NCBI GenBank assembly: GCA_009746045.1
Contig: RPFO01000165.1
Location: 1,658,046 to 1,722,045 of the forward strand
Length of the DNA: 64,000 nucleotides
Source: Mesostigma viride
Taxonomy: Eukaryota; Streptophyta; Mesostigmatophyceae; Mesostigmatales; Mesostigmataceae
Reading direction: 5' to 3'
Shown here: piece after piece, positions 1 to 64,000 of the stretch
Position numbering within the stretch: position 1 is the stretch's first letter
How the letters are laid out: the number at the start of each line of letters is the position of its first letter
The notes under the pieces: generated by a model
What the model was told of the DNA's origin: nothing
Seen by the model: the letters and a program-made list of their open reading frames with translations, nothing else
The model's database searches: none
Position numbers and translations under genes: made by a program

Positions 1-210
1 CAGAATTAGGCCAGCAGATATGCGAATGCCAGCATAACACACTGATATTTTTGAATGACTTGGAAAAGATGTGAATGTTCTGGCCCAAACGTAAAAAATA
101 TCTAAGTGCCATAGTATATTTAAGTATCTGTAGTTAGGAACAGGCCACGTGGCAGCCACAAAGCCCGAGGGTAGCCAGCCGAATCTGTAGTACGAGATCC
201 GACGGTTACG

Positions 211-260
211 GAACGGACGGGTACGGACGGGTACGGACGAGTACGGACGGGTACGGCCAG
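211..260. repeat. Short tandem repeat, unit about GTACGGACGG
   Basis: About five head-to-tail copies of a 10-base unit (GTACGGACGG with one-base variants) are directly visible. This is a small GC-rich minisatellite about 300 bases before the first gene. No function can be assigned. Confidence 0.8.
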
Positions 261-339
261 TACGGAACGGACGCGGCACGCGGAATCCCGTGGACCACCG
301 CGGGGCCCCCGTGGGTCCCGGCGGTTTTTAGGTTCCAGG

Positions 340-369
340 GTTAGTATTACGGGCGCCCGTAATACTAAC
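340..369. repeat. Perfect 30-nt palindrome
   Basis: The sequence reads identically on both strands over 30 bases, centred on GGGCGCCC. Each arm contains TAGTATTAC, the nonanucleotide found at rolling-circle origins of some small circular ssDNA viruses. Here the string lies in the stem rather than in a loop, and no Rep gene is visible nearby, so an origin is not implied. It may be a minimal palindromic insertion or a hairpin in the promoter region. Confidence 0.75.
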
Positions 370-545
370 GGTCCGGACGGCGAGGCGACCGTCCCTATTC
401 ACCATTTGAACAGGCCGCCGAGGAGCGGAGGGTTCTATCCGCGACCGAACGACCCGGATGAGGACGACACCGCGACCTCGAAGTATACTCCCCTTCCCCA
501 ATAAGCGTTTTTCAATTAATATCGCGCGTTATAAACAAGTGAGCC

Positions 546-1832
546 ATGGCGAAGTGCTGCAGAAAAACGAAGACCGGCGAGAACTGTCGCAACGAGGCGC
601 GACATGGACGGAAGATGTGCGGAACTCACGCCGCGTGTCAAGCGCGAAAGAGACGGAGACACCGAGCCCGAGAGTTCGGGGTTTCGGAATCTACTCCTCC
701 TCCTCCTCTCCCGAGAGTCGCCTTCACGGACTCCGCGCCCCCCCCTGTTCTCGCGACCACGAACCCATCGACGGGGACTGATTACGAGGCGGACGGTTTT
801 GCGGAACGCAGAGTCACGAGACAAGAGATACCGAAGATGACACCGAAACCCGCCCCAGAGAAAGAGGTCACCTGGAACGCCATCCCAGAAAATATCCAGA
901 GAAACATATTTTCAATGGCTGCGAATGGTCCCGGCGGACTAGAATTTCTCGCGAATGCGCGACTAGTGGACAAAAAGACGGGAGATTTGGCAAGAGACGC
1001 GATTAGTCATCTTGACGTAAACGACGTATACAAACGAATCAAACCGCTAGACACAGAGATCCGCGCATTACGAAACAATCTCGATTCGCCGGAGAGGATT
1101 CAAAGGTATAATGACGCAAGACAACAAAAACAATTCGAGCTAGATTATGCAGACCGCGTTCGCAGGACACGACAAAGGGAGACGGATTTATGGCGTCGGG
1201 ATAAATTTCGCAATGAAAAGCCCCAACCCATCCCCGATCCGATTCCAACTTTTCCCGATAACGGGTGCGATGGGTTCGCGGAGATGAGGCGTATGAAACT
1301 TGGCGCCTATGTACCCCCCCCCCCTCCCGAATACGGCTGGAAGGATCTGCCAGCGGACTTGAAACAGGACATCATGAATATGGCGGTAGCGGATTCTGGC
1401 CGCGACGGACTGAAAACTCTTGCGAATATGCGTCTCGTGGACAGAGAGACGAGCGCTGTAGTTCCCGACGTTATGAAGAATTTCGACCGCAATATCACGT
1501 GGGACAAAATCCGTAAAATCAATAAAGATATGGAGGACCGCACAGAAAACTCGAAACGAATATGGTCAACGCCAGTTCCATACAATGTCGATGGTGAAAT
1601 GTTGACTCGCGCTATGCACGACGGTGCCAGGATAGCACACAACGCCCAGAATAGAGATAAAAGGGAACTGAGGGCAGAGCATGAATATGCGGACCGACTT
1701 TCTAACGCTCTACCCCATTATGCCGCACTCGCTTTGGCGGATATGAGACGAGAACGAGCCAGGCAAGCCAGGCACCCCGGGGGGTCGAGGAGAGTGACTC
1801 GCGCTCGTTCTAAACCCGCGAACCGGCGTTGA
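546..1832 (+). CDS. N-terminal small Zn-binding motif plus two F-box-like repeats (428 aa)
   Basis: The start is the ATG at 546 in the good context GCCATGG. Residues about 4–28 show a C–x8–C–x10–C–x2–H arrangement (CRKTKTGENC ... CGTHA), like the small Cys/His motif of DUF5763-type domains seen in viruses, bacteria and algae. A proline-rich linker follows. Two related segments, residues about 108–160 and 263–316, each have a W-x-x-(I/L)-P start, a run of helices and an (A/M)RLVD(K/R) core, which is the pattern of F-box-like adaptor domains. The C-terminus is rich in Arg and Lys. The repeats imply internal duplication. An SCF-type adaptor role is an inference; the protein could equally be a lineage-specific family that merely resembles F-boxes. 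Confidence 0.7.
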   Translation: MAKCCRKTKTGENCRNEARHGRKMCGTHAACQARKRRRHRAREFGVSESTPPPPLPRVAFTDSAPPPVLATTNPSTGTDYEADGFAERRVTRQEIPKMTPKPAPEKEVTWNAIPENIQRNIFSMAANGPGGLEFLANARLVDKKTGDLARDAISHLDVNDVYKRIKPLDTEIRALRNNLDSPERIQRYNDARQQKQFELDYADRVRRTRQRETDLWRRDKFRNEKPQPIPDPIPTFPDNGCDGFAEMRRMKLGAYVPPPPPEYGWKDLPADLKQDIMNMAVADSGRDGLKTLANMRLVDRETSAVVPDVMKNFDRNITWDKIRKINKDMEDRTENSKRIWSTPVPYNVDGEMLTRAMHDGARIAHNAQNRDKRELRAEHEYADRLSNALPHYAALALADMRRERARQARHPGGSRRVTRARSKPANRR

Positions 1833-1876
1833 CGTGGCGTTTCGAGAACTAAAGTAACCAGTCCAGGTACGGTGCA

Positions 1877-1953
1877 AGTGGCGCGGCGTCAGTAGTGCCG
1901 TACGAATCCCGCGCCGCGCCACTCGAGTCGGTCCAGTCCCGCGCCGCGCCACT
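1877..1953. repeat. GC-rich direct and inverted repeats between two genes
   Basis: A 17-base string (TCCCGCGCCGCGCCACT) occurs twice, at 1907–1923 and 1937–1953. Its reverse complement core lies at 1877–1888, so the block can fold into a hairpin. It sits in the 267-bp gap between two head-to-tail genes and could be a regulatory site or part of the 3' end of the upstream transcript. Confidence 0.6.
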
Positions 1954-2090
1954 AGGGTCCGTCCGTACCGCGGAATATTCTTCGAATATGCCCTGCCCCT
2001 TCGAGGCCGCCTTTGAGTGTAAAAGGTGCTGCCCTCGCCCAAACAGCCATCTCATCACCCAAACAACTAGCAAAACCACGAAAACAAGCC

Positions 2091-2099
2091 GCCATAGCC
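2091..2099 (+). promoter_or_regulatory. GCCATAGCC motif directly before the start codon
   Basis: GCCATAGCC runs straight into the ATG at 2100. The same 9-mer occurs near the starts of at least four other genes here (sense-strand copies at 23067–23059, 26363–26355, 27715–27707 and 28442–28450), so it is probably a shared initiator or leader element. Confidence 0.55.
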
Positions 2100-2771
2100 A
2101 TGGCAATCGACAAACTCGAAGCCCTCCGCGAACGAGAGTTCGTGTGGCTGAAAAGCGTGACGATTTCTCAGTTCCGCAAAGAGGTGGCGCGAAAGGAACG
2201 GCCCGTCTCTCCCTCGTTCCAAGAGGAAAGCGAACTCGCGTACGAAGGCCGCCCCAAGATGTGGGTTTTTCGAGAGACGCGGTCTCACAACGTGAAGCGA
2301 GGCCTGAGCGTTTACGCAGACTCCCTGGCTATGTACAACGATCCGCCAGCACTCCCCCCGAACGATGAGCGGTGGCCCCGCTTCATTCCGTGGTCCGCGG
2401 AGCCCAAAAGGGGCGACGAACGGCGCGTCTATCTCCCGGACAGGAGCCTGATGGACACGAACGTGGGGGAATACAAGGCCCAGTGCTGGGCCCTTTTACA
2501 ACGAAGCACGCAGCACGAGGAGCTGATGGGATTCTTCCAAACCCCGTACGAGAGGGGCATTCCTTGGCACAACCCCTCTCGCTCGCAGGAAGACCAGCGT
2601 TTCCTGCTGGGGGAGAACCGGCCCATTCGCGTTTTCAAGGCCGGCCCTCGCGACTGCTTGATGATGCACGCTTTCATGGCCGTGCCGGAGAGCCAGAAAG
2701 AGCTCGCCTACTCCCTTTTGGTGGATGGATACACCCCTTTGCCCGTGGCCAAACGTGCCCGCCTAACTTGA
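2100..2771 (+). CDS. Uncharacterised 223-aa protein
   Basis: I chose the ATG at 2100 because it has a strong context (GCCATGG) and is preceded by the recurrent GCCATAGCC motif. The frame is open for 87 bases upstream, but that part is low-complexity and in a likely leader. The protein is soluble-looking, mixed charged/aromatic and without signal peptide or membrane segment. It has a central region rich in W, P and D/E, for example the string RFIPWSAEP. I do not recognise a family. It lies head-to-tail between the F-box-like gene and the BRO-like gene, is intronless, and ends just before an AATAAA signal. Confidence 0.7.
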   Translation: MAIDKLEALREREFVWLKSVTISQFRKEVARKERPVSPSFQEESELAYEGRPKMWVFRETRSHNVKRGLSVYADSLAMYNDPPALPPNDERWPRFIPWSAEPKRGDERRVYLPDRSLMDTNVGEYKAQCWALLQRSTQHEELMGFFQTPYERGIPWHNPSRSQEDQRFLLGENRPIRVFKAGPRDCLMMHAFMAVPESQKELAYSLLVDGYTPLPVAKRARLT

Positions 2772-2795
2772 ATGGTATTTTCCTATCAATGAATG

Positions 2796-2801
2796 AATAA
2801 A
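2796..2801 (+). terminator. Poly(A) signal AATAAA
   Basis: A canonical AATAAA lies 25 bases after the stop codon of the 223-aa gene, in a short A/T-rich stretch. It is the likely 3'-end signal of that transcript. Confidence 0.65.
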
Positions 2802-2905
2802 GGCATTTTCATCCAATACACGACTCCAACATCTCATGCACTCGTAGATAGGCCCGCGGCTCGTAGATACGGCGTAGTACAGCTGCAACATCCAAACACA
2901 TTAGA

Positions 2906-3085
2906 AGAGCACAAGGAGGTGTGTCAAACTTTAACACACTGGAAACTCCCAGGGGCGTAGTCAACTTCAAAATCCCTGAGGTGGCATTACTTCAAATTTC
3001 CGTGTCCCAAGGTTGTTACCGATGTAACAACCTCAAAGTCCTTGAAGAAGTGGCGCGATGCCACCTCTGGAAACTTCCAGGGGGT
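2906..3085 (+). repeat. Upstream degenerate copies of a segment of the next gene
   Basis: Bases 2906–2953 closely match coding bases 3447–3494 of the BRO-like gene (AGAGCACAAGGAGGTGTGTC followed by a TTTAACACACTGGAA block). Several looser fragments follow, with strings such as CTTCAAATTTCC and TGGAAACTTCC. A hairpin (GGTTGTTAC / GTAACAACC with a four-base loop) lies near 3012–3033. The rest of the gap up to 3180 shows nothing else. Confidence 0.65.
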
Positions 3086-3179
3086 ACTAGGAGTGATGTG
3101 TTCGCGTCTTATAATGACACGTGGCACTCTTTTGATAGACCACGTCTCGTTTTGGAAGTGTTTGGTCGTTTCGTTAAGG

Positions 3180-3186
3180 TATAAGT
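3180..3186 (+). promoter_or_regulatory. Putative TATA box of the BRO-like gene
   Basis: TATAAGT lies 70 bases before the ATG at 3250, a plausible TATA-to-start spacing with a leader of about 40 nt. It is the best TATA match between the two genes. Confidence 0.45.
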
Positions 3187-3249
3187 ACGAGAGGGTCGTT
3201 CCAAACACCGTGAAATCGTCTCCGACAGTGTTGTCCACAGCACGTGGCC

Positions 3250-4140
3250 ATGGCGGCCATCGCGAAGTACCTCACCCCCACGGACGGGTCAGAAGAAGAG
3301 ACTTTCCATGGAAAATTAAGAGTCACGCCCGAAGAAAAGATTTCGGTAATTGACACTATACGCTCTATCGCCTATACCAATCCGGATGGAACTCCGTATC
3401 CGGACGCGGCCAGGCAGGCCAGCCATTGCCTGCAGCGGATATTGGCAGAGCACAAGGAGGTGTGTCAATTTTTAACACACTGGAAATTCCCCGGTCCCGG
3501 GCAGCGAGAGACGCCTGTGACCGACCGCCAGGGGCTGAGTCGCATCATGATGTTGCTCCCAGGAAAGCTCGCGGCCAAGTTTCGTGACAAGGTGTCTATA
3601 CTCCTGGAACGATACTTGAACGCGGATCGGACTCTGGCCGAGGACATCTTGAAGCGCGCGGACGCCAAGGATGGGACCGACACGGCCTTGTCTACTCTGC
3701 AGCAGAATAATCGCATCAAGAGCTGTCTGTCTACCCGCAATTTGAACGACGCCATCAAGGAGTACCTCGACAAGCATAAGGGAAGCGGCCTAATGTATCC
3801 CAAAGTTCACGACACGAACAATCTGGCTGTGACTGGCAAGACTTCTAGCGAGCTTCGCGGGATCTACAAATTTGGAGGGTCGGCACGTGACCTGCTGACC
3901 GAAGAGCAGAGTGCTGGAATGAACTACATACAGGTCATCGAGGCCAAAAAAATAAGAGATTCTGGAGAAAGCCCACTCCTGGTTTCCAAGAGAGTCAGGG
4001 AAAGAATGGAACCTGTGTTCAAGGCAGACGGCCTGCACGACGCACGCGCGGACAAGGACTGCATCCAGGAGAACGTCAAGGTCATGCGCCTCAACCAGCG
4101 TCTCACGCGCGAGTCCCGCACTGCCATCGCAGTCAACTAG
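3250..4140 (+). CDS. BRO/KilA-like protein, probably DNA-binding (296 aa)
   Basis: The frame opens at a GTG two codons earlier, but the ATG at 3250 has a better context. Residues about 88–125 (TPVTD..GL..I..LLPG..A..FR....LL.RYL) match the core pattern of BRO-N type domains, which are DNA-binding modules spread by large DNA viruses and phages and often found in algal genomes. The C-terminal half is helical and charged, and I do not recognise it. The gene is intronless and has a TATA box 70 bases upstream. A piece of its coding sequence (around 3447–3500) is repeated outside the gene on both sides, which is odd for a unique gene. Function is inferred from the domain pattern only. Confidence 0.55.
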   Translation: MAAIAKYLTPTDGSEEETFHGKLRVTPEEKISVIDTIRSIAYTNPDGTPYPDAARQASHCLQRILAEHKEVCQFLTHWKFPGPGQRETPVTDRQGLSRIMMLLPGKLAAKFRDKVSILLERYLNADRTLAEDILKRADAKDGTDTALSTLQQNNRIKSCLSTRNLNDAIKEYLDKHKGSGLMYPKVHDTNNLAVTGKTSSELRGIYKFGGSARDLLTEEQSAGMNYIQVIEAKKIRDSGESPLLVSKRVRERMEPVFKADGLHDARADKDCIQENVKVMRLNQRLTRESRTAIAVN

Positions 4141-4164
4141 CTAAAGTACAAGTCTCGTTGCATG

Positions 4165-4345
4165 AGACACTGACGGATATTAGCAGAGCACAAGGAGGTG
4201 TGTCAGAACACAAGGAGGTGTGTCAAACCTGTAACCTCTAGAATTCCCATGTCCCGGGCATCGAGAGTCTTTATTATTTACACATGCCGAGGTTGTATAC
4301 CCCAGAGACAACTTCAAATTCCCCAGTCCCGGGCGGCGAGAGGCC
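4165..4345 (+). repeat. Downstream degenerate copies of the same gene segment
   Basis: Starting at about 4173, GGATATT.GCAGAGCACAAGG and GTGTGTC repeat the coding bases that begin near 3437. A second ACAAGGAGGTGTGTCAAAC copy is at 4208–4229. Two GTCCCGGGC..CGAGAG strings (around 4251 and 4330) repeat coding bases near 3493. These fragments fill most of the 3' gap. I see no independent ORF in it. Confidence 0.65.
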
Positions 4346-4413
4346 TTTTTGCTAGCTAGTGGGTCCACTCATTGTTGGAATTATCAATGGAAACACGTTT
4401 TTATTCATTCATC

Positions 4414-4430
4414 AATAAAGTTCCTTTATT
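4414..4430. terminator. Back-to-back poly(A) signals for convergent genes
   Basis: AATAAA on the plus strand (4414–4419) is followed within ten bases by TTTATT (4425–4430), which is AATAAA on the minus strand. This fits the convergent arrangement of the BRO-like gene and the minus-strand gene ending at 4517. Confidence 0.6.
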
Positions 4431-4516
4431 ACTCATTACATTTCATCCATCAATCAACCAAGTCCCCAACTATCCCCAAGTCCAATTCCCCAAGTCCAAT
4501 TCCCAAGTATCCCCAT

Positions 4517-5681
4517 CTACAGCTCGGCCACGGGCGTGTAAGAGAACAGCGCCGTGGCCTTGTCACGCAAGTTAGCCACCCGGTTCTGAATAGCCGCAGC
4601 ACCAGAACGACCCGCAGAAGCGCAAGCCCGCACCACCGTGCTCCTGGCGAAGAAGCTGAACTCCCTCGCCATCAACGCGTAGTCCCGCCTGCGATCCTCG
4701 GGGACCAGAGGAAGCAAGTCCCTCAAGATGTGCTCGTTCAGAGTCGCCAGAGCCAGCGCCTGCGTGCGCAACGCCGCGCGCTGGTCGATGCGAGCCGCCA
4801 TCTCCGGAGACGAGGGCGCGATCTTGGCCAGGCAGGCGTCCACTGCGTCCCTCTCGGCCCTGACCGCCTTGCAGGTTCCCGCCAGCACGCACGGCTGCCT
4901 CCACCCCTCCTCGATCTGGGCGTTGCGGATGTTCCTCCAGATGGCCTCCTGCTCCTTGTCCTCGGCCTTGTCGAGCGGCACCTTGGTGGGCATCTGCCCC
5001 CAGCACTTGGCGGGCGTGCCCACCATGAGGGGGTAGACGAGCTTGGCCTCCTGCTCTGGGTCGATGTTCTCTACGCGCGCGGGCTTCCTGTCCTCCCCGG
5101 GCAGCAGGAGGAGCCTGTCGACCTTGTGCTGCTCGCCCGCCGGCGTGGGGAAGACCCTCGCTGCCGGGTTCCTGGTGAGCAGCGCCCTGACCTGCGCGGA
5201 GTGCTGCCTGGGCGCGTGAACGGGCACGTCCCTGTTGATGAGCACGTTGTTGGGGAGGATCTGCCTGGGCTGCGGCGGCTGTGTCTGCGGCTGCGGCTGC
5301 GGCTGTGCGAGGACGGGGCTTCTCGCGGCCATGGCGGTGGCGGCGACTTGCAGCCTGGCGAGGTTCTGCATCCCCTGCGCGAAGAGCTTGACGGGCGGCA
5401 GGAGCGGGGCCGCCGCGGGCCTGGGCACGACTTGGGGCAGCTTGGGCACGCCCACGACGGTCTGCGGGTTGCAGGGCACGCCCACGGCGACGGAGATGGC
5501 CGTCTTGGCTCTCTTTGCCGCCGCCACCGCGGGCACGATGCGGTAGACGAGCTCCTTCCTCCCGTCCGGGTGCACGACCTCCATGGTGACGGCTCCCTCC
5601 GGCAGCGAGAGGATGGGCGTGGGCGCAGGGGCCGGCGAAAGGGCTGGGGCTGGGGCGGGGGCGGGCAAAGGCGCAGGCGCC
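4517..5681 (-). pseudogene. 3' part of a Pro/Gln/Ala-rich gene split by a 17-kb retrotransposon
   Basis: This is the C-terminal ~385 codons of a gene whose 5' end lies at 22684–23038. The segment begins with alternating Pro/Ala, continues with a region containing PQPQ repeats and ends in a helical, Arg/Ala-rich C-terminus. Counting across the insertion and using one copy of the 5-bp duplication (GCGCC, 5677–5681) keeps one reading frame with no stop, for about 504 residues in total. The family is unknown. Composition suggests a structural or regulatory protein rather than an enzyme. The open in-frame TTG at 5668 is not a real start. Confidence 0.75.
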
Positions 5682-6253
5682 TGTTACGCCGCGGATATCT
5701 ACCTCCACCTCTACCTCTAATGGGCCTGATACTACCTAAACTGGTCAGGCCTCCTCTACTTAACCCTCTGGCGAAAGACGAACGTGACGGAGCTGATCTC
5801 AATGCATTAACGTAAGTGTTGCTATAATACGCCATACAACCATTTACCAAAACCCGTTTACTCCAGGAATAGAGGAAGGAAACACAACTACACTGCCGTG
5901 ACCCAAGCCTAAATGTGTCAATTCACTTAACACACGCCGAGTACACACACAAGGGGTAGAACGCGCATAAATGGTCACCAACGGTCCAACACGCTCGGGC
6001 CGACATGGCCCTCGCCTACAGGTGCACGCTGGTCCACTAAATCTACTGATGCACGCTGGTCCACTACATTCTACCCAGGATCAGGACCACTAGTAAAGTA
6101 CGCGGCGCGGCGCCCAACGGCACCCAATGTACCACAGTACTGTTACGAGGACAATAATGTCCCGGTAGGAGCCTAAACGTAAACCTAGGGACAACCGAGG
6201 CAAAGGACCTAATTTACGTCCGTAACTACAACGAATTGTTACGCGACGTAACA
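5682..6253 (-). repeat. Chromovirus 3' LTR
   Basis: This 572-bp LTR is bounded by TGTTACG and CGTAACA. It matches 22110–22683 throughout, except for two one-base indels in short homopolymers. Confidence 0.92.
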
Positions 6254-6264
6254 CCTCCCCCCCC
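6254..6264 (-). promoter_or_regulatory. Polypurine tract of the chromovirus
   Basis: Read on the minus strand, a run of G's with one A directly abuts the 3' LTR. This is the expected plus-strand primer site of an LTR retrotransposon. Confidence 0.75.
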
Positions 6265-8916
6265 ACAAAGGTAGGGAGCCCTCTCCCTACGCACAGGGAG
6301 GAAACGAAGGGGTAGGAAAAACCTAATGCACCCACACACACCAACACAATCGATAGACCATCCCAGATACAAAGCACCAATAGTTCACACGGTCTCCACC
6401 ACCACGCCGGGTGGTGTAGGGTTAGCCAGCACCAAGCCTGGTGGTAGGTTCCCCTAACTGCCTGGAACGGAGTCCTGGCCGGGGGGGACGGCACTGGGCA
6501 GGACACACAGAGTAAACACATCAGCGCCAAGGACCAAGAACAGCCAACCAACTGGCCAGAATATGAGGCGACTCTACATACCGGAGGGACAACACCCTCA
6601 GGTCGGGCCTAAGGCCCTCTATCTAATGGCCATCCGTCTGGTAGGTACCACGGGAGGCCAGCAGGACATCCAGGTAGGCCTGGTAATGGGCCACATCCTC
6701 AACATTGTCATGCCTATCTACGGTGAGGAAAACATCGGCCCACACGCCGTCAGGAAAAAGGCCCAGAAAGGCCCAGTAATACCTATGCTGAGTAAGAACG
6801 ACCTGGCCACGGGCCCAGTCCAGGAAGCCACAGGCAAAGAGGCGAAGGAAAGGCTCTACCGCGATCAAACAGAGGGCCCGCAGGAGGAGGCGATGGTACC
6901 GGATCCGAGGGCGCAACCCGTCGGGAAAAACAGGTCCACCAGGGGCTCCACGTTGGACGGCCACAACCGGATGTGCCGAACCTCTCGGGAGCGCCACCGA
7001 CGCGTACACTGGCGCGACCCGAATGTCTCTAGGTAGTCGCTGGCCCGAGGAGGAGGGTGACCGCGGGAGTCTAGACCCTGGCCCGGTAGGGGCGCCGGAC
7101 GCCGGGCATCCCACTCGAGGATGGGCTGGAGGACCGTGGTGTACGTAACACCCGGCACCGAAGGAAACTCTACCGTAAGGGCATCCGAAGCCATAATGCC
7201 CAGAGGCGGAGGGTAAGCCCACTGGAACCCACCGTAGGTGTCCAAGTCGTTGTGGCGCCTAGCCCAGCGATACAGAACGCGCCGAACCAGGATCTCACCC
7301 TGGAACACAGGATCAGCTAAATAACCATGTCGAAAGGAGGCCGATCAGTCTCAATGGGTAGGCCACGATCCCGAGGCGCCCGACACACCTGGGAAAACCC
7401 GTAGGACATGGGCGAGATGGCAAGCTCGGCGGAGACGCGCGGCAGGTCACACTGGCGGCAGGCGAGCGCGGACATACCACATCCAGGCACGGGCGTGTCG
7501 CGCGACTCCGGCGTCGCATGCACCACAGAAGGAGCCCTGTCCCGATCACCCTGGGACAACTCCCGGAGGGAGTCGGAAGCGCGGGTAGCGCGAGGATCCT
7601 GACCGGTGGACCGAACAACCGCAGCCAAGGACAGAGAGGCCGGAGGGGCAGGGGCCGAAGCAGGGGCAGGAGCCGACACCGACGCAGGTGACACTGGTAC
7701 AGCAGACGGTCGCGCCGGACCCGAAGCCAGAGGGGGCCGTGACGGACCCGCCACCGAAGCTGGCGCGCCGGTCCGGTGGCCGGTGCACCCTCAGGCCACA
7801 TGTTAAAAATGGGGCCCGTAGGACAGGCAGTCCTGCATAAGATTGACTACCATCCAGGCTCCAGTCAGGAACCGGGATCCTCTGCGGGGGACCACCCTCC
7901 CAAAGCCTGGGCAGTCCGCTAGTGTCGCCAAAGAAGCCCCGCGACGGCTGCGACTGAGCTGGTGGAGGCTCGGAAGCAGCGACAGCGGGCGCGGTCACAG
8001 GGGCAGGGGACTCGCGCGTAGGCGCAGGTACAGCGGTCACAGGCGCAGAGGCAGCAGGAGTCGCAGCAGCCGCCGGAACCACAGCGACCGCGGGCGCCAG
8101 CGGGGGCGCGGGCGAAGCCGTAGTCGCCGGGGCAACAGAAGGGGTAGGAGGCGCGGATCCAGCTGGCGTAGCCGGGACCTGCGCCTGGGCCGCCAGGAAG
8201 GCCCCAAACGCCGTGGTCAGGGACTGGATCTGAGCCTGCATAGCCGAGACCGTCGCCGAAAGAGGATCAGGCAAACCCGAAGGGGTAGGCTCCACTGCAA
8301 CACCCCGGGTCGACCGAGGGGACGACGGGACCGGAGAGGGAGGAACAGACGCCGAGGAGGCGGACGCAGCGCTCGAGGCAGAATAATCTGGAGTATAATG
8401 TACCTCGGCTGGGGCGCCCGAAGGGGCAGGACCATCAACCGCTAGTCCCGCCGCCTGATCAGCTATCTCCATGAATTCTACGGCCCGTAAAAGGTCGCAG
8501 GGGTTCTCATCTACCTCAGCATCACCCTCAGCCGGAAGCCAAGGAAACACCTCCCGTAGGCAGGTACGGCCCACAGGGTAGAGAGGTAGGAGAACACACG
8601 GCAACACCGGAGAACCGCATCTATCTGTTCCAAGGCGGGACAGCGAGAACCACACCCCAACAAACAGTGTCCGGCATCGTCGAACCGTGCAGGACAAGCT
8701 GGTGCGGCTCATTAGGGGAAGGACCATACCACGTGACCCCGAAGAGGGCCGCCCTGACTAAGCTCGCATGTTGGGCCTGAAGGGCCGGCTGCACAACGCC
8801 ACCCCGGTAACATGATCGCGACACCCACGGCCCGGAAGGGCCTCGAAATACAGCTCAGGGTCCGGTAGGGGCAGGGACGGCAGCGGGCTCTCAGCCGGAG
8901 GGGTAGGCTCTGTCAT
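6265..8916 (-). pseudogene. Accessory coding region downstream of the integrase, broken
   Basis: Chromoviruses normally end soon after the chromodomain, but here about 2.7 kb separate pol from the 3' LTR. A plausible ORF starts at the ATG at 8916 (MTEPTPPAESPLPSLPLPDP). It continues in different frames through an acidic segment (DENPCDLLRAVEFMEIAD), a helical segment with heptad-like spacing (ATVSAMQAQIQSLTTAF), a long Ala/Pro-rich stretch and a short Cys-containing part (CGMSALACRQC) to about 7320. Further hydrophobic open stretches reach about 6600. At least three frame changes are needed, so the copy is degraded. No known env or other family is recognised. Confidence 0.4.
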
Positions 8917-8992
8917 GACGGCTGCGGAGGGGAGGGGACAACCAACCACCCGTCGACAGCAGACATAACATAAGAGAGGAGAAGGCCTACGA

Positions 8993-10519
8993 CTAGAGCT
9001 TGTGCAGGGTTTTATATTCCTGCAGCAGGCGACTACACCCATCTAGCTCACTCTCCGTATACCAAACCTTATCTACTTCACTACGAGCATACATCCACTT
9101 CACTTTATACTGACGCTGGGTACCGCGGCCCTTTTTGATATCTCGATGGGCCACGATGCTTTCTACTTCGTCTTCTACTTCCCCAGTGTCAGGATTATGC
9201 TCTAAAGGGGCAGGCGCTAACTCCCTGCCAGCGAACGTACTAGGGTGGTACAGTTTAAGCTGGCTCCTATGGAAGGTGTTTGAATGCGTTTGCCAAGAGG
9301 TAGGGATATCGACTTTATACAAGAAATTTCCTACCCTAGACAACACATGGAAGGGTCCTAAGAAGGCAGGCCTAAGTTTGACCTTCAGTTCTGCTTCAAA
9401 CTTATGAGCAAAACGGCCAACACGGGGGCCTTCTACTAATACTAGATCTCCTACTTCTATCTCAGGTGCTCGTCTATCTAAGGAGGCACGCAACCTAGCA
9501 AGGTACTTAGCCTGAGCTTTTTGATACCCTGAGATCGCGTGGTCATGAGCAGTTTTCATTCTATCTAGTAAGGACTGTACACCTTCTACAGTATCTCGGG
9601 ACACATCATCCTTGTCCCGTAGAGGACTAGCTAAGAGAGAGGTAGGGGTAAGGGGCTGTCTCCCAGTATCTAAGAAGAAGGGCGTATATCCATGCGCAGC
9701 TTGGGGACAATTGTTGAGGGAGAACTCTACCAAACATAAATAATCCTCCCAATCACTACCCGAGCCATTAACATAGTGCCTAAGCGCTTCTTCTACTACT
9801 CTATTAAGACGCTCTACTAAATGAGAGGAGGAGGAGTGGTAGGCAGTACCGTAGGTAACCTTGGTACCGATGGCAGCGAAAAACTGCTGCCAAAAATCTG
9901 AGGTAAATAATTTATCCTTATCACTAATAAACTGCCTACTCAATCCATGATATCTATATACATTATTGAGGTATAGGCGTGCGCAATCACGTGCGGTGAG
10001 TTCTAAAGGACACGGCACAAGATGGCACATACGAGTAAAACGATCTATGAACACAAGGATTTGGGCATTGCCCCTATCATTCTTTCTAAAAGGTCCTACA
10101 AAATCCATCATGATAGAATCCCAAGGCATGATAGGGTCAGGCAAGGTCCTAGGTTCTGCTATCTGTCCTACATTATTGGGTTTCATTTCCTGGCAAGATT
10201 GACAAGTTCTAACATACTCATCCACATCCTTATAAAGGGAAGGCCAGTAATAAGAGCGGGCTACTAGGTCCCGTACCCGTTTACCACCCTGATGAGCAGC
10301 TAAGTCATGCAACTCAAAGAGCAAGGAGGAGCGACAGATAGGAGGGACATACAGGCGCCATTGAGGGGGAGAATCTGCTATCTGCACATATAAAAACCCA
10401 CCTACAAATTTACAAGGGTGCTTGCCTAATTGTTGGGGATGTGCAGCAATGGCAGCTAATGCTTCCGGCTCAGTGGCCGTAAATCTACTAATAAGGCGTT
10501 CAAGATCAGAGGTAGGCAT
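8993..10519 (-). CDS. Chromovirus integrase with C-terminal chromodomain
   Basis: This is the C-terminal part of the pol polyprotein. In order it shows an HHCC zinc finger (H..x..H with CQSC), the catalytic core with the DDE residues (D in MDFVGPF, D in FISDKDKLF, E in LVERLN), an SH3-like GDLVLVEGPRVG segment and a chromodomain near the C-terminus (VESIVAHRD...YKVKWMY). The enzyme inserts the cDNA into chromosomes, and the chromodomain targets chromatin. The usual QTDGQTE motif reads SSSSHLVE. The ORF is joined to RNase H by a broken stretch (10520–10640) that includes a C-rich homopolymer, so the polyprotein is interrupted here. Confidence 0.9.
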   Translation of the reverse strand: MPTSDLERLISRFTATEPEALAAIAAHPQQLGKHPCKFVGGFLYVQIADSPPQWRLYVPPICRSSLLFELHDLAAHQGGKRVRDLVARSYYWPSLYKDVDEYVRTCQSCQEMKPNNVGQIAEPRTLPDPIMPWDSIMMDFVGPFRKNDRGNAQILVFIDRFTRMCHLVPCPLELTARDCARLYLNNVYRYHGLSRQFISDKDKLFTSDFWQQFFAAIGTKVTYGTAYHSSSSHLVERLNRVVEEALRHYVNGSGSDWEDYLCLVEFSLNNCPQAAHGYTPFFLDTGRQPLTPTSLLASPLRDKDDVSRDTVEGVQSLLDRMKTAHDHAISGYQKAQAKYLARLRASLDRRAPEIEVGDLVLVEGPRVGRFAHKFEAELKVKLRPAFLGPFHVLSRVGNFLYKVDIPTSWQTHSNTFHRSQLKLYHPSTFAGRELAPAPLEHNPDTGEVEDEVESIVAHRDIKKGRGTQRQYKVKWMYARSEVDKVWYTESELDGCSRLLQEYKTLHKL

Positions 10520-10627
10520 CGCTACAGAAGTATCCAGAACAGGTTTAAAGAGATCTCCTACCGCCTTGCCGAAGAGAAGGGGAGGTCCTAGGGACTACGT
10601 TTTCATAAGACTTTCCTGACCTAGTCG

Positions 10628-11412
10628 CTATATGGCTAAGCGGTATAGAAATTTTATTTTTCCCCTCCCCCCCACCGAGGCCACAGGAAGGGCCTCACAC
10701 GGGAGAGAGAGTCCTACGTGAGAAAGGAGATCAGGCATGCGAACAGCTGTATGAAAGAGGTAGGCATAGGAATCATCATCAGGTAGTTCACCATAAGGGG
10801 TTACACCCATAGTAGTAGGAACTAGAGTAGTATTGAGAACATCAAGGTCCTCGAAGAAGGAATAGTCTGCACGACGAGAGAGTGCATCTGGTACTATGTT
10901 ATCTACACCCTTGACATACTGAAGTTTAAAAGGGGAAAACTGTGCTAAAAATTCCATCCAGCGCGCTTGCCGAGGGGTAAGGTTGGGTTGGGAGAGAAGA
11001 TGGGTAAGGGGACGATGATCCGTTTGGATAACTAACCTATAAGGATCTAGCTCACAGGGTTCATTCAGGCAGACATCAAATTGAGCACCTTTAAGGAAGT
11101 GCTGCCACGCGTGGCAACAATACACCACAGCTAAGAGTTCCTGCTGGTGGACGGGATAGTTACGCTCCGCAGGGAGCATTGTCCTAGAGATATACTCAAT
11201 TGGCTGTAAGCCCTGACCCTGATCCTGGAGAAGGACACCACCTATAGCTACTTTACTAGCATCTGTAGCCACAACAAAGGGTTTAGTAGTATCCGGTAGG
11301 ATGAGTACAGGAGGGGAAAGGAGTAGGGATTTTAGGCACTGAAAAGCAGACTGACACTCACTACTCCAAACAAAGGGGATATCCTTCTTTAATAAATGAT
11401 TAATAGGGGCTG
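10628..11412 (-). CDS. Chromovirus RNase H segment of pol
   Basis: The frame shows TDASK, GGVLLQD, the NY(P)VH..E(L)LA block, QTDHRPLTHLL and DALSRR, the typical Ty3/gypsy RNase H and tether signatures. The upstream boundary is a one-base frameshift near 11412, just after the YYRRFIPRF motif that ends RT, so the reading frame of the RT part stops there. RNase H degrades the RNA strand during cDNA synthesis. Downstream it is separated from the integrase by stops around 10520–10630. Confidence 0.85.
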
Positions 11413-13001
11413 CTATAGTGCGAAACGCGGGATAAAACGCCTATAGTAAGAAGCAATTCCTAGGAAACTACGTACACCTTTAACGTCGGTAGGAGTAGGC
11501 CATTCCTGAATTGACTTAGTTTTATCCGGGTCGGTAGCGACCCCGGCATCTGACAGAACGTGCCCTAAAAATGGGACACTCCTACCCGAACGAACTTTAG
11601 CACGGCGCGCCCACAAAGAATTTTCAGCCATTATTTCTAATACTTTCTTTAAATCACGTAGGTGCGTTTCAAAATCAGGAGAGTAAATAAGAATATCATC
11701 TAAGTAAGCTTGAGCACAAGAACGGTCATGCTCAGATAAAGAAACAGAGGAGAAGGAAGGATCCTTTAGATCAGAGGACACCTGAGGAAGATGAGAATTT
11801 CCCATAACAGGTCTAAGCACTTCATTCATTAACATTTGAAAAGAGGCAGGCGAGTTACAGAGTCCCATAGCCGCTACTCTAAACTGGTAATGACCAAAAG
11901 GGGTAGCAAAGGCGGTTTTATGGCAATCCTCAGGAGCTATCCGCAACTGCCAAAAACCATCCGCACAATCCAGTACTGTGAAACAAGTGGAACCTTTAAC
12001 CTTATTAAATATATCATCAATACGAGGTAGAGGGTATTTAGATTTCACAGTAATATCATTCAACTTCCTATAATCAGTAACTAGGCGAAACTTGCCATTT
12101 GGCTTAGGAACTAACAGGACACCAGCTGAGTAGGGGGAGTTACTAGGCTCTATCAATCCTGCTTCTAATAATGACACTAAAATCTGTTTTAGTTCCTTTA
12201 ACTCGGTAGGGCCCATTCTATACATCGGAGAGTGCGTAGGAACTGCACCGTCCTTGATAACTACACGGTGTAAAACAGAACGAGGAGGAGGATAAGAAGG
12301 AGTCTTTTCTTCAAATACTTTTGAGGAATCTATCACAGCCATGTATCTTACTATTTCATTTTCAGTAAATCCTACTCCTATTGTATCCACTGTATTTACA
12401 TCTATATCCACACTATTATTAGTGATAGGTATCTCTTGTACTTCTAACTGAAGGAACATACATAATAGGTATCCATTTTGCTTTAATTCAGAACGTAATT
12501 CGTCATTTGACATTAATACTTCAGGCATAGGTCTTACAGGAGGATCAACAGGTGTAGGAGGAGTAATATCTACCAAGGATAAGTTTTCCAATCTATAATG
12601 ACGTTCAGGTACCCAGTAAGAGCTATCTGGAAACCAAATGACCATGGTATCATAATTAATAGTAATCTTATTATCCTGGTGCCAATCTAATCCTAGTAAT
12701 ACATCAGCGGTAGTGATAGGGCCTATAGTGGCCGTCAGGTTGACAGTACGTCCTTGTATAACCATGGGAAGGGACACCGTACCCGGGGAATGACTGGTGC
12801 GACCATCAGCATAATGAACAGTAACGGGTTTGGTGTGAGGGGTAGGGACTAGTCCTAAACGTCTAACTAGGGCCTCGCTCACAAAGGAGCTAGCCGCACC
12901 GCTATCTACCAACACAGAGACATTCAGGAGTTCATCAGCATGCAAGAAGGGGTCTACAACAGTGTGAGGGACGGTTAAACCACCATTCAAGAACATAAGA
13001 G
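11413..13001 (-). CDS. Chromovirus protease and reverse transcriptase
   Basis: From the copia insertion point leftward, the frame encodes an aspartic protease (VLVDSGAASSFV and, later, LLGLDW) and then RT with LVTDYRKLN, the FTVLDCADGFWQL motif, the catalytic box AYLDDILIYS (a normal YxDD) and the thumb motif FLGIASYYRRFIP. Upstream the same frame continues across the copia insertion into 19201 onward, so the original protein was continuous. The open stretch read into the copia LTR (13002–13134) is not part of it. The frame ends prematurely at 11413 by a single-base shift. Confidence 0.9.
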
Positions 13002-13441
13002 TGTTGGGGATCATATACCCACCTGCCCACACTATATTCCAGCCTGACTTTATTCTTCTTTGTTTTACTTCACAAGGGCTGAGAATTTGATAGATTTGAT
13101 AAGTTAGATGAATTGCTCTCAATGAGCTGATCAATGTTCATGTGCCATAGTCCTATATTTGGCCATAGATCTCTTGTACCTGAGTTGGTCTAGTAGCATC
13201 ACTTCCATGCTTGACAAGTGGTGTACTTCTTTGGTAGACAAGTGTCCATTCCATGAGCTGACATGTGTTGGAAGCTCATAGTGACAAGTGTTGCATTCCA
13301 TTGACTGACAAGTGGATAGACTCATTGGATTACACTTGTCATTCCAAGTAGAAACCATGTGTCACTTTATTAAGCATTAGATGTGGCACATTGTTCAGAG
13401 GACATTTGGCAATCAACTGTCATGCCAGCTCATTAGAACCT

Positions 13442-13487
13442 TTCTAGAATGACCTTGGAATGTTCTAGGAATATGCCAGGAATATTC
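13442..13487 (+). promoter_or_regulatory. Cluster of heat-shock-element cores in the LTR
   Basis: Three perfect inverted HSE cores lie within 46 bases: TTCTAGAA (13442–13449), GAATGTTC (13458–13465) and GAATATTC (13480–13487). More GAATAT half-sites follow up to about 13520. They sit 100–145 bases before the TATA box, where heat-shock factor sites act. The same cluster is repeated in the 3' LTR. Confidence 0.6.
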
Positions 13488-13544
13488 CTGGAATATACTG
13501 AGAATATGCTGGGAATATGCTTAGATGTTTCTACAAGCTTCTAT

Positions 13545-13569
13545 GATGACATCAGCATCTGATGTCATC
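13545..13569. repeat. Ten-base-pair palindrome in the LTR promoter
   Basis: GATGACATCA and TGATGTCATC are perfect inverted repeats around a five-base spacer. Each arm holds a TGACATCA string that resembles a bZIP site. It lies 18 bases before the TATA box. Confidence 0.6.
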
Positions 13570-13586
13570 CTTCCTAGCTAGAAAGG

Positions 13587-13594
13587 TATAAAAA
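13587..13594 (+). promoter_or_regulatory. TATA box of the copia LTR
   Basis: TATAAAAA lies in the expected place in the LTR, after U3 regulatory repeats and before the AATAAA signal. Confidence 0.7.
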
Positions 13595-13779
13595 GAAACT
13601 GGCTCCTAAGGCCAGGTACCTCTTTTCCTAACCTCTCAGCCTAAGAAATAAAACTCTTTTTCTGGTCTCTCTTCCATTGTCTTCAAGCTCAGTCTTTCAT
13701 CACCTGCAAGGTGCAAGGGTAACAAGGCCAAGCACAAGGCATTGTGTAAAACCCATTAGTTTCCTCTACCTTTCCAACA

Positions 13780-13790
13780 TGGTATCGGAG
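13780..13790 (+). promoter_or_regulatory. Copia primer-binding site
   Basis: TGGTATCGGAG begins immediately after the LTR. It differs by one base from the common plant copia site complementary to initiator-Met tRNA. It is shared, with small changes, by elements K and J in this window. Confidence 0.8.
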
Positions 13791-13798
13791 GAATCTTC

Positions 13799-15751
13799 AT
13801 GAGCTCCAAGAAGACCACCAAGAAACCCAGCCCAGCTACAAGCTCCATGGCAAGCGACGTCGACTACACTCCTATGCTGAATGTGTGCTCCAAGATGGTG
13901 CTGAAATTCGATGGCACAAGCCTACGTGGCTGGGAGGAGACCAAGACATCTCTTGAGGGTTTCTGTTCCTTCTATGAGGTTAAGGACGTCCTGCTGGGCA
14001 CCAGGCAGGACCGCAAGGCTGACCAAGCTGTTGGCCTTGTCATCTCAGCTGCACTTGTGGGAGAAGCGAGGCGCATCCTATCGCTCGTGCCAGACCAATC
14101 TGGCAGCAAGCTCTACAAGACGCTGAGGGAGGTCTACGAGCAACAAAAGCTCACCAAGAGTCACCGCATGGACCTCAGGATTCAGCTTCACCGGCTGCAA
14201 ATGAAGCCTGGGGAGACCATGGGGCAGTATATCCTACGTGGATTGCTGCTGCTGGCGGACTATCGTGCGGTGGGAGGCGTCATGAGCGACCAAGATTTTG
14301 CGGCTATTCTCAAGAGCGGCCTGCCTGACCGATATCGCCCTGCCCTGATTTCAGCGCATTTCAAAGAGGAGGACAGCTTGGAGGAGGTCAAGGCTGCGCT
14401 GCTGGAGGCGGAGGACATGCTGCTGGGAGGACGGCCTTCTCAAGCTACCAAGGAGGAGCCAGCCCAAGGTCAAGCTTTCCACACTGCCAACAAGGGTGGT
14501 GAGAGGAAGCACTGCGCCTACTGCAACAGGAGTGGGCATGCGGAGACCCAGTGCTGGCAAAAGAACTCCCAGCTCAAGCCACGAAGCAAGAATCAAGGAC
14601 GGCGGGGCAACCAGCGCAGGAGGGGCAACCAAGCGACCAAGAAGGAGACCTCACCTGGCGGAAGCGTGGCCAACAACACCCAGGAGGCCGCGGAGCTGCC
14701 GGAGGGCTTCGTCTTCACCACCATCGCCGAGTCGGCGCCGTCGCAGGAGGCTGCTGCACTCACGCAGTATAGCCCCAAGCCCCCTGCCTGGGTTCTGGAC
14801 TCCGCTGCAAGCAGCCACATGTCCCCATGCCGCACTGACTTTGTGTCCCTCACCCCCACCACTAGGAACATCGTCGGATCAGGAGGACGTCTTCGCGCGA
14901 CGGGAGTGGGCACGATTCGGCTCAAACTGCCCAACCAGCATGTGCACCTGAATGGTGCGCTCTTCGTGCCCGGCTTGAGCGCCCGACTGCTATCAGCTGG
15001 GCAGCTCGCCAAGGACGGCCACAAAGTCGACCTCACCGAGCAGACAGTGGTGCTGGACAACGAGACGCACAAGATTGCGCTGCAGAACAACATCTACGTG
15101 TTACCTGCGGAGCGCGACGAGGCGGCAATGGCTGCCACGGCCATCGAGCGGCCGGCGAGCCTGCTCTGGCACTGGCGTCTTGGGCATGCTGGCGAAGATC
15201 GGATCAAGAGGCTGGCCGCCATTCCGGAGTCTAACCTTTTTTCGAGGCGCCTGTCATCGCCTGGCTGCCCATCCTGCCCTGCTGGCTTCATCAAGAGGCG
15301 CTCATTTTCGCCTGGACAGCTCCGATCGACTGTTCCCCGAGCCAAGCTTCACAGCGACATTCTCGGGCCGATGCAGCCAGCAATTGGAGGCACCCGCTAC
15401 ATGCTCGGCTTCACCGACGATGCTACCCGCTGGCGATGGTGCTTTCCGCTTCGACACAAGGACGAGGCTGTTGACGCCTTGCAACAGCTGCTCACGCGCG
15501 AAATTCGCCCCTTCTACAACGGTTCGATTCTTCTCCGGACCGACAACGACGCAGTCTTCACTGGGCAGGCGTGGCGGGCCGTCTGCGCTGAACACCGAGT
15601 GCACCAGGAGTTCTCCAGCCCCTACACTCCTGAGCAGAACGGAGTGGCGGAGCGGCTGTGGGGTCTGGCCATGGGCATGACACTGGCAATGCTCACGCAT
15701 GCCGGTTTGCCCAAAGGATTCTGGGCACTAGCCTTCAATTGCGCGGTTTAT
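13799..15751 (+). CDS. Copia gag–protease–integrase (N-terminal polyprotein)
   Basis: The start is the ATG nine bases after the primer site. Residues about 30–215 are a UBN2-type gag. A CCHC zinc knuckle (C-x2-C-x4-H-x4-C) lies near 236–250 and protease (WVLDSAASSHMSP) near 330. A gag-pre-integrase HxxxH segment (HWRLGH) lies near 458, and the integrase core follows with D in HSDILGP (~518), D in RTDNDAVF (~580) and E in EQNGVAERLW (~615). The copia reading stops at 15751, where a foreign ~247-bp insert begins. The frame then runs 32 codons into the insert before a stop at 15845. The remainder of pol continues from 15999 in another frame. Confidence 0.92.
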
Positions 15752-15998
15752 CAGGCGGAGCCAATTTTCGGAAGAACCGTCAGGTTCGCCAGAATTGGCG
15801 AAGCTTATAAGGCCGTACACGTGAGAAAACATAGGAATAGGGGATGAAAATCCGTCAATCCATCCATACATACATCCATCCATACATACATCCACCGAAT
15901 TTGTCCCGAATTTGCAAGCATAAGGGTGAGGTTCTTCCGAAAATTGGCTCCGCCGTAGAGTTTCAACGGGCAAGTTGCAAACACGCACGTTACTTGAT
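15752..15998. mobile_element. ~247-bp insert with inverted repeats in the copia integrase
   Basis: The conserved copia reading breaks after Ala-Val-Tyr at 15751 and resumes at 15999 (Ile-Leu-Asn-Arg). Between them, 25-base perfect inverted repeats (15754–15778 and 15930–15954) enclose a CATA/CATC microsatellite. The right repeat ends 44 bases before the reading resumes, so the termini are asymmetric. AT is present on both sides and could be a 2-bp duplication. Its length is not a multiple of three, so it frameshifts the element. It looks like a MITE-like or foldback insertion of unknown family. Confidence 0.6.
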
Positions 15999-18389
15999 AT
16001 ACTTAACCGCCTGCCGTCTAGCTCGAATCCTGGAGGTGCCACGCCACACTTCCTGCTCACCGGTCGCAATGCAGATCTCTCGAATCTTCGAATTTTCGGC
16101 TGCCCTGCCTTCTATCGGGTGGAGGGCCCACGTGGCAAGCTGGAGGCCAAGGCTCTGCCTGGAATCTTCGTCGGCTATGATCTGGAATCGCCGGCGTACC
16201 TCATTTACCGTTCAGAATCCAAGGATGTCATTCGCCGCCTGCATGTCACCTTCAATGAGGCCTGGCGCAATGGGGCCATGCCAACTCCTGCGCCGCTTCT
16301 GGAAAGTTCTGCCGCACTGGAGGAAACTTCACCAACTGATCTTCCGGCTGTAGCAGAAGTTCAGCCAAATTCTCTGGCCGAACCTAGCGGACCGGTCACC
16401 CGGTCTCAGGCGAGGTTTCTGGACGCCACCAGAAGGGATATTCCTGAGGAGCTTCGCCACGAGGGAGCGGACGCACCAAGTTCTGATGCAGTCAACGTCC
16501 CAAGTCCTAGACCAGTTCCGGAGGCGCTCGACGGTGCTCCAAACTTTTCACAGCCCGTCCTAACTACTGACGACGTCTCCCCAAGTGACGCACGGGAGCT
16601 GTCTGCTGGTCCACCGGTCACTGCCACTTCAAGTGCTGCTCGACTGCAAAGTACAATCTCTGCGCTGCGACGTAACCCAGCTGGTAATGTGGCCATGGCA
16701 ACTGCTGATGAGCTGATGTTTTGCGGTAGCACCCGTGAACCCCTCGCGATGGAGATTACTACCTATGCTCCCCCTGTCACGGTGTCGCCTAAATGGGCTC
16801 GTTTTTTTCCGCATTACCAGTCAGTTCGTGATCTTTTTGACACAGTGCATTTTACTGGCAGTGACGTTTCCCTTCCCGTCTCCTTTACTGAGGCTAACAA
16901 CAGTCCAGAGTGGCGGGCTGCGATGTTGAGCGAAATTAATAGCATTCGTGATCATGCAGTATACTCGCTTGTGAGCCCGCGTACTTTGCCCGCCGGTGCC
17001 AAGGTCCTCCCTTCCCGGTGGGTATTTGCTGTCAAGTCCGACGGCCGTCACAAGGCCAGGTTTGTCGTGAAAGGTTTTGCCCAACGTGAAGGTATCGACT
17101 TTAATGAAGTCTTTTCCCCCACTGTTCGTGCGTCCACCGTGCGACTTGCTCTTGCTTTAGCTGTCACGTCTGGCTTTACTGTCAAGCAGCTCGATGTCCG
17201 AACCGCTTTTCTCTATGCTCCCCTACAGGAGGATGTCTTTGTGCGTCCCCCTACTGGCTTTGAAGAGCGGGATGCCAATGGCGATGTGCTTGTGTGGAAG
17301 CTGCACCGCAGCTTGTATGGCATCAAGCAAGCGCCACGCAATTGGCATAAAACGTTCCGTGCACACCTTCTTTCTGACGGCGCCATCCAAAGCCAAATTG
17401 ATGCGTGCCTGTATTACTACCCTTCGTCTCGTGGTTTCGTGTTCGTGCACGTCGATGACATTCTTGCTGCTCATCCTTCCCCTTCCTGGCTGGCATCCTG
17501 GTCTCGCCGTTTGGCTAATACTTTTCAAATCACTGAGTCGGACAATCCCTCTCTTTTCCTCGGTGTTTCCCTTACTATCGACCCTGCGTCTCGTTCCCTT
17601 ACCATGCACCAACGGCCCTACATTGAAGCTATTGCTGCCCGTTTTGGGCTTTCTACCCCTCACCCTGTGCACACCCCTATAGTGCCTGGTAGTCCCCGTC
17701 GCGAGGGGGGAATGTGTGATGCCCCAAACCATCAACTCTTTCAGCAGATTGTTGGTGCTCTCATGTACGCCGCGACATGGACGCGCCCAGACATTGCTTT
17801 TGCTGTCAACCAGCTGGCCCAATGCATGCAGGCACCCACGGAGGGCGACTTGGAGCTGGCCAAGCGAGTGGTGCGCTACCTTGTCCACACCAAGGACTTG
17901 GGACTGCGCTATGGTGGCCAAGGGGGGCTGGAGGGGTGGACGGATGCCGATTGGGGGAACTGCCCTGAGACACGCAGATCTGTCTCTGGCAATGTAGTGA
18001 TGTTCAGGGGGGCCGCAGTCGAGTGGTGCAGCCGCAAGCAGCACGTTACCGCCCTGTCTTCCTGCGAGGCGGAGTACATTGCTGCTAGCAGCGTAACCCA
18101 GCTAGTGCTTCCACTGAGGCACATGTTGGGGGAGCTGGGGCATCCAGTTCAGGGGCCCACGCCTGTCTTCTGCGACAACACAGGCGCCGTGGCACTCGCT
18201 CGTGACCCTGTTCATCCCAAGCGCACGAAGCACATTGACGTGCGTTTCCATTTCATCCGGGAGAAGGTGGAGGGGGGACTCATCGCCATGAAGCATTGTC
18301 CTGGGGAGGACATGCTTGCTGATCTTCTGACGAAGGCACTTTCACGTGCCAGGTTCACTGCCCTGCGTGGCAAACTCATGTCAACTTAG
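15999..18389 (+). CDS. Copia reverse transcriptase–RNase H (C-terminal polyprotein)
   Basis: The frame resumes in the C-terminal integrase part (LNRLPSSSNPGG, FLLTGRN...FGCPAFYRV). RT follows with the motifs KARFVVKGFAQ, QLDVRTAFLYA, LYGIKQAPRNWH and the catalytic box FVHVDDILAAH, in which the usual Tyr of YVDD is His. RNase H follows with WTDADWGN, RRSVSGNVV, LSSCEAEYIAAS and DIAFAVNQL-type blocks. The natural stop is at 18389, a few bases before the polypurine tract. In the intact element this was fused to the upstream ORF, since no stop would separate them without the insert. Confidence 0.92.
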   Translation: MLNRLPSSSNPGGATPHFLLTGRNADLSNLRIFGCPAFYRVEGPRGKLEAKALPGIFVGYDLESPAYLIYRSESKDVIRRLHVTFNEAWRNGAMPTPAPLLESSAALEETSPTDLPAVAEVQPNSLAEPSGPVTRSQARFLDATRRDIPEELRHEGADAPSSDAVNVPSPRPVPEALDGAPNFSQPVLTTDDVSPSDARELSAGPPVTATSSAARLQSTISALRRNPAGNVAMATADELMFCGSTREPLAMEITTYAPPVTVSPKWARFFPHYQSVRDLFDTVHFTGSDVSLPVSFTEANNSPEWRAAMLSEINSIRDHAVYSLVSPRTLPAGAKVLPSRWVFAVKSDGRHKARFVVKGFAQREGIDFNEVFSPTVRASTVRLALALAVTSGFTVKQLDVRTAFLYAPLQEDVFVRPPTGFEERDANGDVLVWKLHRSLYGIKQAPRNWHKTFRAHLLSDGAIQSQIDACLYYYPSSRGFVFVHVDDILAAHPSPSWLASWSRRLANTFQITESDNPSLFLGVSLTIDPASRSLTMHQRPYIEAIAARFGLSTPHPVHTPIVPGSPRREGGMCDAPNHQLFQQIVGALMYAATWTRPDIAFAVNQLAQCMQAPTEGDLELAKRVVRYLVHTKDLGLRYGGQGGLEGWTDADWGNCPETRRSVSGNVVMFRGAAVEWCSRKQHVTALSSCEAEYIAASSVTQLVLPLRHMLGELGHPVQGPTPVFCDNTGAVALARDPVHPKRTKHIDVRFHFIREKVEGGLIAMKHCPGEDMLADLLTKALSRARFTALRGKLMST

Positions 18390-18409
18390 TCCTTTGTGTT
18401 CAGCTGGCT

Positions 18410-18417
18410 AAGGGGGG
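18410..18417 (+). promoter_or_regulatory. Copia polypurine tract
   Basis: AAGGGGGG abuts the 3' LTR. The same octamer abuts the 3' LTR of the non-autonomous element K. Confidence 0.75.
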
Positions 18418-19195
18418 TGTTGGGGATCATATACCCACCTGCCCACACTATATTCCAGCCTGACTTTATTCTTCTTTGTTTTACTTCACAAGGGCTGAGA
18501 ATTTGATAGATTTGATAAGTTAGATGAATTGCTCTCAATGAGCTGATCAATGTTCATGTGCCATAGTCCTATATTTGGCCATAGATCTCTTGTACCTGAG
18601 TTGGTCTAGTAGCATCACTTCCATGCTTGACAAGTGGTGTACTTCTTTGGTAGACAAGTGTCCATTCCATGAGCTGACATGTGTTGGAAGCTCATAGTGA
18701 CAAGTGTTGCATTCCATTGACTGACAAGTGGATAGACTCATTGGATTACACTTGTCATTCCAAGTAGAAACCATGTGTCACTTTATTAAGCATTAGATGT
18801 GGCACATTGTTCAGAGGACATTTGGCAATCAACTGTCATGCCAGCTCATTAGAACCTTTCTAGAATGACCTTGGAATGTTCTAGGAATATGCCAGGAATA
18901 TTCCTGGAATATACTGAGAATATGCTGGGAATATGCTTAGATGTTTCTACAAGCTTCTATGATGACATCAGCATCTGATGTCATCCTTCCTAGCTAGAAA
19001 GGTATAAAAAGAAACTGGCTCCTAAGGCCAGGTACCTCTTTTCCTAACCTCTCAGCCTAAGAAATAAAACTCTTTTTCTGGTCTCTCTTCCATTGTCTTC
19101 AAGCTCAGTCTTTCATCACCTGCAAGGTGCAAGGGTAACAAGGCCAAGCACAAGGCATTGTGTAAAACCCATTAGTTTCCTCTACCTTTCCAACA
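18418..19195 (+). repeat. Copia 3' LTR
   Basis: This LTR has the same length (778 bp) and, as far as can be read, the same sequence as the 5' LTR, followed by the AAGAG duplication. Confidence 0.95.
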
Positions 19196-19200
19196 AAGAG

Positions 19201-20974
19201 GACGCACACGTAGTGGTAGGGAAGATTCAGCTCCTACAGAGGTTATAAAAACAGGCAGGCAAAAATTATTATCTGGGGTACTATCTAAGGACCTGTCCAG
19301 GTTACCCCCGGCTGACAGGCCTACTGTTCCCCCTCCCCCCCCAAATCCATAGGAACGAACCCCGAAGAAGACCCTGGCGGAAAAGCCACTGCTGGAGGGT
19401 CACGAGGGATTGAAGAGGGTGCGGGAGCCTGATTATCATAGGGGAACCCTGGGGATCCTGTCTGCACAGCATTCAGCCTACTAGGGGTAGCTGAAGGAAT
19501 GCGTCCTGAAGTGGGACGAATAGGAGCACGCTGAGGGGTACGAGGAGGGCGAGCGTCGGGATGAGGGGGAGCACCCGAAAGGAACTTGGGGCACTCACGT
19601 TTAAGATGACCTACTTCCTTACAATGATAGCATGTGTAATATGAGAGACATCAGAGCTGAAAGGTCAGTCACACAGATATCTAATTCTTCTACATAGGAG
19701 TTCTCCTCCTCAGGGGTAAGGATAATATTATTAATACGGGAACGGGTAGGAAGAGAAGGGTGGAGAAGAAATCTGCTACACGCAAAGATGCTGGCGCACA
19801 TGCTTGAGGGGCATCAGTAAAACGGTAGGCAGAGAACTGGCGCTTGACTTCACGTAATAAGGGTCTACTGAGGCCTTGAGGAAGCGGGCACGCACTTCTG
19901 CACCCGACAATCCCTAATTCGTACCATCTGAGCATCAAACTCTTTCATATACTCTTAAATGATTTAGTACCCTGCTGCAAGGTACCAAAGGCTAATCTAT
20001 CCTGCCAATCTGAATCAGGAGGGACTAAATGGTTCTCTAAACGCTTAAACAATTCTGCTACAGAGTTAGGGTAGGCATGAGAGGCCAAAGACTCACACTG
20101 AATGAGGTTAGCAAGCTCAGGAGTAATACAGGTTGTGAGATAGTGAGGAACTAATACAGCATCAGAAAGACGCCATCTATTATGATTCTGCCACGACTCC
20201 GTGTTCTGTGTAAGCAACATAATAAAGGTGAAAAACTGTTGAGGGGTAGACTTGACATCCAGCTTGGGAAGGTTAGCAAAGAGGGGAAGAGCAGGGGGCT
20301 TAGGGGGATTAGAAGAGTCAGTTTTTCCCATAGGGCCACTAGCTTCCACTGCTACATAAGCGGGATAGAAGGAAGGAAGAGGAAAAGTCTTGGGTAGGGG
20401 TCTAGACGGGGCCACCGTTTCAGGCTGGTGCCCATAAGAGAAGGGGACAGTATATTGCTCACGAAGAGAGGAATAGGCAAAATGATCATAATTTCTGTCA
20501 TCTAAGGGCATGGTGCTGAAATCACTATTAACTTCTAAATCAGCCACACGGGTAGGGACCTGGGCTGCCTCATAGGCCGTCTCAGGGTAGGACCAGGAAG
20601 CAGGTGGGTAAAAGGGAACTGCACTAGGGCGCCCAGAAGGACCGACAGGGGCAGAGGCACGACCCGTGTTAAGAGCAGGCATGGAAGGAACAGGGTGGGA
20701 AGGAGGCCTAAAAACATTGTTAGTTAGTGAGGACCTGCTGGAGGGTTGAGCCAAGGTTGCAGGAGGGGCAGGGGCCTGGTTCAGGGTAAGGGAAGGGTCA
20801 TCACTAAATCTGACTTGCATACGTTGACGTTGTTCATAGGTAGGAGGGGTAAGTGAGGGACGACGGCGACCATCAGCAAGCGGAGAAGGAGGTGAGGCAC
20901 GAAGATTACCTTGAGGAGTGAGATGGTGTACCGTTTCAAGTGAGTCCCGTCGGTTACCCCGATTGTTGTTATGG

Positions 20975-21008
<34 letters not shown>

Positions 21009-21060
21009 TAGTAGGAGTATTGGTAGGTATAGGCGACAGGTTACCACCCACTGGATCCAT
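19201..21060 (-). pseudogene. Chromovirus gag, frameshifted
   Basis: The start is the ATG at 21060 (MDPVGGNLSP). The N-terminal ~200 residues are low-complexity, with an Asn run coded by AAT repeats (around 20980–21005) and Pro/Ser-rich segments. A capsid-like region (FTFIMLLTQNTESWQ...ELFKRLENHLVPP) follows and ends at a stop near 19945. Homologous reading continues in two other frames (KEFDAQMVRIRD, then LSGAEVRARFLKAS), so at least two indels have occurred between 19830 and 19950. A zinc knuckle (CYHCKEVGHLKREC) lies at about 19593–19634. The last 200 bases read open up to the copia insertion and join the protease frame beyond it. Confidence 0.8.
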
Positions 21061-21309
21061 TTTTGTTTAAGTAAATGATCAAAAATCTAACTGAAAGCAA
21101 CAAGGATAAAGGACAAGGCCTAATATAAGGCAAGGAAAGAAAAGGAAAAGATTTTAATGGCTTAAAAGAAAGGAACAATTTAAATCAGTCCTTTTTAACA
21201 ACAGTAATGGATAGGGAACCGAATTCCAAGGTGAGAGGAGTATCTAAGCTAGATGAGGATGCAGCCCTCTTAGGGGGAGACGAAGGAGGGGTAGCAAAAT
21301 CTAGAGCTT

Positions 21310-21576
21310 CTACAGGAGGGCGACCATGAGGGTAGAACGTACGTGTAGGCCTAGATCTGATACGCTATGGTCTATAAGGAATTGTTGAGCTTCCTCGAAG
21401 GTAACAAATTTCTTATACCTAATTACATTATATGTACGGTTTTGCACTATCTTCCTAGCATCTGACCAAGAGAGGAAAATGGCTGACCATTGAGGGGTAA
21501 TAACTACGTAATACTTAGCTAAACTATTATCACTAGATGAATGGGAAGGCGCAGTAAAAACACGACGTTGACTCAT
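21310..21576 (-). CDS. Small ORF with an RNase H1-N / viroplasmin-like domain (88 aa)
   Basis: This 88-residue ORF lies between the 5' leader and gag, in the element's sense direction. The segment KYYVVITPQWSAIFLSW, with DARK, then KFVTFEEAQQFL, follows the pattern of the RNase HI N-terminal hybrid-binding domain, also found in the caulimovirus viroplasmin family (Cauli_VI). That domain binds RNA/DNA hybrids. Its basic/aromatic pattern and spacing fit well, although the Gly-Arg-Lys-rich first turn is altered to TPQW. A separate ORF of this kind is not a standard part of Ty3/gypsy elements. I cannot exclude that it is joined to gag by splicing or reinitiation. Confidence 0.55.
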   Translation of the reverse strand: MSQRRVFTAPSHSSSDNSLAKYYVVITPQWSAIFLSWSDARKIVQNRTYNVIRYKKFVTFEEAQQFLIDHSVSDLGLHVRSTLMVALL

Positions 21577-22096
21577 GATAACTCACCTGGCGTGTCTTGT
21601 GATGTCAAGCTAGACGAGGTAGGGGTAGGCGACTTAGCTTGACGATCTGGATCACCGAAAGAAGAAGGAGGGCGGGAGTTTCCAGCTCTCGTCCTAAGTC
21701 AGCGGCCGGATATCCCAGCGCTCGTCCTAACACAGCGCCCCGTAACTCTGCGGGTGCGGCCGTCTAATAAAGCAGCAGCACAAGGAAAAAGGTGTAGGTA
21801 CTGCGACGCTAATCGTCTCCGAACAGTAATACTCCCCGATCTAAGGCAGGAAACAACCGTAAGCAGGAAAACAAGGCGAAGGACAGGCTAACTACGAAAG
21901 GATTTATCCGCTGTGAGCAGGTCTAGCTTCTAGGTAAAGCGTGTCCCGAAACGGGCAGCACGACGCTCCTAGCTTGAAGGCGACCCGCCCATTACCTATC
22001 AAGGAAGTGTCGACTTCTTGTTCCTGGACGCGGAAGGGGTCTTGAAAAGGTGTATGTGGCAAGGGATAGTCGTCTCGTTCACTACCTACTGAAGTT
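21577..22096 (-). other. Chromovirus 5' leader
   Basis: This stretch separates the primer site from the first small ORF. One open frame spans 21904–22278 and begins inside the LTR. Its counterpart in the other LTR reads into different sequence, so I do not treat it as a gene. Otherwise nothing is visible apart from a short near-repeat (TATCCCAGCGCTCGTCC and similar around 21690–21730). Confidence 0.5.
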
Positions 22097-22108
22097 CCTC
22101 CGGAACCA
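22097..22108 (-). promoter_or_regulatory. Chromovirus primer-binding site
   Basis: TGGTTCCGGAGG on the minus strand lies one base after the 5' LTR. It should pair with a tRNA ending in TCCGGAACCA; I cannot tell which. Confidence 0.65.
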
Positions 22109-22109
22109 T

Positions 22110-22683
22110 TGTTACGCCGCGGATATCTACCTCCACCTCTACCTCTAATGGGCCTGATACTACCTAAACTGGTCAGGCCTCCTCTACTTAACCCTCTGGC
22201 GAAAGACGAACGTGACGGAGCTGATCTCAATGCATTAACGTAAGTGTTGCTATAATACGCCATACAACCATTTACCAAAACCCGTTTACTCCAGGAATAG
22301 AGGAAGGAAACACAACTACACTGCCGTGACCCAAGCCTAAATGTGTCAATTCACTTAACACACGCCGAGTACACACACAAAGGGGTAGAACGCGCATAAA
22401 TGGTCACCAACGGTCCAACACGCTCGGGCCGACATGGCCCTCGCCTACAGGTGCACGCTGGTCCACTAAATCTACTGATGCACGCTGGTCCACTACATTC
22501 TACCCCAGGATCAGGACCACTAGTAAAGTACGCGGCGCGGCGCCCAACGGCACCCAATGTACCACAGTACTGTTACGAGGACAATAATGTCCCGGTAGGA
22601 GCCTAAACGTAAACCTAGGGACAACCGAGGCAAAGGACCTAATTTACGTCCGTAACTACAACGAATTGTTACGCGACGTAACA
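22110..22683 (-). repeat. Chromovirus 5' LTR
   Basis: This 574-bp LTR is the partner of 5682–6253, with the flanking GCGCC duplication at 22684–22688. Confidence 0.92.
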
Positions 22684-23038
22684 GCGCCATCTCCAGGGGT
22701 CGTTTGGGCCTCTGCACGTTGAGGTTGGCGTTTGCCTGCATCTGCGGCTGCGTCTGCGGCTGCGGCTGCGTCTGCGTGGGCGCGGGCGTGGGCGCAGGCG
22801 TGGGCGCAGGCGTCTGCTTGTTGTTGTTGTTGTTGTTTGCAGCCCCCGTGCCCGCCTGGACCGCCTTGATGACCTCGGGCACGATTTTGAGCGTCGCGAG
22901 CGCGGTGGCGGCCTCCTTCTCGTCGTCAGAGAGGTTCAGAGAGCGCATTTCCGGGATCCCCTTTTCCTGAGCCTGTGTCTGAGCCTGAGCCTGAGCCTGA
23001 GCCTGAGCGGCCTCGCACAAAACGGAGAAGGCGTCCAT
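22684..23038 (-). pseudogene. 5' part of the split Pro/Gln/Ala-rich gene
   Basis: The ATG at 23038 begins MDAFSVLCEAAQ and runs into Gln-Ala repeats, a short helical segment, a run of Asn, and Pro-Thr-Pro-Ala and Pro-Gln repeats. It is cut after 118 codons by the chromovirus. The frame phase at the break matches the distant 3' part at 4517–5681 exactly. A GCCATAGCC motif lies 20 bases upstream of the ATG on the sense strand. In the current arrangement the transcript would run into the LTR and the product would be truncated. Confidence 0.75.
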
Positions 23039-23566
23039 GTCTGGTGTGTAGGAGTGTTGGCTATGGCTGTTCGTTAGCTAGCGTGTGTGTGTGTGCGTCT
23101 GTGCGTGTTCCTTGCGCGTTGGAGTGCTTTTGTCCTTTCCCGTGGGTCTCGCGTGTGGTCTCCTCGGCGCCGCCGTGGCTGGACCAATGGGCGCTCGGCG
23201 CGCGGTGGTCGTAACGGTCTTTCTGCCCCGCGGCCCGGCCTGTCCAACGGGCGTGCACGGGATCTCGTAACCGCTGGCGCGTTTCGTCCGCGTTCCGTCC
23301 CTTCTCAGTCGACGAGCGGCGGCTGGCGACCGGTGGTGACGCACGGGATCTCGTCCGGATCCGCTGACAAGATCTCGTGGCGGGCCGCGGGAATCTTCTA
23401 GAAGTTTCCTCCCGGCGCGACGCCATCCGTTTTCGTCCAATGGGAACGCACGGGAATCGAGGCCGGTCCGCGTAGAAAGTGCGTGGTCCCCTTGGACTTG
23501 GCCATCTCACTCACGCATCACGCGCTATCGTCTATCTCGGCAATCTTCCTTGCTTTCTTTCTGGCT
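23039..23566. promoter_or_regulatory. Divergent promoter region between two genes
   Basis: The two genes point away from each other. The stretch contains GCCATAGCC on the minus strand (23067–23059), a GT microsatellite (about 23079–23100), two copies of GCACGGGATCTCGT (23255–23268 and 23341–23354) with a looser third near 23371, and TTTCCCGTGG-like strings. No clear TATA box is visible for either gene. Long open frames here are GC-rich shadows. Confidence 0.45.
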
Positions 23567-23571
23567 ATGGC
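23563..23571 (-). promoter_or_regulatory. Reverse-oriented GCCATAGCC spanning a start codon
   Basis: GGCTATGGC contains the ATG of the plus-strand gene at 23567, so here the recurrent motif is in the opposite orientation to the gene. It may be a coincidence or a two-way use of the motif. Confidence 0.35.
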
Positions 23572-24480
23572 TTCCTCCGCCCGTTTCCTGTCTTGCAACA
23601 AGTGCAACCGGGTGTTCCCCGATTCCCATTTCCTGTCCGCCCGCTTGGCGAACGGGTTCACGCTGGCGTGCCTTTCTTGCCGCGAGTCTCAGAACAAGCA
23701 GGCCCGCCTTCGCAGGGCCCGCGAGAAGGAGATGCAGCAGGACGAGGAGGAGGACTACGAGAACGTGCCCTCCTTCAGCTACAGCTCCTCTGAGGGCGTC
23801 TCCTCCGAGAAAGGGGATCAGGAGGAGGAGGTTTCCTCTGGTGTGGCCGCTGCCTCCGCTAACGCCGTTTCCGAGTCGTCTTCTGACGCTGAGTCCGAGC
23901 CGGATCGCCTCCCTTCTCCTCGCACTCCGTGCGCCCCTTGCATGCCGGCTCCTTTCCGCCGCTGCCTTCGCGTGAAGGGCAAGAACCCGCACCTGCGCCC
24001 TCACGACGGGATGGGCGCTCGCGTGAAGGACAGCTCTCGCCGCGAGTTGCGCGGCTGCCGTCGCCGTCTGTCTCCCTACTTCCGCGGTTCTCCTCCCAAG
24101 TCTTCGGAGGCGCACGTGCAGGACGACGAGGTGCTCGGTTGGGGCGCCTTCGAGGGTCCCGTGAAGGATCTTTTGAGCGAGTCCCGCATCCAGCGCAGCG
24201 ACCGCGAGATCCGCGAGGCGATCGATCTGATGGCCGCCGAGGAGGAGAAGTCTCTCGCTCCCCCCCCGCTCCTTGCGCTCTGGAGGAGGAGGAGGAGGAT
24301 ATGTTTTCGGCGATGGGCCCCTTCCGCGTGGAGGACATGGACCTGGACCTGGACTTGGAGCGTCTGGGCGAGGACCTTTTCTGCGACTTCCGTTTGGGTG
24401 CTCTTTCCTTGGAGGACATCGCCGGGCTCGAGAAGGTGGAGAAGGAGCGTTGGTTCCTCCCCTTCGAGCTGAAGAATTGA
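23567..24480 (+). CDS. Zinc-finger protein with acidic C-terminus, apparent frameshift
   Basis: From the ATG at 23567 the protein begins MASSARFLSCNKCNRVFP, with a Cys-x2-Cys pair followed about 25 residues later by a second pair (LACLSC), a small zinc-ribbon layout. Next come a Glu-rich helix, Ser/Glu-rich and Arg-rich segments. At an eight-C run (about 24260–24267) the open frame goes out of register. The reading with sensible composition continues in another frame to a stop at 24480 and encodes an acidic, hydrophobic tail (MDLDLDLERLGEDLF, then LSLEDIAGLE) that resembles transcriptional activation domains. Either the C-run hides a sequencing error or the gene is broken. A transcription-factor role is inferred. 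Confidence 0.6.
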
Positions 24481-24537
24481 AGTCCTCGGGCTGTTGTTTT
24501 GCCCTTTCCACGGGGCTTGCGTGCCCCCATGCATGAT

Positions 24538-24543
24538 AATAAA
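24538..24543 (+). terminator. Poly(A) signal AATAAA
   Basis: AATAAA lies 57 bases after the stop of the zinc-finger gene, immediately before the foldback element. Confidence 0.65.
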
Positions 24544-24555
24544 GTACATTTCCTC

Positions 24556-25510
24556 CCATTTGATTGGCTCCAACTCATGTGCACTAGGTAGTTCCGCGGC
24601 CTCGCGTATCTGTACTAGGAATACTTGTAGTATACCGTATCCGAACTAGAAACGAAGTGACGCCATTGGTCGCTAGTAAAGTGGTGATGCTCTGAACAAT
24701 AGCATCACCATCGTCCACGGGAAAAAGTGGTGACACTGGTGATGCTGTGTTTTTTTTCGAGGGGGTCAAATTATTTTTATGGCCAGCAAATATTGCGGAA
24801 ATTGCATTACAGAGGTGCACCCACTACTGCAAAGTCCACGGGGCAATCCTAATTGGGTAATTATCACACAACTACGCATATCTTTCCCGTGCATTTTGCA
24901 ATAGTGTGATATGACCGTTGGGTTCAAAATTTTATGGTCAGCGATAGAGTATTTTTATATGACCGTTGGGTTCAAAATTTTATGGTCAGCGAGGGAGTAT
25001 ATTATTATTAATGCTGGCACATGTCAAAATTTTATGGTCAGCGATAGAGTATATTATTATTAATGCTGGCACATGTCAATATTTTATGGTCAGCGAGGGA
25101 GTATATTATTATTAATGCTGGCACATGTCAAAATTTTATGGTCAGCGAGGGAGAGTAATTACATGTCAACCCCTGACAACTATTACAATTATTGAGTACA
25201 CGTGTCATTTCATGATTGGACGTAATTATTTAATAATGCTTGGATTAGACTCAATAATGCATTTCGTCCAATATTTGCTGGCCATAAAAATAATTTGCCC
25301 CCCTTGAAAAAAAACACAGCATCACCAGTGTCACCACTTTTTCCCGTGGGCGGTGGTGATGCTATTGTTCAGAGCATCACCACTTTTTGTATCGTCCAAT
25401 GGCGTTACTTGGATTCTAGTTCAACTAGAACCTATTTGTAGTATCCAAGTACAGATACGATACACTACAAGTAGCCAAGTTCAGGTGCCAACTTTCAGCC
25501 AATCAAATGG
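24556..25510. mobile_element. ~955-bp foldback element with long inverted repeats
   Basis: The two ends are inverted repeats of roughly 200–250 bases. The inner parts (about 24690–24800 and 25265–25380) match nearly perfectly. The outer parts match in blocks down to a terminal CCATTTGATTGGCT / AGCCAATCAAATGG pair. The arms contain smaller hairpins (GGTGATGCT / AGCATCACC). The centre (about 24910–25155) consists of tandem ~50-bp repeats built on AAAATTTTATGGTCAGCGA and ATTATTATTAATGCTGGCAC. There is no ORF. It looks like a non-autonomous DNA transposon lying between the 3' ends of two convergent genes. No clear target duplication was found. Confidence 0.75.
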
Positions 25511-26329
25511 CCAACATGCAAGCCCCTCTACTCCTCCTCGATGCGCGGGAGGCGACCCTCGCGGCCAGAACCGCTCCTCCTGTACGTGCACATCGCGCGG
25601 GAAGCGCCCTTCTTCACGCCGGGGACGGGAAGAGGGACCCTCGTTGGCGCCTGAGAAGGGCCGGGTCCTCTCGCCCATATGCAGATCCACGCCCAGACGC
25701 TTCGAGCACGCCTCGATCAGGGCGTTCGACTCGGCCAAGTGCTCCTCCAGACCCATCTTCATCGCGCGCGCGGCCACCAAGCAAGAAGGCTTGTGGCGGA
25801 AGAAATCCTCCACCTGGCACGCCTTCGTGCAATACCGCATCGTGAGGCAACGACCGCACTTGGGGAACTTCTTCCCCACGGGAGGCACGCGCTTGCAAGT
25901 GGCGCACCTCTTGGCCTCCACGTCGATCAAACGGCCCAGGGGGCACAAATAAAGCGAACGGTGGTAGATCCCCCACAGCAGCGTGCTGTCACGCAGCTGG
26001 ATCTGCACGCACCCCAACTTCACCGCCATGGGCGCGTCGAACGCAACCGCGCCGCCCTTCGAAGCCATCGTGTCGAAACCGTACACGATGCGGAGGCAGT
26101 TCGCGTACTCTTTGAAACGCAGGGCCTCCACCACCGAGAAAAAGTCCGCCTTGCTCACGAACGCGGCCGCGGCGTTCAAAAGTTTCGCGCGCTCCCCCTC
26201 GTCCGGCTCCATCAGGGCCACGGTCAGCAGCTGCGTGCCCATCAGATCTTCCACCGGCCAAGAACCGCTGGGGTGCGTCAGAGAGACGCCGGAACCCACG
26301 CAAGCGTTCAAACCGATCAGGCTACACAT
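25481..26329 (-). CDS. MYND zinc-finger protein (282 aa)
   Basis: I chose the ATG at 26329 because the longer open frame begins only with GTG, and because a GCCATAGCC motif lies 26 bases upstream. Residues about 142–183 form a MYND finger with all eight ligands (CATC, CGRC, YCTKAC, H and C), a protein-interaction module that binds proline-rich partners. The N-terminal ~130 residues are helical and of unknown family. A basic Arg/Gly-rich tail follows. The last codons lie inside the terminal inverted repeat of the neighbouring foldback element, so the natural C-terminus may have been altered by that insertion. Intronless. Confidence 0.8.
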   Translation of the reverse strand: MCSLIGLNACVGSGVSLTHPSGSWPVEDLMGTQLLTVALMEPDEGERAKLLNAAAAFVSKADFFSVVEALRFKEYANCLRIVYGFDTMASKGGAVAFDAPMAVKLGCVQIQLRDSTLLWGIYHRSLYLCPLGRLIDVEAKRCATCKRVPPVGKKFPKCGRCLTMRYCTKACQVEDFFRHKPSCLVAARAMKMGLEEHLAESNALIEACSKRLGVDLHMGERTRPFSGANEGPSSRPRREEGRFPRDVHVQEERFWPRGSPPAHRGGVEGLACWPFDWLKVGT

Positions 26330-26354
26330 GATTCCTCGCTCGCTGTCCACTGCC

Positions 26355-26363
26355 GGCTATGGC
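26355..26363 (-). promoter_or_regulatory. GCCATAGCC motif before the MYND gene
   Basis: It is on the sense strand of the MYND gene, 26 bases before its ATG, and forms part of the recurrent set of motifs. Confidence 0.55.
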
Positions 26364-26419
26364 TTCCTGCACGTGCGCGAGTATGACCGCCACCCACGGC
26401 CGCGCACGCGACTTTACCA

Positions 26420-26536
26420 ATCTCGCGGGACCCGAGAGCGCCGCGCCAAAAGGCCCGTGAGTCAGCACGAGGAACTGGGCCGGGCTTCTAGAAGCGCCGC
26501 GCCGGACGCGGCCTTTCCGGTCCCCGTGAGTCAGCA
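26420..26536 (-). promoter_or_regulatory. Duplicated block with bZIP-like sites upstream of the MYND gene
   Basis: A block containing GCGCCGCGCC and GTGAGTCAGCACG.GGAACT occurs twice. TGAGTCAGCA, a match to AP-1/Maf-type bZIP sites, is at 26458–26467 and 26527–26536. The second copy overlaps the 3' end of the RING gene. It lies in the right place to act on the MYND gene, but binding is not shown. Confidence 0.4.
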
Positions 26537-27676
26537 CGCGGAACTACCATCAGGCAGCGAGCTGGCGCATGGGAGCTGCCCCACGCGGTCCAACTCCTTC
26601 ACCACCAGTCGCTCCATGACCTCGTCCATCTCCTCAGCCGTGAAGCCGAGGAGCAGCCTCAAGTCCTCCCTGGCGCCGTGGCCTTCCTTCATCAGGCGCT
26701 CCTTCACGGCCTCTGCATGCTTGGCCTTCTCCTTCAGCTCCAGCACAGCGCAGGCCTCGTGGTAGTAGGCGCACCTCTTCATGTGAGCCTCCACGTCCGC
26801 CTTCCTGCCAGTGTAGGAACAGCCGGTCTTGGACTTGGAGCCGTCCTGCCTCTTGATATCGACGGAGAAACCGCACTCGAAGCGGTTCTTCTCGCAGGTG
26901 GCGAAGTGGTCGTCGACGTCCTCCCTGTGAAGGAACATTCCGCAGCCATAGTCGCAGAAGCCGTAGGGGAGGGAGGCGACCAGCTCGTTGAGGGCGTGGT
27001 CGATCTGGTAGAACTTGTGGTAGTGCGTGAGGACTTCGCACCTGCACAGGGGGCACTTCATGTTGGTGGTCTTGCCGTCCGGCTTGGTGAGATGGAACGC
27101 CTTCATCCTCTCCACGCACTCGGGGCACATCACGCAATTGCACTCGTGGATGTGGGGATGGTCGATGAGGGCGACGAGCCTCGCGTACTTCCCCGTCTTG
27201 CTGGGGGCCAGGCAGAAGGCGCACTGCGGCAACTTGATAACGACAGCGTTTTTGACGTTGCAGGACAGCTGGTCGTATTTCTCCTGCCAAGAGCGTTCGC
27301 GGAGGACGGTGGGAGTGGAGACCTTCTGCCTCATAGGCATCTCCTTCAGCCGTTTGGCGTCACGGCTTTCTTCTGCAAGCAAAACAAAAAAGCAAAAAAA
27401 AAAAACGCAAGCATTGAAAAAAAAACAAATTTATAAGCCACGGAAAACCACACAAGGAGTGAGCTTTTTGGGGCAAAACCACTTGCAAACGACAGCTCTC
27501 CACGGGAAAAGACGGAAAAAGACAGGAAAAGGAACATTACCCGGCTCTGGCTCCTGCTCAGCGTCGTATGGCCTGTCGCGAGTTCCTTCCCTTGGAAGTG
27601 GGCGAGGCACAGGCCTCATTCCCCCCCTCACGCCCTGGCTACCATGAGAGTTAGAAGCGGATCCAGCCCTAGGCAT
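26531..27676 (-). CDS. RING finger plus TRAF-type zinc fingers, one intron (325 aa)
   Basis: Exon 1 is 27676–27541 and exon 2 is 27372–26531. The intron (27540–27373, 168 nt) starts GTAATG and ends with a T-rich tract and GCAG, and the phase joins cleanly (one base plus two). Residues about 96–155 form a RING-type finger (CAFC ... HECNC, CPEC, CPLC). Residues about 185–253 hold TRAF/SIAH-like fingers (CDYGC, H, C ... CSYTG, H, C), followed by a helical C-terminus. RING plus TRAF fingers is typical of E3 ubiquitin ligases that bind substrates through the C-terminal fingers. The GCCATAGCC motif lies 31 bases before the ATG and a TATA-like box about 45 bases further up. Confidence 0.82.
27373..27540 (-). 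other. Spliceosomal intron of the RING/TRAF gene
   Basis: The 168-nt intron has a GTAATG donor and a T-rich CTTGCAG acceptor. Removing it restores one frame between the ATG exon and the RING exon. Confidence 0.75.
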
Positions 27677-27706
27677 CGTGTTCTGAGAGATGTAGTGAGC
27701 TTTCTT

Positions 27707-27715
27707 GGCTATGGC
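27707..27715 (-). promoter_or_regulatory. GCCATAGCC motif before the RING gene
   Basis: It is on the sense strand, 31 bases before the ATG at 27676, with a TATATG box 44–49 bases further upstream. Confidence 0.6.
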
Positions 27716-27758
27716 GGTGTGTAGTGGTGAGTGCTCGTGGAGGCGTGGTGGTTGGGCA

Positions 27759-27764
27759 CATATA
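27759..27764 (-). promoter_or_regulatory. TATA-like box of the RING gene
   Basis: TATATG on the sense strand is about 45 bases upstream of the GCCATAGCC motif, the same spacing as at the divergent gene. Confidence 0.5.
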
Positions 27765-27979
27765 CACTTCGAAGAACCTTCTCCGCCTCAAAGTTTTTGG
27801 GCGATTTGTGACCGTGCGATTGGCCTGAACAGACGTTTTGCAGGAGATTTCCCGTGAGACAGCACGCCGTACAAGGAATCACGCCAAAAAATCCGCTGGA
27901 AGATCTCGGGATCTCCGTTTTCTCGTGCCGCGGCTCGGGACTGACAAGTTGGCGTGGCGGTTACTTCACGATTTTAGCG

Positions 27980-28255
27980 TGGCGTGCCGCGGGAAACGGC
28001 CGTTACGTGCCAGTCCAGCATGGAGTGCCGCGGGAAACGGCGGTTACATGCCAGTCCAGCGTGGCGTGCCGCGGGAAACGGCGGTTTTCTGAACTCGTCC
28101 AGCGTGGAGTGCCGCGGGAAACGGCGGTTACATGCCAGTCCAGCGTGGCGTGGCGCGGGAAACGGCGGTTTTCTAAACTTGTCCAGCGTGGAGTGCCGCG
28201 GGAAACGGCGGTTACATGCCAGTCTAGCGTGGCGTGCCGCGGGAAAGGCGGTTTC
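27980..28255 (+). promoter_or_regulatory. Seven tandem 41–43-bp units, each with an E2F-type site
   Basis: GCGGGAAA, an exact E2F-class core, recurs at 27989, 28030, 28071, 28114, 28155, 28198 and 28239. The spacing alternates between 41 and 43 bases, close to four turns of DNA. Two unit types alternate, distinguished by the filler between the sites. The array lies 140–400 bases upstream of a TATA box and a start codon, so it is a good candidate for a cell-cycle-type control array for the gene at 28493. Confidence 0.65.
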
Positions 28256-28392
28256 GTATCAGATTTCCCGTGGATTCACGCGGCCCGCGGCCCTCACCGC
28301 GTGGATTTCCACGGCCGTTTTGCCGTTACCAGCCTGTCACAGCGGCGACCACAGGATTTTTCACAAGTCCCATGCGTCATCCACTGGGAAGG

Positions 28393-28399
28393 TATAAAA
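28393..28399 (+). promoter_or_regulatory. TATA box of the double-zinc-ribbon gene
   Basis: TATAAAA lies 43 bases before the GCCATAGCC motif and 94 bases before the ATG. Confidence 0.6.
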
Positions 28400-28441
28400 C
28401 ACTTCCCCCTTTGCATCCAAGGGCATTCTGCAAGCCAAACC

Positions 28442-28450
28442 GCCATAGCC
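28442..28450 (+). promoter_or_regulatory. GCCATAGCC motif before the double-zinc-ribbon gene
   Basis: The 9-mer lies 42 bases before the ATG at 28493, with the TATA box 43 bases upstream. Confidence 0.6.
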
Positions 28451-28492
28451 AAAAAGCTCTCAGCAAAACCAACCCCTTAGCACCAAAACACA

Positions 28493-29120
28493 ATGGCCCG
28501 CACTAAGCGTTTCCCAGTCCGCGCTTACCCAGGCAATGGGGTCAAAGTCCACGATATGACAGACAAGCTCCACGACGCTTTTGACGCAGCTCTCGCAAAA
28601 AGGAACAAGGAAAACAAGCCAGTCGCAGAAGTGCTGTCCATTTGCATTTGTTGCGATACCTTGCTCCCCATTGACAAGTTTCGCAAGGTCCCCGAGGATA
28701 TCGGTGGCTACCACACGGAATGCATCCTCTGTGAGCACAGGCTCGAGGTAAACTTCCTTTCCTTGCGTTTTTTTGCTGACTTTGGCTGCATTTTTGCACT
28801 CCTCCTTTGGATTCTAACAAGACGCACTGCCCCTTGTCATTTTTTGTGCTGCCCACCCCACTTTGCAGAACAACGAGATCGACCACAAGCCGATTTTCCC
28901 CCCCGAGTGCCCAGAGTGCGGGGATGAGACCGCTCCGTGGGCTTTCTTCCCCAACGCCAACTGGAAGCGCGAGCTCTGCGTCAAGTGCTTCTTCTCCAAC
29001 TTGTCCTTCCGAGGCTCCTGGCTCTCCCCAGCCGGTGCCTTCGTCTCGCCCTTGTCGCCGTCTCCCGGTTTGCCACGAGGCATTATATACAGTGGGATGG
29101 CAAAACAAAACAGGCGATAG
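28493..29120 (+). CDS. Double zinc-ribbon protein with one intron, 3' end replaced by a retrotransposon
   Basis: Exon 1 is 28493–28747 (85 codons) and exon 2 starts at 28869. The intron is phase 0. The protein has two zinc-ribbon-like units: C51/C54 with C77/C80, and C99/C102 with C122/C125. The first resembles the unit in the neighbouring gene at 23567 (P..F....G....C..C). After about residue 125 the sequence is the antisense of the gag start of element E', so the last ~43 codons to the stop at 29120 are foreign and the native C-terminus is lost. A nucleic-acid-binding role is plausible but unproven. Confidence 0.65.
28748..28868 (+). other. Spliceosomal intron of the double-zinc-ribbon gene
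   Basis: The 121-nt intron has a GTAAAC donor and a TTTGCAG acceptor after a pyrimidine-rich tract. Splicing keeps the frame (phase 0) and joins the two Cys-rich units. Confidence 0.75.
28990..29083 (-). pseudogene. Start of E' gag, truncated
   Basis: ATG at 29083 (MPRGKPGDGDKGETKAPAG) aligns in position and context (TATAATGC.TCGT) with the gag start of element F at 33435. Only the first ~30 codons are likely to be element sequence. Beyond that the minus-strand frame is the antisense of the zinc-ribbon gene. Confidence 0.5.
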
Positions 29121-29136
29121 ACAACGAAGAACAGGC

Positions 29137-30288
29137 TCAAGCGCTGGCGCTGCCTGAAGAGGCCACTGGCTGCTCTCCAGGTGCTGCCTCCTCCTCACGC
29201 TCTTGTGCAGTGCGTGCCACCGGTGTCCCCACTCGTGGAACTGCGCGGACCTCCTCCGCGTTGTAGGGCCCAAGCACACGGCTAACCGGCCTGCCGGCTG
29301 CTGTCCGCTCCACTGGCACTCTGCGCGCGCTGCCCCGGCGATACCACTGCAGGTTCCTTACCCACCTGCTACCACCACCTCGCCGATCGTTGCGAGACCC
29401 CCGACCTATTTCAGCAAAGTCGTGCTCCGGCTCAAACGGAATGTTCAACTCTGCTCTGCGCCGAGCGGAGTACCCCTCGTTCGTGCCGTGGCCTTCGTCA
29501 ATCTGCTGTGACGACCTGGCTATGATGCCTGTCGGTCTGTCCACGAATTGCTCGTGGAAGTCTTCGTCGGTGACCTCCCGACCGGTGATTACCGTCACCG
29601 TTGGCTCAGTCGCCCCTGGCCTGCTCTGTACTCTCGGCGTGTCCAAGGTCGACCAGATGCCTGGCGGACGTGTGGTGATAACCCAGTGATCCGCGTGACC
29701 ACGCGACTCCTGGATCAAAATGTTAACCAAATGCTCACAAGTCTGAGCAACCACCTCTGCGGAATCCCACGGGCTGTCCGCTTCGCGCGTCTGCGCGTCC
29801 CGAATTATGTGCGACGCGTCGGTCCCCTCTCCCAGCGAGCTCGTCGCCACCCAGTGATTATACAACCTGGTACCACCTAAGCAGATGGCCACCAGCTGAC
29901 CCAGCGTCTCTCGCGCTAAGTCGAGCGCCTGGATGGTCACGTGCCCGCCCTGGTACGCAACTTCTAGACTGTAGATCAACGAAGCTATCTCGTCTCGTAT
30001 GGCCACGAGACGCTCCGTGCACACCCTCCCTGTTTCTCCTGGCGACGTCGTCGCCCGGATCCTCATCACCACGGGGTCGTTCGACGACGGCCCTGATGCG
30101 TTACCAAACACAGCCACCCAACCGCCCTCCGCAAGGCCCCGCGCAACGTAGGCCGCCTGCACGAAGGTGGAAGCGTTGGATTGATGAGTATAGGGATAGA
30201 AAGCGTTCTCGCGCGCCGGCAACTCTGGTGCTGCTTCGCGCCTGGGAGAAGACGACTCAGGTGTTTCAACCCGAGCCTCGGCCGACAT
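29137..30288 (-). CDS. Accessory ORF1 of element E' (383 aa)
   Basis: ATG at 30288 corresponds to the ORF1 start of element F. The two proteins share a long conserved core: FYPYTHQSN..TFVQAAYVAR, GWVAV, SPGETGRV, VAYQG.H, LYNHWVAT, LLQESRG-type and RRAELNIPFEPEHDF-type blocks, and both end in an Ala/Ser tail. I recognise no known family. It lies between the LTR and gag and is intact here although the rest of the element is gone. It could be a capsid-like or nucleic-acid-binding accessory protein. Confidence 0.7.
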   Translation of the reverse strand: MSAEARVETPESSSPRREAAPELPARENAFYPYTHQSNASTFVQAAYVARGLAEGGWVAVFGNASGPSSNDPVVMRIRATTSPGETGRVCTERLVAIRDEIASLIYSLEVAYQGGHVTIQALDLARETLGQLVAICLGGTRLYNHWVATSSLGEGTDASHIIRDAQTREADSPWDSAEVVAQTCEHLVNILIQESRGHADHWVITTRPPGIWSTLDTPRVQSRPGATEPTVTVITGREVTDEDFHEQFVDRPTGIIARSSQQIDEGHGTNEGYSARRRAELNIPFEPEHDFAEIGRGSRNDRRGGGSRWVRNLQWYRRGSARRVPVERTAAGRPVSRVLGPYNAEEVRAVPRVGTPVARTAQEREEEAAPGEQPVASSGSASA

Positions 30289-30318
30289 GAGACCACGCAA
30301 CAGGAATGCAATAATACG

Positions 30319-30679
30319 AGTTAAGAACCACGCCAGAGCTGTGAGCTCCTGGTCTTTCACGCGCACAACGGGATGAGCCAAAGTTGCAAGACAGCAACCT
30401 TTTAACCCGTGCACCAAGCCACGACCACGGTGAGCGTTTCCACGTCCAATGTGGGAGCCTCGGTTCGTGCTTGCCAAGATAGCTGGTCATCCCCCATGAC
30501 CAAGCTATATCCTTTGTGTTGTTCCTCGTTCCCATCGGCGTGACGCGGCCACGGACGGCTAGGACTTCGGGACCTCATATCTTTCTCGTCCCTTGTCTGT
30601 TTCAGGCGGTCAGCACGGCGTTGGAAAGGTCTTTCCAAACTGCATCCACTTAGCATATTGGTTGCCCAAAATGCTAACT
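30319..30679 (-). repeat. E' 5' LTR
   Basis: It starts AGTTAGCATT and ends TTAACT on the minus strand. Its first ~140 bases align with the F LTR (AGACCTTTCCAACGCCGTG and neighbours). It is shorter (361 bp) than F's 653–659 bp. The opposite LTR is not present. Confidence 0.6.
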
Positions 30680-31351
30680 GCAGGCGCTGGGCTCTTGAAG
30701 TGATGACCGTTTAAAAAGAATTCCGGTTTAAAAGAATGCGCCCAAAAGAATGTTGATGCCACGCGAAATGGTGCCGGTACAAAAGAAAGACCGGGTCTCA
30801 TGAAAAATTCTTGAGGTAAAACAGCTCCGCCGATTTCTCGTCGATGCTCACAGCTCGCGCGGCTCAGTGGAAGCCCGTCAGTGACCCCGCGCCGATTGAA
30901 CGCACTGCACTCGGCCAAAAATATGCTGCCAGATAAAAAAATCACTGGCGCTGCCTGGAACCAGAGCCGGCACCTGTTGAGTGCCAGGCTTCAGTGCCGA
31001 CGTCCCCATCACCGAAATGTTCGCGTTTGATCAGTTTTGGGCATATATAAGTATAAAAGCGTAGATCTGGCCTGCGCACCGGAGCTTGGGAAATTCTTGA
31101 CGGATTTTAGCGACGGTAGGTGTCATACCGAACATTTGGTGTTACCACACGTTGAAGTAAGTCGATTGAAAGCCTTGAATTTCACGGTAGCATCTGCGCC
31201 ATAATCATGGTCGTATCAAGTACAAGAATTAGACCAAGCTGCTCCGTATATGAAAATATTAACGATGATCAAGGCGCTCAATAAAATGTGAGCTGCCGCT
31301 TAGAGGTTGGTTAATTCCGTTGAAAGATCTTGCCCCGGACCTCCGATGCCA
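30680..31351 (-). mobile_element. Internal region of remnant element J
   Basis: This non-coding stretch ends at a primer-site-like TGGCATCGGAGG (31351–31340 on the minus strand). Strings such as CTGGAACCAGAGCC and ATCATGGTC are shared with the interior of element K. A TATA-like TATATAAGTATAAAAG lies near 31047. It is probably the interior of a K-like non-autonomous copia derivative, cut on its left by E'. Confidence 0.4.
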
Positions 31352-31554
31352 TGTTAAAGGCATGTGTGATTATTATGGGGACTTAAATTAATAATTTGTA
31401 GGTGACGAATCATTGCCAACTTAAGCGTCAGGAGCCAGGAAAATTATTTATTACGTCCATATGGTGTGGCTTTCCATGGCTACCTCAAGGTAGCGTGAAC
31501 ATTGGTAATTATGGTAGGTGAGTGGTGGCGGCGGCCCTGGTATGCGCATGGGCC
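31352..31554 (-). repeat. First part of the J LTR, split by element F
   Basis: It starts TGTTAAAGG next to the primer-like site. The sequence continues after F at 42589 and seems to end near 42890 (TTGACAACA). F's duplicated GACAA marks the split. Confidence 0.4.
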
Positions 31555-31559
31555 GACAA

Positions 31560-32218
31560 AGTTAGCATTATGGGGCACCAATGTGCTAGATGGGTGCAGG
31601 TTGAGGAGACCTTTCCAACGCCGTGTCAACCGCCTAGAACAGACAAGGGACTAGAAAGATATCAGGTCCCGAAGTACTGCTGACCGGTGGGCGAGGGCGG
31701 TGCACTCTCAGGGCATAGTGGACAGGACACGTGGCAGGCCGTGCCTGCACAGGCTTAGCCTGAACTCTCACGTGACTGGGACACAGTGTATACTGAGGGC
31801 TCAACGGTCCTGTGGCTAGTAGAAGCCAGTAGCCAGCCAGCAGGTCTGCAAGGATGTAAGTCCATGCAGGACTGTGGCAGGTCCTGTGCTGTCCTATACA
31901 CAGGATAGCCAGAGATTCCTGTATGCTGCCTGCAACAAGGATGCAGGGCAGCGATACGAGGCTCTGGCAATGTAGCGTTGCCCAGCGTTGCTCATGACCG
32001 AGGAACAAGGATGGAACGAGGTTGCATATTATAGCTCGAGGCTCAACGAGGCAAGGAGCGTCTTCATACACGAACCTTGGTCGTCAGGACGAGTGGCGAG
32101 CCTATCGAGGGTCGTAGGCCTGGTGTGAGGATAAAGGTTGCTAGCCAGCAGCCTAGGGTCATTCCAGCCGGCAAGGACCAGGAGCTCACAAGCTCTGCTG
32201 ACGAGTTGCTGCGCAAAT
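31560..32218 (+). repeat. F 5' LTR
   Basis: 659 bp, matching 41931–42583 with small indels. The ends are AGTT...AAAT. Confidence 0.85.
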
Positions 32219-32243
32219 CGTACTATTGCTTCCAAGCGCTTTC

Positions 32244-33380
32244 ATGTCTGGTTCATCGTCAAGCAGCCACGGTGCTGGTGAGGCGAACGAGCAGAGAGAC
32301 GCGCAAGCGTTTTTCCCCTACCGTAACCAAGCAAACGCTCCAACATTCGTGCAAGCGGCCTACGTAGCGAGGCACTTGGCAGAAGAGGGGTGGGTGGCGG
32401 TGAGTGGGGGAGGCAGCAGGCCAGCGGCGGCGGACCCGATTATACAACGGGCTCGCGTCGTGATTTCTCCGGGTGAGACGGGGCGAGTGGCGGTGGAAGA
32501 GTTGGTGCGCATTCGTGACGCGCTAGCTGAAACTGCTAATCGTGTGGAGGTCGCCTACCAGGGCGCCCATATCACGCTAGCCGGTCTCGACCTAGCCAGG
32601 GAGGCGCTTAGCCAGATCGTGGCAACAGCGCTCGGCAGCACCAGACTGTTCAACCACTGGGTGGCGACAGCAGTGCTAGGAGAGGGGGTACCAGACGCCG
32701 ACATAATCCGGAACGCCCGAGCTCGCGAGGCGGTGAATCCTTGGAGCACGGCGGAGGTATTTGCTCAGACCATTGAGAATCTTGTTGCTGTCCTTTTGCA
32801 AGAGTCGAGAGGGTACGCAGACAGGTTCTATATTACCACGCAGCCTTTCGGAGTGTACTCCAGGCTTGATACACCGAGGCCGGAAACCACCACTGCGTGG
32901 GGTCCGGAGGTGGAGATTGTCACGGGGGTCGAGAAGACGCCTGAAGACGTCCATTTTGAGTGGACTGACAAGCCAGAGGGCTCCGTCAAGCGCTCAGCCC
33001 AGCAGATAAACGAGGGCGACGGCACTACAGAAACCTACGAGGAGAGGCAGAGAGCTGATCTGCATATTCCTCGTGAGGTGACTCACGAGTACGATCGTTA
33101 CGGCCGAGGCGAGCAGAACGAGCTTGTCGGCGGCGGTAAGCGGTGGGTACGCGATCTTGCTTGGCATCGCAACCCAGGTGAGACACAACATCCAGTCGAA
33201 CGCAAGGCAGACGGGCGACCTGTGACCTGCGTGCTGGGAGAGTTTAACCCAAACCTCCAGATTGTCGCAGAGGCAGCAGCAGCCACACCGGTTGCTGAGG
33301 GTGTTGAGCAGCGTCCAGACCGTGAGGAGGGGCAGGCGAGTGCAAGCCAGGAGGCGGCCTCGTCTGGAGTAAGTGCGTGA
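32244..33380 (+). CDS. Accessory ORF1 of element F (378 aa)
   Basis: The ATG at 32244 is 26 bases after the LTR. The protein is homologous to E' ORF1 over nearly its full length (FFPYRNQANAPTFVQAAYVAR, GWVAV, SPGETGRV, LFNHWVAT, LLQESRGYAD, HEYDRYGRG, CVLGEFNP). No known domain is recognised. It stops 54 bases before gag, so it is a separate cistron. Conservation between diverged copies argues for a function in the element's life cycle. Ordinary copia elements have no such ORF before gag. Confidence 0.75.
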   Translation: MSGSSSSSHGAGEANEQRDAQAFFPYRNQANAPTFVQAAYVARHLAEEGWVAVSGGGSRPAAADPIIQRARVVISPGETGRVAVEELVRIRDALAETANRVEVAYQGAHITLAGLDLAREALSQIVATALGSTRLFNHWVATAVLGEGVPDADIIRNARAREAVNPWSTAEVFAQTIENLVAVLLQESRGYADRFYITTQPFGVYSRLDTPRPETTTAWGPEVEIVTGVEKTPEDVHFEWTDKPEGSVKRSAQQINEGDGTTETYEERQRADLHIPREVTHEYDRYGRGEQNELVGGGKRWVRDLAWHRNPGETQHPVERKADGRPVTCVLGEFNPNLQIVAEAAAATPVAEGVEQRPDREEGQASASQEAASSGVSA

Positions 33381-33434
33381 GCCTGAGTGGGTTCCAGCAG
33401 CCATATCTGCGTGTGATGTCTGCAGTATTTTATA

Positions 33435-34511
33435 ATGCTTCGTAACACGCGCGGGAGCGGCAGCGGGAGCGGGGCGGGGGCGGGTAATGGCGGTGGAGAG
33501 GCAAGGGCGGATACGGGAGGCCCAGCCAGCGTCGTGCCAGAGGGACAGCCAATCCCAACGGCAGAGGGCGCCAATGGCAGGAGGGCATCCATCCGGAAGA
33601 GGAAGGAGGTGGCACAAGGGGAGGAGCGTGCGGGGTGGCCAACCGACGGCGTGGTGCTGACGGGGGAGGGCCAGGAGGATGCTGAACGTCAAGCACCTGG
33701 TAAGAGACCATGTGTGCCTGAGTCTGGTGTTCCTGCAGCTAGTGTTCCTGCGCCATTAGCACCTGTAGGAGCTGCAGTCATTGGCAGTGACCCTCGTGCT
33801 TTGCCTGGGACTAGACCTCATATGAGTGCTGTGGCTGTGATGAATGGCCAGAAGCCTCTCAAGCCTCCTGTGGGACAGGAAGAGCTAGACAAGTGGTTGG
33901 AGGATATGGAGCTAGTTTCTCGCTCTGTAGATCCCACTGTCAACCTTGTGCACGTATTCCACACATCCACGACTAATAGGGATTCCAGTGAGCGTGTGAG
34001 GGACAAGGCTAGGCAAGCTGTCAAGGACAAGCTGACTTGGTCTCAGTTCCTAGAGGGCCTACGTCAGGAGTTCTCTGATAAGGTACTCAACCTCACTAAT
34101 CACTATAAGCTCAGCTATGATACCTTTGAGATCAAGGGCACGGTAGCCGAGGAGCTGCAGTGGCTCACACGCATCAGGGAGAAGGGGGCCAAGCATGGCT
34201 TCAATCTGACTGACAGAGCAGTAGCAGATTACTTCATGGATCGCATGGGGCTGAGTGTGGATGGGAGAAATGCAGCCAGGATGTTTGCTGATCAGACAGA
34301 TGGGACGTGGACAGCCTTGCAAAGGGTTATTTTCAACATCCGTCCATCTGACAATGCTGCTTGCAAGGCAATGCAGGTGACTGGTGCCCCTTCAGCCTCC
34401 GCTCATCAGGTCCATGGAGATGCCCCTGGGCAGGGTGCTCAGGGAGATCCGAGGCCTAGTAGGCGTCAGAGGGCTAACAGGCGCAGGCAGAATGGTAACC
34501 AGGGTGGCAAG
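33435..34511 (+). CDS. F gag, N-terminal part (split by K)
   Basis: ATG at 33435 in TATAATGC. A Gly/Ala-rich, low-complexity N-terminus is followed by a helical capsid-like domain (QEELDKWLEDMELV, LTWSQFLEGLRQEF, ADYFMDRMGLSV). The frame is interrupted after Lys-359 by element K with duplicated GCAAG and continues in exact phase at 37128 into a Gln/Gly/Lys-rich linker and a zinc knuckle. Confidence 0.8.
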
Positions 34512-35110
34512 TGTCAAAAATCCTAATAATGCGTCAATGAATGAGCTCAAATGTTGCGGCACAACTCATTTCATTAATACAATAAAAGACGCATATATAG
34601 AATTTAAGGACCGTGACCGGTGTCCATTGCCAAGCCACAAGGCAACTGGCCCACCATCAGGTAACGTGAAAAGGTGCACGCCGACCTCTTAAACAATGTC
34701 CAATGTCGGCTGCACACATTATCCCTACGTTAACTTAACACATAAAGTGTCTCCACTTGCACAACTGGCACACAAAATCCACTAGGCAATGATGCGAATA
34801 TTCGGCACCAATATTCGACCCCACTATTGCGCGGCGCTAGGAGTTAGCCACCGCCAAATGGTACGAGATACTCACGCCCTACAAGCCGTACCATGCAACC
34901 ACAAGGTAGAGCCGAATTAATCCTAACTTCGGCACCTAATATCTTTGTGCATACTCAACTGTCCGTCATAAGAAAAGTACCGCCGGAAAGAACACGGCAA
35001 GCCCTACTCAGCCCTAATAATATCCTTGGCCAGAAAATACAGAAGATTGGCCACAACATAACATAGGCTGGCAAACGGGCACATCCAGGGTTTATACTAA
35101 AACCCTGACA
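34512..35110 (-). repeat. K 3' LTR
   Basis: 599 bp, TG...CA, same length as its partner at 36524 and with no difference I could find by eye. Confidence 0.9.
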
Positions 35111-36523
35111 CCCCCCTTGCACGTTGCCAGTGCAGGGTCCAATGAACGTCAAGTCCCCCCTCAACTAGGGTAGGGCTTGCCGGGTACAACATACCCCAGC
35201 AACCCCCCTTACCCGGGAAGCCCCTCCCAAGGAACCATCCAGCAACACATTCACTGAAAAAATGCCATCCTGGTCATAACAACAAAGGTGCTACATGCCT
35301 GCGTCTCTTCCAAAATACATCCAGGCGTCCCTAGAGGTATAAACTGACAGCCCCAGCGTCCCAGGTCTGATGCAGAAACACAGCAATAAGTCACAACAAC
35401 TACACTTGCCAGGAATAGCACACATGGGCAAACACTGCCCCATCAGGCTACCAATAGCCCTAAAATGGACCACCACGGTCCCAAGGCCTCCACGGCCCCA
35501 CGCTGGCACGCCGTCGTGCCAACAAACTCCCGGGAGTGATCAGGTCCCGAGCATGGAAAGTCAACCAAGAACTTCCCCCAGAGCGCTCCCATAACAGGTT
35601 GGACTGATCCCAACCTCCAGACTGGCCAAAACACTAGGCTGCACATGCTAGTTTGCCTCGTCCATTCAAAAACACAGCTGACCACCAAGTTTGCATGCAA
35701 AGCAGGCGCGTACATCCCAAAGTAGGTCAATACAGACCACAGGCCACGTTAGGCCCCACAAATGTCGTCGCGAGCCAGTCTCATGTCAACACACCCCCCC
35801 CTCAAGAAATAAGTGGGGGCAAATATTTTTGTCAGCTTTAAAATGTCACAAGCTCCCTTGGCTTAGAGCTTCTAAAATAACATGCAGCTCACTGGTACTC
35901 CTGACCAGCTTCAAAATCAAAAACCCACTGGCATAGCCAGCTTCAAAAGAGAGACCATGCTGGCACTCCTGGCCAACATCTTCATCGCCAACAAAAAGCC
36001 GGTAGGCAGGCAGTCCTCGTCGACAAAAAATGCTGGAAATTCCGCAGGCTGCGCCACCAAAAATGGCGATAATCCGTTGCGCTGGTTGCTCGCAAAATTC
36101 CAGCCGACGTCCGCTCCGAGCCACATGTTGATGCGCAGGTCACTGGTACAGAAAAAGAGAAAAAAGTCTGCACCCAGCTGGAACCAGAGCCTTGACCTCG
36201 CCATGCGGGGCTCAACGCCAGGCGGCGCCAGCCCACAGCAAACCCGAAACATGAAAGTTCCGCTGGCTTTGACACATATAACAACTCGCCTGCGTGGCTG
36301 CGCTGGCCCAGGCCTGTCGACCCATGAAATTTCTGCCCGTTCCGCCGAACTTCAAATTCAAAATGCTGCGACGTATGAATCCTCACGACATTGCTCACGA
36401 AATTACGTAACAACGCTGCCGCCATCAATTATATGCGCCGGCAGGGTAAAATGGCTTCATCATGGTCACAAGAATGTCGTTCAAAGTCGTCTCAAAGGTG
36501 GGGAACTTTCCCTCCCGATACCA

Positions 36524-37122
36524 TGTCAAAAATCCTAATAATGCGTCAATGAATGAGCTCAAATGTTGCGGCACAACTCATTTCATTAATACAATAAAAG
36601 ACGCATATATAGAATTTAAGGACCGTGACCGGTGTCCATTGCCAAGCCACAAGGCAACTGGCCCACCATCAGGTAACGTGAAAAGGTGCACGCCGACCTC
36701 TTAAACAATGTCCAATGTCGGCTGCACACATTATCCCTACGTTAACTTAACACATAAAGTGTCTCCACTTGCACAACTGGCACACAAAATCCACTAGGCA
36801 ATGATGCGAATATTCGGCACCAATATTCGACCCCACTATTGCGCGGCGCTAGGAGTTAGCCACCGCCAAATGGTACGAGATACTCACGCCCTACAAGCCG
36901 TACCATGCAACCACAAGGTAGAGCCGAATTAATCCTAACTTCGGCACCTAATATCTTTGTGCATACTCAACTGTCCGTCATAAGAAAAGTACCGCCGGAA
37001 AGAACACGGCAAGCCCTACTCAGCCCTAATAATATCCTTGGCCAGAAAATACAGAAGATTGGCCACAACATAACATAGGCTGGCAAACGGGCACATCCAG
37101 GGTTTATACTAAAACCCTGACA
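36524..37122 (-). repeat. K 5' LTR
   Basis: 599 bp, next to the TGGTATCGGGAGG primer site. Confidence 0.9.
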
Positions 37123-37127
37123 GCAAG

Positions 37128-37400
37128 GGCCAGCAGCAGGGATCCAAAGGCAAGGGTCAGCAGCAGGCTGGTGGTCACCAGGGTGGTCAGCAGAACAAGG
37201 GTGGCCAAGGGCAAGGCAAGAGCCAGGGCCAGGGCACCCAGGCCAGTCAGAGCAGCCAGAACCAGGGTGGCCTGAAGAAGGCTGCTGCTGGGAAGGATGA
37301 CAAGTGCTTTGGATGTGGCAGGACGGGTCATTGGCGACGTGACTGCCCAGACCAGGCCAAGTCTGCTGGAGCAGGCTCTGGCCAGGTGGGTAAGCCATGA
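37128..37400 (+). CDS. F gag, C-terminal part with zinc knuckle
   Basis: This continues the gag frame after K: a Gln/Gly/Lys-rich low-complexity segment, then CFGCGRTGHWRRDC (C-x2-C-x4-H-x4-C), the nucleocapsid knuckle that packages RNA. It ends in TGA at 37398–37400. The pol frame follows in the same phase with no other stop, so the TGA may be read through. Confidence 0.8.
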   Translation, partial: GQQQGSKGKGQQQAGGHQGGQQNKGGQGQGKSQGQGTQASQSSQNQGGLKKAAAGKDDKCFGCGRTGHWRRDCPDQAKSAGAGSGQVGKP

Positions 37401-38630
37401 CTTGATGTGTTGTCCCCTCTAAATAGTCAATCACCCCTAGTGGGACGAACAGTTGTACATATTAATGGGGGTGTCCCTCTTGTGCAGCAGCAAGGGGTTG
37501 GGAATGATGAGGTGCTTCCACTCAATGATTGCAATAACGCTGCTGCAGCAGTGGAATTCCCTGTGCCTGTGGCAGGTGCAGGGTCTCCAGTTGTTGGGGT
37601 TGACTCTGGGAGTCAAGCCGCCAGACTGGAAGGACCTGCAGCTTCTGTGGGAACCGGGGCTGGCTCTGGGAGCCGAGCTACCTTGGAGGAGGTCCCTGGA
37701 GCAAGAGAACAGCAGGTGGGTCGTGCTATCCCAAGCACACAGTCTTTGTCACGTTCCTCTCTGTGCAGCCAGGCTGACAGGGGGTTGAGCTATGCTCAGG
37801 CTGGAAACACTCTACACCATATCTTTGGCCACTCTAAGCAGGCAGAGATGTTTGCTTGGAAGATTGGCAAGGAGCCTTTGCTAGAGGCCTGCAGTGCAGC
37901 TGCTCAGAATTGTGTCTGTCAGGAGAATGCTGTTCGCCTCCCACAGTCCCATGCCAGAGAACCTGCTAGAGAGCGGGGGGATATCCAGGTGGACATCCAA
38001 CACATCAGGGGCATGTATCTGTTGGTGGGGGTGGATAGGTTTAGCAGATATAGGTTGCTGACCATTCTTCCTGGAATGCAGGAGCATCAGCTGTTGATGG
38101 GTCTCCAGTCTTTGTTGCCAGGCTTTGGGGTGTACACCAAGGTGCAAGCTGACTTGCAGTTTGACTGCTTGATCAAGCTGGCTGACCAGCTTCCTTGTAA
38201 GTTGGTAGTGGTCCCTAGGGAATGCCATGGGCAGCAGGGAGCTGTAGAGAGATCTATACGTGAAGTAAAAACAGTGGTGCTAGCAGCTAGGAGTGTGCCT
38301 GTTGTGGCATCAGCTCTAGAGAAAGCAGCTTGGTGTAAGGGGATTGAGGAGCAGCTTAACCACAGGGTAACCTATTACTATGATGGTGTGGCAGTCTCTC
38401 CCCTGGCATTGCAGTTTGGTATGCTATCACAGGACGTGGTGGCAGCCTGCCTGAAGAAGGCAGACAGGGTGTTTTCCAGATTGAGGCGTAAGGACAAGGG
38501 TTGGAAAATGCTGAGGCCCCAGGTGGGACTGAGGGTCAGGATGTGGAAGGAACCGTCATTACCAGGCAAGCGTGGCAAGTGGCAAGATGGGCAGGTAACC
38601 CATGTTGAGAAGCTAACCATTCTTGTCTGG
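37401..38630 (+). CDS. F integrase
   Basis: It is in phase with gag after one TGA. A variable Gly/Ser-rich stretch is followed by an HxxxH-type start (HHIFGHSKQAEMF), a CxxxxxC pair (CSAAAQNCVC) and a core with the acidic triad D (IQVDIQH), D (QADLQFD) and E (GAVERSIREVK). A basic C-terminal part (RMWKEP...GKWQDGQVTHVEKLT) follows. It inserts cDNA as in other copia elements, but the sequence is divergent. The frame is lost near 38625 by one base. Confidence 0.78.
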
Positions 38631-40993
38631 TGGCTTTGGAGAGTAATCCCAAGCACGTGTACAGGCTATCCTGGGCTCACGTCAAGGAGAGAAGGCCAAC
38701 TGCAATCTGGCCTGAAGACGGCCCTGATCCTCCCTTGGAGGGAGATGAGCAGGATGAGAGCCAGGCAGCAGATGCTAACCCACCATGCTTGGATTATGGT
38801 CTGTCCTGGATGGATGAGGGTGAGCAGGAGTCTGCTGAGACGTCTGTCACAAGGCCAGAGGTGGCCAGGGCTGCACCACAGTCCAGGGGGCTGCTTATGG
38901 CGGACATCATTCGAGCTCTGCAGAACAGCAAGCGTGATCCCAAGGTATCTAAGCTCACGGGATGGGGGTCATGTGGGGCACCAGCACTAGAAGTGGATAC
39001 CAACTCACAGGTGTCCATTCTAAGGGTAGAGGATGCTGCAGGCTTGCAGTGGTCATCCCCTAGCTGCCTAGCTGTGTCTGATTTCTCTGGGAATGTGTCC
39101 ATGAAGATCTTGGGAGAAGTGAGTGTGCCTATCCTGGGGGTGCCCACCACGTTCAGTGTGGTTGAAGGGTATCAGGGGCCTGCCATTCTAGGTCAGAACT
39201 TCTTGTGCTTACCAGGGGTGAGGATATCCTCTGAGGAGCTAGCATTAGAAGGGCAGGGCCGCCTTCCCTTGCAGAGATATCGCTACTCCCAGGGTCTTAG
39301 TGTGGCTGTAAGGGCTGTGAGGGGTCTAGAGGCAGAGGGTCCTGATACAAAGGAGCCCATTGCTGGGGACCTGCTGATCCTCCCTACTACGTTTGACCCA
39401 CGTGAGTTGGGTGTGCAGAGGTACCAGATCCCAGGAACGAGTCCTGTACCTTGGCGCAAGCTAGTGGAGATGATGCAAAGCCCCAAGATGGCTAAGGCAT
39501 GGACTCTTGGCTTTGTTGCTTCTGGGCATGAGTGGATAGTTGCCAACTGTGCAGAGCCTGTGGATGTCCTCCCTGAGGATCACCAGCTGCTCAGGTTGAT
39601 GTTTGTCCTCAAGCTCAAGGAGGTAGATGGCGTGCAGGTGCCACATGTTAGACCAGTTGTGACTGAGTACCATGGCACTGGACAGTTAGCAGATGAGGAG
39701 CTTTACACACCAGGGATGCTGCATGATACATGGAGGATTTTGTTGTGCATTTACTTGTCTTTTCTGCAGAAGGGGATACCCTATAGCTCTGTGTTGGTAG
39801 ATTTCAAGAGGGCTTTTCTTAAGGGTGATCAGCAGGAAGCACAGGATACTTGGCGCACAATACCCCCTTTCTTTGTTAAGGTGCCTGCAGTGTGGAGGGC
39901 AGAGCTGAAGACGAGGTATTTGAGGATTCTCAAAGGCGTGGAAGGCCTTAGATCGAGTCCCATCATCTGGAGGAAGAGCTTGGAGAAGTACCTCAGGTCT
40001 GTCTGTGGTCTCTCAGTCTCTCCAGTTGATCCTTGTCTGTTTCAGGGTAGCTATGAGGGGCTGCCAGCGTTTGCCTCCCTGCATGGTGATGATCTGCATC
40101 TCCTGGGCCATCCCACTTGGCAAGAGTTGACTCTGGCCAGGATCCAGAAACGGTTTGAACTGGGTAAGATCCAGTACATGGTTGAGAATGAGCCCATGGT
40201 GTTTTGTGGAATGCAGGCGACCTTGGTCCATCAGCAGGGTACATGGTCCATCCAGCTGGAGGGTGGTAAGGATTATCCTCAGCAGATCATAGATGCCTTG
40301 CAGGAGCCCATCACCCAGGCCAGATGTGCAACAATACGAGGTATGTTGGCATGGCTGGCCAGCATTTGTGCTCCTGACCTGTTGGTACTGAGTCGGTTGA
40401 CCGATTCCCAACTGGTTGAGGTGGGTGCTGAGAGAGTGGTAGAGGCTGTTCGCATGTCTCCCCCTCTCATGCTGGGTCCTTTGGATTTGTACAGGCCTTT
40501 TGACATGATGCTCTATGTGGACAGTTCTATGGATAGTAGGAAGGTCACAGAGGTCAGGGGCCGTGCAGCAGCATTAATATCCCTGGTGCAGGAACAGTCC
40601 TCTCTGGTCTGCTGGTACAGTCGGTTGCAAAACAGGGTAACTCCCAGCAGTGACATTGCTGAGTGCAGGGCAATCTGTGAAGGGCTTCATACTGCTCTTT
40701 ACTTGAGGGAGCTATTTTACCAGCTATGTCAAGTGGCTTCCTGTCGGTTGCAGATGCACACACTGGTAAGAACTGACAGCATGGGCATGGTGCAGTTTGT
40801 GCACAGGCAGCTGGCCAGGAGCAGGGACCTTGATTATTTGTTGCTCAAGGAAATGTCTTGCTTAGCTAACATTGAACATGTGGCTGGCGTGGACAACCCT
40901 GCAGATGCTCTCACCAAGCTGGAGGAGAAGGCTGAGCTGCAATACCCTTTGCTTCGTGGGCTCATGGCCTCCAAGGGGGGAGGGCCAGAGTAG
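38630..40993 (+). CDS. F protease-like domain, reverse transcriptase and RNase H
   Basis: The region begins with HVYRLSWAHVKERRP, a tail normally close to integrase. The protease-like domain comes next: ALEVDTNSQVSIL with a DT dyad and, about 75 residues later, AILGQNFL, the two hallmarks of retropepsins. It lies after integrase, not before it. RT follows with VDFKRAFLKGD, GVEGLRSSPIIW and the catalytic box SLHGDDLHLL. RNase H has LYVDSSMDSR, SSDIAECRAICEG, RTDSMGMVQF and DNPADALTK. The Gly of DTG and the Tyr of YxDD are both replaced. The stop is at 40993. Confidence 0.85.
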   Translation: MALESNPKHVYRLSWAHVKERRPTAIWPEDGPDPPLEGDEQDESQAADANPPCLDYGLSWMDEGEQESAETSVTRPEVARAAPQSRGLLMADIIRALQNSKRDPKVSKLTGWGSCGAPALEVDTNSQVSILRVEDAAGLQWSSPSCLAVSDFSGNVSMKILGEVSVPILGVPTTFSVVEGYQGPAILGQNFLCLPGVRISSEELALEGQGRLPLQRYRYSQGLSVAVRAVRGLEAEGPDTKEPIAGDLLILPTTFDPRELGVQRYQIPGTSPVPWRKLVEMMQSPKMAKAWTLGFVASGHEWIVANCAEPVDVLPEDHQLLRLMFVLKLKEVDGVQVPHVRPVVTEYHGTGQLADEELYTPGMLHDTWRILLCIYLSFLQKGIPYSSVLVDFKRAFLKGDQQEAQDTWRTIPPFFVKVPAVWRAELKTRYLRILKGVEGLRSSPIIWRKSLEKYLRSVCGLSVSPVDPCLFQGSYEGLPAFASLHGDDLHLLGHPTWQELTLARIQKRFELGKIQYMVENEPMVFCGMQATLVHQQGTWSIQLEGGKDYPQQIIDALQEPITQARCATIRGMLAWLASICAPDLLVLSRLTDSQLVEVGAERVVEAVRMSPPLMLGPLDLYRPFDMMLYVDSSMDSRKVTEVRGRAAALISLVQEQSSLVCWYSRLQNRVTPSSDIAECRAICEGLHTALYLRELFYQLCQVASCRLQMHTLVRTDSMGMVQFVHRQLARSRDLDYLLLKEMSCLANIEHVAGVDNPADALTKLEEKAELQYPLLRGLMASKGGGPE

Positions 40994-41930
40994 ACCAAAC
41001 AGCCTTGCTCTAGGTGGGAGGCATCCCAGTGGGCTGGGCAGCCACGTGGTGGCTGACAGCAGGTCCTTCAGAGTTCAGACACACTCTGCTGGACAGGGGT
41101 CAGGGTGGAGTCACTCCCCTGGCTGAGAATTTCGCCTGGCTCTGTCATGGAGCTGCAGAAGAGTCTTAAGGACTTTGTAATGGGCCTTGGGTCTTCATGG
41201 AATGGACCCTGCAAGGGCAGCCCAAGTGTTGGCTCTAACAGGTTGCTGTACATTTGTATATATTCTCTGTAACCAACCTGTTGCATGCTAATAAAATCCC
41301 TGGTTGTGTGACCATGTTGGACGTGGTTGCCAGGGGCCTCACTATGGGTTATACTTCTTTATAATAAAACATAATCTTGTTATTGTCATGTCTTGTTGTT
41401 TGTGATGCTCAGTTCCAGGAGCTGATCCAAACCTGGAGGATATGGGGTGGGGTTCGATTCCCCAGCTGACCTCAGCCTGGCATGTATGAATCCTGAGTTT
41501 ATCCCTCAGTGAGGACATGGGCTCCCCATGTGTTGGCTAACATTTGTCAGGGCTCTCTCAGTCTTTGGAAGGATTTAAAAGATAAAGGAGGCTCCGTGGC
41601 GGGCGCCATATGAACGGGCGCCTGTGATAACTGGATGACCAGGAACTCACAATAGTACGTTCATGGACTCCTCTATCCAAACTCCTCTGACTAAGTGAAG
41701 ACCTAACTTTAATCTACACCAGGTTCCCAAAGAAAGGGTTGGGATGTCATGTGGGTCAGAGGGCAACCTTTGAACCAATGAGCAGGCCTAGCTAATATTT
41801 GGAGGCACCTCAGGTTCCAAAAGAAAAGGCAGGTCTGGTCTCTGGGAGGGATCAGATGTCTGAAGGCTTGTGGGGACAGTGGCTGATAGGTTCTCAGGCT
41901 GGTCCAAGCTCCAAAACAAGAAAGGGTTGG
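40994..41930 (+). other. F 3' region before the LTR
   Basis: About 0.94 kb without a convincing ORF. There is an AATAAA near 41289 and A/T-rich stretches around 41360–41400. There is no strict polypurine tract; GAAAGGGTTGG precedes the LTR. Confidence 0.5.
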
Positions 41931-42583
41931 AGTTAGCATATTGGGGCACCAATGTGCTAGATGGATGCAGGTTGAGGAGACCTTTCCAACGCCGTGTCAA
42001 CCGCCTAGAACAGACAAGGGACTAGAAAGTTATCAAGTCCCGAAGTACTGCCGACCGGTGGGCGAGGGCGGTGCACTCTCAGGGCATAGTGGACAGGACA
42101 CGTGGCAGGCCGTGCCTGCACAGGCTTAGCCTGACTCTCACGTGACTGGGACACAGTGTACTGAGGGCTCAACGGTACTGTGGCTAGTAGAAGCCAGTAA
42201 CCAGCCAGCAGGTCTGCAAGGATGTAAGTCCTTGCAGGACTGTGGCAGGTCCTGTGCTGTCCTAGACACAGGATAGCCAGAGATTCCTGTATGCTGCCTG
42301 CAACAAGGATGCAGGGCAGCGATACGAGGCTCTGGCAATGTAGCGTTGCCCAGCGTTGCTCATGACCGAGGAACAAGGATGGAACGAGGTTGCATATAGC
42401 TCGAGGCTCAACGAGGCAACGAGCGTCTTCACACACGAACCTTGGTCGTCACGACGAGTGGCGAGCCTATCGAGGGTCGTAGGCCTGGTGTGAGGATAAA
42501 GGTTGCTAGCCAGCAGCCTAGGGTCATTCCAGCCGGCAAGGACCAGGAGCTCACAAGCTCTGCTGACGAGTTGCTGCGCAAAT
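41931..42583 (+). repeat. F 3' LTR
   Basis: 653 bp, AGTTAGCAT...GCGCAAAT, followed by the GACAA duplication. Confidence 0.85.
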
Positions 42584-42588
42584 GACAA

Positions 42589-42890
42589 TGGGTCGATAAC
42601 GACAGCTGGTATGTTGGAACATGGTGCATGCGCATGCATGACTCGGTACGGCATGGTATGACCTGCACATGACACAATACTATAATCTGGTGAAGATAGT
42701 GACCAATGGTCCTAGTGCCATTGTACAACTTGGCACATAGTCATAGTGTCCGTTCACGTAGGACAAATCCCACTTAGGTACTATCCGAGCATATCTATTT
42801 GTTAATTAGGGCTCGAATACAATTGCCCGTATTATAGATTTCTGCACGGTAAGCATAATTGGCATATTCAAGACAGGATTCTTGACAACA
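42589..42890 (-). repeat. Second part of the J LTR
   Basis: This is the sequence that was continuous with 31352–31559 before F inserted. It ends near TTGACAACA, which would pair with the TGTT start. No independent gene is visible. The right boundary is tentative. Confidence 0.35.
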
Positions 42891-42978
42891 TGTCTCACAC
42901 CTCAAGGTGTGCTCAGGATTATGTACAATCAAGCTCCCAGCCTGATATCCAGAGACTTAAGCACCCAGCTCTCAGCTT

Positions 42979-44310
42979 TTAGACAGATAGACCAACTTGG
43001 CAGTCAGCATTCATGAGCTTCCTCAGTACATTGTACTGGGCTGGGGCCTTCTGTGGCAGCTTGGTCAATGCATCAGCAGGGTTCTCCTCGCCAGGGATAT
43101 GCTTCAAGTCAACCAAACTGGCCAACTCCTTCAGCAACAAATAATCCAGATCCCGGCTCCTGGCCAGCTGCTTGTGAACAAACTGGACCATACCCATGCT
43201 GTCTGTTAGCAACAACGTCTCCATCTGCAAGGACCAAGGGGTAACTGAAGCGAGCTCCAGCATTAACTCCTTTATGTACAAACTGGACTGGATCCTCTCA
43301 CATATGGCCCTGCATTCTGCCACATCTGAACTGATACAGACCCTCTTCTGAAGTGTGCTGTACCAGCTGAACAAACTTGCCCTGCTCTGATAAAAAGCAA
43401 ACAGAGCAGCAGATCTCCCCCTGACCTTGGTAACCTGGCAAGCATCCATGGAACTGTCAACAAAGATCTCCAAGGTGATAGGCTGGGCAAAGTCAATCCC
43501 AGACAAAATCAGATCAGGGGTACTCTCCACCAATCGGGCTATGACTCGAGGCTTCTCATCCTCAAGCACATCATCAGGCATTCTGCTATGGACCATCAAA
43601 GACGGACCACAGATGCTGGCAAACCAGGCCCACATGCCTCTCAACTCAGGACCTGCAGCCTGGGCGATCTTCTCTGGCAAGGCCTTCACAATGGTCTGCT
43701 TATAATCTCCTCCAGCCTGAAGCCTGATACTCCACTCCCCATCCCTCTTGAACAGGGTAGCCTGCATTCCACAGAACACTACCGGCTTGTTGGGTTCCTG
43801 CCACAGCTCCTTGCCCAGTGCAAACTTGCCACTGATGACAGGAATAAACTTCTTCAGCCAGGTCGTGGGGGCTAGCAAATGCAGATCATCTCCATGCAAA
43901 CTAGCATACACTGGCAGACCCTCCCATTGGGCCAGCAACAAACAGGGATCAACTGAAGACACTCTCAAGCCACACTCACTGATCAGAGCTTCCTGCAGCG
44001 TGAGCCTCCAGATGATAGGGCTCGACCTGAGTCCTTCCAGGCCCTTCAGAATAACCAGGAAATGTTGATGCAGCTCCAGCTTCCAGATAGCAGGCACCTC
44101 AACACAATAAGGCTCATCCTGCTTCCACACTCTCCTGGCCACTTCTGGATCAGATTTTAAAAATGCCCTCTTGAAGTCCAGCAGCACTGATGACATAGCT
44201 GCTCCCCTGTTCAGCAACCCCACGTATAGACACAGCAAAATTCTCCACGCGTCGTGTAACATCCCTGGCGTGTACAGCTCCTCTCCCAGCAGACTCCCCG
44301 TGCCGTGTGT
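42979..44310 (-). pseudogene. Element L: RT–RNase H of another copia-like element, 5'-truncated
   Basis: Homologous to the F pol C-terminal half: EELYTPGMLHDAWRILL, LLDFKRAFLKSD, GLEGLRSSPIIW, the catalytic box SLHGDDLHLL, FVDSSMDACQ, SSDVAECRAICE, LTDSMGMVQFVH and NPADALTKL. The reading loses similarity before HGTGSL at about 44310, so integrase and gag are missing. No flanking LTR could be identified. It is another member of the HGDD family, clearly diverged from F. Confidence 0.75.
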
Positions 44311-45392
44311 CAGAAAAATATGACCCAATCTGTCCAATCTTTCCACTTAGCCTGAATATTCCAATTCTGGGTACAGGAGGAAATGGGCAACTGTGAAGAC
44401 CATGGCTGGAATCAGTAAAATATGGCGAAATTAATGATGACAATCCGCTTTAATATTCACCAATTTAATTTAGGCTGCGGCCATGAGGCGGCCAGCTGCC
44501 ATAGCTCAGCATATCAAGGCTTACAGGAAAAATTGCCAGAGCAACATTATGTGGAAAAGCACATCGTCCCTATAGCCATCGATCTAGGAATAATCTACGG
44601 CACAGTTAGGGGGCAGGCCAGCCGCCACACAAAAGTGGGTGGCTTGCATCAACACAGAAATGATGCGTTGGGTCACTAGTATGCAAGTACAAAGACATTG
44701 CGCCTCCAGGGCAGCACTTAGTGAAAAGAGGGTCGGCGCGAAGCGCGGATCCTGACGAATTTGTCCGACGGCTACAGTACCAGCAGGACAGTGCTTGGTA
44801 CGGTACGGATGGCAGCAAACAGTGCTGGAAATACATTTAGTGCCGATTTATACTACATCGGACTTTGACAAAGTGGACTGAAAATATAAGTATCGCGACG
44901 GATAATACAACAAAGTACCGTCGAAGCTGAAAATATAAGTATCTCGACGGATAGTACAACAAAGTACCGTCGTAAATTATTTGCTAGCTGCAGGGCAAAG
45001 GCAACTATCGTTGACACACCCCCGTGAGTTGAGTAACTCTAGAGCCCTAGGATCTGGCTCTAAGTTCCCCATGTCCGTCCGCACGCCTTCCGCTAGCGTC
45101 CGCTAAGCCGCCGGCTATAATCCAGCGGTCCGATGCGGTCGACCGGTCTAAGGGCGGCGCCTAGGGCCGGCGCCACCTAGGCCCCAGGCCGGGGCCTTAT
45201 CCGGGTCGGTACGGACAGTTAGCCTGTCCCACGGTTACGGCTAACCGGATAGGCTTTGCTGGCTAAGACATAAACCAGTGGTTGGCCAGCTCCGACAGCA
45301 GTTCTCTGTGTTCACCTTATCCCAAACTCAACGTGACCGACCGCCATAGCTTAGCCGGTCATGTCCTTTAACTTGTATTCATAAAAATCCCG
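44311..45392 (+). other. Non-coding region before the gag of element I
   Basis: No gene is recognisable. A 49-bp unit is repeated twice (44878–44926 and 44927–44975), each with a CGACGG / CCGTCG inverted repeat. GC-rich inverted repeats around GGCGCC and CCTAGG lie near 45150–45200. A CCGCCATAGC string lies near 45340. The stretch may include the LTR and leader of element I, but I could not place LTR ends. Confidence 0.4.
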
Positions 45393-47064
45393 ATGGCTTC
45401 CGGTACTCGGAGCCGCACGGGCGAACACACAGATACGCCAAGTGGCGAGGCCGCAGGGACCGTCCTGCCACGCTTTAGTGCGGACGAGGCCACGAGGTTG
45501 ATGCAAACCCTCGTGGCACAACCTGAACTGGCCAAGCAGTTTAAGCATTTGATGCTTGCTGCTGACGATGCTCTGAATCGCGGGCCTCTGAAGCAAACGG
45601 AGGTGCCCGCTGATCTACCTGCCGACTATACGGCGGACGACGCAGCAGATTTTCTGGCTGCTCTCAAGCGTCTGCGCGATGGAGGCGCGGACAAAGATTC
45701 GGAGCTGATTGGCAAGTTCCGTGCAGTATTCTGCAGTACAACCAAGCACCCAAACATTGCCAATCTAGTTCGCATTGCGGACGACAACAAACAAACCTGG
45801 GAAGTTTTTTACAACGGTCTAGATGCCCACTTGTCGCGGTCTAAGGAAGAGGCCGACGAGCAAGCCTTCAATGACTTCGAGGGCTATGCAGTTAATAAGG
45901 CAAATTTGCCCGGGGCTGCACGTGATTTCCAGGTCTTCGTGCACAAGCACAAGCTGCTAGATACTCTCAAGCCCATTTTCCTGTGCAATCGATTTCTCAA
46001 GAAATGCGACCTGTCGTCGGATGTGCATCTGACCATAGCGACGGAACTAAAAAAGAAGAGTGCTGTCAGTTTCGACGAGGGCATGCTGTATTTGATCTCA
46101 TGCTTCAAGAGTGCGCAGTCCAAGCCGACTGCCTCGGCCGCTCTGCCATCCCTGCGCATGAAGGTGGATCCCGGGCGGCGCGTCTTCTTCTTCAGGCGCA
46201 GAGGCTCCAATTACGCGGTCGGAGCTTACGGCCATCCTGAAAAAGGTCGTCGGCCACGGCAACAACGGGGGCCAGCGAGGGCGCAAGCGCGGGGCTGGTG
46301 GCGACAACAAGAGGGGCGATAATCCCCCGGCCAAGCGGCAGCAGGGGGCGTCTACTGACCGCAAGCAACGCTGTGAGCGCTGCTTCGGACGTCGCCATGT
46401 CCGGGATGACTGCCGAGTTCGCTCGGACCTGGAGCTCGAGGACAACCTTTGCCGCAAGTGCCACGACGTTCTGCGTGGTCACAGTGTGGAGGCGTGCAAG
46501 GCCAAGCGCATCGTCGTCCACGGCACACGCGAGGAGTGGGCAGAGCGACGGGCAGCACGAAAGTCAGGTGAGAGCCCGGTCGATACCCCTTCTTTTGCTC
46601 AATGCGTCACGCTGAACCGGGCCGTCGTAGAGCCTGACGTCGTTCCTAAAAGCAACGTGACTGCATCCTCTGTCTCATTCCGTGATGTGCTCACGCAATC
46701 CGTTGATGCTGCTCTGGCTCTGTCGCGCCAGGATCACGTGCTTCCTGAGCACGGGTCTACAATGCGTGACCTCAGCAATGTGGTGTCTTCTAGGTCGGGT
46801 GTGTACAACGCCGAGCGACCAAGCACTACTGCAGCACCCCAGCTAGATACTGGGGCGGTTGGGCCTATGAGGAATGTTGTGACAGTGCAAGAGAATGCTG
46901 GGCGGGCAGATGTTCTTGGTACACACCACCCTAGTGTGGATCTTCACATTGGCAAGGTGCTCACACGGGCGGCCTTTCGTGCAGCCTCTGAAGCTGCCCA
47001 GTTAGCCAATGTCACTACCCCAGTAGTCACCCCACCTGTTGAGAATCCTGACAATGCCCGCTAG
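45393..47064 (+). pseudogene. gag of element I with a one-base frameshift
   Basis: ATG at 45393 (MASGTRSRTGEHTD). A helical capsid-like domain follows (DDAADFLAALKRLRDGG, TWEVFYNGLDAHLSRS, LKPIFLCNRFLKKCDL). Around 46170, next to GGGCGGCG, the frame shifts by one base. The next frame continues with a Gly/Lys/Arg-rich linker and a Cys/His cluster (CERCFGRRHVRDDC, then LCRKCHDVLRGHSVEAC), as in nucleocapsids, and a variable tail. The stop at 47062–47064 lies inside an inserted repeat (47057 onward), so the natural end and pol are missing. I judge it gag-like from layout and domain order only. Confidence 0.6.
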
Positions 47065-47264
47065 GATCGTTCCGGGGGAGGATTTTTCGCCTAGTAATGC
47101 GAATAACGTTGCGGACGCTAATCGTTCGGCCTAATATGTTAATCGAATAGGGCAAGTGCTCTCCGCTGGCTAGGCGGAGTACTAGCGCTAGCTATTTGAC
47201 TGATATGATGTGCTCAACCGGCTAATCATCTGTGTTGTTCGACGTCGCTCCGAAAATCGGCTAA
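47057..47264 (+). repeat. Single-arm fragment of palindromic element P
   Basis: The segment from CCCGCTAGGATCG to CGAAAATCGGCTAA matches the arms of the palindrome at 51879–53130 (TGCGAATAACGTTGCGGACG, CGAAAATCGGCTAA). There is only one arm, without hairpins, and the G1 LTR cuts it on the right. Confidence 0.7.
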
Positions 47265-47720
47265 AGTTGGAACGAGTCTAACGACGATGGACAACTGCCG
47301 AAAGCTGCAATGGAAGGATGGTTGTATTAGCAATAATACAACGAGAGTAGTGTAAGCTTGAGGGCTCAGAATGGAACGTCTGGGCAAACTCGGGTGCTGC
47401 GGCACTCCCCAGTGCTACGCCTATATGCCTATGGCAGTGCTACCTGCAGCACCTACCAGTGGACAACTGTACACTGCAATGCCATGCGACCACGTCACTA
47501 GCATCAACTACACTCGGCCCGTCAGACCCGGATAACCCGGATCTGGCGGGTCGAGCTAGAGTCTAGGCACAGTCTGGCACTAACCGCACATCGGTCCACA
47601 TGACGCCCCAGTACCGTACACCCTGCCGTACAGTACTGAGGTGTCCCGCTCAGCCGCGGTAGGCAATACGCGGCGCGCAGGCCGGAAATCCGTGTGTCAG
47701 CCTAAGCATCTCATCTAACT
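47265..47720 (-). repeat. G1 3' LTR
   Basis: 456 bp with ends AGTTGGA...CTAACT on the plus strand. It is homologous to the 457-bp LTRs of G2, with several base changes. Confidence 0.85.
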
Positions 47721-48792
47721 CCCATTATGTTTTCCTTTCAGGTTGAAGGCTAGCGACTTCAAGCCTGATCCTGCCCAGCTAGGAGACTGACTCCAAGCTG
47801 ACTGAGGTGCTGAGCAACTGACACCCATACTGCAACATCTGGACTGAAAAAGATGGGCCCCAGAACTCGTGCAATACTTGTGATGGCATCACGTTTAGCT
47901 CAACATGCCCGGGGAGTTCCTCCTCCTCGCGAGCTCACAAGGGAGATAGCTATGCCTGTCTGCCTATCCAGGGAGTGCATCACCAGCCAAGAGAGCCATT
48001 GTAAAAAAATGCCAAGGTAACCGTTTAAGAGGTTCCATGTTGTTCCATCATCATCGCCCACTCAGAGAAAAGAATACCCAGCCAGGCTGGGTCCACTGAG
48101 CTCAGGTTACCTGCAACCTGAGGAGTGACAGGAGACAGGTTTATTTCACCCTGCACTGTCCATGTTGCACCTGCACAACATGTGAGGACCAGCCACCCCT
48201 GCCCTGCACAGAGGGGGCTGAAGTCCTAGTGACAGGTGACAGGACTATGACATCCTGGACCTGTCCACGTTGCACCTGCACAACGTGTGAGGACCAGCCA
48301 CCCCTGCCCTGCACAGTGGTGGCTGAAGTCCTGGTGACAGGTGACAGGAATATTTCATCCTGCACCTGTGCTGAGCACGTTGTACTAGACAACATGACAG
48401 CACCCATGCCTTAACTGCCACTGAACAGTGAGGCCAGGTGGCCCAGGAGATCCACAGTGAACTGTGGTCCTGGGTAACCACCTGTCAAGGGAGCTTTGAC
48501 CCTCCACTTGAATGGGAGGCACCTGAGCCACTGAGCTCAAGGCCAATCCACCAAGGCATACAACCCTAGTGGAGAAAGAGTGTGAGATACATCCCCTGCC
48601 CCCCTATGAAGGTGGGCATAACGAAATTCCATGGTGTTGAAAAAATCAAAACAGATTTTATTGTCATAGGGCACGCAGATGCATGAAAACAGACTCCAAC
48701 CAACCCCCCGTGCTGGAAGCCACAACCTACCCCTTGGACCTGCCCAAGGGGTACTCGGGGTTACCTAGGCGGCCCTGGTGAACAGGACCCTG
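47721..48792 (-). other. G1 3' non-coding region with tandem repeats
   Basis: No ORF is convincing. A unit of about 105–110 bases (CACGTTGCACCTGCACAAC ... GTGACAGGTGACAGGA) is repeated a little over twice at about 48150–48380. The same arrangement is conserved in G2, so it may be an RNA-level signal. Confidence 0.6.
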
Positions 48793-50298
48793 CTAGGCGT
48801 CCCCCCTATGGGGCAGGGTTGCCTGCTTGCCATAGGGGTTCATCAAGTGGTACAACAGCTGATATTGTTCAGCTGCCTGCTGAGGCACTTTAGTGAGTGC
48901 ATCAGCAGCGTTGTGTTTGTCCTCCACGTGACGGGTGGACTCCCAGTAGGTGGACTCCTGTTTAAGGACCACCCAGTCAAGATCAGTGTGCACAGCATAG
49001 GGGTTAGCAAGGAAACTGAGGACTGACTGACTGTCAGTGAGCAAGTGTGCCACCACCCCAGCATTGCTGCCTGTTTGCATCTGCAACCAAACCAGCACAT
49101 GATTCAAGTACCTGGCATGAAGCACTGCTGACACCACTGCCCTGCACTCAGCAGCATTGCTGCTGACAGCCTTGCGTCTATGCAACCGGCTGTACCATGA
49201 AATGAGAGACAAGGGTGCATCATCATTCTGCACAAAATACAAGCCTGACTCCCTTGCCTGCAACTTGGTAATCTGCCTGGACTCCATGGAACTATCCATC
49301 ATAGCTTGGATGTGAATGGTTTTGTGGAGATCCAAGGAGTGCAAGATAAGGGGAGGGCCTTCCTGGAGAGTTTTGGTGATGGCTTTGTGACCTACTTGCA
49401 TCAAGACATCATCATCCACTCTGCTAACCACAGCCAGGTGAGGTGCACACGTTGAGCACAACCACCCCAGCTTGCCTCTAATGGTGGGACAGGCTCCAGG
49501 TTTGATTTTGGTTTGCAAAACCTCCAAGCAACTGTGCATGTAATCATTGGGAGAGTAAAGTGCACCCACCCACTGGTTTTGATGCTGCTGGAGTTGTAAC
49601 ATTGTGCCACAAAATTTTATGGCAGTGGTGCCCAGCTCTACTTGCTTGCCAATTTCAAAATGCTGTGACACTTGTTGTATAAAATCATCTACAGCACGCC
49701 TTGGCCCAGCAATCAGCTGATCATCCCCATGCCACACAAAGGTGAGTATGCCATGAGAGTGTGGGACCACAAAGAAGCAAGGGTCTATGTCATCATATCT
49801 AGCCCCTAGCTTTTCAAACACCGCCTGAGCTGACATCCTGAAAATGCGAGGAGCTGATTGCAGCCCTTCAACACCTATGTTAGCTTTCAGGTACTGCTGA
49901 GGGATGTGTTTTGCCCAAACTCTGGGAGTGGAGACTACATACACCTGACCATGCCACACTTGTTGTGCTATCTCAGGTGAGCCTTTCAGGAAGGCCCTTT
50001 TAATGTCTGTAGCCTTACAAACATAATAGTCATCCCCGTCATTGAGATGACCCACAAAGACAGACAGCAAGATTTTAAGAGAGGTCTGCTGAATGCCTGG
50101 TGTGTACAACTCTGCCTCTGTCAGATCAGTGGTGCCCTTGAACTCTGTCACACAAGGTCTAGCATGGAAAATGACTGACCCATCTGCTGCTGGCTTATGT
50201 TTACACACAAACTTCAGGCGCAAGTGCTTGCACCCTGCAGGCTTTTTGTCAATAGGTGTGACAGGTGGAGTGTGAGAGGGGCTAAGAGGATCTGGCAC
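48793..50298 (-). CDS. G1 reverse transcriptase–RNase H
   Basis: The frame has TEFKGTTDLTEAELYTPG, ATDIKRAFLKGS, GVEGLQSAPRIF, the catalytic box FVWHGDDQLIAG, IRGKLGWLCS, MMDSSMESRQ, SSNAAECRAVV, LTDSQSVLSFL and KHNAADALTKV. These are the RT and RNase H signatures of the F family, with HGDD replacing YxDD. It follows the protease-like segment, separated by a short deletion-induced frameshift near 50290–50330 that is absent in G2. Confidence 0.85.
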   Translation of the reverse strand: MPDPLSPSHTPPVTPIDKKPAGCKHLRLKFVCKHKPAADGSVIFHARPCVTEFKGTTDLTEAELYTPGIQQTSLKILLSVFVGHLNDGDDYYVCKATDIKRAFLKGSPEIAQQVWHGQVYVVSTPRVWAKHIPQQYLKANIGVEGLQSAPRIFRMSAQAVFEKLGARYDDIDPCFFVVPHSHGILTFVWHGDDQLIAGPRRAVDDFIQQVSQHFEIGKQVELGTTAIKFCGTMLQLQQHQNQWVGALYSPNDYMHSCLEVLQTKIKPGACPTIRGKLGWLCSTCAPHLAVVSRVDDDVLMQVGHKAITKTLQEGPPLILHSLDLHKTIHIQAMMDSSMESRQITKLQARESGLYFVQNDDAPLSLISWYSRLHRRKAVSSNAAECRAVVSAVLHARYLNHVLVWLQMQTGSNAGVVAHLLTDSQSVLSFLANPYAVHTDLDWVVLKQESTYWESTRHVEDKHNAADALTKVPQQAAEQYQLLYHLMNPYGKQATLPHRGDA

Positions 50299-51873
50299 TA
50301 CCCATTCTTCCCTGGCCTTGCACCCATTTTAGGAAACCTATGTGTGTGCGACAATCTTGCTCTATCTGTTCATAAGAAAGAGGAGACATTTTAGCCACAT
50401 CATGCTTGCCCAATCCAAAGGAGGTGGGATGAAGTTTTTGGTTATGAACCAAGTCTGCCACACAAGGTTCTTGCCCTGGGGCATACTTGGGGGTAGCAAA
50501 TTTTACAGAAGCAATGTTGGTGTTAAGAAGTTTTTGAAGGGAAATTTTGAAATGATTCAGATCAACACCACCCAGGTCCTGAATGGATAGTCTATCACTG
50601 GAAATAATGACACCAGGGTAAGAGAGAAAAGGATCCCCCAACAAAGCATTGCCTTTATAACCTTCCAATACCTGAAAAGGTGTGGGGATACCAAGTATAG
50701 TCAACATGACCTGACCTTGTACCTTGAGGGATGACTGCCCTGAGAAATCAGCCACATGGTGCCAGGGTGAAGGTTCCAAAGGCATATGGGGCACAGCCAG
50801 GGCACTGATAATGCTGACCTGGGCTTGTGTGTCCACTGCAACCGTAAATGGGCTATTGTCATTCTGCCCAACCTTCCCCACCTTAGCTGATCCTGCAGCA
50901 GTTTGAGCTTTAGCTCTATGAGCTGATTGTAGAATGCGAACAGCTTCTGCTAGGCTGCGTTTGGAAGATGCAGCTAGTGGCTGAGCTGTGTTCACAAGTG
51001 AAGAGGTGAGAGGTTGCTGCTCACCTGTTTTGCCATTGTAACCCTCTGCTGCAGGGGGCCAAGCCTGCAGTGACTGCCTACAATCATCAAGGGTGACCTG
51101 GGTGTCACAGTGGGTGTGGCTCTCACACTCACCAGTGGGTGTTCCAAACAACCACTCACTGGGCAACGCTGGGATGCCAGGCAACTGTACAGGGCTGTCG
51201 GCCAACAGCTCTTCCTCCTCTGCCACGTCTGACACAGTTGGAAAATACAATTTCATCCTGTGAGGTGAACACCTGTGAATCTTTCCCGTGTCATTGTGTT
51301 TAACCAGCACTGTCCTGCCAGTGGTATTAAACTTTAGGATGGTGGCTGGCCCATGCCAGGTACCCACCTTGCCTAGTCCCGACTCCTTGTAGAATAGGAC
51401 CTGGTCTTCTTCTCTGAAGGTGGGACGTGGATGCTTTGCATCCTTGACAGCTAACCTGCTAGCTGTATGCGCTCGCTGTGCATTGTATAGGGCTAGTACC
51501 TCAGGTGGATAAATGCCTGCATGCAATCCATCTGGTGTAATGATCACCCCTTGTGGGGTTTTCATGAGTGGCCTCCTGTTGAGGACTTGGCACAACCTGG
51601 TGGACCACAGAGCTCTGTCAGCATATGACCCACTGTCAGCCAGCAGATTACCATCTTCCTTGGCTACAAGGGTTTTAATGGACCTGATGGCCCTTTCAAT
51701 AATGCCTTGCCTCTCATGATCTTCTAGCCCAGCCAGATCAATAGCCTCACACCCTGGTTCATTGGCAAGACACGTGAACTGTTGATCCAGTAATAATGCC
51801 TCCACAGGGTAGTACCTGGCCTGAGCAATCAAGAGAGCCCTGAGCAACTGTGTCTTGTCCATTCCAGGTAATG
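50282..51873 (-). CDS. G1 integrase C-terminal half and protease-like domain
   Basis: It begins where palindrome P ends. LPGMDKTQLLRALL, ALLLDQQF (second acidic residue) and GIIERAIRSIK (Glu) complete the integrase core. QVLFYKESGLGKVGTWHGP is the C-terminal barrel. Then comes VAVDTQAQVSIISALAVP with a DT dyad and, ~80 residues on, ALLGDPFL, the retropepsin signature. The Gly of DTG is Gln. This protease position, after integrase, is the same as in F. Confidence 0.8.
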
Positions 51874-51878
51874 GTTCA

Positions 51879-51954
51879 GTTATATACATCGATTCCTTAC
51901 GGAATCGACACTAAGCGCTTAGTGTCGATTCCGTAAGGAATCGATGTATATAAC
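51879..51954. repeat. P hairpin 1, perfect 76-nt palindrome
   Basis: All 38 base pairs match, centred on AAGCGCTT. It starts GTTATATACATCG and ends with the reverse complement. Confidence 0.92.
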
Positions 51955-52014
51955 TAAAACTTTTGCTTGCGCCGGCAAGGCTAAGGCCGATACTAGTCGG
52001 GTCATCGAATTGGC

Positions 52015-52107
52015 TATTCGATTATCGAAGATGCCTATTCGACCATCGAACTTTCCTTTTTGATTATCGAATTTTCCTTATTCGATTGTCGAAATTTCCT
52101 ATTCGAC
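52015..52107. repeat. Iteron-like repeats in the P arm
   Basis: About four and a half units of 21–22 bases built on TATTCGAYYATCGAA, itself an inverted repeat around TTCGA/TCGAA. The mirror copy lies at about 52895–53000 in the other arm. Confidence 0.65.
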
Positions 52108-52431
52108 GGGGGGTCAGAGGCCAGCGGCCTATCATACTCGGTGCCCAGCGAGCCACCGAACTAGGCCTAGTCGATTATAGCGAGACATCGCGTGGAAATT
52201 AGCCGATTTCGGGGACTTAGCCGATTTTCGGAGCAACGTCGAACAACACAGATGATTAGCCAGTTGAGCACATCATATCAGTCGAATAGCTAGCGCTGGT
52301 ACTCCGCCTAGTAAGCGGAGAGCACTTGCCTTTTTCGATTAACATAGCGCATTAATTAGGCCGAACGATTAGCGTCCGCAACGTTATTCGCATTTCTAGG
52401 CGAAAAATCCACCCCCGGAACGATCCTAGCG

Positions 52432-52442
52432 GGATTCGAACC
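52432..52442 (-). other. tRNA-like B box beside the central hairpin (left arm)
   Basis: GGTTCGAATCC on the minus strand matches the pol III B-box consensus. The neighbouring bases look like a tRNA T-arm and 3' acceptor strand, but no 5' half of a tRNA is present. The mirrored copy is at 52576–52586 on the plus strand. Confidence 0.5.
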
Positions 52443-52471
52443 CGGGATGCCGGCGTGTCGCAACAGTCTTA

Positions 52472-52546
52472 GTTATATACATCGATTCCTGCGGAATCGA
52501 CACTAAGCGCTTAGTATCGATTCCGTAAGGAATCGTTGTATATAAC
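52472..52546. repeat. P hairpin 2 (central)
   Basis: 75 nt, with a few mismatches relative to hairpin 1. It forms the symmetry centre of the whole element. Confidence 0.88.
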
Positions 52547-53053
52547 TAAGACTGTTGCGACACGCCGGCATCCCGGGTTCGAATCCCTCAATCGTTCGGG
52601 GGGATTTTTCGCCCAGACATGCGAATAACGTTGCGGACGCTAATCGTTCGACCCAATGTGCTGTGTTAATCGAAAAAGGCAAGTGCTCTCCGCTGAATAG
52701 GCGGGGTACCAGCGCTAGCTATTCGACTGATATGATGTGCTCAACCGGCTAATCATCTGTGTTGTTCGACGTTGCTCCGAAAATCGGCTAAGTCCCCGAA
52801 ATCGGCTAATTTCCACGCGATGTCTCGCTATAATCGACTAGGCCTAGTTCGGTGGCTCGCTGGGCACCGAGTATGATAGGCCGCTGGCCTCTGACCCCCT
52901 GTCGAATAGGAAATTTCGACAATCGAATAAGGAAAATTCGATAATCAAATAGGAAAGTTCGATGGTCGAATAGGCAACTTCGATAATCGAATAGCCAATT
53001 CGATGACCCGACTAGTATCGGCCTTAGCCTTGCCGGCGCAAGCAAAAGTTTTA

Positions 53054-53128
53054 GTTATATACATCGATTCCTTACGGAATCGACACTAAGCGCTTAGTGT
53101 CGATTCCGCAGGAATCGATGTATATAAC
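53054..53128. repeat. P hairpin 3
   Basis: 75 nt, one base shorter than hairpin 1 in one arm. It lies at the right end of the element. Confidence 0.88.
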
Positions 53129-53135
53129 TCGTTCA

Positions 53136-53647
53136 ATGGTTGTGTACCGTGACCATGCGTCTTTAAGTGCCAGGTAAGATTGTCCTTTTATATGAAAGAC
53201 ATCTCCTACCACCCTGCCCTTGCACTTAGGTGGGGTAGCTACATGCCACTTAGGGGGTTTGGGTGCATTGAACTGACAATGCTGGCAGTGGGATCTGACC
53301 ACCTGGCACGCACGTCTGAGTGCTGCCCCCCCTATTGCTGCTGCCACCACCTCTGCACTCACTTCATGCCCATAAAGGAAGTGCAGCTGCAAAGCAAGCT
53401 CCTGAATACTGATATGAGCATCCTCTGAGGGGGACACTCTGCACACCTTGGGAACCAGAGATGTGAAGGTTGGTTTAGAGACATAATCTTCTGAAACCAG
53501 CTGTAGCACCTTTCCAGAACTGCTCACTGCTCTGACAGTGGGGCATGCAGATGAAAGAGGTGAAGCAGGCACACTCAAGCCATGCAGCATGAGAGGGAGA
53601 CTCACACTTCTTGCCGTAAGGAGGCCGCTTGCAGTCCTTGGGGTCAC
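53136..53647 (-). CDS. G1 integrase N-terminal half
   Basis: It contains QLHFLYGHEVSAEV (a histidine of the zinc finger), VRSHCQHCQF (CxxC), VGDVFHIKGQSYLAL (first acidic residue) and DAWSRYTTIE, where P interrupts. A 4-base insertion near 53583 (absent in G2) separates it from the gag/zinc-finger frame. Confidence 0.78.
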
Positions 53648-53805
53648 CGTGGGGCGGCCCGTGGCACTTGTGGCACAGGACGTCCAGATGCCCCAGCTCG
53701 TCCTCGTTCTTGTGGCAGGTAGGCCGCAGGTGGTACCTCATGCCACAGCGGGTGCACCGCTGAGAAGACTTGTCCTCCTTGTCCTGCTTGTTGTTGTTAT
53801 TGTTT

Positions 53806-53879
<74 letters not shown>

Positions 53880-54671
53880 GCTGTTGTTGTTGTTGTTGTT
53901 GCTGTTGTTGTTGCTGGAGCTGCCCCCCTTGGAGGGAGACTGCCCCTTACCCTTGCCCTTGCCCCAGCCCCTGCCCCTGCCCTTGCCCTTGCCCTTGCCC
54001 TTGCCCTTGCCCTTAAACAACTGTCCCAGCAGGGACTTGACCTCTGCCATGGTTACAGGTCTCTTGCTCCTGTCTTCCCTCTCCCTGTCCTCCTCCTCCC
54101 TATCCTCCCCCCTGACCCTTTTTACAGAGGTGCCCATGGCCCCCTGGCTTAGTGGGGCCAGGGCCAGCTTGATATAATCCAATGCCTCCTTCATGTCCTC
54201 CCAGTACTTTGCCATTCCTGTTGCAAGCATAGCGTAGGTGTTTTTGTCAAGTTTGAGTTTCTCAAGGAACGCAGCAAGAACTTATGATCTAGCTGCTGGA
54301 CATCAGGACGTGCTTTGATGGCTAGCTCATATTTCTTGGTCTCAGCCACATAGTCTACGGAGGTGACCCTGTATTCCTCTACCCACCTGAATGCCCCATA
54401 TATGTCCACAGATGAGGGGGTGGAGAGGAGGTCAGTTAGCTCCTTCATGAAGGCCTCCCAAACTGCCCTAGCCTGCGTGTCCTGCCACTTGGGATACCTA
54501 CGCTGGAAGACAAGGATGAGATTCTGAATCTGAGAGGAGGACTGATGGTAAAAATCCCCCTGCATGAGAGATCCAAACCAATTCTTAACATTCAGTTCCT
54601 CCCTAGCCAGCTGAAGAGAGAGAAGTGCATGATTCCCCTGCTCCCTAGTATACCCCTCAGGCAGCCCCCTG
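53475..54671 (-). pseudogene. G1 gag, C-terminal two-thirds
   Basis: From the G2 insertion point: RGLPEGYTREQGNHALL, a helical capsid region (LILVFQRRYPKWQDTQAR, FRWVEEYRVTSVDYVAETKKYELA), a frameshift near 54240, a Lys/Gly repeat (GKGKGKG), a long Asn run coded by AAC repeats and two Cys/His clusters (CTRCGMRYHLRPTC and CHKCHGPPHGDPKDC). The N-terminal part lies at 63155–63285 beyond G2. Confidence 0.75.
53788..53913 (-). repeat. AAC/AAT triplet repeat coding poly-Asn in G1 gag
   Basis: About 40 near-perfect triplets (TTG on the plus strand) encode an Asn run inside gag. The G2 counterpart (59933–60026) is shorter, so the repeat length is polymorphic between near-identical elements. Confidence 0.9.
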
Positions 54672-55128
54672 AGTTGGATGGAGACTAGGGACGACGAACA
54701 ACTGCTGAAGCTGAAAGCGAATGATGATTGTATTACAATAATACAATGAGAGAGCAATGGAAGCTGAGGGCTCAGAATGGAACGTCTGGGCAAACTCGGG
54801 TGCTGTGGCACTCCCCAGTGCTACGCCTATATGCCTATGGCGGTGCTACCTGCAGCACACGACCAGTGGACAACTGTACACTGCAATGCCATGCGACCAC
54901 GTCACTAGCATCGACTACACTCGGCCCGTCCAGAACCGGATAACCCGGGTCTGGCGGGTCGAGCTAGAGTCTAGGCACAGTCTGGCACTAACCGCACATC
55001 GGTCCACATGACACCTCAGTACCGTACACCCTGCCGTACTGTACTGAGGTGTCCCGCTCAGCCGCGGTAGGCAATACGCGGCGCGCAGGCCGGAAATCCG
55101 TGTGTCAGCCTAAGCATCTCATCTAACT
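54672..55128 (-). repeat. G2 3' LTR
   Basis: 457 bp, same length as 62693–63149 and with very few if any differences. Confidence 0.9.
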
Positions 55129-56192
55129 CCCATTATGTTTTCCTTTCAGGTTGAAGGCTAGCGACTTCAAGCCTGACCCTGCCCAGCTAGGAGACTGACT
55201 CCAAGCTGACTGAGGTGCTGAGCAACTGACACCCATACTGCCACATCTGGACTGAAAAAGATGGGCCCCAGAACTCGTGCAATACTTGTGATGGCATCAC
55301 GTTTAGCTCAACATGCCCGGGGAGTTCCTCCTCCTCGCGAGCTCACAAGGGAGATAGCTATGCCTGTCTGCCTATCCAGGGAGTGCATCACCAGCCAAGA
55401 GAGCCATTGTAAAAATGCCAAGGTAACCGTTTAAGAGGTTCCATGTTGTTCCATCATCATCGCCCACTCAGAGAGAAAATACCCAGCCAGGCTGGGTCAA
55501 CTGAGCTCAGGTTACCTGCAACCTGAGGAGTGACAGTGGACAGGTTTATTGCACCCTGCACTGTCCATGTTGTACCTGCACAACATGTGAGGACCAGCCA
55601 CCCCTGCCCTGCACAGAGGGGGCTGAAGTCCTAGTGACAGGTGACAGGACTATGACATCCTGGACCTGGCCACATGGCACCTGCACAACGTGTGAGACCA
55701 GCCACCCCTGCCCTGCACATTGGTGGCTGACGTCCTGGTGACAGGTGACAGGAATATTGCATCCTGCACCTGCGCTGAGCACGTTGTACAAGACAACATG
55801 ACAGCACCCATGCCTTTACTGCCCCTGAACAGGAAGGCCAGGGGGCCCAGGATAGCCACAGTGAACTGGGGTCCTGGGTAACCACCTGTCAAGGGAGCTT
55901 TGACCCTCCACTTGAATGGGGGCACCTGAGCCACTGAGCTCAAGGCCAATCCACCAAGGCATACGCCCTAGGGAACAAAGGGGTGAGATACATCCCATGC
56001 CCACCTATGAAGGTGTGCATAACGAAATTCCATGGTGTTGAAAAAATCAAAACAGATTTTATTGGGCATAGGGCACGCAGATGTATGAAAAACAGACTCC
56101 AACCAACCCCCGTGCTGGAAGCCACAACCTACCCCTTGGACCTGCCCAAGGGGTACTGGGTGACCTAGGCGTCCCTGGTGAACAGGACCCTG
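55129..56192 (-). other. G2 3' non-coding region with tandem repeats
   Basis: It is colinear with 47721–48792. The ~105-base tandem lies at about 55549–55800. No gene is seen. Confidence 0.6.
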
Positions 56193-57548
56193 CTAGGCGT
56201 CCCCCCTATGGGGCAGGGTTGCCTGCTTGCCATAGGGGTTCATCAAGTGGTACAACAGCTGGTATTGGTCAGCTGCCTGCTGAGGCACTTTAGTGAGTGC
56301 ATCAGCAGCGTTGTGTTTGTCCTCCACGTGACGGGTGGACTCCCAGTAGGTGGACTCCTGTTTCAGGACCACCCAGTCAAGATCAGTGTGCACAGCATAG
56401 GGGTTAGCAAGGAAACTGAGGACTGACTGACTGTCAGTGAGCAAGTGTGCCACCACCCCAGCATTGCTGCCTGCTTGCATCTGCAACCAAACCAGCACAT
56501 GATTCAAGTACCTGGCATGAAGCACTGCTGACACCACTGCCCTGCACTCAGCAGCATTGCTGCTGACAGCCTTGCGTCTATGCAACCGGCTGTACCATGA
56601 AATGAGAGACAAGGGTGCATCATCATTCTGCACAAAATACAAGCCTGACTCCCTTGCCTGCATCTTGGTAATCTGCCTGGACTCCATGGAACTATCCATC
56701 ATAGCTTGGATGTGAATGGTTTTGTGGAGATCCAAGGAGTGCAAGATAAGGGGAGGGCCTTCCTGGAGAGTTTTGGTGATGGCTTTGTGACCTACTTGCA
56801 TCAAGACATCATCATCAACTCTGCTAACCACAGCCAGGTGAGGTGCACACGTTGAGCACAACCACCCCAGCTTGCCTCTAATGGTAGGACAGGCTCCAGG
56901 TTTGATTTTTGTTTGCAAAACCTCCAAGCAGCTGTGCATGTAATCATTGGGAGAGTAGAGTGCACACACCCACTGGTTTTGATGCTGCTGGAGTTGTAAC
57001 ATTGTGCCACAAAATTTTATGGCAGTGGTGCCCAGCTCTACTTGCTTGCCAATCTCAAAATGCTGTGACACTTGTTGAATAAAATCATCCACAGCACGCC
57101 TTGGCCCAGCAATCAGCTGATCATCCCCATGCCACACAAAGGTGAGAATGCCATGAGGGTGTGGGACCACAAAGAAGCAAGGGTCTATGTCATCATATCT
57201 AGCCCCTAGCTTTTCAAACACAGCCTGAGCTGACATCCTGAAAATGCGAGGAGCTGATTGCAGCCCTTCAACACCTATGTTAGCTTTCAGGTACTGCTGA
57301 GGGATGTGTTTTGCCCAAACTCTGGGAGTGGAGACTACATACACCTGACCATGCCACACTTGTTGTGCTATCTCAGGTGAGCCTTTCAGGAAAGCCCTTT
57401 TAATGTCTGTAGCCTTACATACATAGTCATCCCCATCATTGAGATGACCCACAAAGACAGACAGCAAGATTTTTAGGGATGTTTGCTGAATGCCTGGCGT
57501 GTACAACTCTGCCTCTGTCAGATCAGTGGTGCCCTTGAACTCTGTCAC
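56193..57548 (-). CDS. G2 reverse transcriptase–RNase H
   Basis: Nearly identical to the G1 product: ELYTPGIQQTSLK, KATDIKRAFLKGS, FVWHGDDQLIAG, MMDSSMESRQITK, AAECRAVVSAV, LTDSQSVLSFL, NAADALTKV. The N-terminal end is cut by a one-base deletion near 57560 relative to G1 (an A run), so the frame starts at an internal codon. Confidence 0.85.
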   Translation of the reverse strand: MTEFKGTTDLTEAELYTPGIQQTSLKILLSVFVGHLNDGDDYVCKATDIKRAFLKGSPEIAQQVWHGQVYVVSTPRVWAKHIPQQYLKANIGVEGLQSAPRIFRMSAQAVFEKLGARYDDIDPCFFVVPHPHGILTFVWHGDDQLIAGPRRAVDDFIQQVSQHFEIGKQVELGTTAIKFCGTMLQLQQHQNQWVCALYSPNDYMHSCLEVLQTKIKPGACPTIRGKLGWLCSTCAPHLAVVSRVDDDVLMQVGHKAITKTLQEGPPLILHSLDLHKTIHIQAMMDSSMESRQITKMQARESGLYFVQNDDAPLSLISWYSRLHRRKAVSSNAAECRAVVSAVLHARYLNHVLVWLQMQAGSNAGVVAHLLTDSQSVLSFLANPYAVHTDLDWVVLKQESTYWESTRHVEDKHNAADALTKVPQQAADQYQLLYHLMNPYGKQATLPHRGDA

Positions 57549-57609
57549 ACAAGGTCTAGCATGAAAATGACTGACCCATCTGCTGCTGGCTTATGTTTAC
57601 ACACAAACT

Positions 57610-58662
57610 TCAGGCGCAAGTGCTTGCACCCTGCAGGCTTTTTGTCAATAGGTGTGACAGGGGAGTATGAGAAGGACTAAGAGGATCTGGCACTACCCAT
57701 TCTTCCCTGGCCTTGTTAAAGGCCTCCACCCATTTTAGGAATCCTATGTGTGTGCGACAGTCTTGCTCTATCTGTTCATAAGAAAGAGGAGACATTTTAG
57801 CCACATCATGCTTGCCCAATCCAAATGAGTTGGGATGAAGTTTTTGGTTGTGAACCAAGTCTGCCACACAGGGTTCTTGCCCTGGGGCATACTTGGGTGT
57901 AGCAAATTTTACAGAAGCAATGTTGGTGTTAAGAAGTTTTTCAAGAGAAATTTTGAAATGATTCAGATCAACACCACCCATGTCCTGGATGGATAGTCTA
58001 TCACTGGATATGAGGACACCAGGGTAACAGAGAAAAGGATCCCCCAATAAAGCATTCCCTTTATAACCTTCCAATACCTGAAAAGGAGTGGGGATACCGA
58101 GTATAGTCAACATGACCTGACCTAATACCTTGAGGGATGACTGCCCTGAGAAATCAGCCACATGGTGCCAGGGTGAAGGTTCCAAAGGCAAATGGGGCAC
58201 AGCCAGGGCACTGATAATGCTGACCTGGGCTTGTGTGTCCACTGCAACCATAAATGGGCTATTGTCATTCTGCCCAACCTTCCCCACCTTAGCTGATCCT
58301 GCAGCAGTTTGAGCTTTGGCTCTATGAGCTGCTTGTAAAATGCGAACAGCGTCTGCTAGGCTGCGTTTGGAAGGTGCAGCTAGTGGCTGAGCTATGTTCA
58401 CACTTGAAGAGGTGATAGGTTGCTGATCACCTGTTTTGCCAATGTGACCCTCTGCTGCAGGGGGCCAAGCCTGCAGTGACTGCCTGCAATCATCAAGGGT
58501 GACCTGGGTGTCACAGTGGGTGTGGCTCTCACACTCACCAGTGGGTGTTCCAAACAACCACTCACTGGGCAACGCTGGGATGCCAGGCAACTGTACAGGG
58601 CTGTCGGCCAACAGCTCTTCCTCCTCTGCCACGTCTGACACAGTTGGAAAATACAATTTCAT
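57610..58662 (-). CDS. G2 protease-like domain
   Basis: The segment has acidic linkers (VSDVAEEEELLADSP, CDTQVTLDD), then VAVDTQAQVSIISALAVPHLP and ALLGDPFLCYPGVLI. These are the DT dyad and the C-terminal (I/L)LG...FL box of retropepsins, set between integrase and RT. It is separated from integrase by a one-base shift near 58690 and from RT by one near 57560. The product would cleave the polyprotein. The atypical DTQ active site leaves activity uncertain. Confidence 0.7.
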   Translation of the reverse strand: MKLYFPTVSDVAEEEELLADSPVQLPGIPALPSEWLFGTPTGECESHTHCDTQVTLDDCRQSLQAWPPAAEGHIGKTGDQQPITSSSVNIAQPLAAPSKRSLADAVRILQAAHRAKAQTAAGSAKVGKVGQNDNSPFMVAVDTQAQVSIISALAVPHLPLEPSPWHHVADFSGQSSLKVLGQVMLTILGIPTPFQVLEGYKGNALLGDPFLCYPGVLISSDRLSIQDMGGVDLNHFKISLEKLLNTNIASVKFATPKYAPGQEPCVADLVHNQKLHPNSFGLGKHDVAKMSPLSYEQIEQDCRTHIGFLKWVEAFNKAREEWVVPDPLSPSHTPLSHLLTKSLQGASTCA

Positions 58663-59885
58663 CCTGTGAGGTGAACACCTGTGAATTTTCCCGTGTCATT
58701 GTGTTTAACTAACACTGTCCTGCCAGTGGTGTTAAACTTTAGGATGGTGGCTGGCCCATGCCAGGTACCCACCTTGCCTAGTCCCGACTCCTTGTAGAAT
58801 AGGACCTGATCCCCTTCTCTGAAGGTGGGACGTGGATGCTTTGCATCCTTGACAGCTAACCTGCTAGCTGTCTGTGCTCGCTGTGCGTTGTATAGGGCTA
58901 GTACCTCAGGTGGATAAATGCCTGCATGCAATCCATCTGGTGTAATGACCACCCCTTGTGGGGTTTTCATGAGTGGCCTCCTGTTGAGGACTTGGCACAA
59001 CCTGGTGGACCACAGAGCTCTGTCAGCATATGACCCACTGTCAGCCAGCAGATTGCCATCTTCTTTGGCTACAAGGGTTTTAATGGACCTGATGGCCCTT
59101 TCAATAATGCCTTGCCTCTCATGATCTTCTAGCCCAGCCAGATCAATAGCCTCACACCCTGGTTCATTGGCAAGACACGTGAACTGCTGATCCAGTAACA
59201 ATGCCTCCACAGGGTAGTACCTGGCCTGAGCAATCAAGAGAGCCCTGAGCAACTGTGTCTTGTCCATTCCAGGTAATGGTTCAATGGTTGTGTACCTTGA
59301 CCATGCATCTTTAAGTGCCAAGTAAGATTGTCCTTTGATATGAAAGACATCTCCTACCACCCTGCCCTTGCTCTTAGGTGGGGTAGCTACATGCCACTTA
59401 GGGGGTTTGGGTGCATTGAACTGACAATGCTGGCAGTGGGATCTGACCACCTGGCATGCACGTCTGAGTGCTGCCCCCCCTATTGCTGCTGCCACCACCT
59501 CTGCACTCACTTCATGCCCATAAAGGAAATGCAACTGCAAAGCAAGCTCCTGAAAACTGATCTGAGCATCCTCTGCTGGGGACACTCTGCACACCTTGGG
59601 AACCATAGATGTGAAGGTTGGTTTAGAGACATAATCTTCTGAAACCAGCTGTAGCACCTTTCCAGAACTGCTCACTGCTCTGACAGTGGGGCATGCAGAT
59701 GAAAGAGGTGAAGCAGGCACACTCAAGCCAGCATGAGAGGGAGACTCACACTTCTTGCCGTAAGGAGGCCGCTTGCAGTCCTTGGGGTCACCGTGGGGCG
59801 GCCCGTGGCACTTGTGGCACAGGACGTCCAAATGCCCCAGCTCGTCCACGTTCTTGCGGCAGGTGGGCCGCAGGTGGTACTTCAT
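58659..59885 (-). CDS. G2 zinc knuckle and integrase, uninterrupted
   Basis: One open frame runs from the second Cys/His cluster (CHKCHGPPHGDPKDC) through HFLYGHEVSAEV, HCQHCQF, VGDVFHIKGQ (D), ALLLDQQF (D) and GIIERAIRSIK (E) to the C-terminal barrel. It shows the intact sequence at the place where P interrupts G1 (TTIEPLPGMDK). Gag and integrase are therefore one polyprotein without an intervening protease. Confidence 0.85.
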   Translation of the reverse strand: MKYHLRPTCRKNVDELGHLDVLCHKCHGPPHGDPKDCKRPPYGKKCESPSHAGLSVPASPLSSACPTVRAVSSSGKVLQLVSEDYVSKPTFTSMVPKVCRVSPAEDAQISFQELALQLHFLYGHEVSAEVVAAAIGGAALRRACQVVRSHCQHCQFNAPKPPKWHVATPPKSKGRVVGDVFHIKGQSYLALKDAWSRYTTIEPLPGMDKTQLLRALLIAQARYYPVEALLLDQQFTCLANEPGCEAIDLAGLEDHERQGIIERAIRSIKTLVAKEDGNLLADSGSYADRALWSTRLCQVLNRRPLMKTPQGVVITPDGLHAGIYPPEVLALYNAQRAQTASRLAVKDAKHPRPTFREGDQVLFYKESGLGKVGTWHGPATILKFNTTGRTVLVKHNDTGKFTGVHLTG

Positions 59886-59932
59886 GCCACAGCGGGTGCA
59901 CCGCTGAGAAGACTTGTCCTCCTTGTCCTGCT

Positions 59933-59934
59933 TC

Positions 59935-59999
<65 letters not shown>

Positions 60000-60026
60000 G
60001 CTGTTGCTGTTGTTGTTGTTGTTGCT
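59933..60026 (-). repeat. AAC triplet repeat coding poly-Asn in G2 gag
   Basis: About 30 triplets, shorter than in G1. Confidence 0.9.
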
Positions 60027-60057
60027 GGAGCTGCCCCCCTTGGAGGGAGACTGCCCC

Positions 60058-61105
60058 TTACCCTTGCCCTTGCCCCAGCCCCTTGCCCTTGCCCTTGCCC
60101 TTGCCCTTGCCCTTAAACATTTGTCCCAGCAGGGACTTGACTTCTGCCATAGTGACAGGTCTCTTGCTCCTGTCTTCCCTCTCCCTATCCTCCTCCTCCC
60201 TCTCTTCCCCCCTGACCCTCTTTACAGAGGTGCCCATGGCCCCCTGGCTAAGGGGAGCCAAGGCCAGCTTGATATAATCCAATGCCTCCTTCATGTCCTC
60301 CCAGTACTTTGCCATTCCTGTGGCAAGCATAGCGTAGGTGTTTTTGTCAAGTTTGAGTTTCTCAAGGAAGAACGCAGCAAGAACTTGTGATCTAGCTGCT
60401 GGACATCAGGACGTGCTTTGATGGCTAGCTCATATTTCTTTGTCTCAGCCACATAGTCCACTGATGTGACCCTGTATTCCTCTACCCACCTGAATGCCCC
60501 ATATATGTCCACAGATGAGGGGGTGGAGAGGAGGTCAGTTAGCTCCTTCATGAAAGCCTCCCAAACTGCCCTAGCCTGCGTGTCCTGCCACTTGGGATAC
60601 CTACGCTGGAAGACAAGAATGAGATTCTGAATCTGAGAGAGGACTGATGGTAGAAATCCCCCTGCATGAGAGATCCAAACCAATTCTTGACATTCAGTTC
60701 CTCCCTAGCCAGCTGCAGAGAGAGAAGTGCATGATTCCCCTGCTCCCTAGTATACCCCTCAGGCAGCCCCCTGACATTAATCCTATCCACAGGACGGTTT
60801 TCATTGTAAGTGGGCAACCTAGAGGGGGATGCAGGGGGAGAGGGAGAAGATGGTGTTGCTGCTGCAGCATTCACAGGAGAGACCTGCTGAGAGGGAAGTG
60901 CTACTTGAGTGAGCTGAGCAGGATGGGCAAACATGGGCTGTGTAGGAGGGTTAGACAACATAGGGGTGGGCTGGGTGGGGGTGTGAGTGTGTGTCACTTC
61001 CCGCCTCCTGCTGCGGGCCTCCTCCCAATCATGGAAGGTGGGAGAGAGGGACACTTCATCGTCAGTAGGGTTAGTAAGATCATGATGCACCAGGTAGGCA
61101 GCCAC
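60058..61105 (-). pseudogene. G2 gag, two frameshifts
   Basis: ATG at 61105 (MAAYLVHHDLTNPTDDEV) begins a segment with Thr/Pro-rich and Ala/Ser/Pro-rich parts, then NENRPVDRINVRGLPEGYTREQ and the helical capsid region. Frames change near 60640 and near 60365. The C-terminal part continues MAKYWEDMKEALDYIKLAL, a charged segment and GKGKGKG repeats into the Asn run. Because the upstream region is also coding-like, 61105 may not be the true start. Confidence 0.7.
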
Positions 61106-62648
61106 CTACCCGCCCCTCTCAGGATGGCGTTGTGCAGGAGCTCCAGCAAACGCACCAGACGCACCCTGCTGCCCTGCACCCTCCTCCCTGAGAGGAGAGC
61201 CTGCAGGGCAGGCAGCAGGTCGTCGCACACCCTGCGTGTGCCCGCTTGGAGGTTGGGCAGGCCCAGGATGTGCGTGATGATTGCACACACCAGGCTGCCC
61301 GCCTCCGCGACGTGCATCTGCTGGCTCCTGTCGGCCAGCCCACGGAAGGAGGCTGTGGCTGTCTGTATGGCACGCCACACGGCCTCATCACCAGGGTGAT
61401 GAAGTCGCGACCTTGCAGGTCGCCCTCCAGCAGTGCTGGTTGCTGCCCAGCTGCGGTGGGACCCTGGGCCCCTCCGGCCCTGCCAGGGACTTGTCCTTGT
61501 TGCGGCTAGAGGGGGCCTGCCCCCCAGAGCCGCTGGAGGTGCCCGTGACACCCTCCATGGGGGCTGCATCCCCCGCCAGCGCCGGAGGCGCCGGCGTCGC
61601 TGCCGGGGTCCCTGCGACCCCGGGCGCTTGTGTCGCCGCCGGGGTCCCTGCGACCCCGGTGGCCTCCTCAGCCACCTGGCCCCCCACGCTGGGCGGGGGA
61701 GCCTGCGGCTGAGGTTGGACCCTCTGACCTGCCAGAGGGTCCTGGGTGGCTTCACCACCCATGGGCGTGTTGGGGGCGTCTGCCGCCCCGCGCTCCGTCG
61801 CAGGCGGCATCGCAGCCGCCTCACGCCTATCCGGGCCCCAGCCAACTGGCGTGACTTGGGGCCACGGCCCCAACGGAGTCAGCGCGATCTCTGTCGGGCG
61901 ACCACGCGCAGCGCCTCTCTCTGGCGCTGCCTGGACGCCCACTGATCAACAGTGCCGGGTTGTGCCTCGGCCGATTGGCGAAACAGTACAGCCAAACTGC
62001 CACCTGAACCAGGAGACTGCATCCTAAGACGCCCCTCGATGCGTGCACCCGATGAACCTCTATCGCGTGATCTCCTCATCTGGAAGCACTGAAAACGTTG
62101 AGCAGATCCGGCCGTTCACCGAAATGAACGCCGGGATGTCGTCCTCCCCAAGGGGGAGAAAATGGGGTGGGCGCCCGAACGCGACCGGGGGCGGAACATG
62201 TTCCCCATACCGGTCAATGTCCATGGTGGCCATCTGTCGGCCCACGGAAAGGTTGCCAGACGTCGCAGGTGTCTGCGACGAAAGCTCAAGCGAAGGCCGA
62301 GGCCTCGCAGGCTGCACCTCGCCATCCTCCTCGAGGAATCACTCCGCTCACGACCCCCGTCACCTGCGACGGGGGAACGTCGTGCCCGGGGGACCTGCCC
62401 CCCAGGTGCCATGGCGGACGAACCGCCAGTGGCAAACGGCCGACCGCTCGCCATCCCCCGGGCGCCGGGCCCCACCTGCGGGCCCCGACGCCTGGGTGGT
62501 CAGCGACCACCGTGCGGAAGGTGACGTTGGGCGTCACCCTCGCATCGTTGGTGGAGGGCGTGCCCTCCGGCGAAAGGCGGGGTGAGGTGCGCCTGGCAGG
62601 CGCCTTCCCCTTGTTGTTGTTGCCGTTGTTGCCGTTGTTGGAAGCCAT
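61106..62648 (-). pseudogene. G2 N-terminal ORF region upstream of gag
   Basis: The ATG at 62648 (MASNNGNNGNNNKGKAPARR) lies 44 bases after the primer site. Coding-like stretches follow in changing frames: ATMDIDRYGEHVPPPVAFG and FISVNGRICSTFSVLPDEE, a Pro/Ala-rich part with repeats (GVAGTPAAT), then a helical part (AVWRAIQTATASFRGLADR, LLPALQALLSGRRVQ). Composition and continuity suggest one long protein or an ORF1 like that of F, broken by several indels. No known family is recognised. Confidence 0.45.
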
Positions 62649-62680
62649 ATCTTTTTTTTGCTTGTAAAAAAAATATCGAA

Positions 62681-62692
62681 CTTTTCAGTCCA
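62681..62692 (-). promoter_or_regulatory. G2 primer-binding site
   Basis: TGGACTGAAAAG on the minus strand directly follows the LTR end AACT. It starts with TGG as expected for pairing with a tRNA CCA end, which supports the AGTT...AACT LTR boundaries. Confidence 0.7.
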
Positions 62693-63149
62693 AGTTGGAT
62701 GGAGACTAGGGACGACGAACAACTGCGAAAGCTGAGAGCGAATGATGATTGTATTACAATAATACAATGAGAGAGCAATGGAAGCTGAGGGCTCAGAATG
62801 GAACGTCTGGGCAAACTCGGGTGCTGTGGCACTCCCCAGTGCTACGCCTATATGCCTATGGCGGTGCTACCTGCAGCACACGACCAGTGGACAACTGTAC
62901 ACTGCAATGCCATGCGACCACGTCACTAGCATCGACTACACTCGGCCCGTCCAGAACCGGATAACCCGGGTCTGGCGGGTCGAGCTAGAGTCTAGGCACA
63001 GTCTGGCACTAACCGCACATCGGTCCACATGACACCTCAGTACCGTACACCCTGCCGTACTGTACTGAGGTGTCCCGCTCAGCCGCGGTAGGCAATACGC
63101 GGCGCGCAGGCCGGAAATCCGTGTGTCAGCCTAAGCATCTCATCTAACT
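62693..63149 (-). repeat. G2 5' LTR
   Basis: 457 bp. It is followed by the CCCTG duplication and the continuation of G1 gag. Confidence 0.9.
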
Positions 63150-63154
63150 CCCTG

Positions 63155-63285
63155 ACATTAATCCTATCCACAGGACGGTTTTCATTGTATGTGGGCCACC
63201 TGGAGGGGGATGCAGGGGGTGAGGGAGAAGATGGTGTTGCTGCTGCAGCATTCACAGGAGAGACATGCTGAGAGGGAGGTGCTAT
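63155..63285 (-). pseudogene. N-terminal gag fragment of G1
   Basis: It encodes VSPVNAAAATPSSPSPP and PTYNENRPVDRINV, almost identical to G2 gag, and stops matching near 63285. The rest of the G1 5' end is absent. Confidence 0.75.
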
Positions 63286-64000
63286 TGGCCCAAACTCACA
63301 TGTCCTCAATTGAGGACAAAATCCTCCCAATAAGGACAGCACCTTCAGCAGCAGGTATTGGCGCGAAACCTTGGTCCCAACGGTCATCTGACCCTTTTCC
63401 CGCGAAAATGGACTCGGTACCCGGCGCGGCGCGGTACTGGGGTCGACAGGACCCGTCCGTACCTGTAAATTATGTGGTGGAGAAAAGTACCTATTTTGGT
63501 GGGAACGTTGCAATGCGTGCGTGTGTTCCCGCAAATTGCGGCTATGGGGTCGAGCCAGGTCCGAGGCTTGCCTGAACTATACAGGCGATCGTTTTGCCCC
63601 GGACCAAGACAGAATTATAGATCGACATCTAGAGCTTCCACCCAAGCTGTTTTTGGGGGCAATCGCTTTTGATTCTCTAAAAAATTCTTTGATGAACGGA
63701 ATTTGTCTAGTTTGCAGAAAAACGGGAGGCGACGTAGATTGCATGACAAGCCGGTATACTGCTCTGTGATGCGCGCTTTTTTCTTGACATTAGCAACGGA
63801 TACCGTGAGGGTGGGTATTGTTACGCTGTCGGGTTCAAGGGCGAGTTCTGGGTACAAGTATTTTGGGCGGTTGGAAGCGTTAAATATACCCAGTTTTTAT
63901 GTCGTCAGATCGTCGTTGCGCCTGGCGACGACGGCGGTGGGCGCGAGCCATAGATTTCATTTGCCGCAAGGCTAGGTGCTGCCCGCGCGTCCCCATGCTT
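63286..64000. other. Right-hand end of window, no assigned gene
   Basis: Two short open stretches on the plus strand (from an ATG at 63408 to about 63575, and about 63521–63769 with GICLVCRKTGG) could be exons, but neither shows a recognisable domain. A palindromic E2F-type site TTTTCCCGCGAAAA (63395–63408) overlaps the first ATG. The remaining bases show nothing recognisable. Confidence 0.35.

Follow-up and report, generated by a model that had tools for sequence, protein, structure and literature searches.

Pol domain order ranks among the main criteria for classifying LTR elements, and in Copia elements the protease (PR) is expected before the integrase (INT). The window analysed here, a stretch of 64,000 nt from Mesostigma viride (GCA_009746045.1, contig RPFO01000165.1, positions 1,658,046-1,722,045, forward strand), raises the question whether copia-like elements exist with the order GAG-INT-PR-RT-RH, that is with PR placed between the integrase and the reverse transcriptase (RT), the RNase H (RH) coming last. 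An earlier note had proposed this order for element F on the plus strand and for G1 and G2 on the minus strand, and its motif coordinates agree with ours: VDTNSQVS and ILGQNFL in F, and VDTQAQVS and LLGDPFL in G1 and G2, lie between the integrase and RT motifs (Table 1), and gag and integrase of G2 form one open frame with no protease between them. As G1 and G2 are copies of one family (96% identical), the window holds two families and not three; that divergent families share the order nevertheless held for F, G, M1 and P0001. In F the order stood as described, but the gag is split by a nested element, and INT and PR-RT are distributed over two overlapping frames. A canonical copia with PR before INT in the same window serves as internal control.

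Table 1. Coordinates of the LTR elements, their domains and motifs in the window
Feature	Position	Strand	Remarks
Canonical copia	13001-19195	+	LTRs 100% identical; outside the lineage; PR at 14789 (Pol_BBD 1.5e-15), ahead of integrase motifs 15161-15655 (rve 6.8e-11)
F element	31560-42583	+	LTRs 97.1% identical; GACAA duplication on both sides
F 5' LTR	31560-32218	+	Starts AGTTAGC; target duplication GACAA 31555-31559
F gag, first part, up to nested insert	33417-34511	+	
Nested 2.6-kb LTR element in F gag	34512-37122		LTRs 599 bp, 100% identical; duplication GCAAG
F gag, last part, past nested insert	37128-37397	+	CCHC zinc knuckle
In-frame UGA between F gag and pol	37398-37400	+	Context TGA CTTGAT
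F integrase, HHCC to C-terminal part	37812-38606	+	HHCC at 37812; D/D/E 37986-38255; Pfam rve 0.044
F retropepsin-like domain	38930-39304	+	VDTNSQVS 38990-39016 (triad Asp 38996-38998); ILGQNFL 39185-39205; no Pfam match of its own
F reverse transcriptase	39590-40477	+	HGDD box 40076-40096
F RNase H	40478-40993	+	Start approximate
F 3' LTR	41931-42583	+	Terminates GCAAAT; GACAA at 42584-42588
Truncated relative, RT-RNase H	42979-44346	-	72% identical to P0001
G1 RT and RNase H	48793-50328	-	RVT_2 7.5e-10
G1 retropepsin-like domain	50525-50899	-	VDTQAQVS 50813; LLGDPFL 50624; same frame as integrase end (50282-51910)
G2 element	54672-63149	-	Inside G1 gag; target duplication CAGGG
G2 LTRs	62693-63149 and 54672-55128	-	99.3% identical
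G2 RT and RNase H	56193-57590	-	
G2 retropepsin-like domain	57931-58305	-	Segment folded; VDTQAQVS 58219; LLGDPFL 58030
G2 open frame, gag zinc knuckles and integrase	58659-60221	-	No protease between

The individual copies carry some further features. Between its 5' LTR and gag, F has an extra open frame (32202-33380) with a 53.5% identical relative at 29137-30486 (minus strand) in the neighbouring element and no clear counterpart in M1. The G1 integrase is interrupted by a 1.25-kb palindromic (fold-back) insert at 51878-53129, with a 5-base overlap of the G1-G2 alignment at its ends, and the gag regions contain poly-asparagine tracts of unequal length (53788-53913 in G1, 59932-60024 in G2).

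The order was surveyed through the assembly (440 Mb, 2,243 contigs); as only the best candidates were scored, the copy counts are lower bounds, biased toward intact copies. Each of the 38 best of 10,017 M1 candidates contained an unbroken INT-PR-RT-RH frame of 1,196 codons, 63-64% identical to P0001 among those scored. For F the 57 best of 8,657 candidates were scored and, by frame length, 21 of them had a frame of 1,197 codons, against 794 codons in the window copy. The 80 best of 6,602 G candidates were at least 95% identical with an INT-PR span free of stops, and frames of more than 1,600 codons were found in four of the 80. All motifs were present within such a frame in copies L024 and L025; the frame stops inside RT in L022 and lacks the exact HGDDQ string in L023. 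L024 is bounded by 455-bp LTRs (100% identical) and the target duplication GAGAC, and encodes GAG-INT-PR-RT-RH in one frame of 1,614 codons, with zinc knuckles from codon 379, HHCC at 501, D/D/E at 559-648, VDTQAQVS at 932, LLGDPFL at 996, HGDD at 1303 and RNase H at 1448; L025 shows the same series in 1,609 codons. Among the 80 best of 7,640 candidates of family H, 15 had a 1,320-codon frame and 11 had internal stops; in copy L028 the domain lies between the C-terminal part of the integrase and RT, the integrase core being beyond the stretch fetched.

P0001, a protein from a separate record, has INT-PR-RT-RH in a single frame, is 48% identical to F and was one of seven proteins recovered with alignment A2. 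The EukProt protein P0002 (Mesvir1) is 99% identical to the F frame over the part covered (14%), and its remainder resembles the F integrase frame by eye. Another EukProt protein, P0007, is labelled Prorocentrum lima and equals the F protein (38609-40990) except for the last two residues, a near-identity that suggests cross-contamination of that data set. No full-length relatives of the G polyprotein were found at E <= 0.01 among 888 candidates, and viral contigs searched with P0001 gave no match. Related elements with the same order were found in families M1, G, F and P0001, and in H, a fourth group of the genome, the domain likewise precedes RT.

As regards the superfamily, RVT_2 scored above its cutoff (31.6 bits) in G (39.3 and 36.8 bits) and H (48 bits) and below it in F (19 bits) and P0001 (15.5 bits), with no match in M1; F, P0001 and M1 were counted as having a Copia-type RT because their RT is 36-39% identical to that of G. 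RVT_1 had no match in these elements as against 1.1e-28 in the gypsy element of the window, and Pfam rve passed its cutoff in none of them. INT precedes PR and RT, and the Ty3/Gypsy order PR-RT-RH-INT with an RVT_1-type RT is not the one observed. In keeping with Ty1/Copia, integrase lies before RT in F, G and P0001 (H shows the C-terminal part of INT only), and LTRs are accompanied by short target duplications. PR sits between INT and RT and not, as in Ty1/Copia, between gag and integrase, where no protease was recognised, and for this reason we name the elements copia-like and not canonical Copia. Their LTRs have the ends AGTT...AACT in L013 (M1), G2, L024 and L025 and AGTT...AAAT in F, with target duplications of 5 bp in F, G2, L013 and L024 and a match of 4/5 bases in L025; TG...CA ends are found in the window on the canonical copia and on the nested element. 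The three other families share with G 37-43% identity in PR, 34-37% in RNase H, 28-35% in INT and 19-33% in the flanking linkers. Among themselves, F, M1 and P0001 are 45-62% identical in PR, 43-59% in INT, 56-74% in RT and 58-77% in RNase H, RT and RNase H being better conserved than PR.

The nature of the domain behind the integrase was examined by structure prediction and by profile searches. The folding input (alignment A6) had the trimmed G2 segment first and included H rows; the 8 rows are partly redundant, G1 and G2 being 94% identical and L048 and L050 nearly alike. AlphaFold predicted the domain with a pLDDT of 79.6 and a pTM of 0.75 (an earlier, wider fold, A4, of 210 aa and 6 rows had reached a pLDDT of 39), and the matches listed were retropepsin-like in 50/50 cases for VIA and 50/50 for Foldseek. 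Among these listed matches the Foldseek E-values were modest (best 2.2e-4, with TM 0.43-0.63 to query length) and the best one was a host-type protease, DDI1. A retropepsin fold is therefore predicted, in line with the earlier note. Searches for the protease from sequence alone stayed below threshold. The gypsy-type family PF13975 was the one recurrent Pfam match (4/5 and 5/8 segments), the F segment alone had no Pfam match, and A2, A3 and A6 found nothing significant in profile searches of the PDB, where a non-protease ranked top with A6. Aligned by hhalign to 434 windows from 80 frames of at least 150 codons in the 64,000 nt, A3 showed no link with the gypsy PR or the copia PR there, and Pol_BBD, copia's own protease domain, matched none of these elements.

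The C-terminal box of two hydrophobic residues and Gly is present as ILG or LLG in 8/8 A6 rows. At the active site, where retropepsins have D-T/S-G, D and T are invariant in the 8 A6 rows and P0001 and are followed by N, Q or D; the triad thus reads DTN, DTQ or DTD and never DTG in the families examined, and as it is without Gly we label the domain retropepsin-like. The H copy L049 (843-1238, minus strand) has NTD where DTD is expected, the single exception seen. Between H1 and H2, dN and dS were 0.244 and 1.46 in PR, 0.265 and 0.69 in the linker before it and 0.159 and 1.08 in the stretch after it; in other H pairs the dS of PR was saturated or nearly so. We consider it likely that the elements are LTR retrotransposons which combine a Copia-type RT with GAG-INT-PR-RT-RH order and in which a domain of about 110 residues with a retropepsin fold acts as the protease. 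The missing triad Gly is the main doubt about its catalytic activity. As Gly at this position is the rule in active retropepsins and N, Q or D replaces it in every family examined, the domain may instead have kept the fold and lost catalysis (DTG to DTN/Q/D), serving in dimerisation or as a spacer while a host protease such as DDI1, itself the best structural match, does the maturation or none is needed. Against such a loss stand the invariant Asp and Thr, with L049 as the sole deviation, and the box kept in all A6 rows, and we regard it as rather unlikely.

As the recurrent match is to PF13975 and not to Pol_BBD, a protease that seems moved may in fact be replaced: the domain resembles DDI1 and gypsy proteases, a replacement and a shift are equally likely, and this likeness together with the lack of a Pol_BBD match tends to favour replacement over a shift. 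Most likely, the order is a derived state of one lineage, in which the protease was replaced or transferred. That it is instead an old order retained by a deep-branching lineage would suit the great divergence of RT and INT, with RVT_2 exceeding its cutoff just in G and H and rve in none, and the different LTR ends; PR before INT is however what is described for Copia, a change in the lineage is the simpler reading, and we find the retention of an old order improbable. The elements could tentatively be placed as a separate lineage beside or above the known Copia clades, marked by GAG-INT-PR-RT-RH order, by AGTT...AACT ends and by a retropepsin of DDI1/gypsy type that took over from the copia PR and works with a Gly-less D-T-N/Q/D active site, a proposal that we regard as possible though somewhat doubtful; if true, the triad rule would not hold for every active retropepsin.

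A normal copia protease might also lie between gag and integrase, too diverged to be recognised, the domain after the integrase being an extra. The slot, measured from the last zinc knuckle to HHCC of the integrase (from the protein start in P0001), spans 80 aa in G (L024), 154 in F, 174 in M1 and 157 in P0001, and a retropepsin monomer needs about 100 residues, more than the G gap offers. An I/L-I/L-G box is absent from the gaps of G, F, M1 and P0001, a D-S/T-G triplet from those of M1, P0001 and G, and Pfam gave no protease match between gag and integrase in these elements. The F gap holds a lone VDSGSQ (37599-37616) with no ILG box after it, the one point in favour of a hidden protease. By Pfam and motif scan none was recognised there, as the earlier note had also held for G2, and we judge its presence very improbable. 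Neither of the two findings that the earlier note had named as fatal, a predicted fold other than retropepsin or a genuine protease ahead of integrase, was made. A rearranged copy, a recombination product or an assembly error, suggested by the frameshifts and nested inserts that break F, G1 and G2 in the window, is next to impossible and ruled out, as far as the assembly is trusted, by uninterrupted frames at numerous loci and contigs (M1, L024 and L025 among them) and by P0001 from another record, so that the earlier note was right to reject a single rearranged copy.

How the protease might be expressed was considered from the gag-pol junction. A UGA with C as the next base is a leaky stop context. 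In M1, TGA CTTGAG stands directly ahead of pol in 8/8 fetched copies (L001-L008), with a whole knuckle upstream in frame with the TGA in 6/8; in F, TGA CTTGAT is found at the same place, 17 codons past the knuckle. A gag-pol stop is absent from L024 and L025 of G. No RNA structure stands out 3' of the UGA (z -0.24 in F, -0.80 in M1). Stop-codon readthrough is a possible explanation of the UGA-C that separates gag from pol in F and M1, where Pol including the protease would be made in this way, and in G gag and pol form one polyprotein. PR, placed between the C-terminal part of integrase and RT with the usual copia slot holding no recognisable protease, would dimerise within Gag-Pol, use the Asp of D-T-N/Q/D as an aspartic protease, cut out INT and RT on either side and mature gag. 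The Gly-less triad, the AGTT...AACT ends and the in-frame UGA-C of F and M1 go beyond what the earlier note had described.

In comparison with known systems, the elements share with Ty1/Copia (Pseudoviridae) an RVT_2-type RT (G, H), integrase before RT, LTRs and a 5-bp target duplication, and differ in the protease after integrase, the lack of a Pol_BBD match and the AGTT...AACT ends (G, M1). The DDI1 domain and ASPRV1 are cellular proteases with a DSG triad, whereas here DTN, DTQ or DTD occurs inside a retrotransposon polyprotein. The Gmr1 lineage of Ty3/Gypsy (PMC2774666) likewise has a Pol order departing from that of its superfamily, but there integrase moved to a copia-like place, whereas here it is the protease whose place differs and the elements are copia-like. 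Troyka (PMC12440569) is also a lineage distinguished by LTR ends other than TG...CA, but has CG...CG ends, a 3-bp target duplication and the Gypsy-like order PR-RT-RH-IN; the LTR of TARE1 is reported to begin with TA (PMC3701649). No INT-PR-RT element appeared among the listed results of open-access literature searches, a direct search for this order returned no paper, and an earlier description may exist elsewhere, for instance in Repbase. The words 'copia' and 'gypsy' are absent from the main text of two Mesostigma genome papers.

The genome of the streptophyte green alga Mesostigma viride is full of copia-like elements with PR after INT, with thousands of candidate places at first look. This lineage breaks the Copia rule of PR before INT and shows that the logic of polyprotein processing does not dictate where the protease must lie. 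With a Gly-less retropepsin-like domain kept over divergent families, the catalytic rule becomes directly testable.
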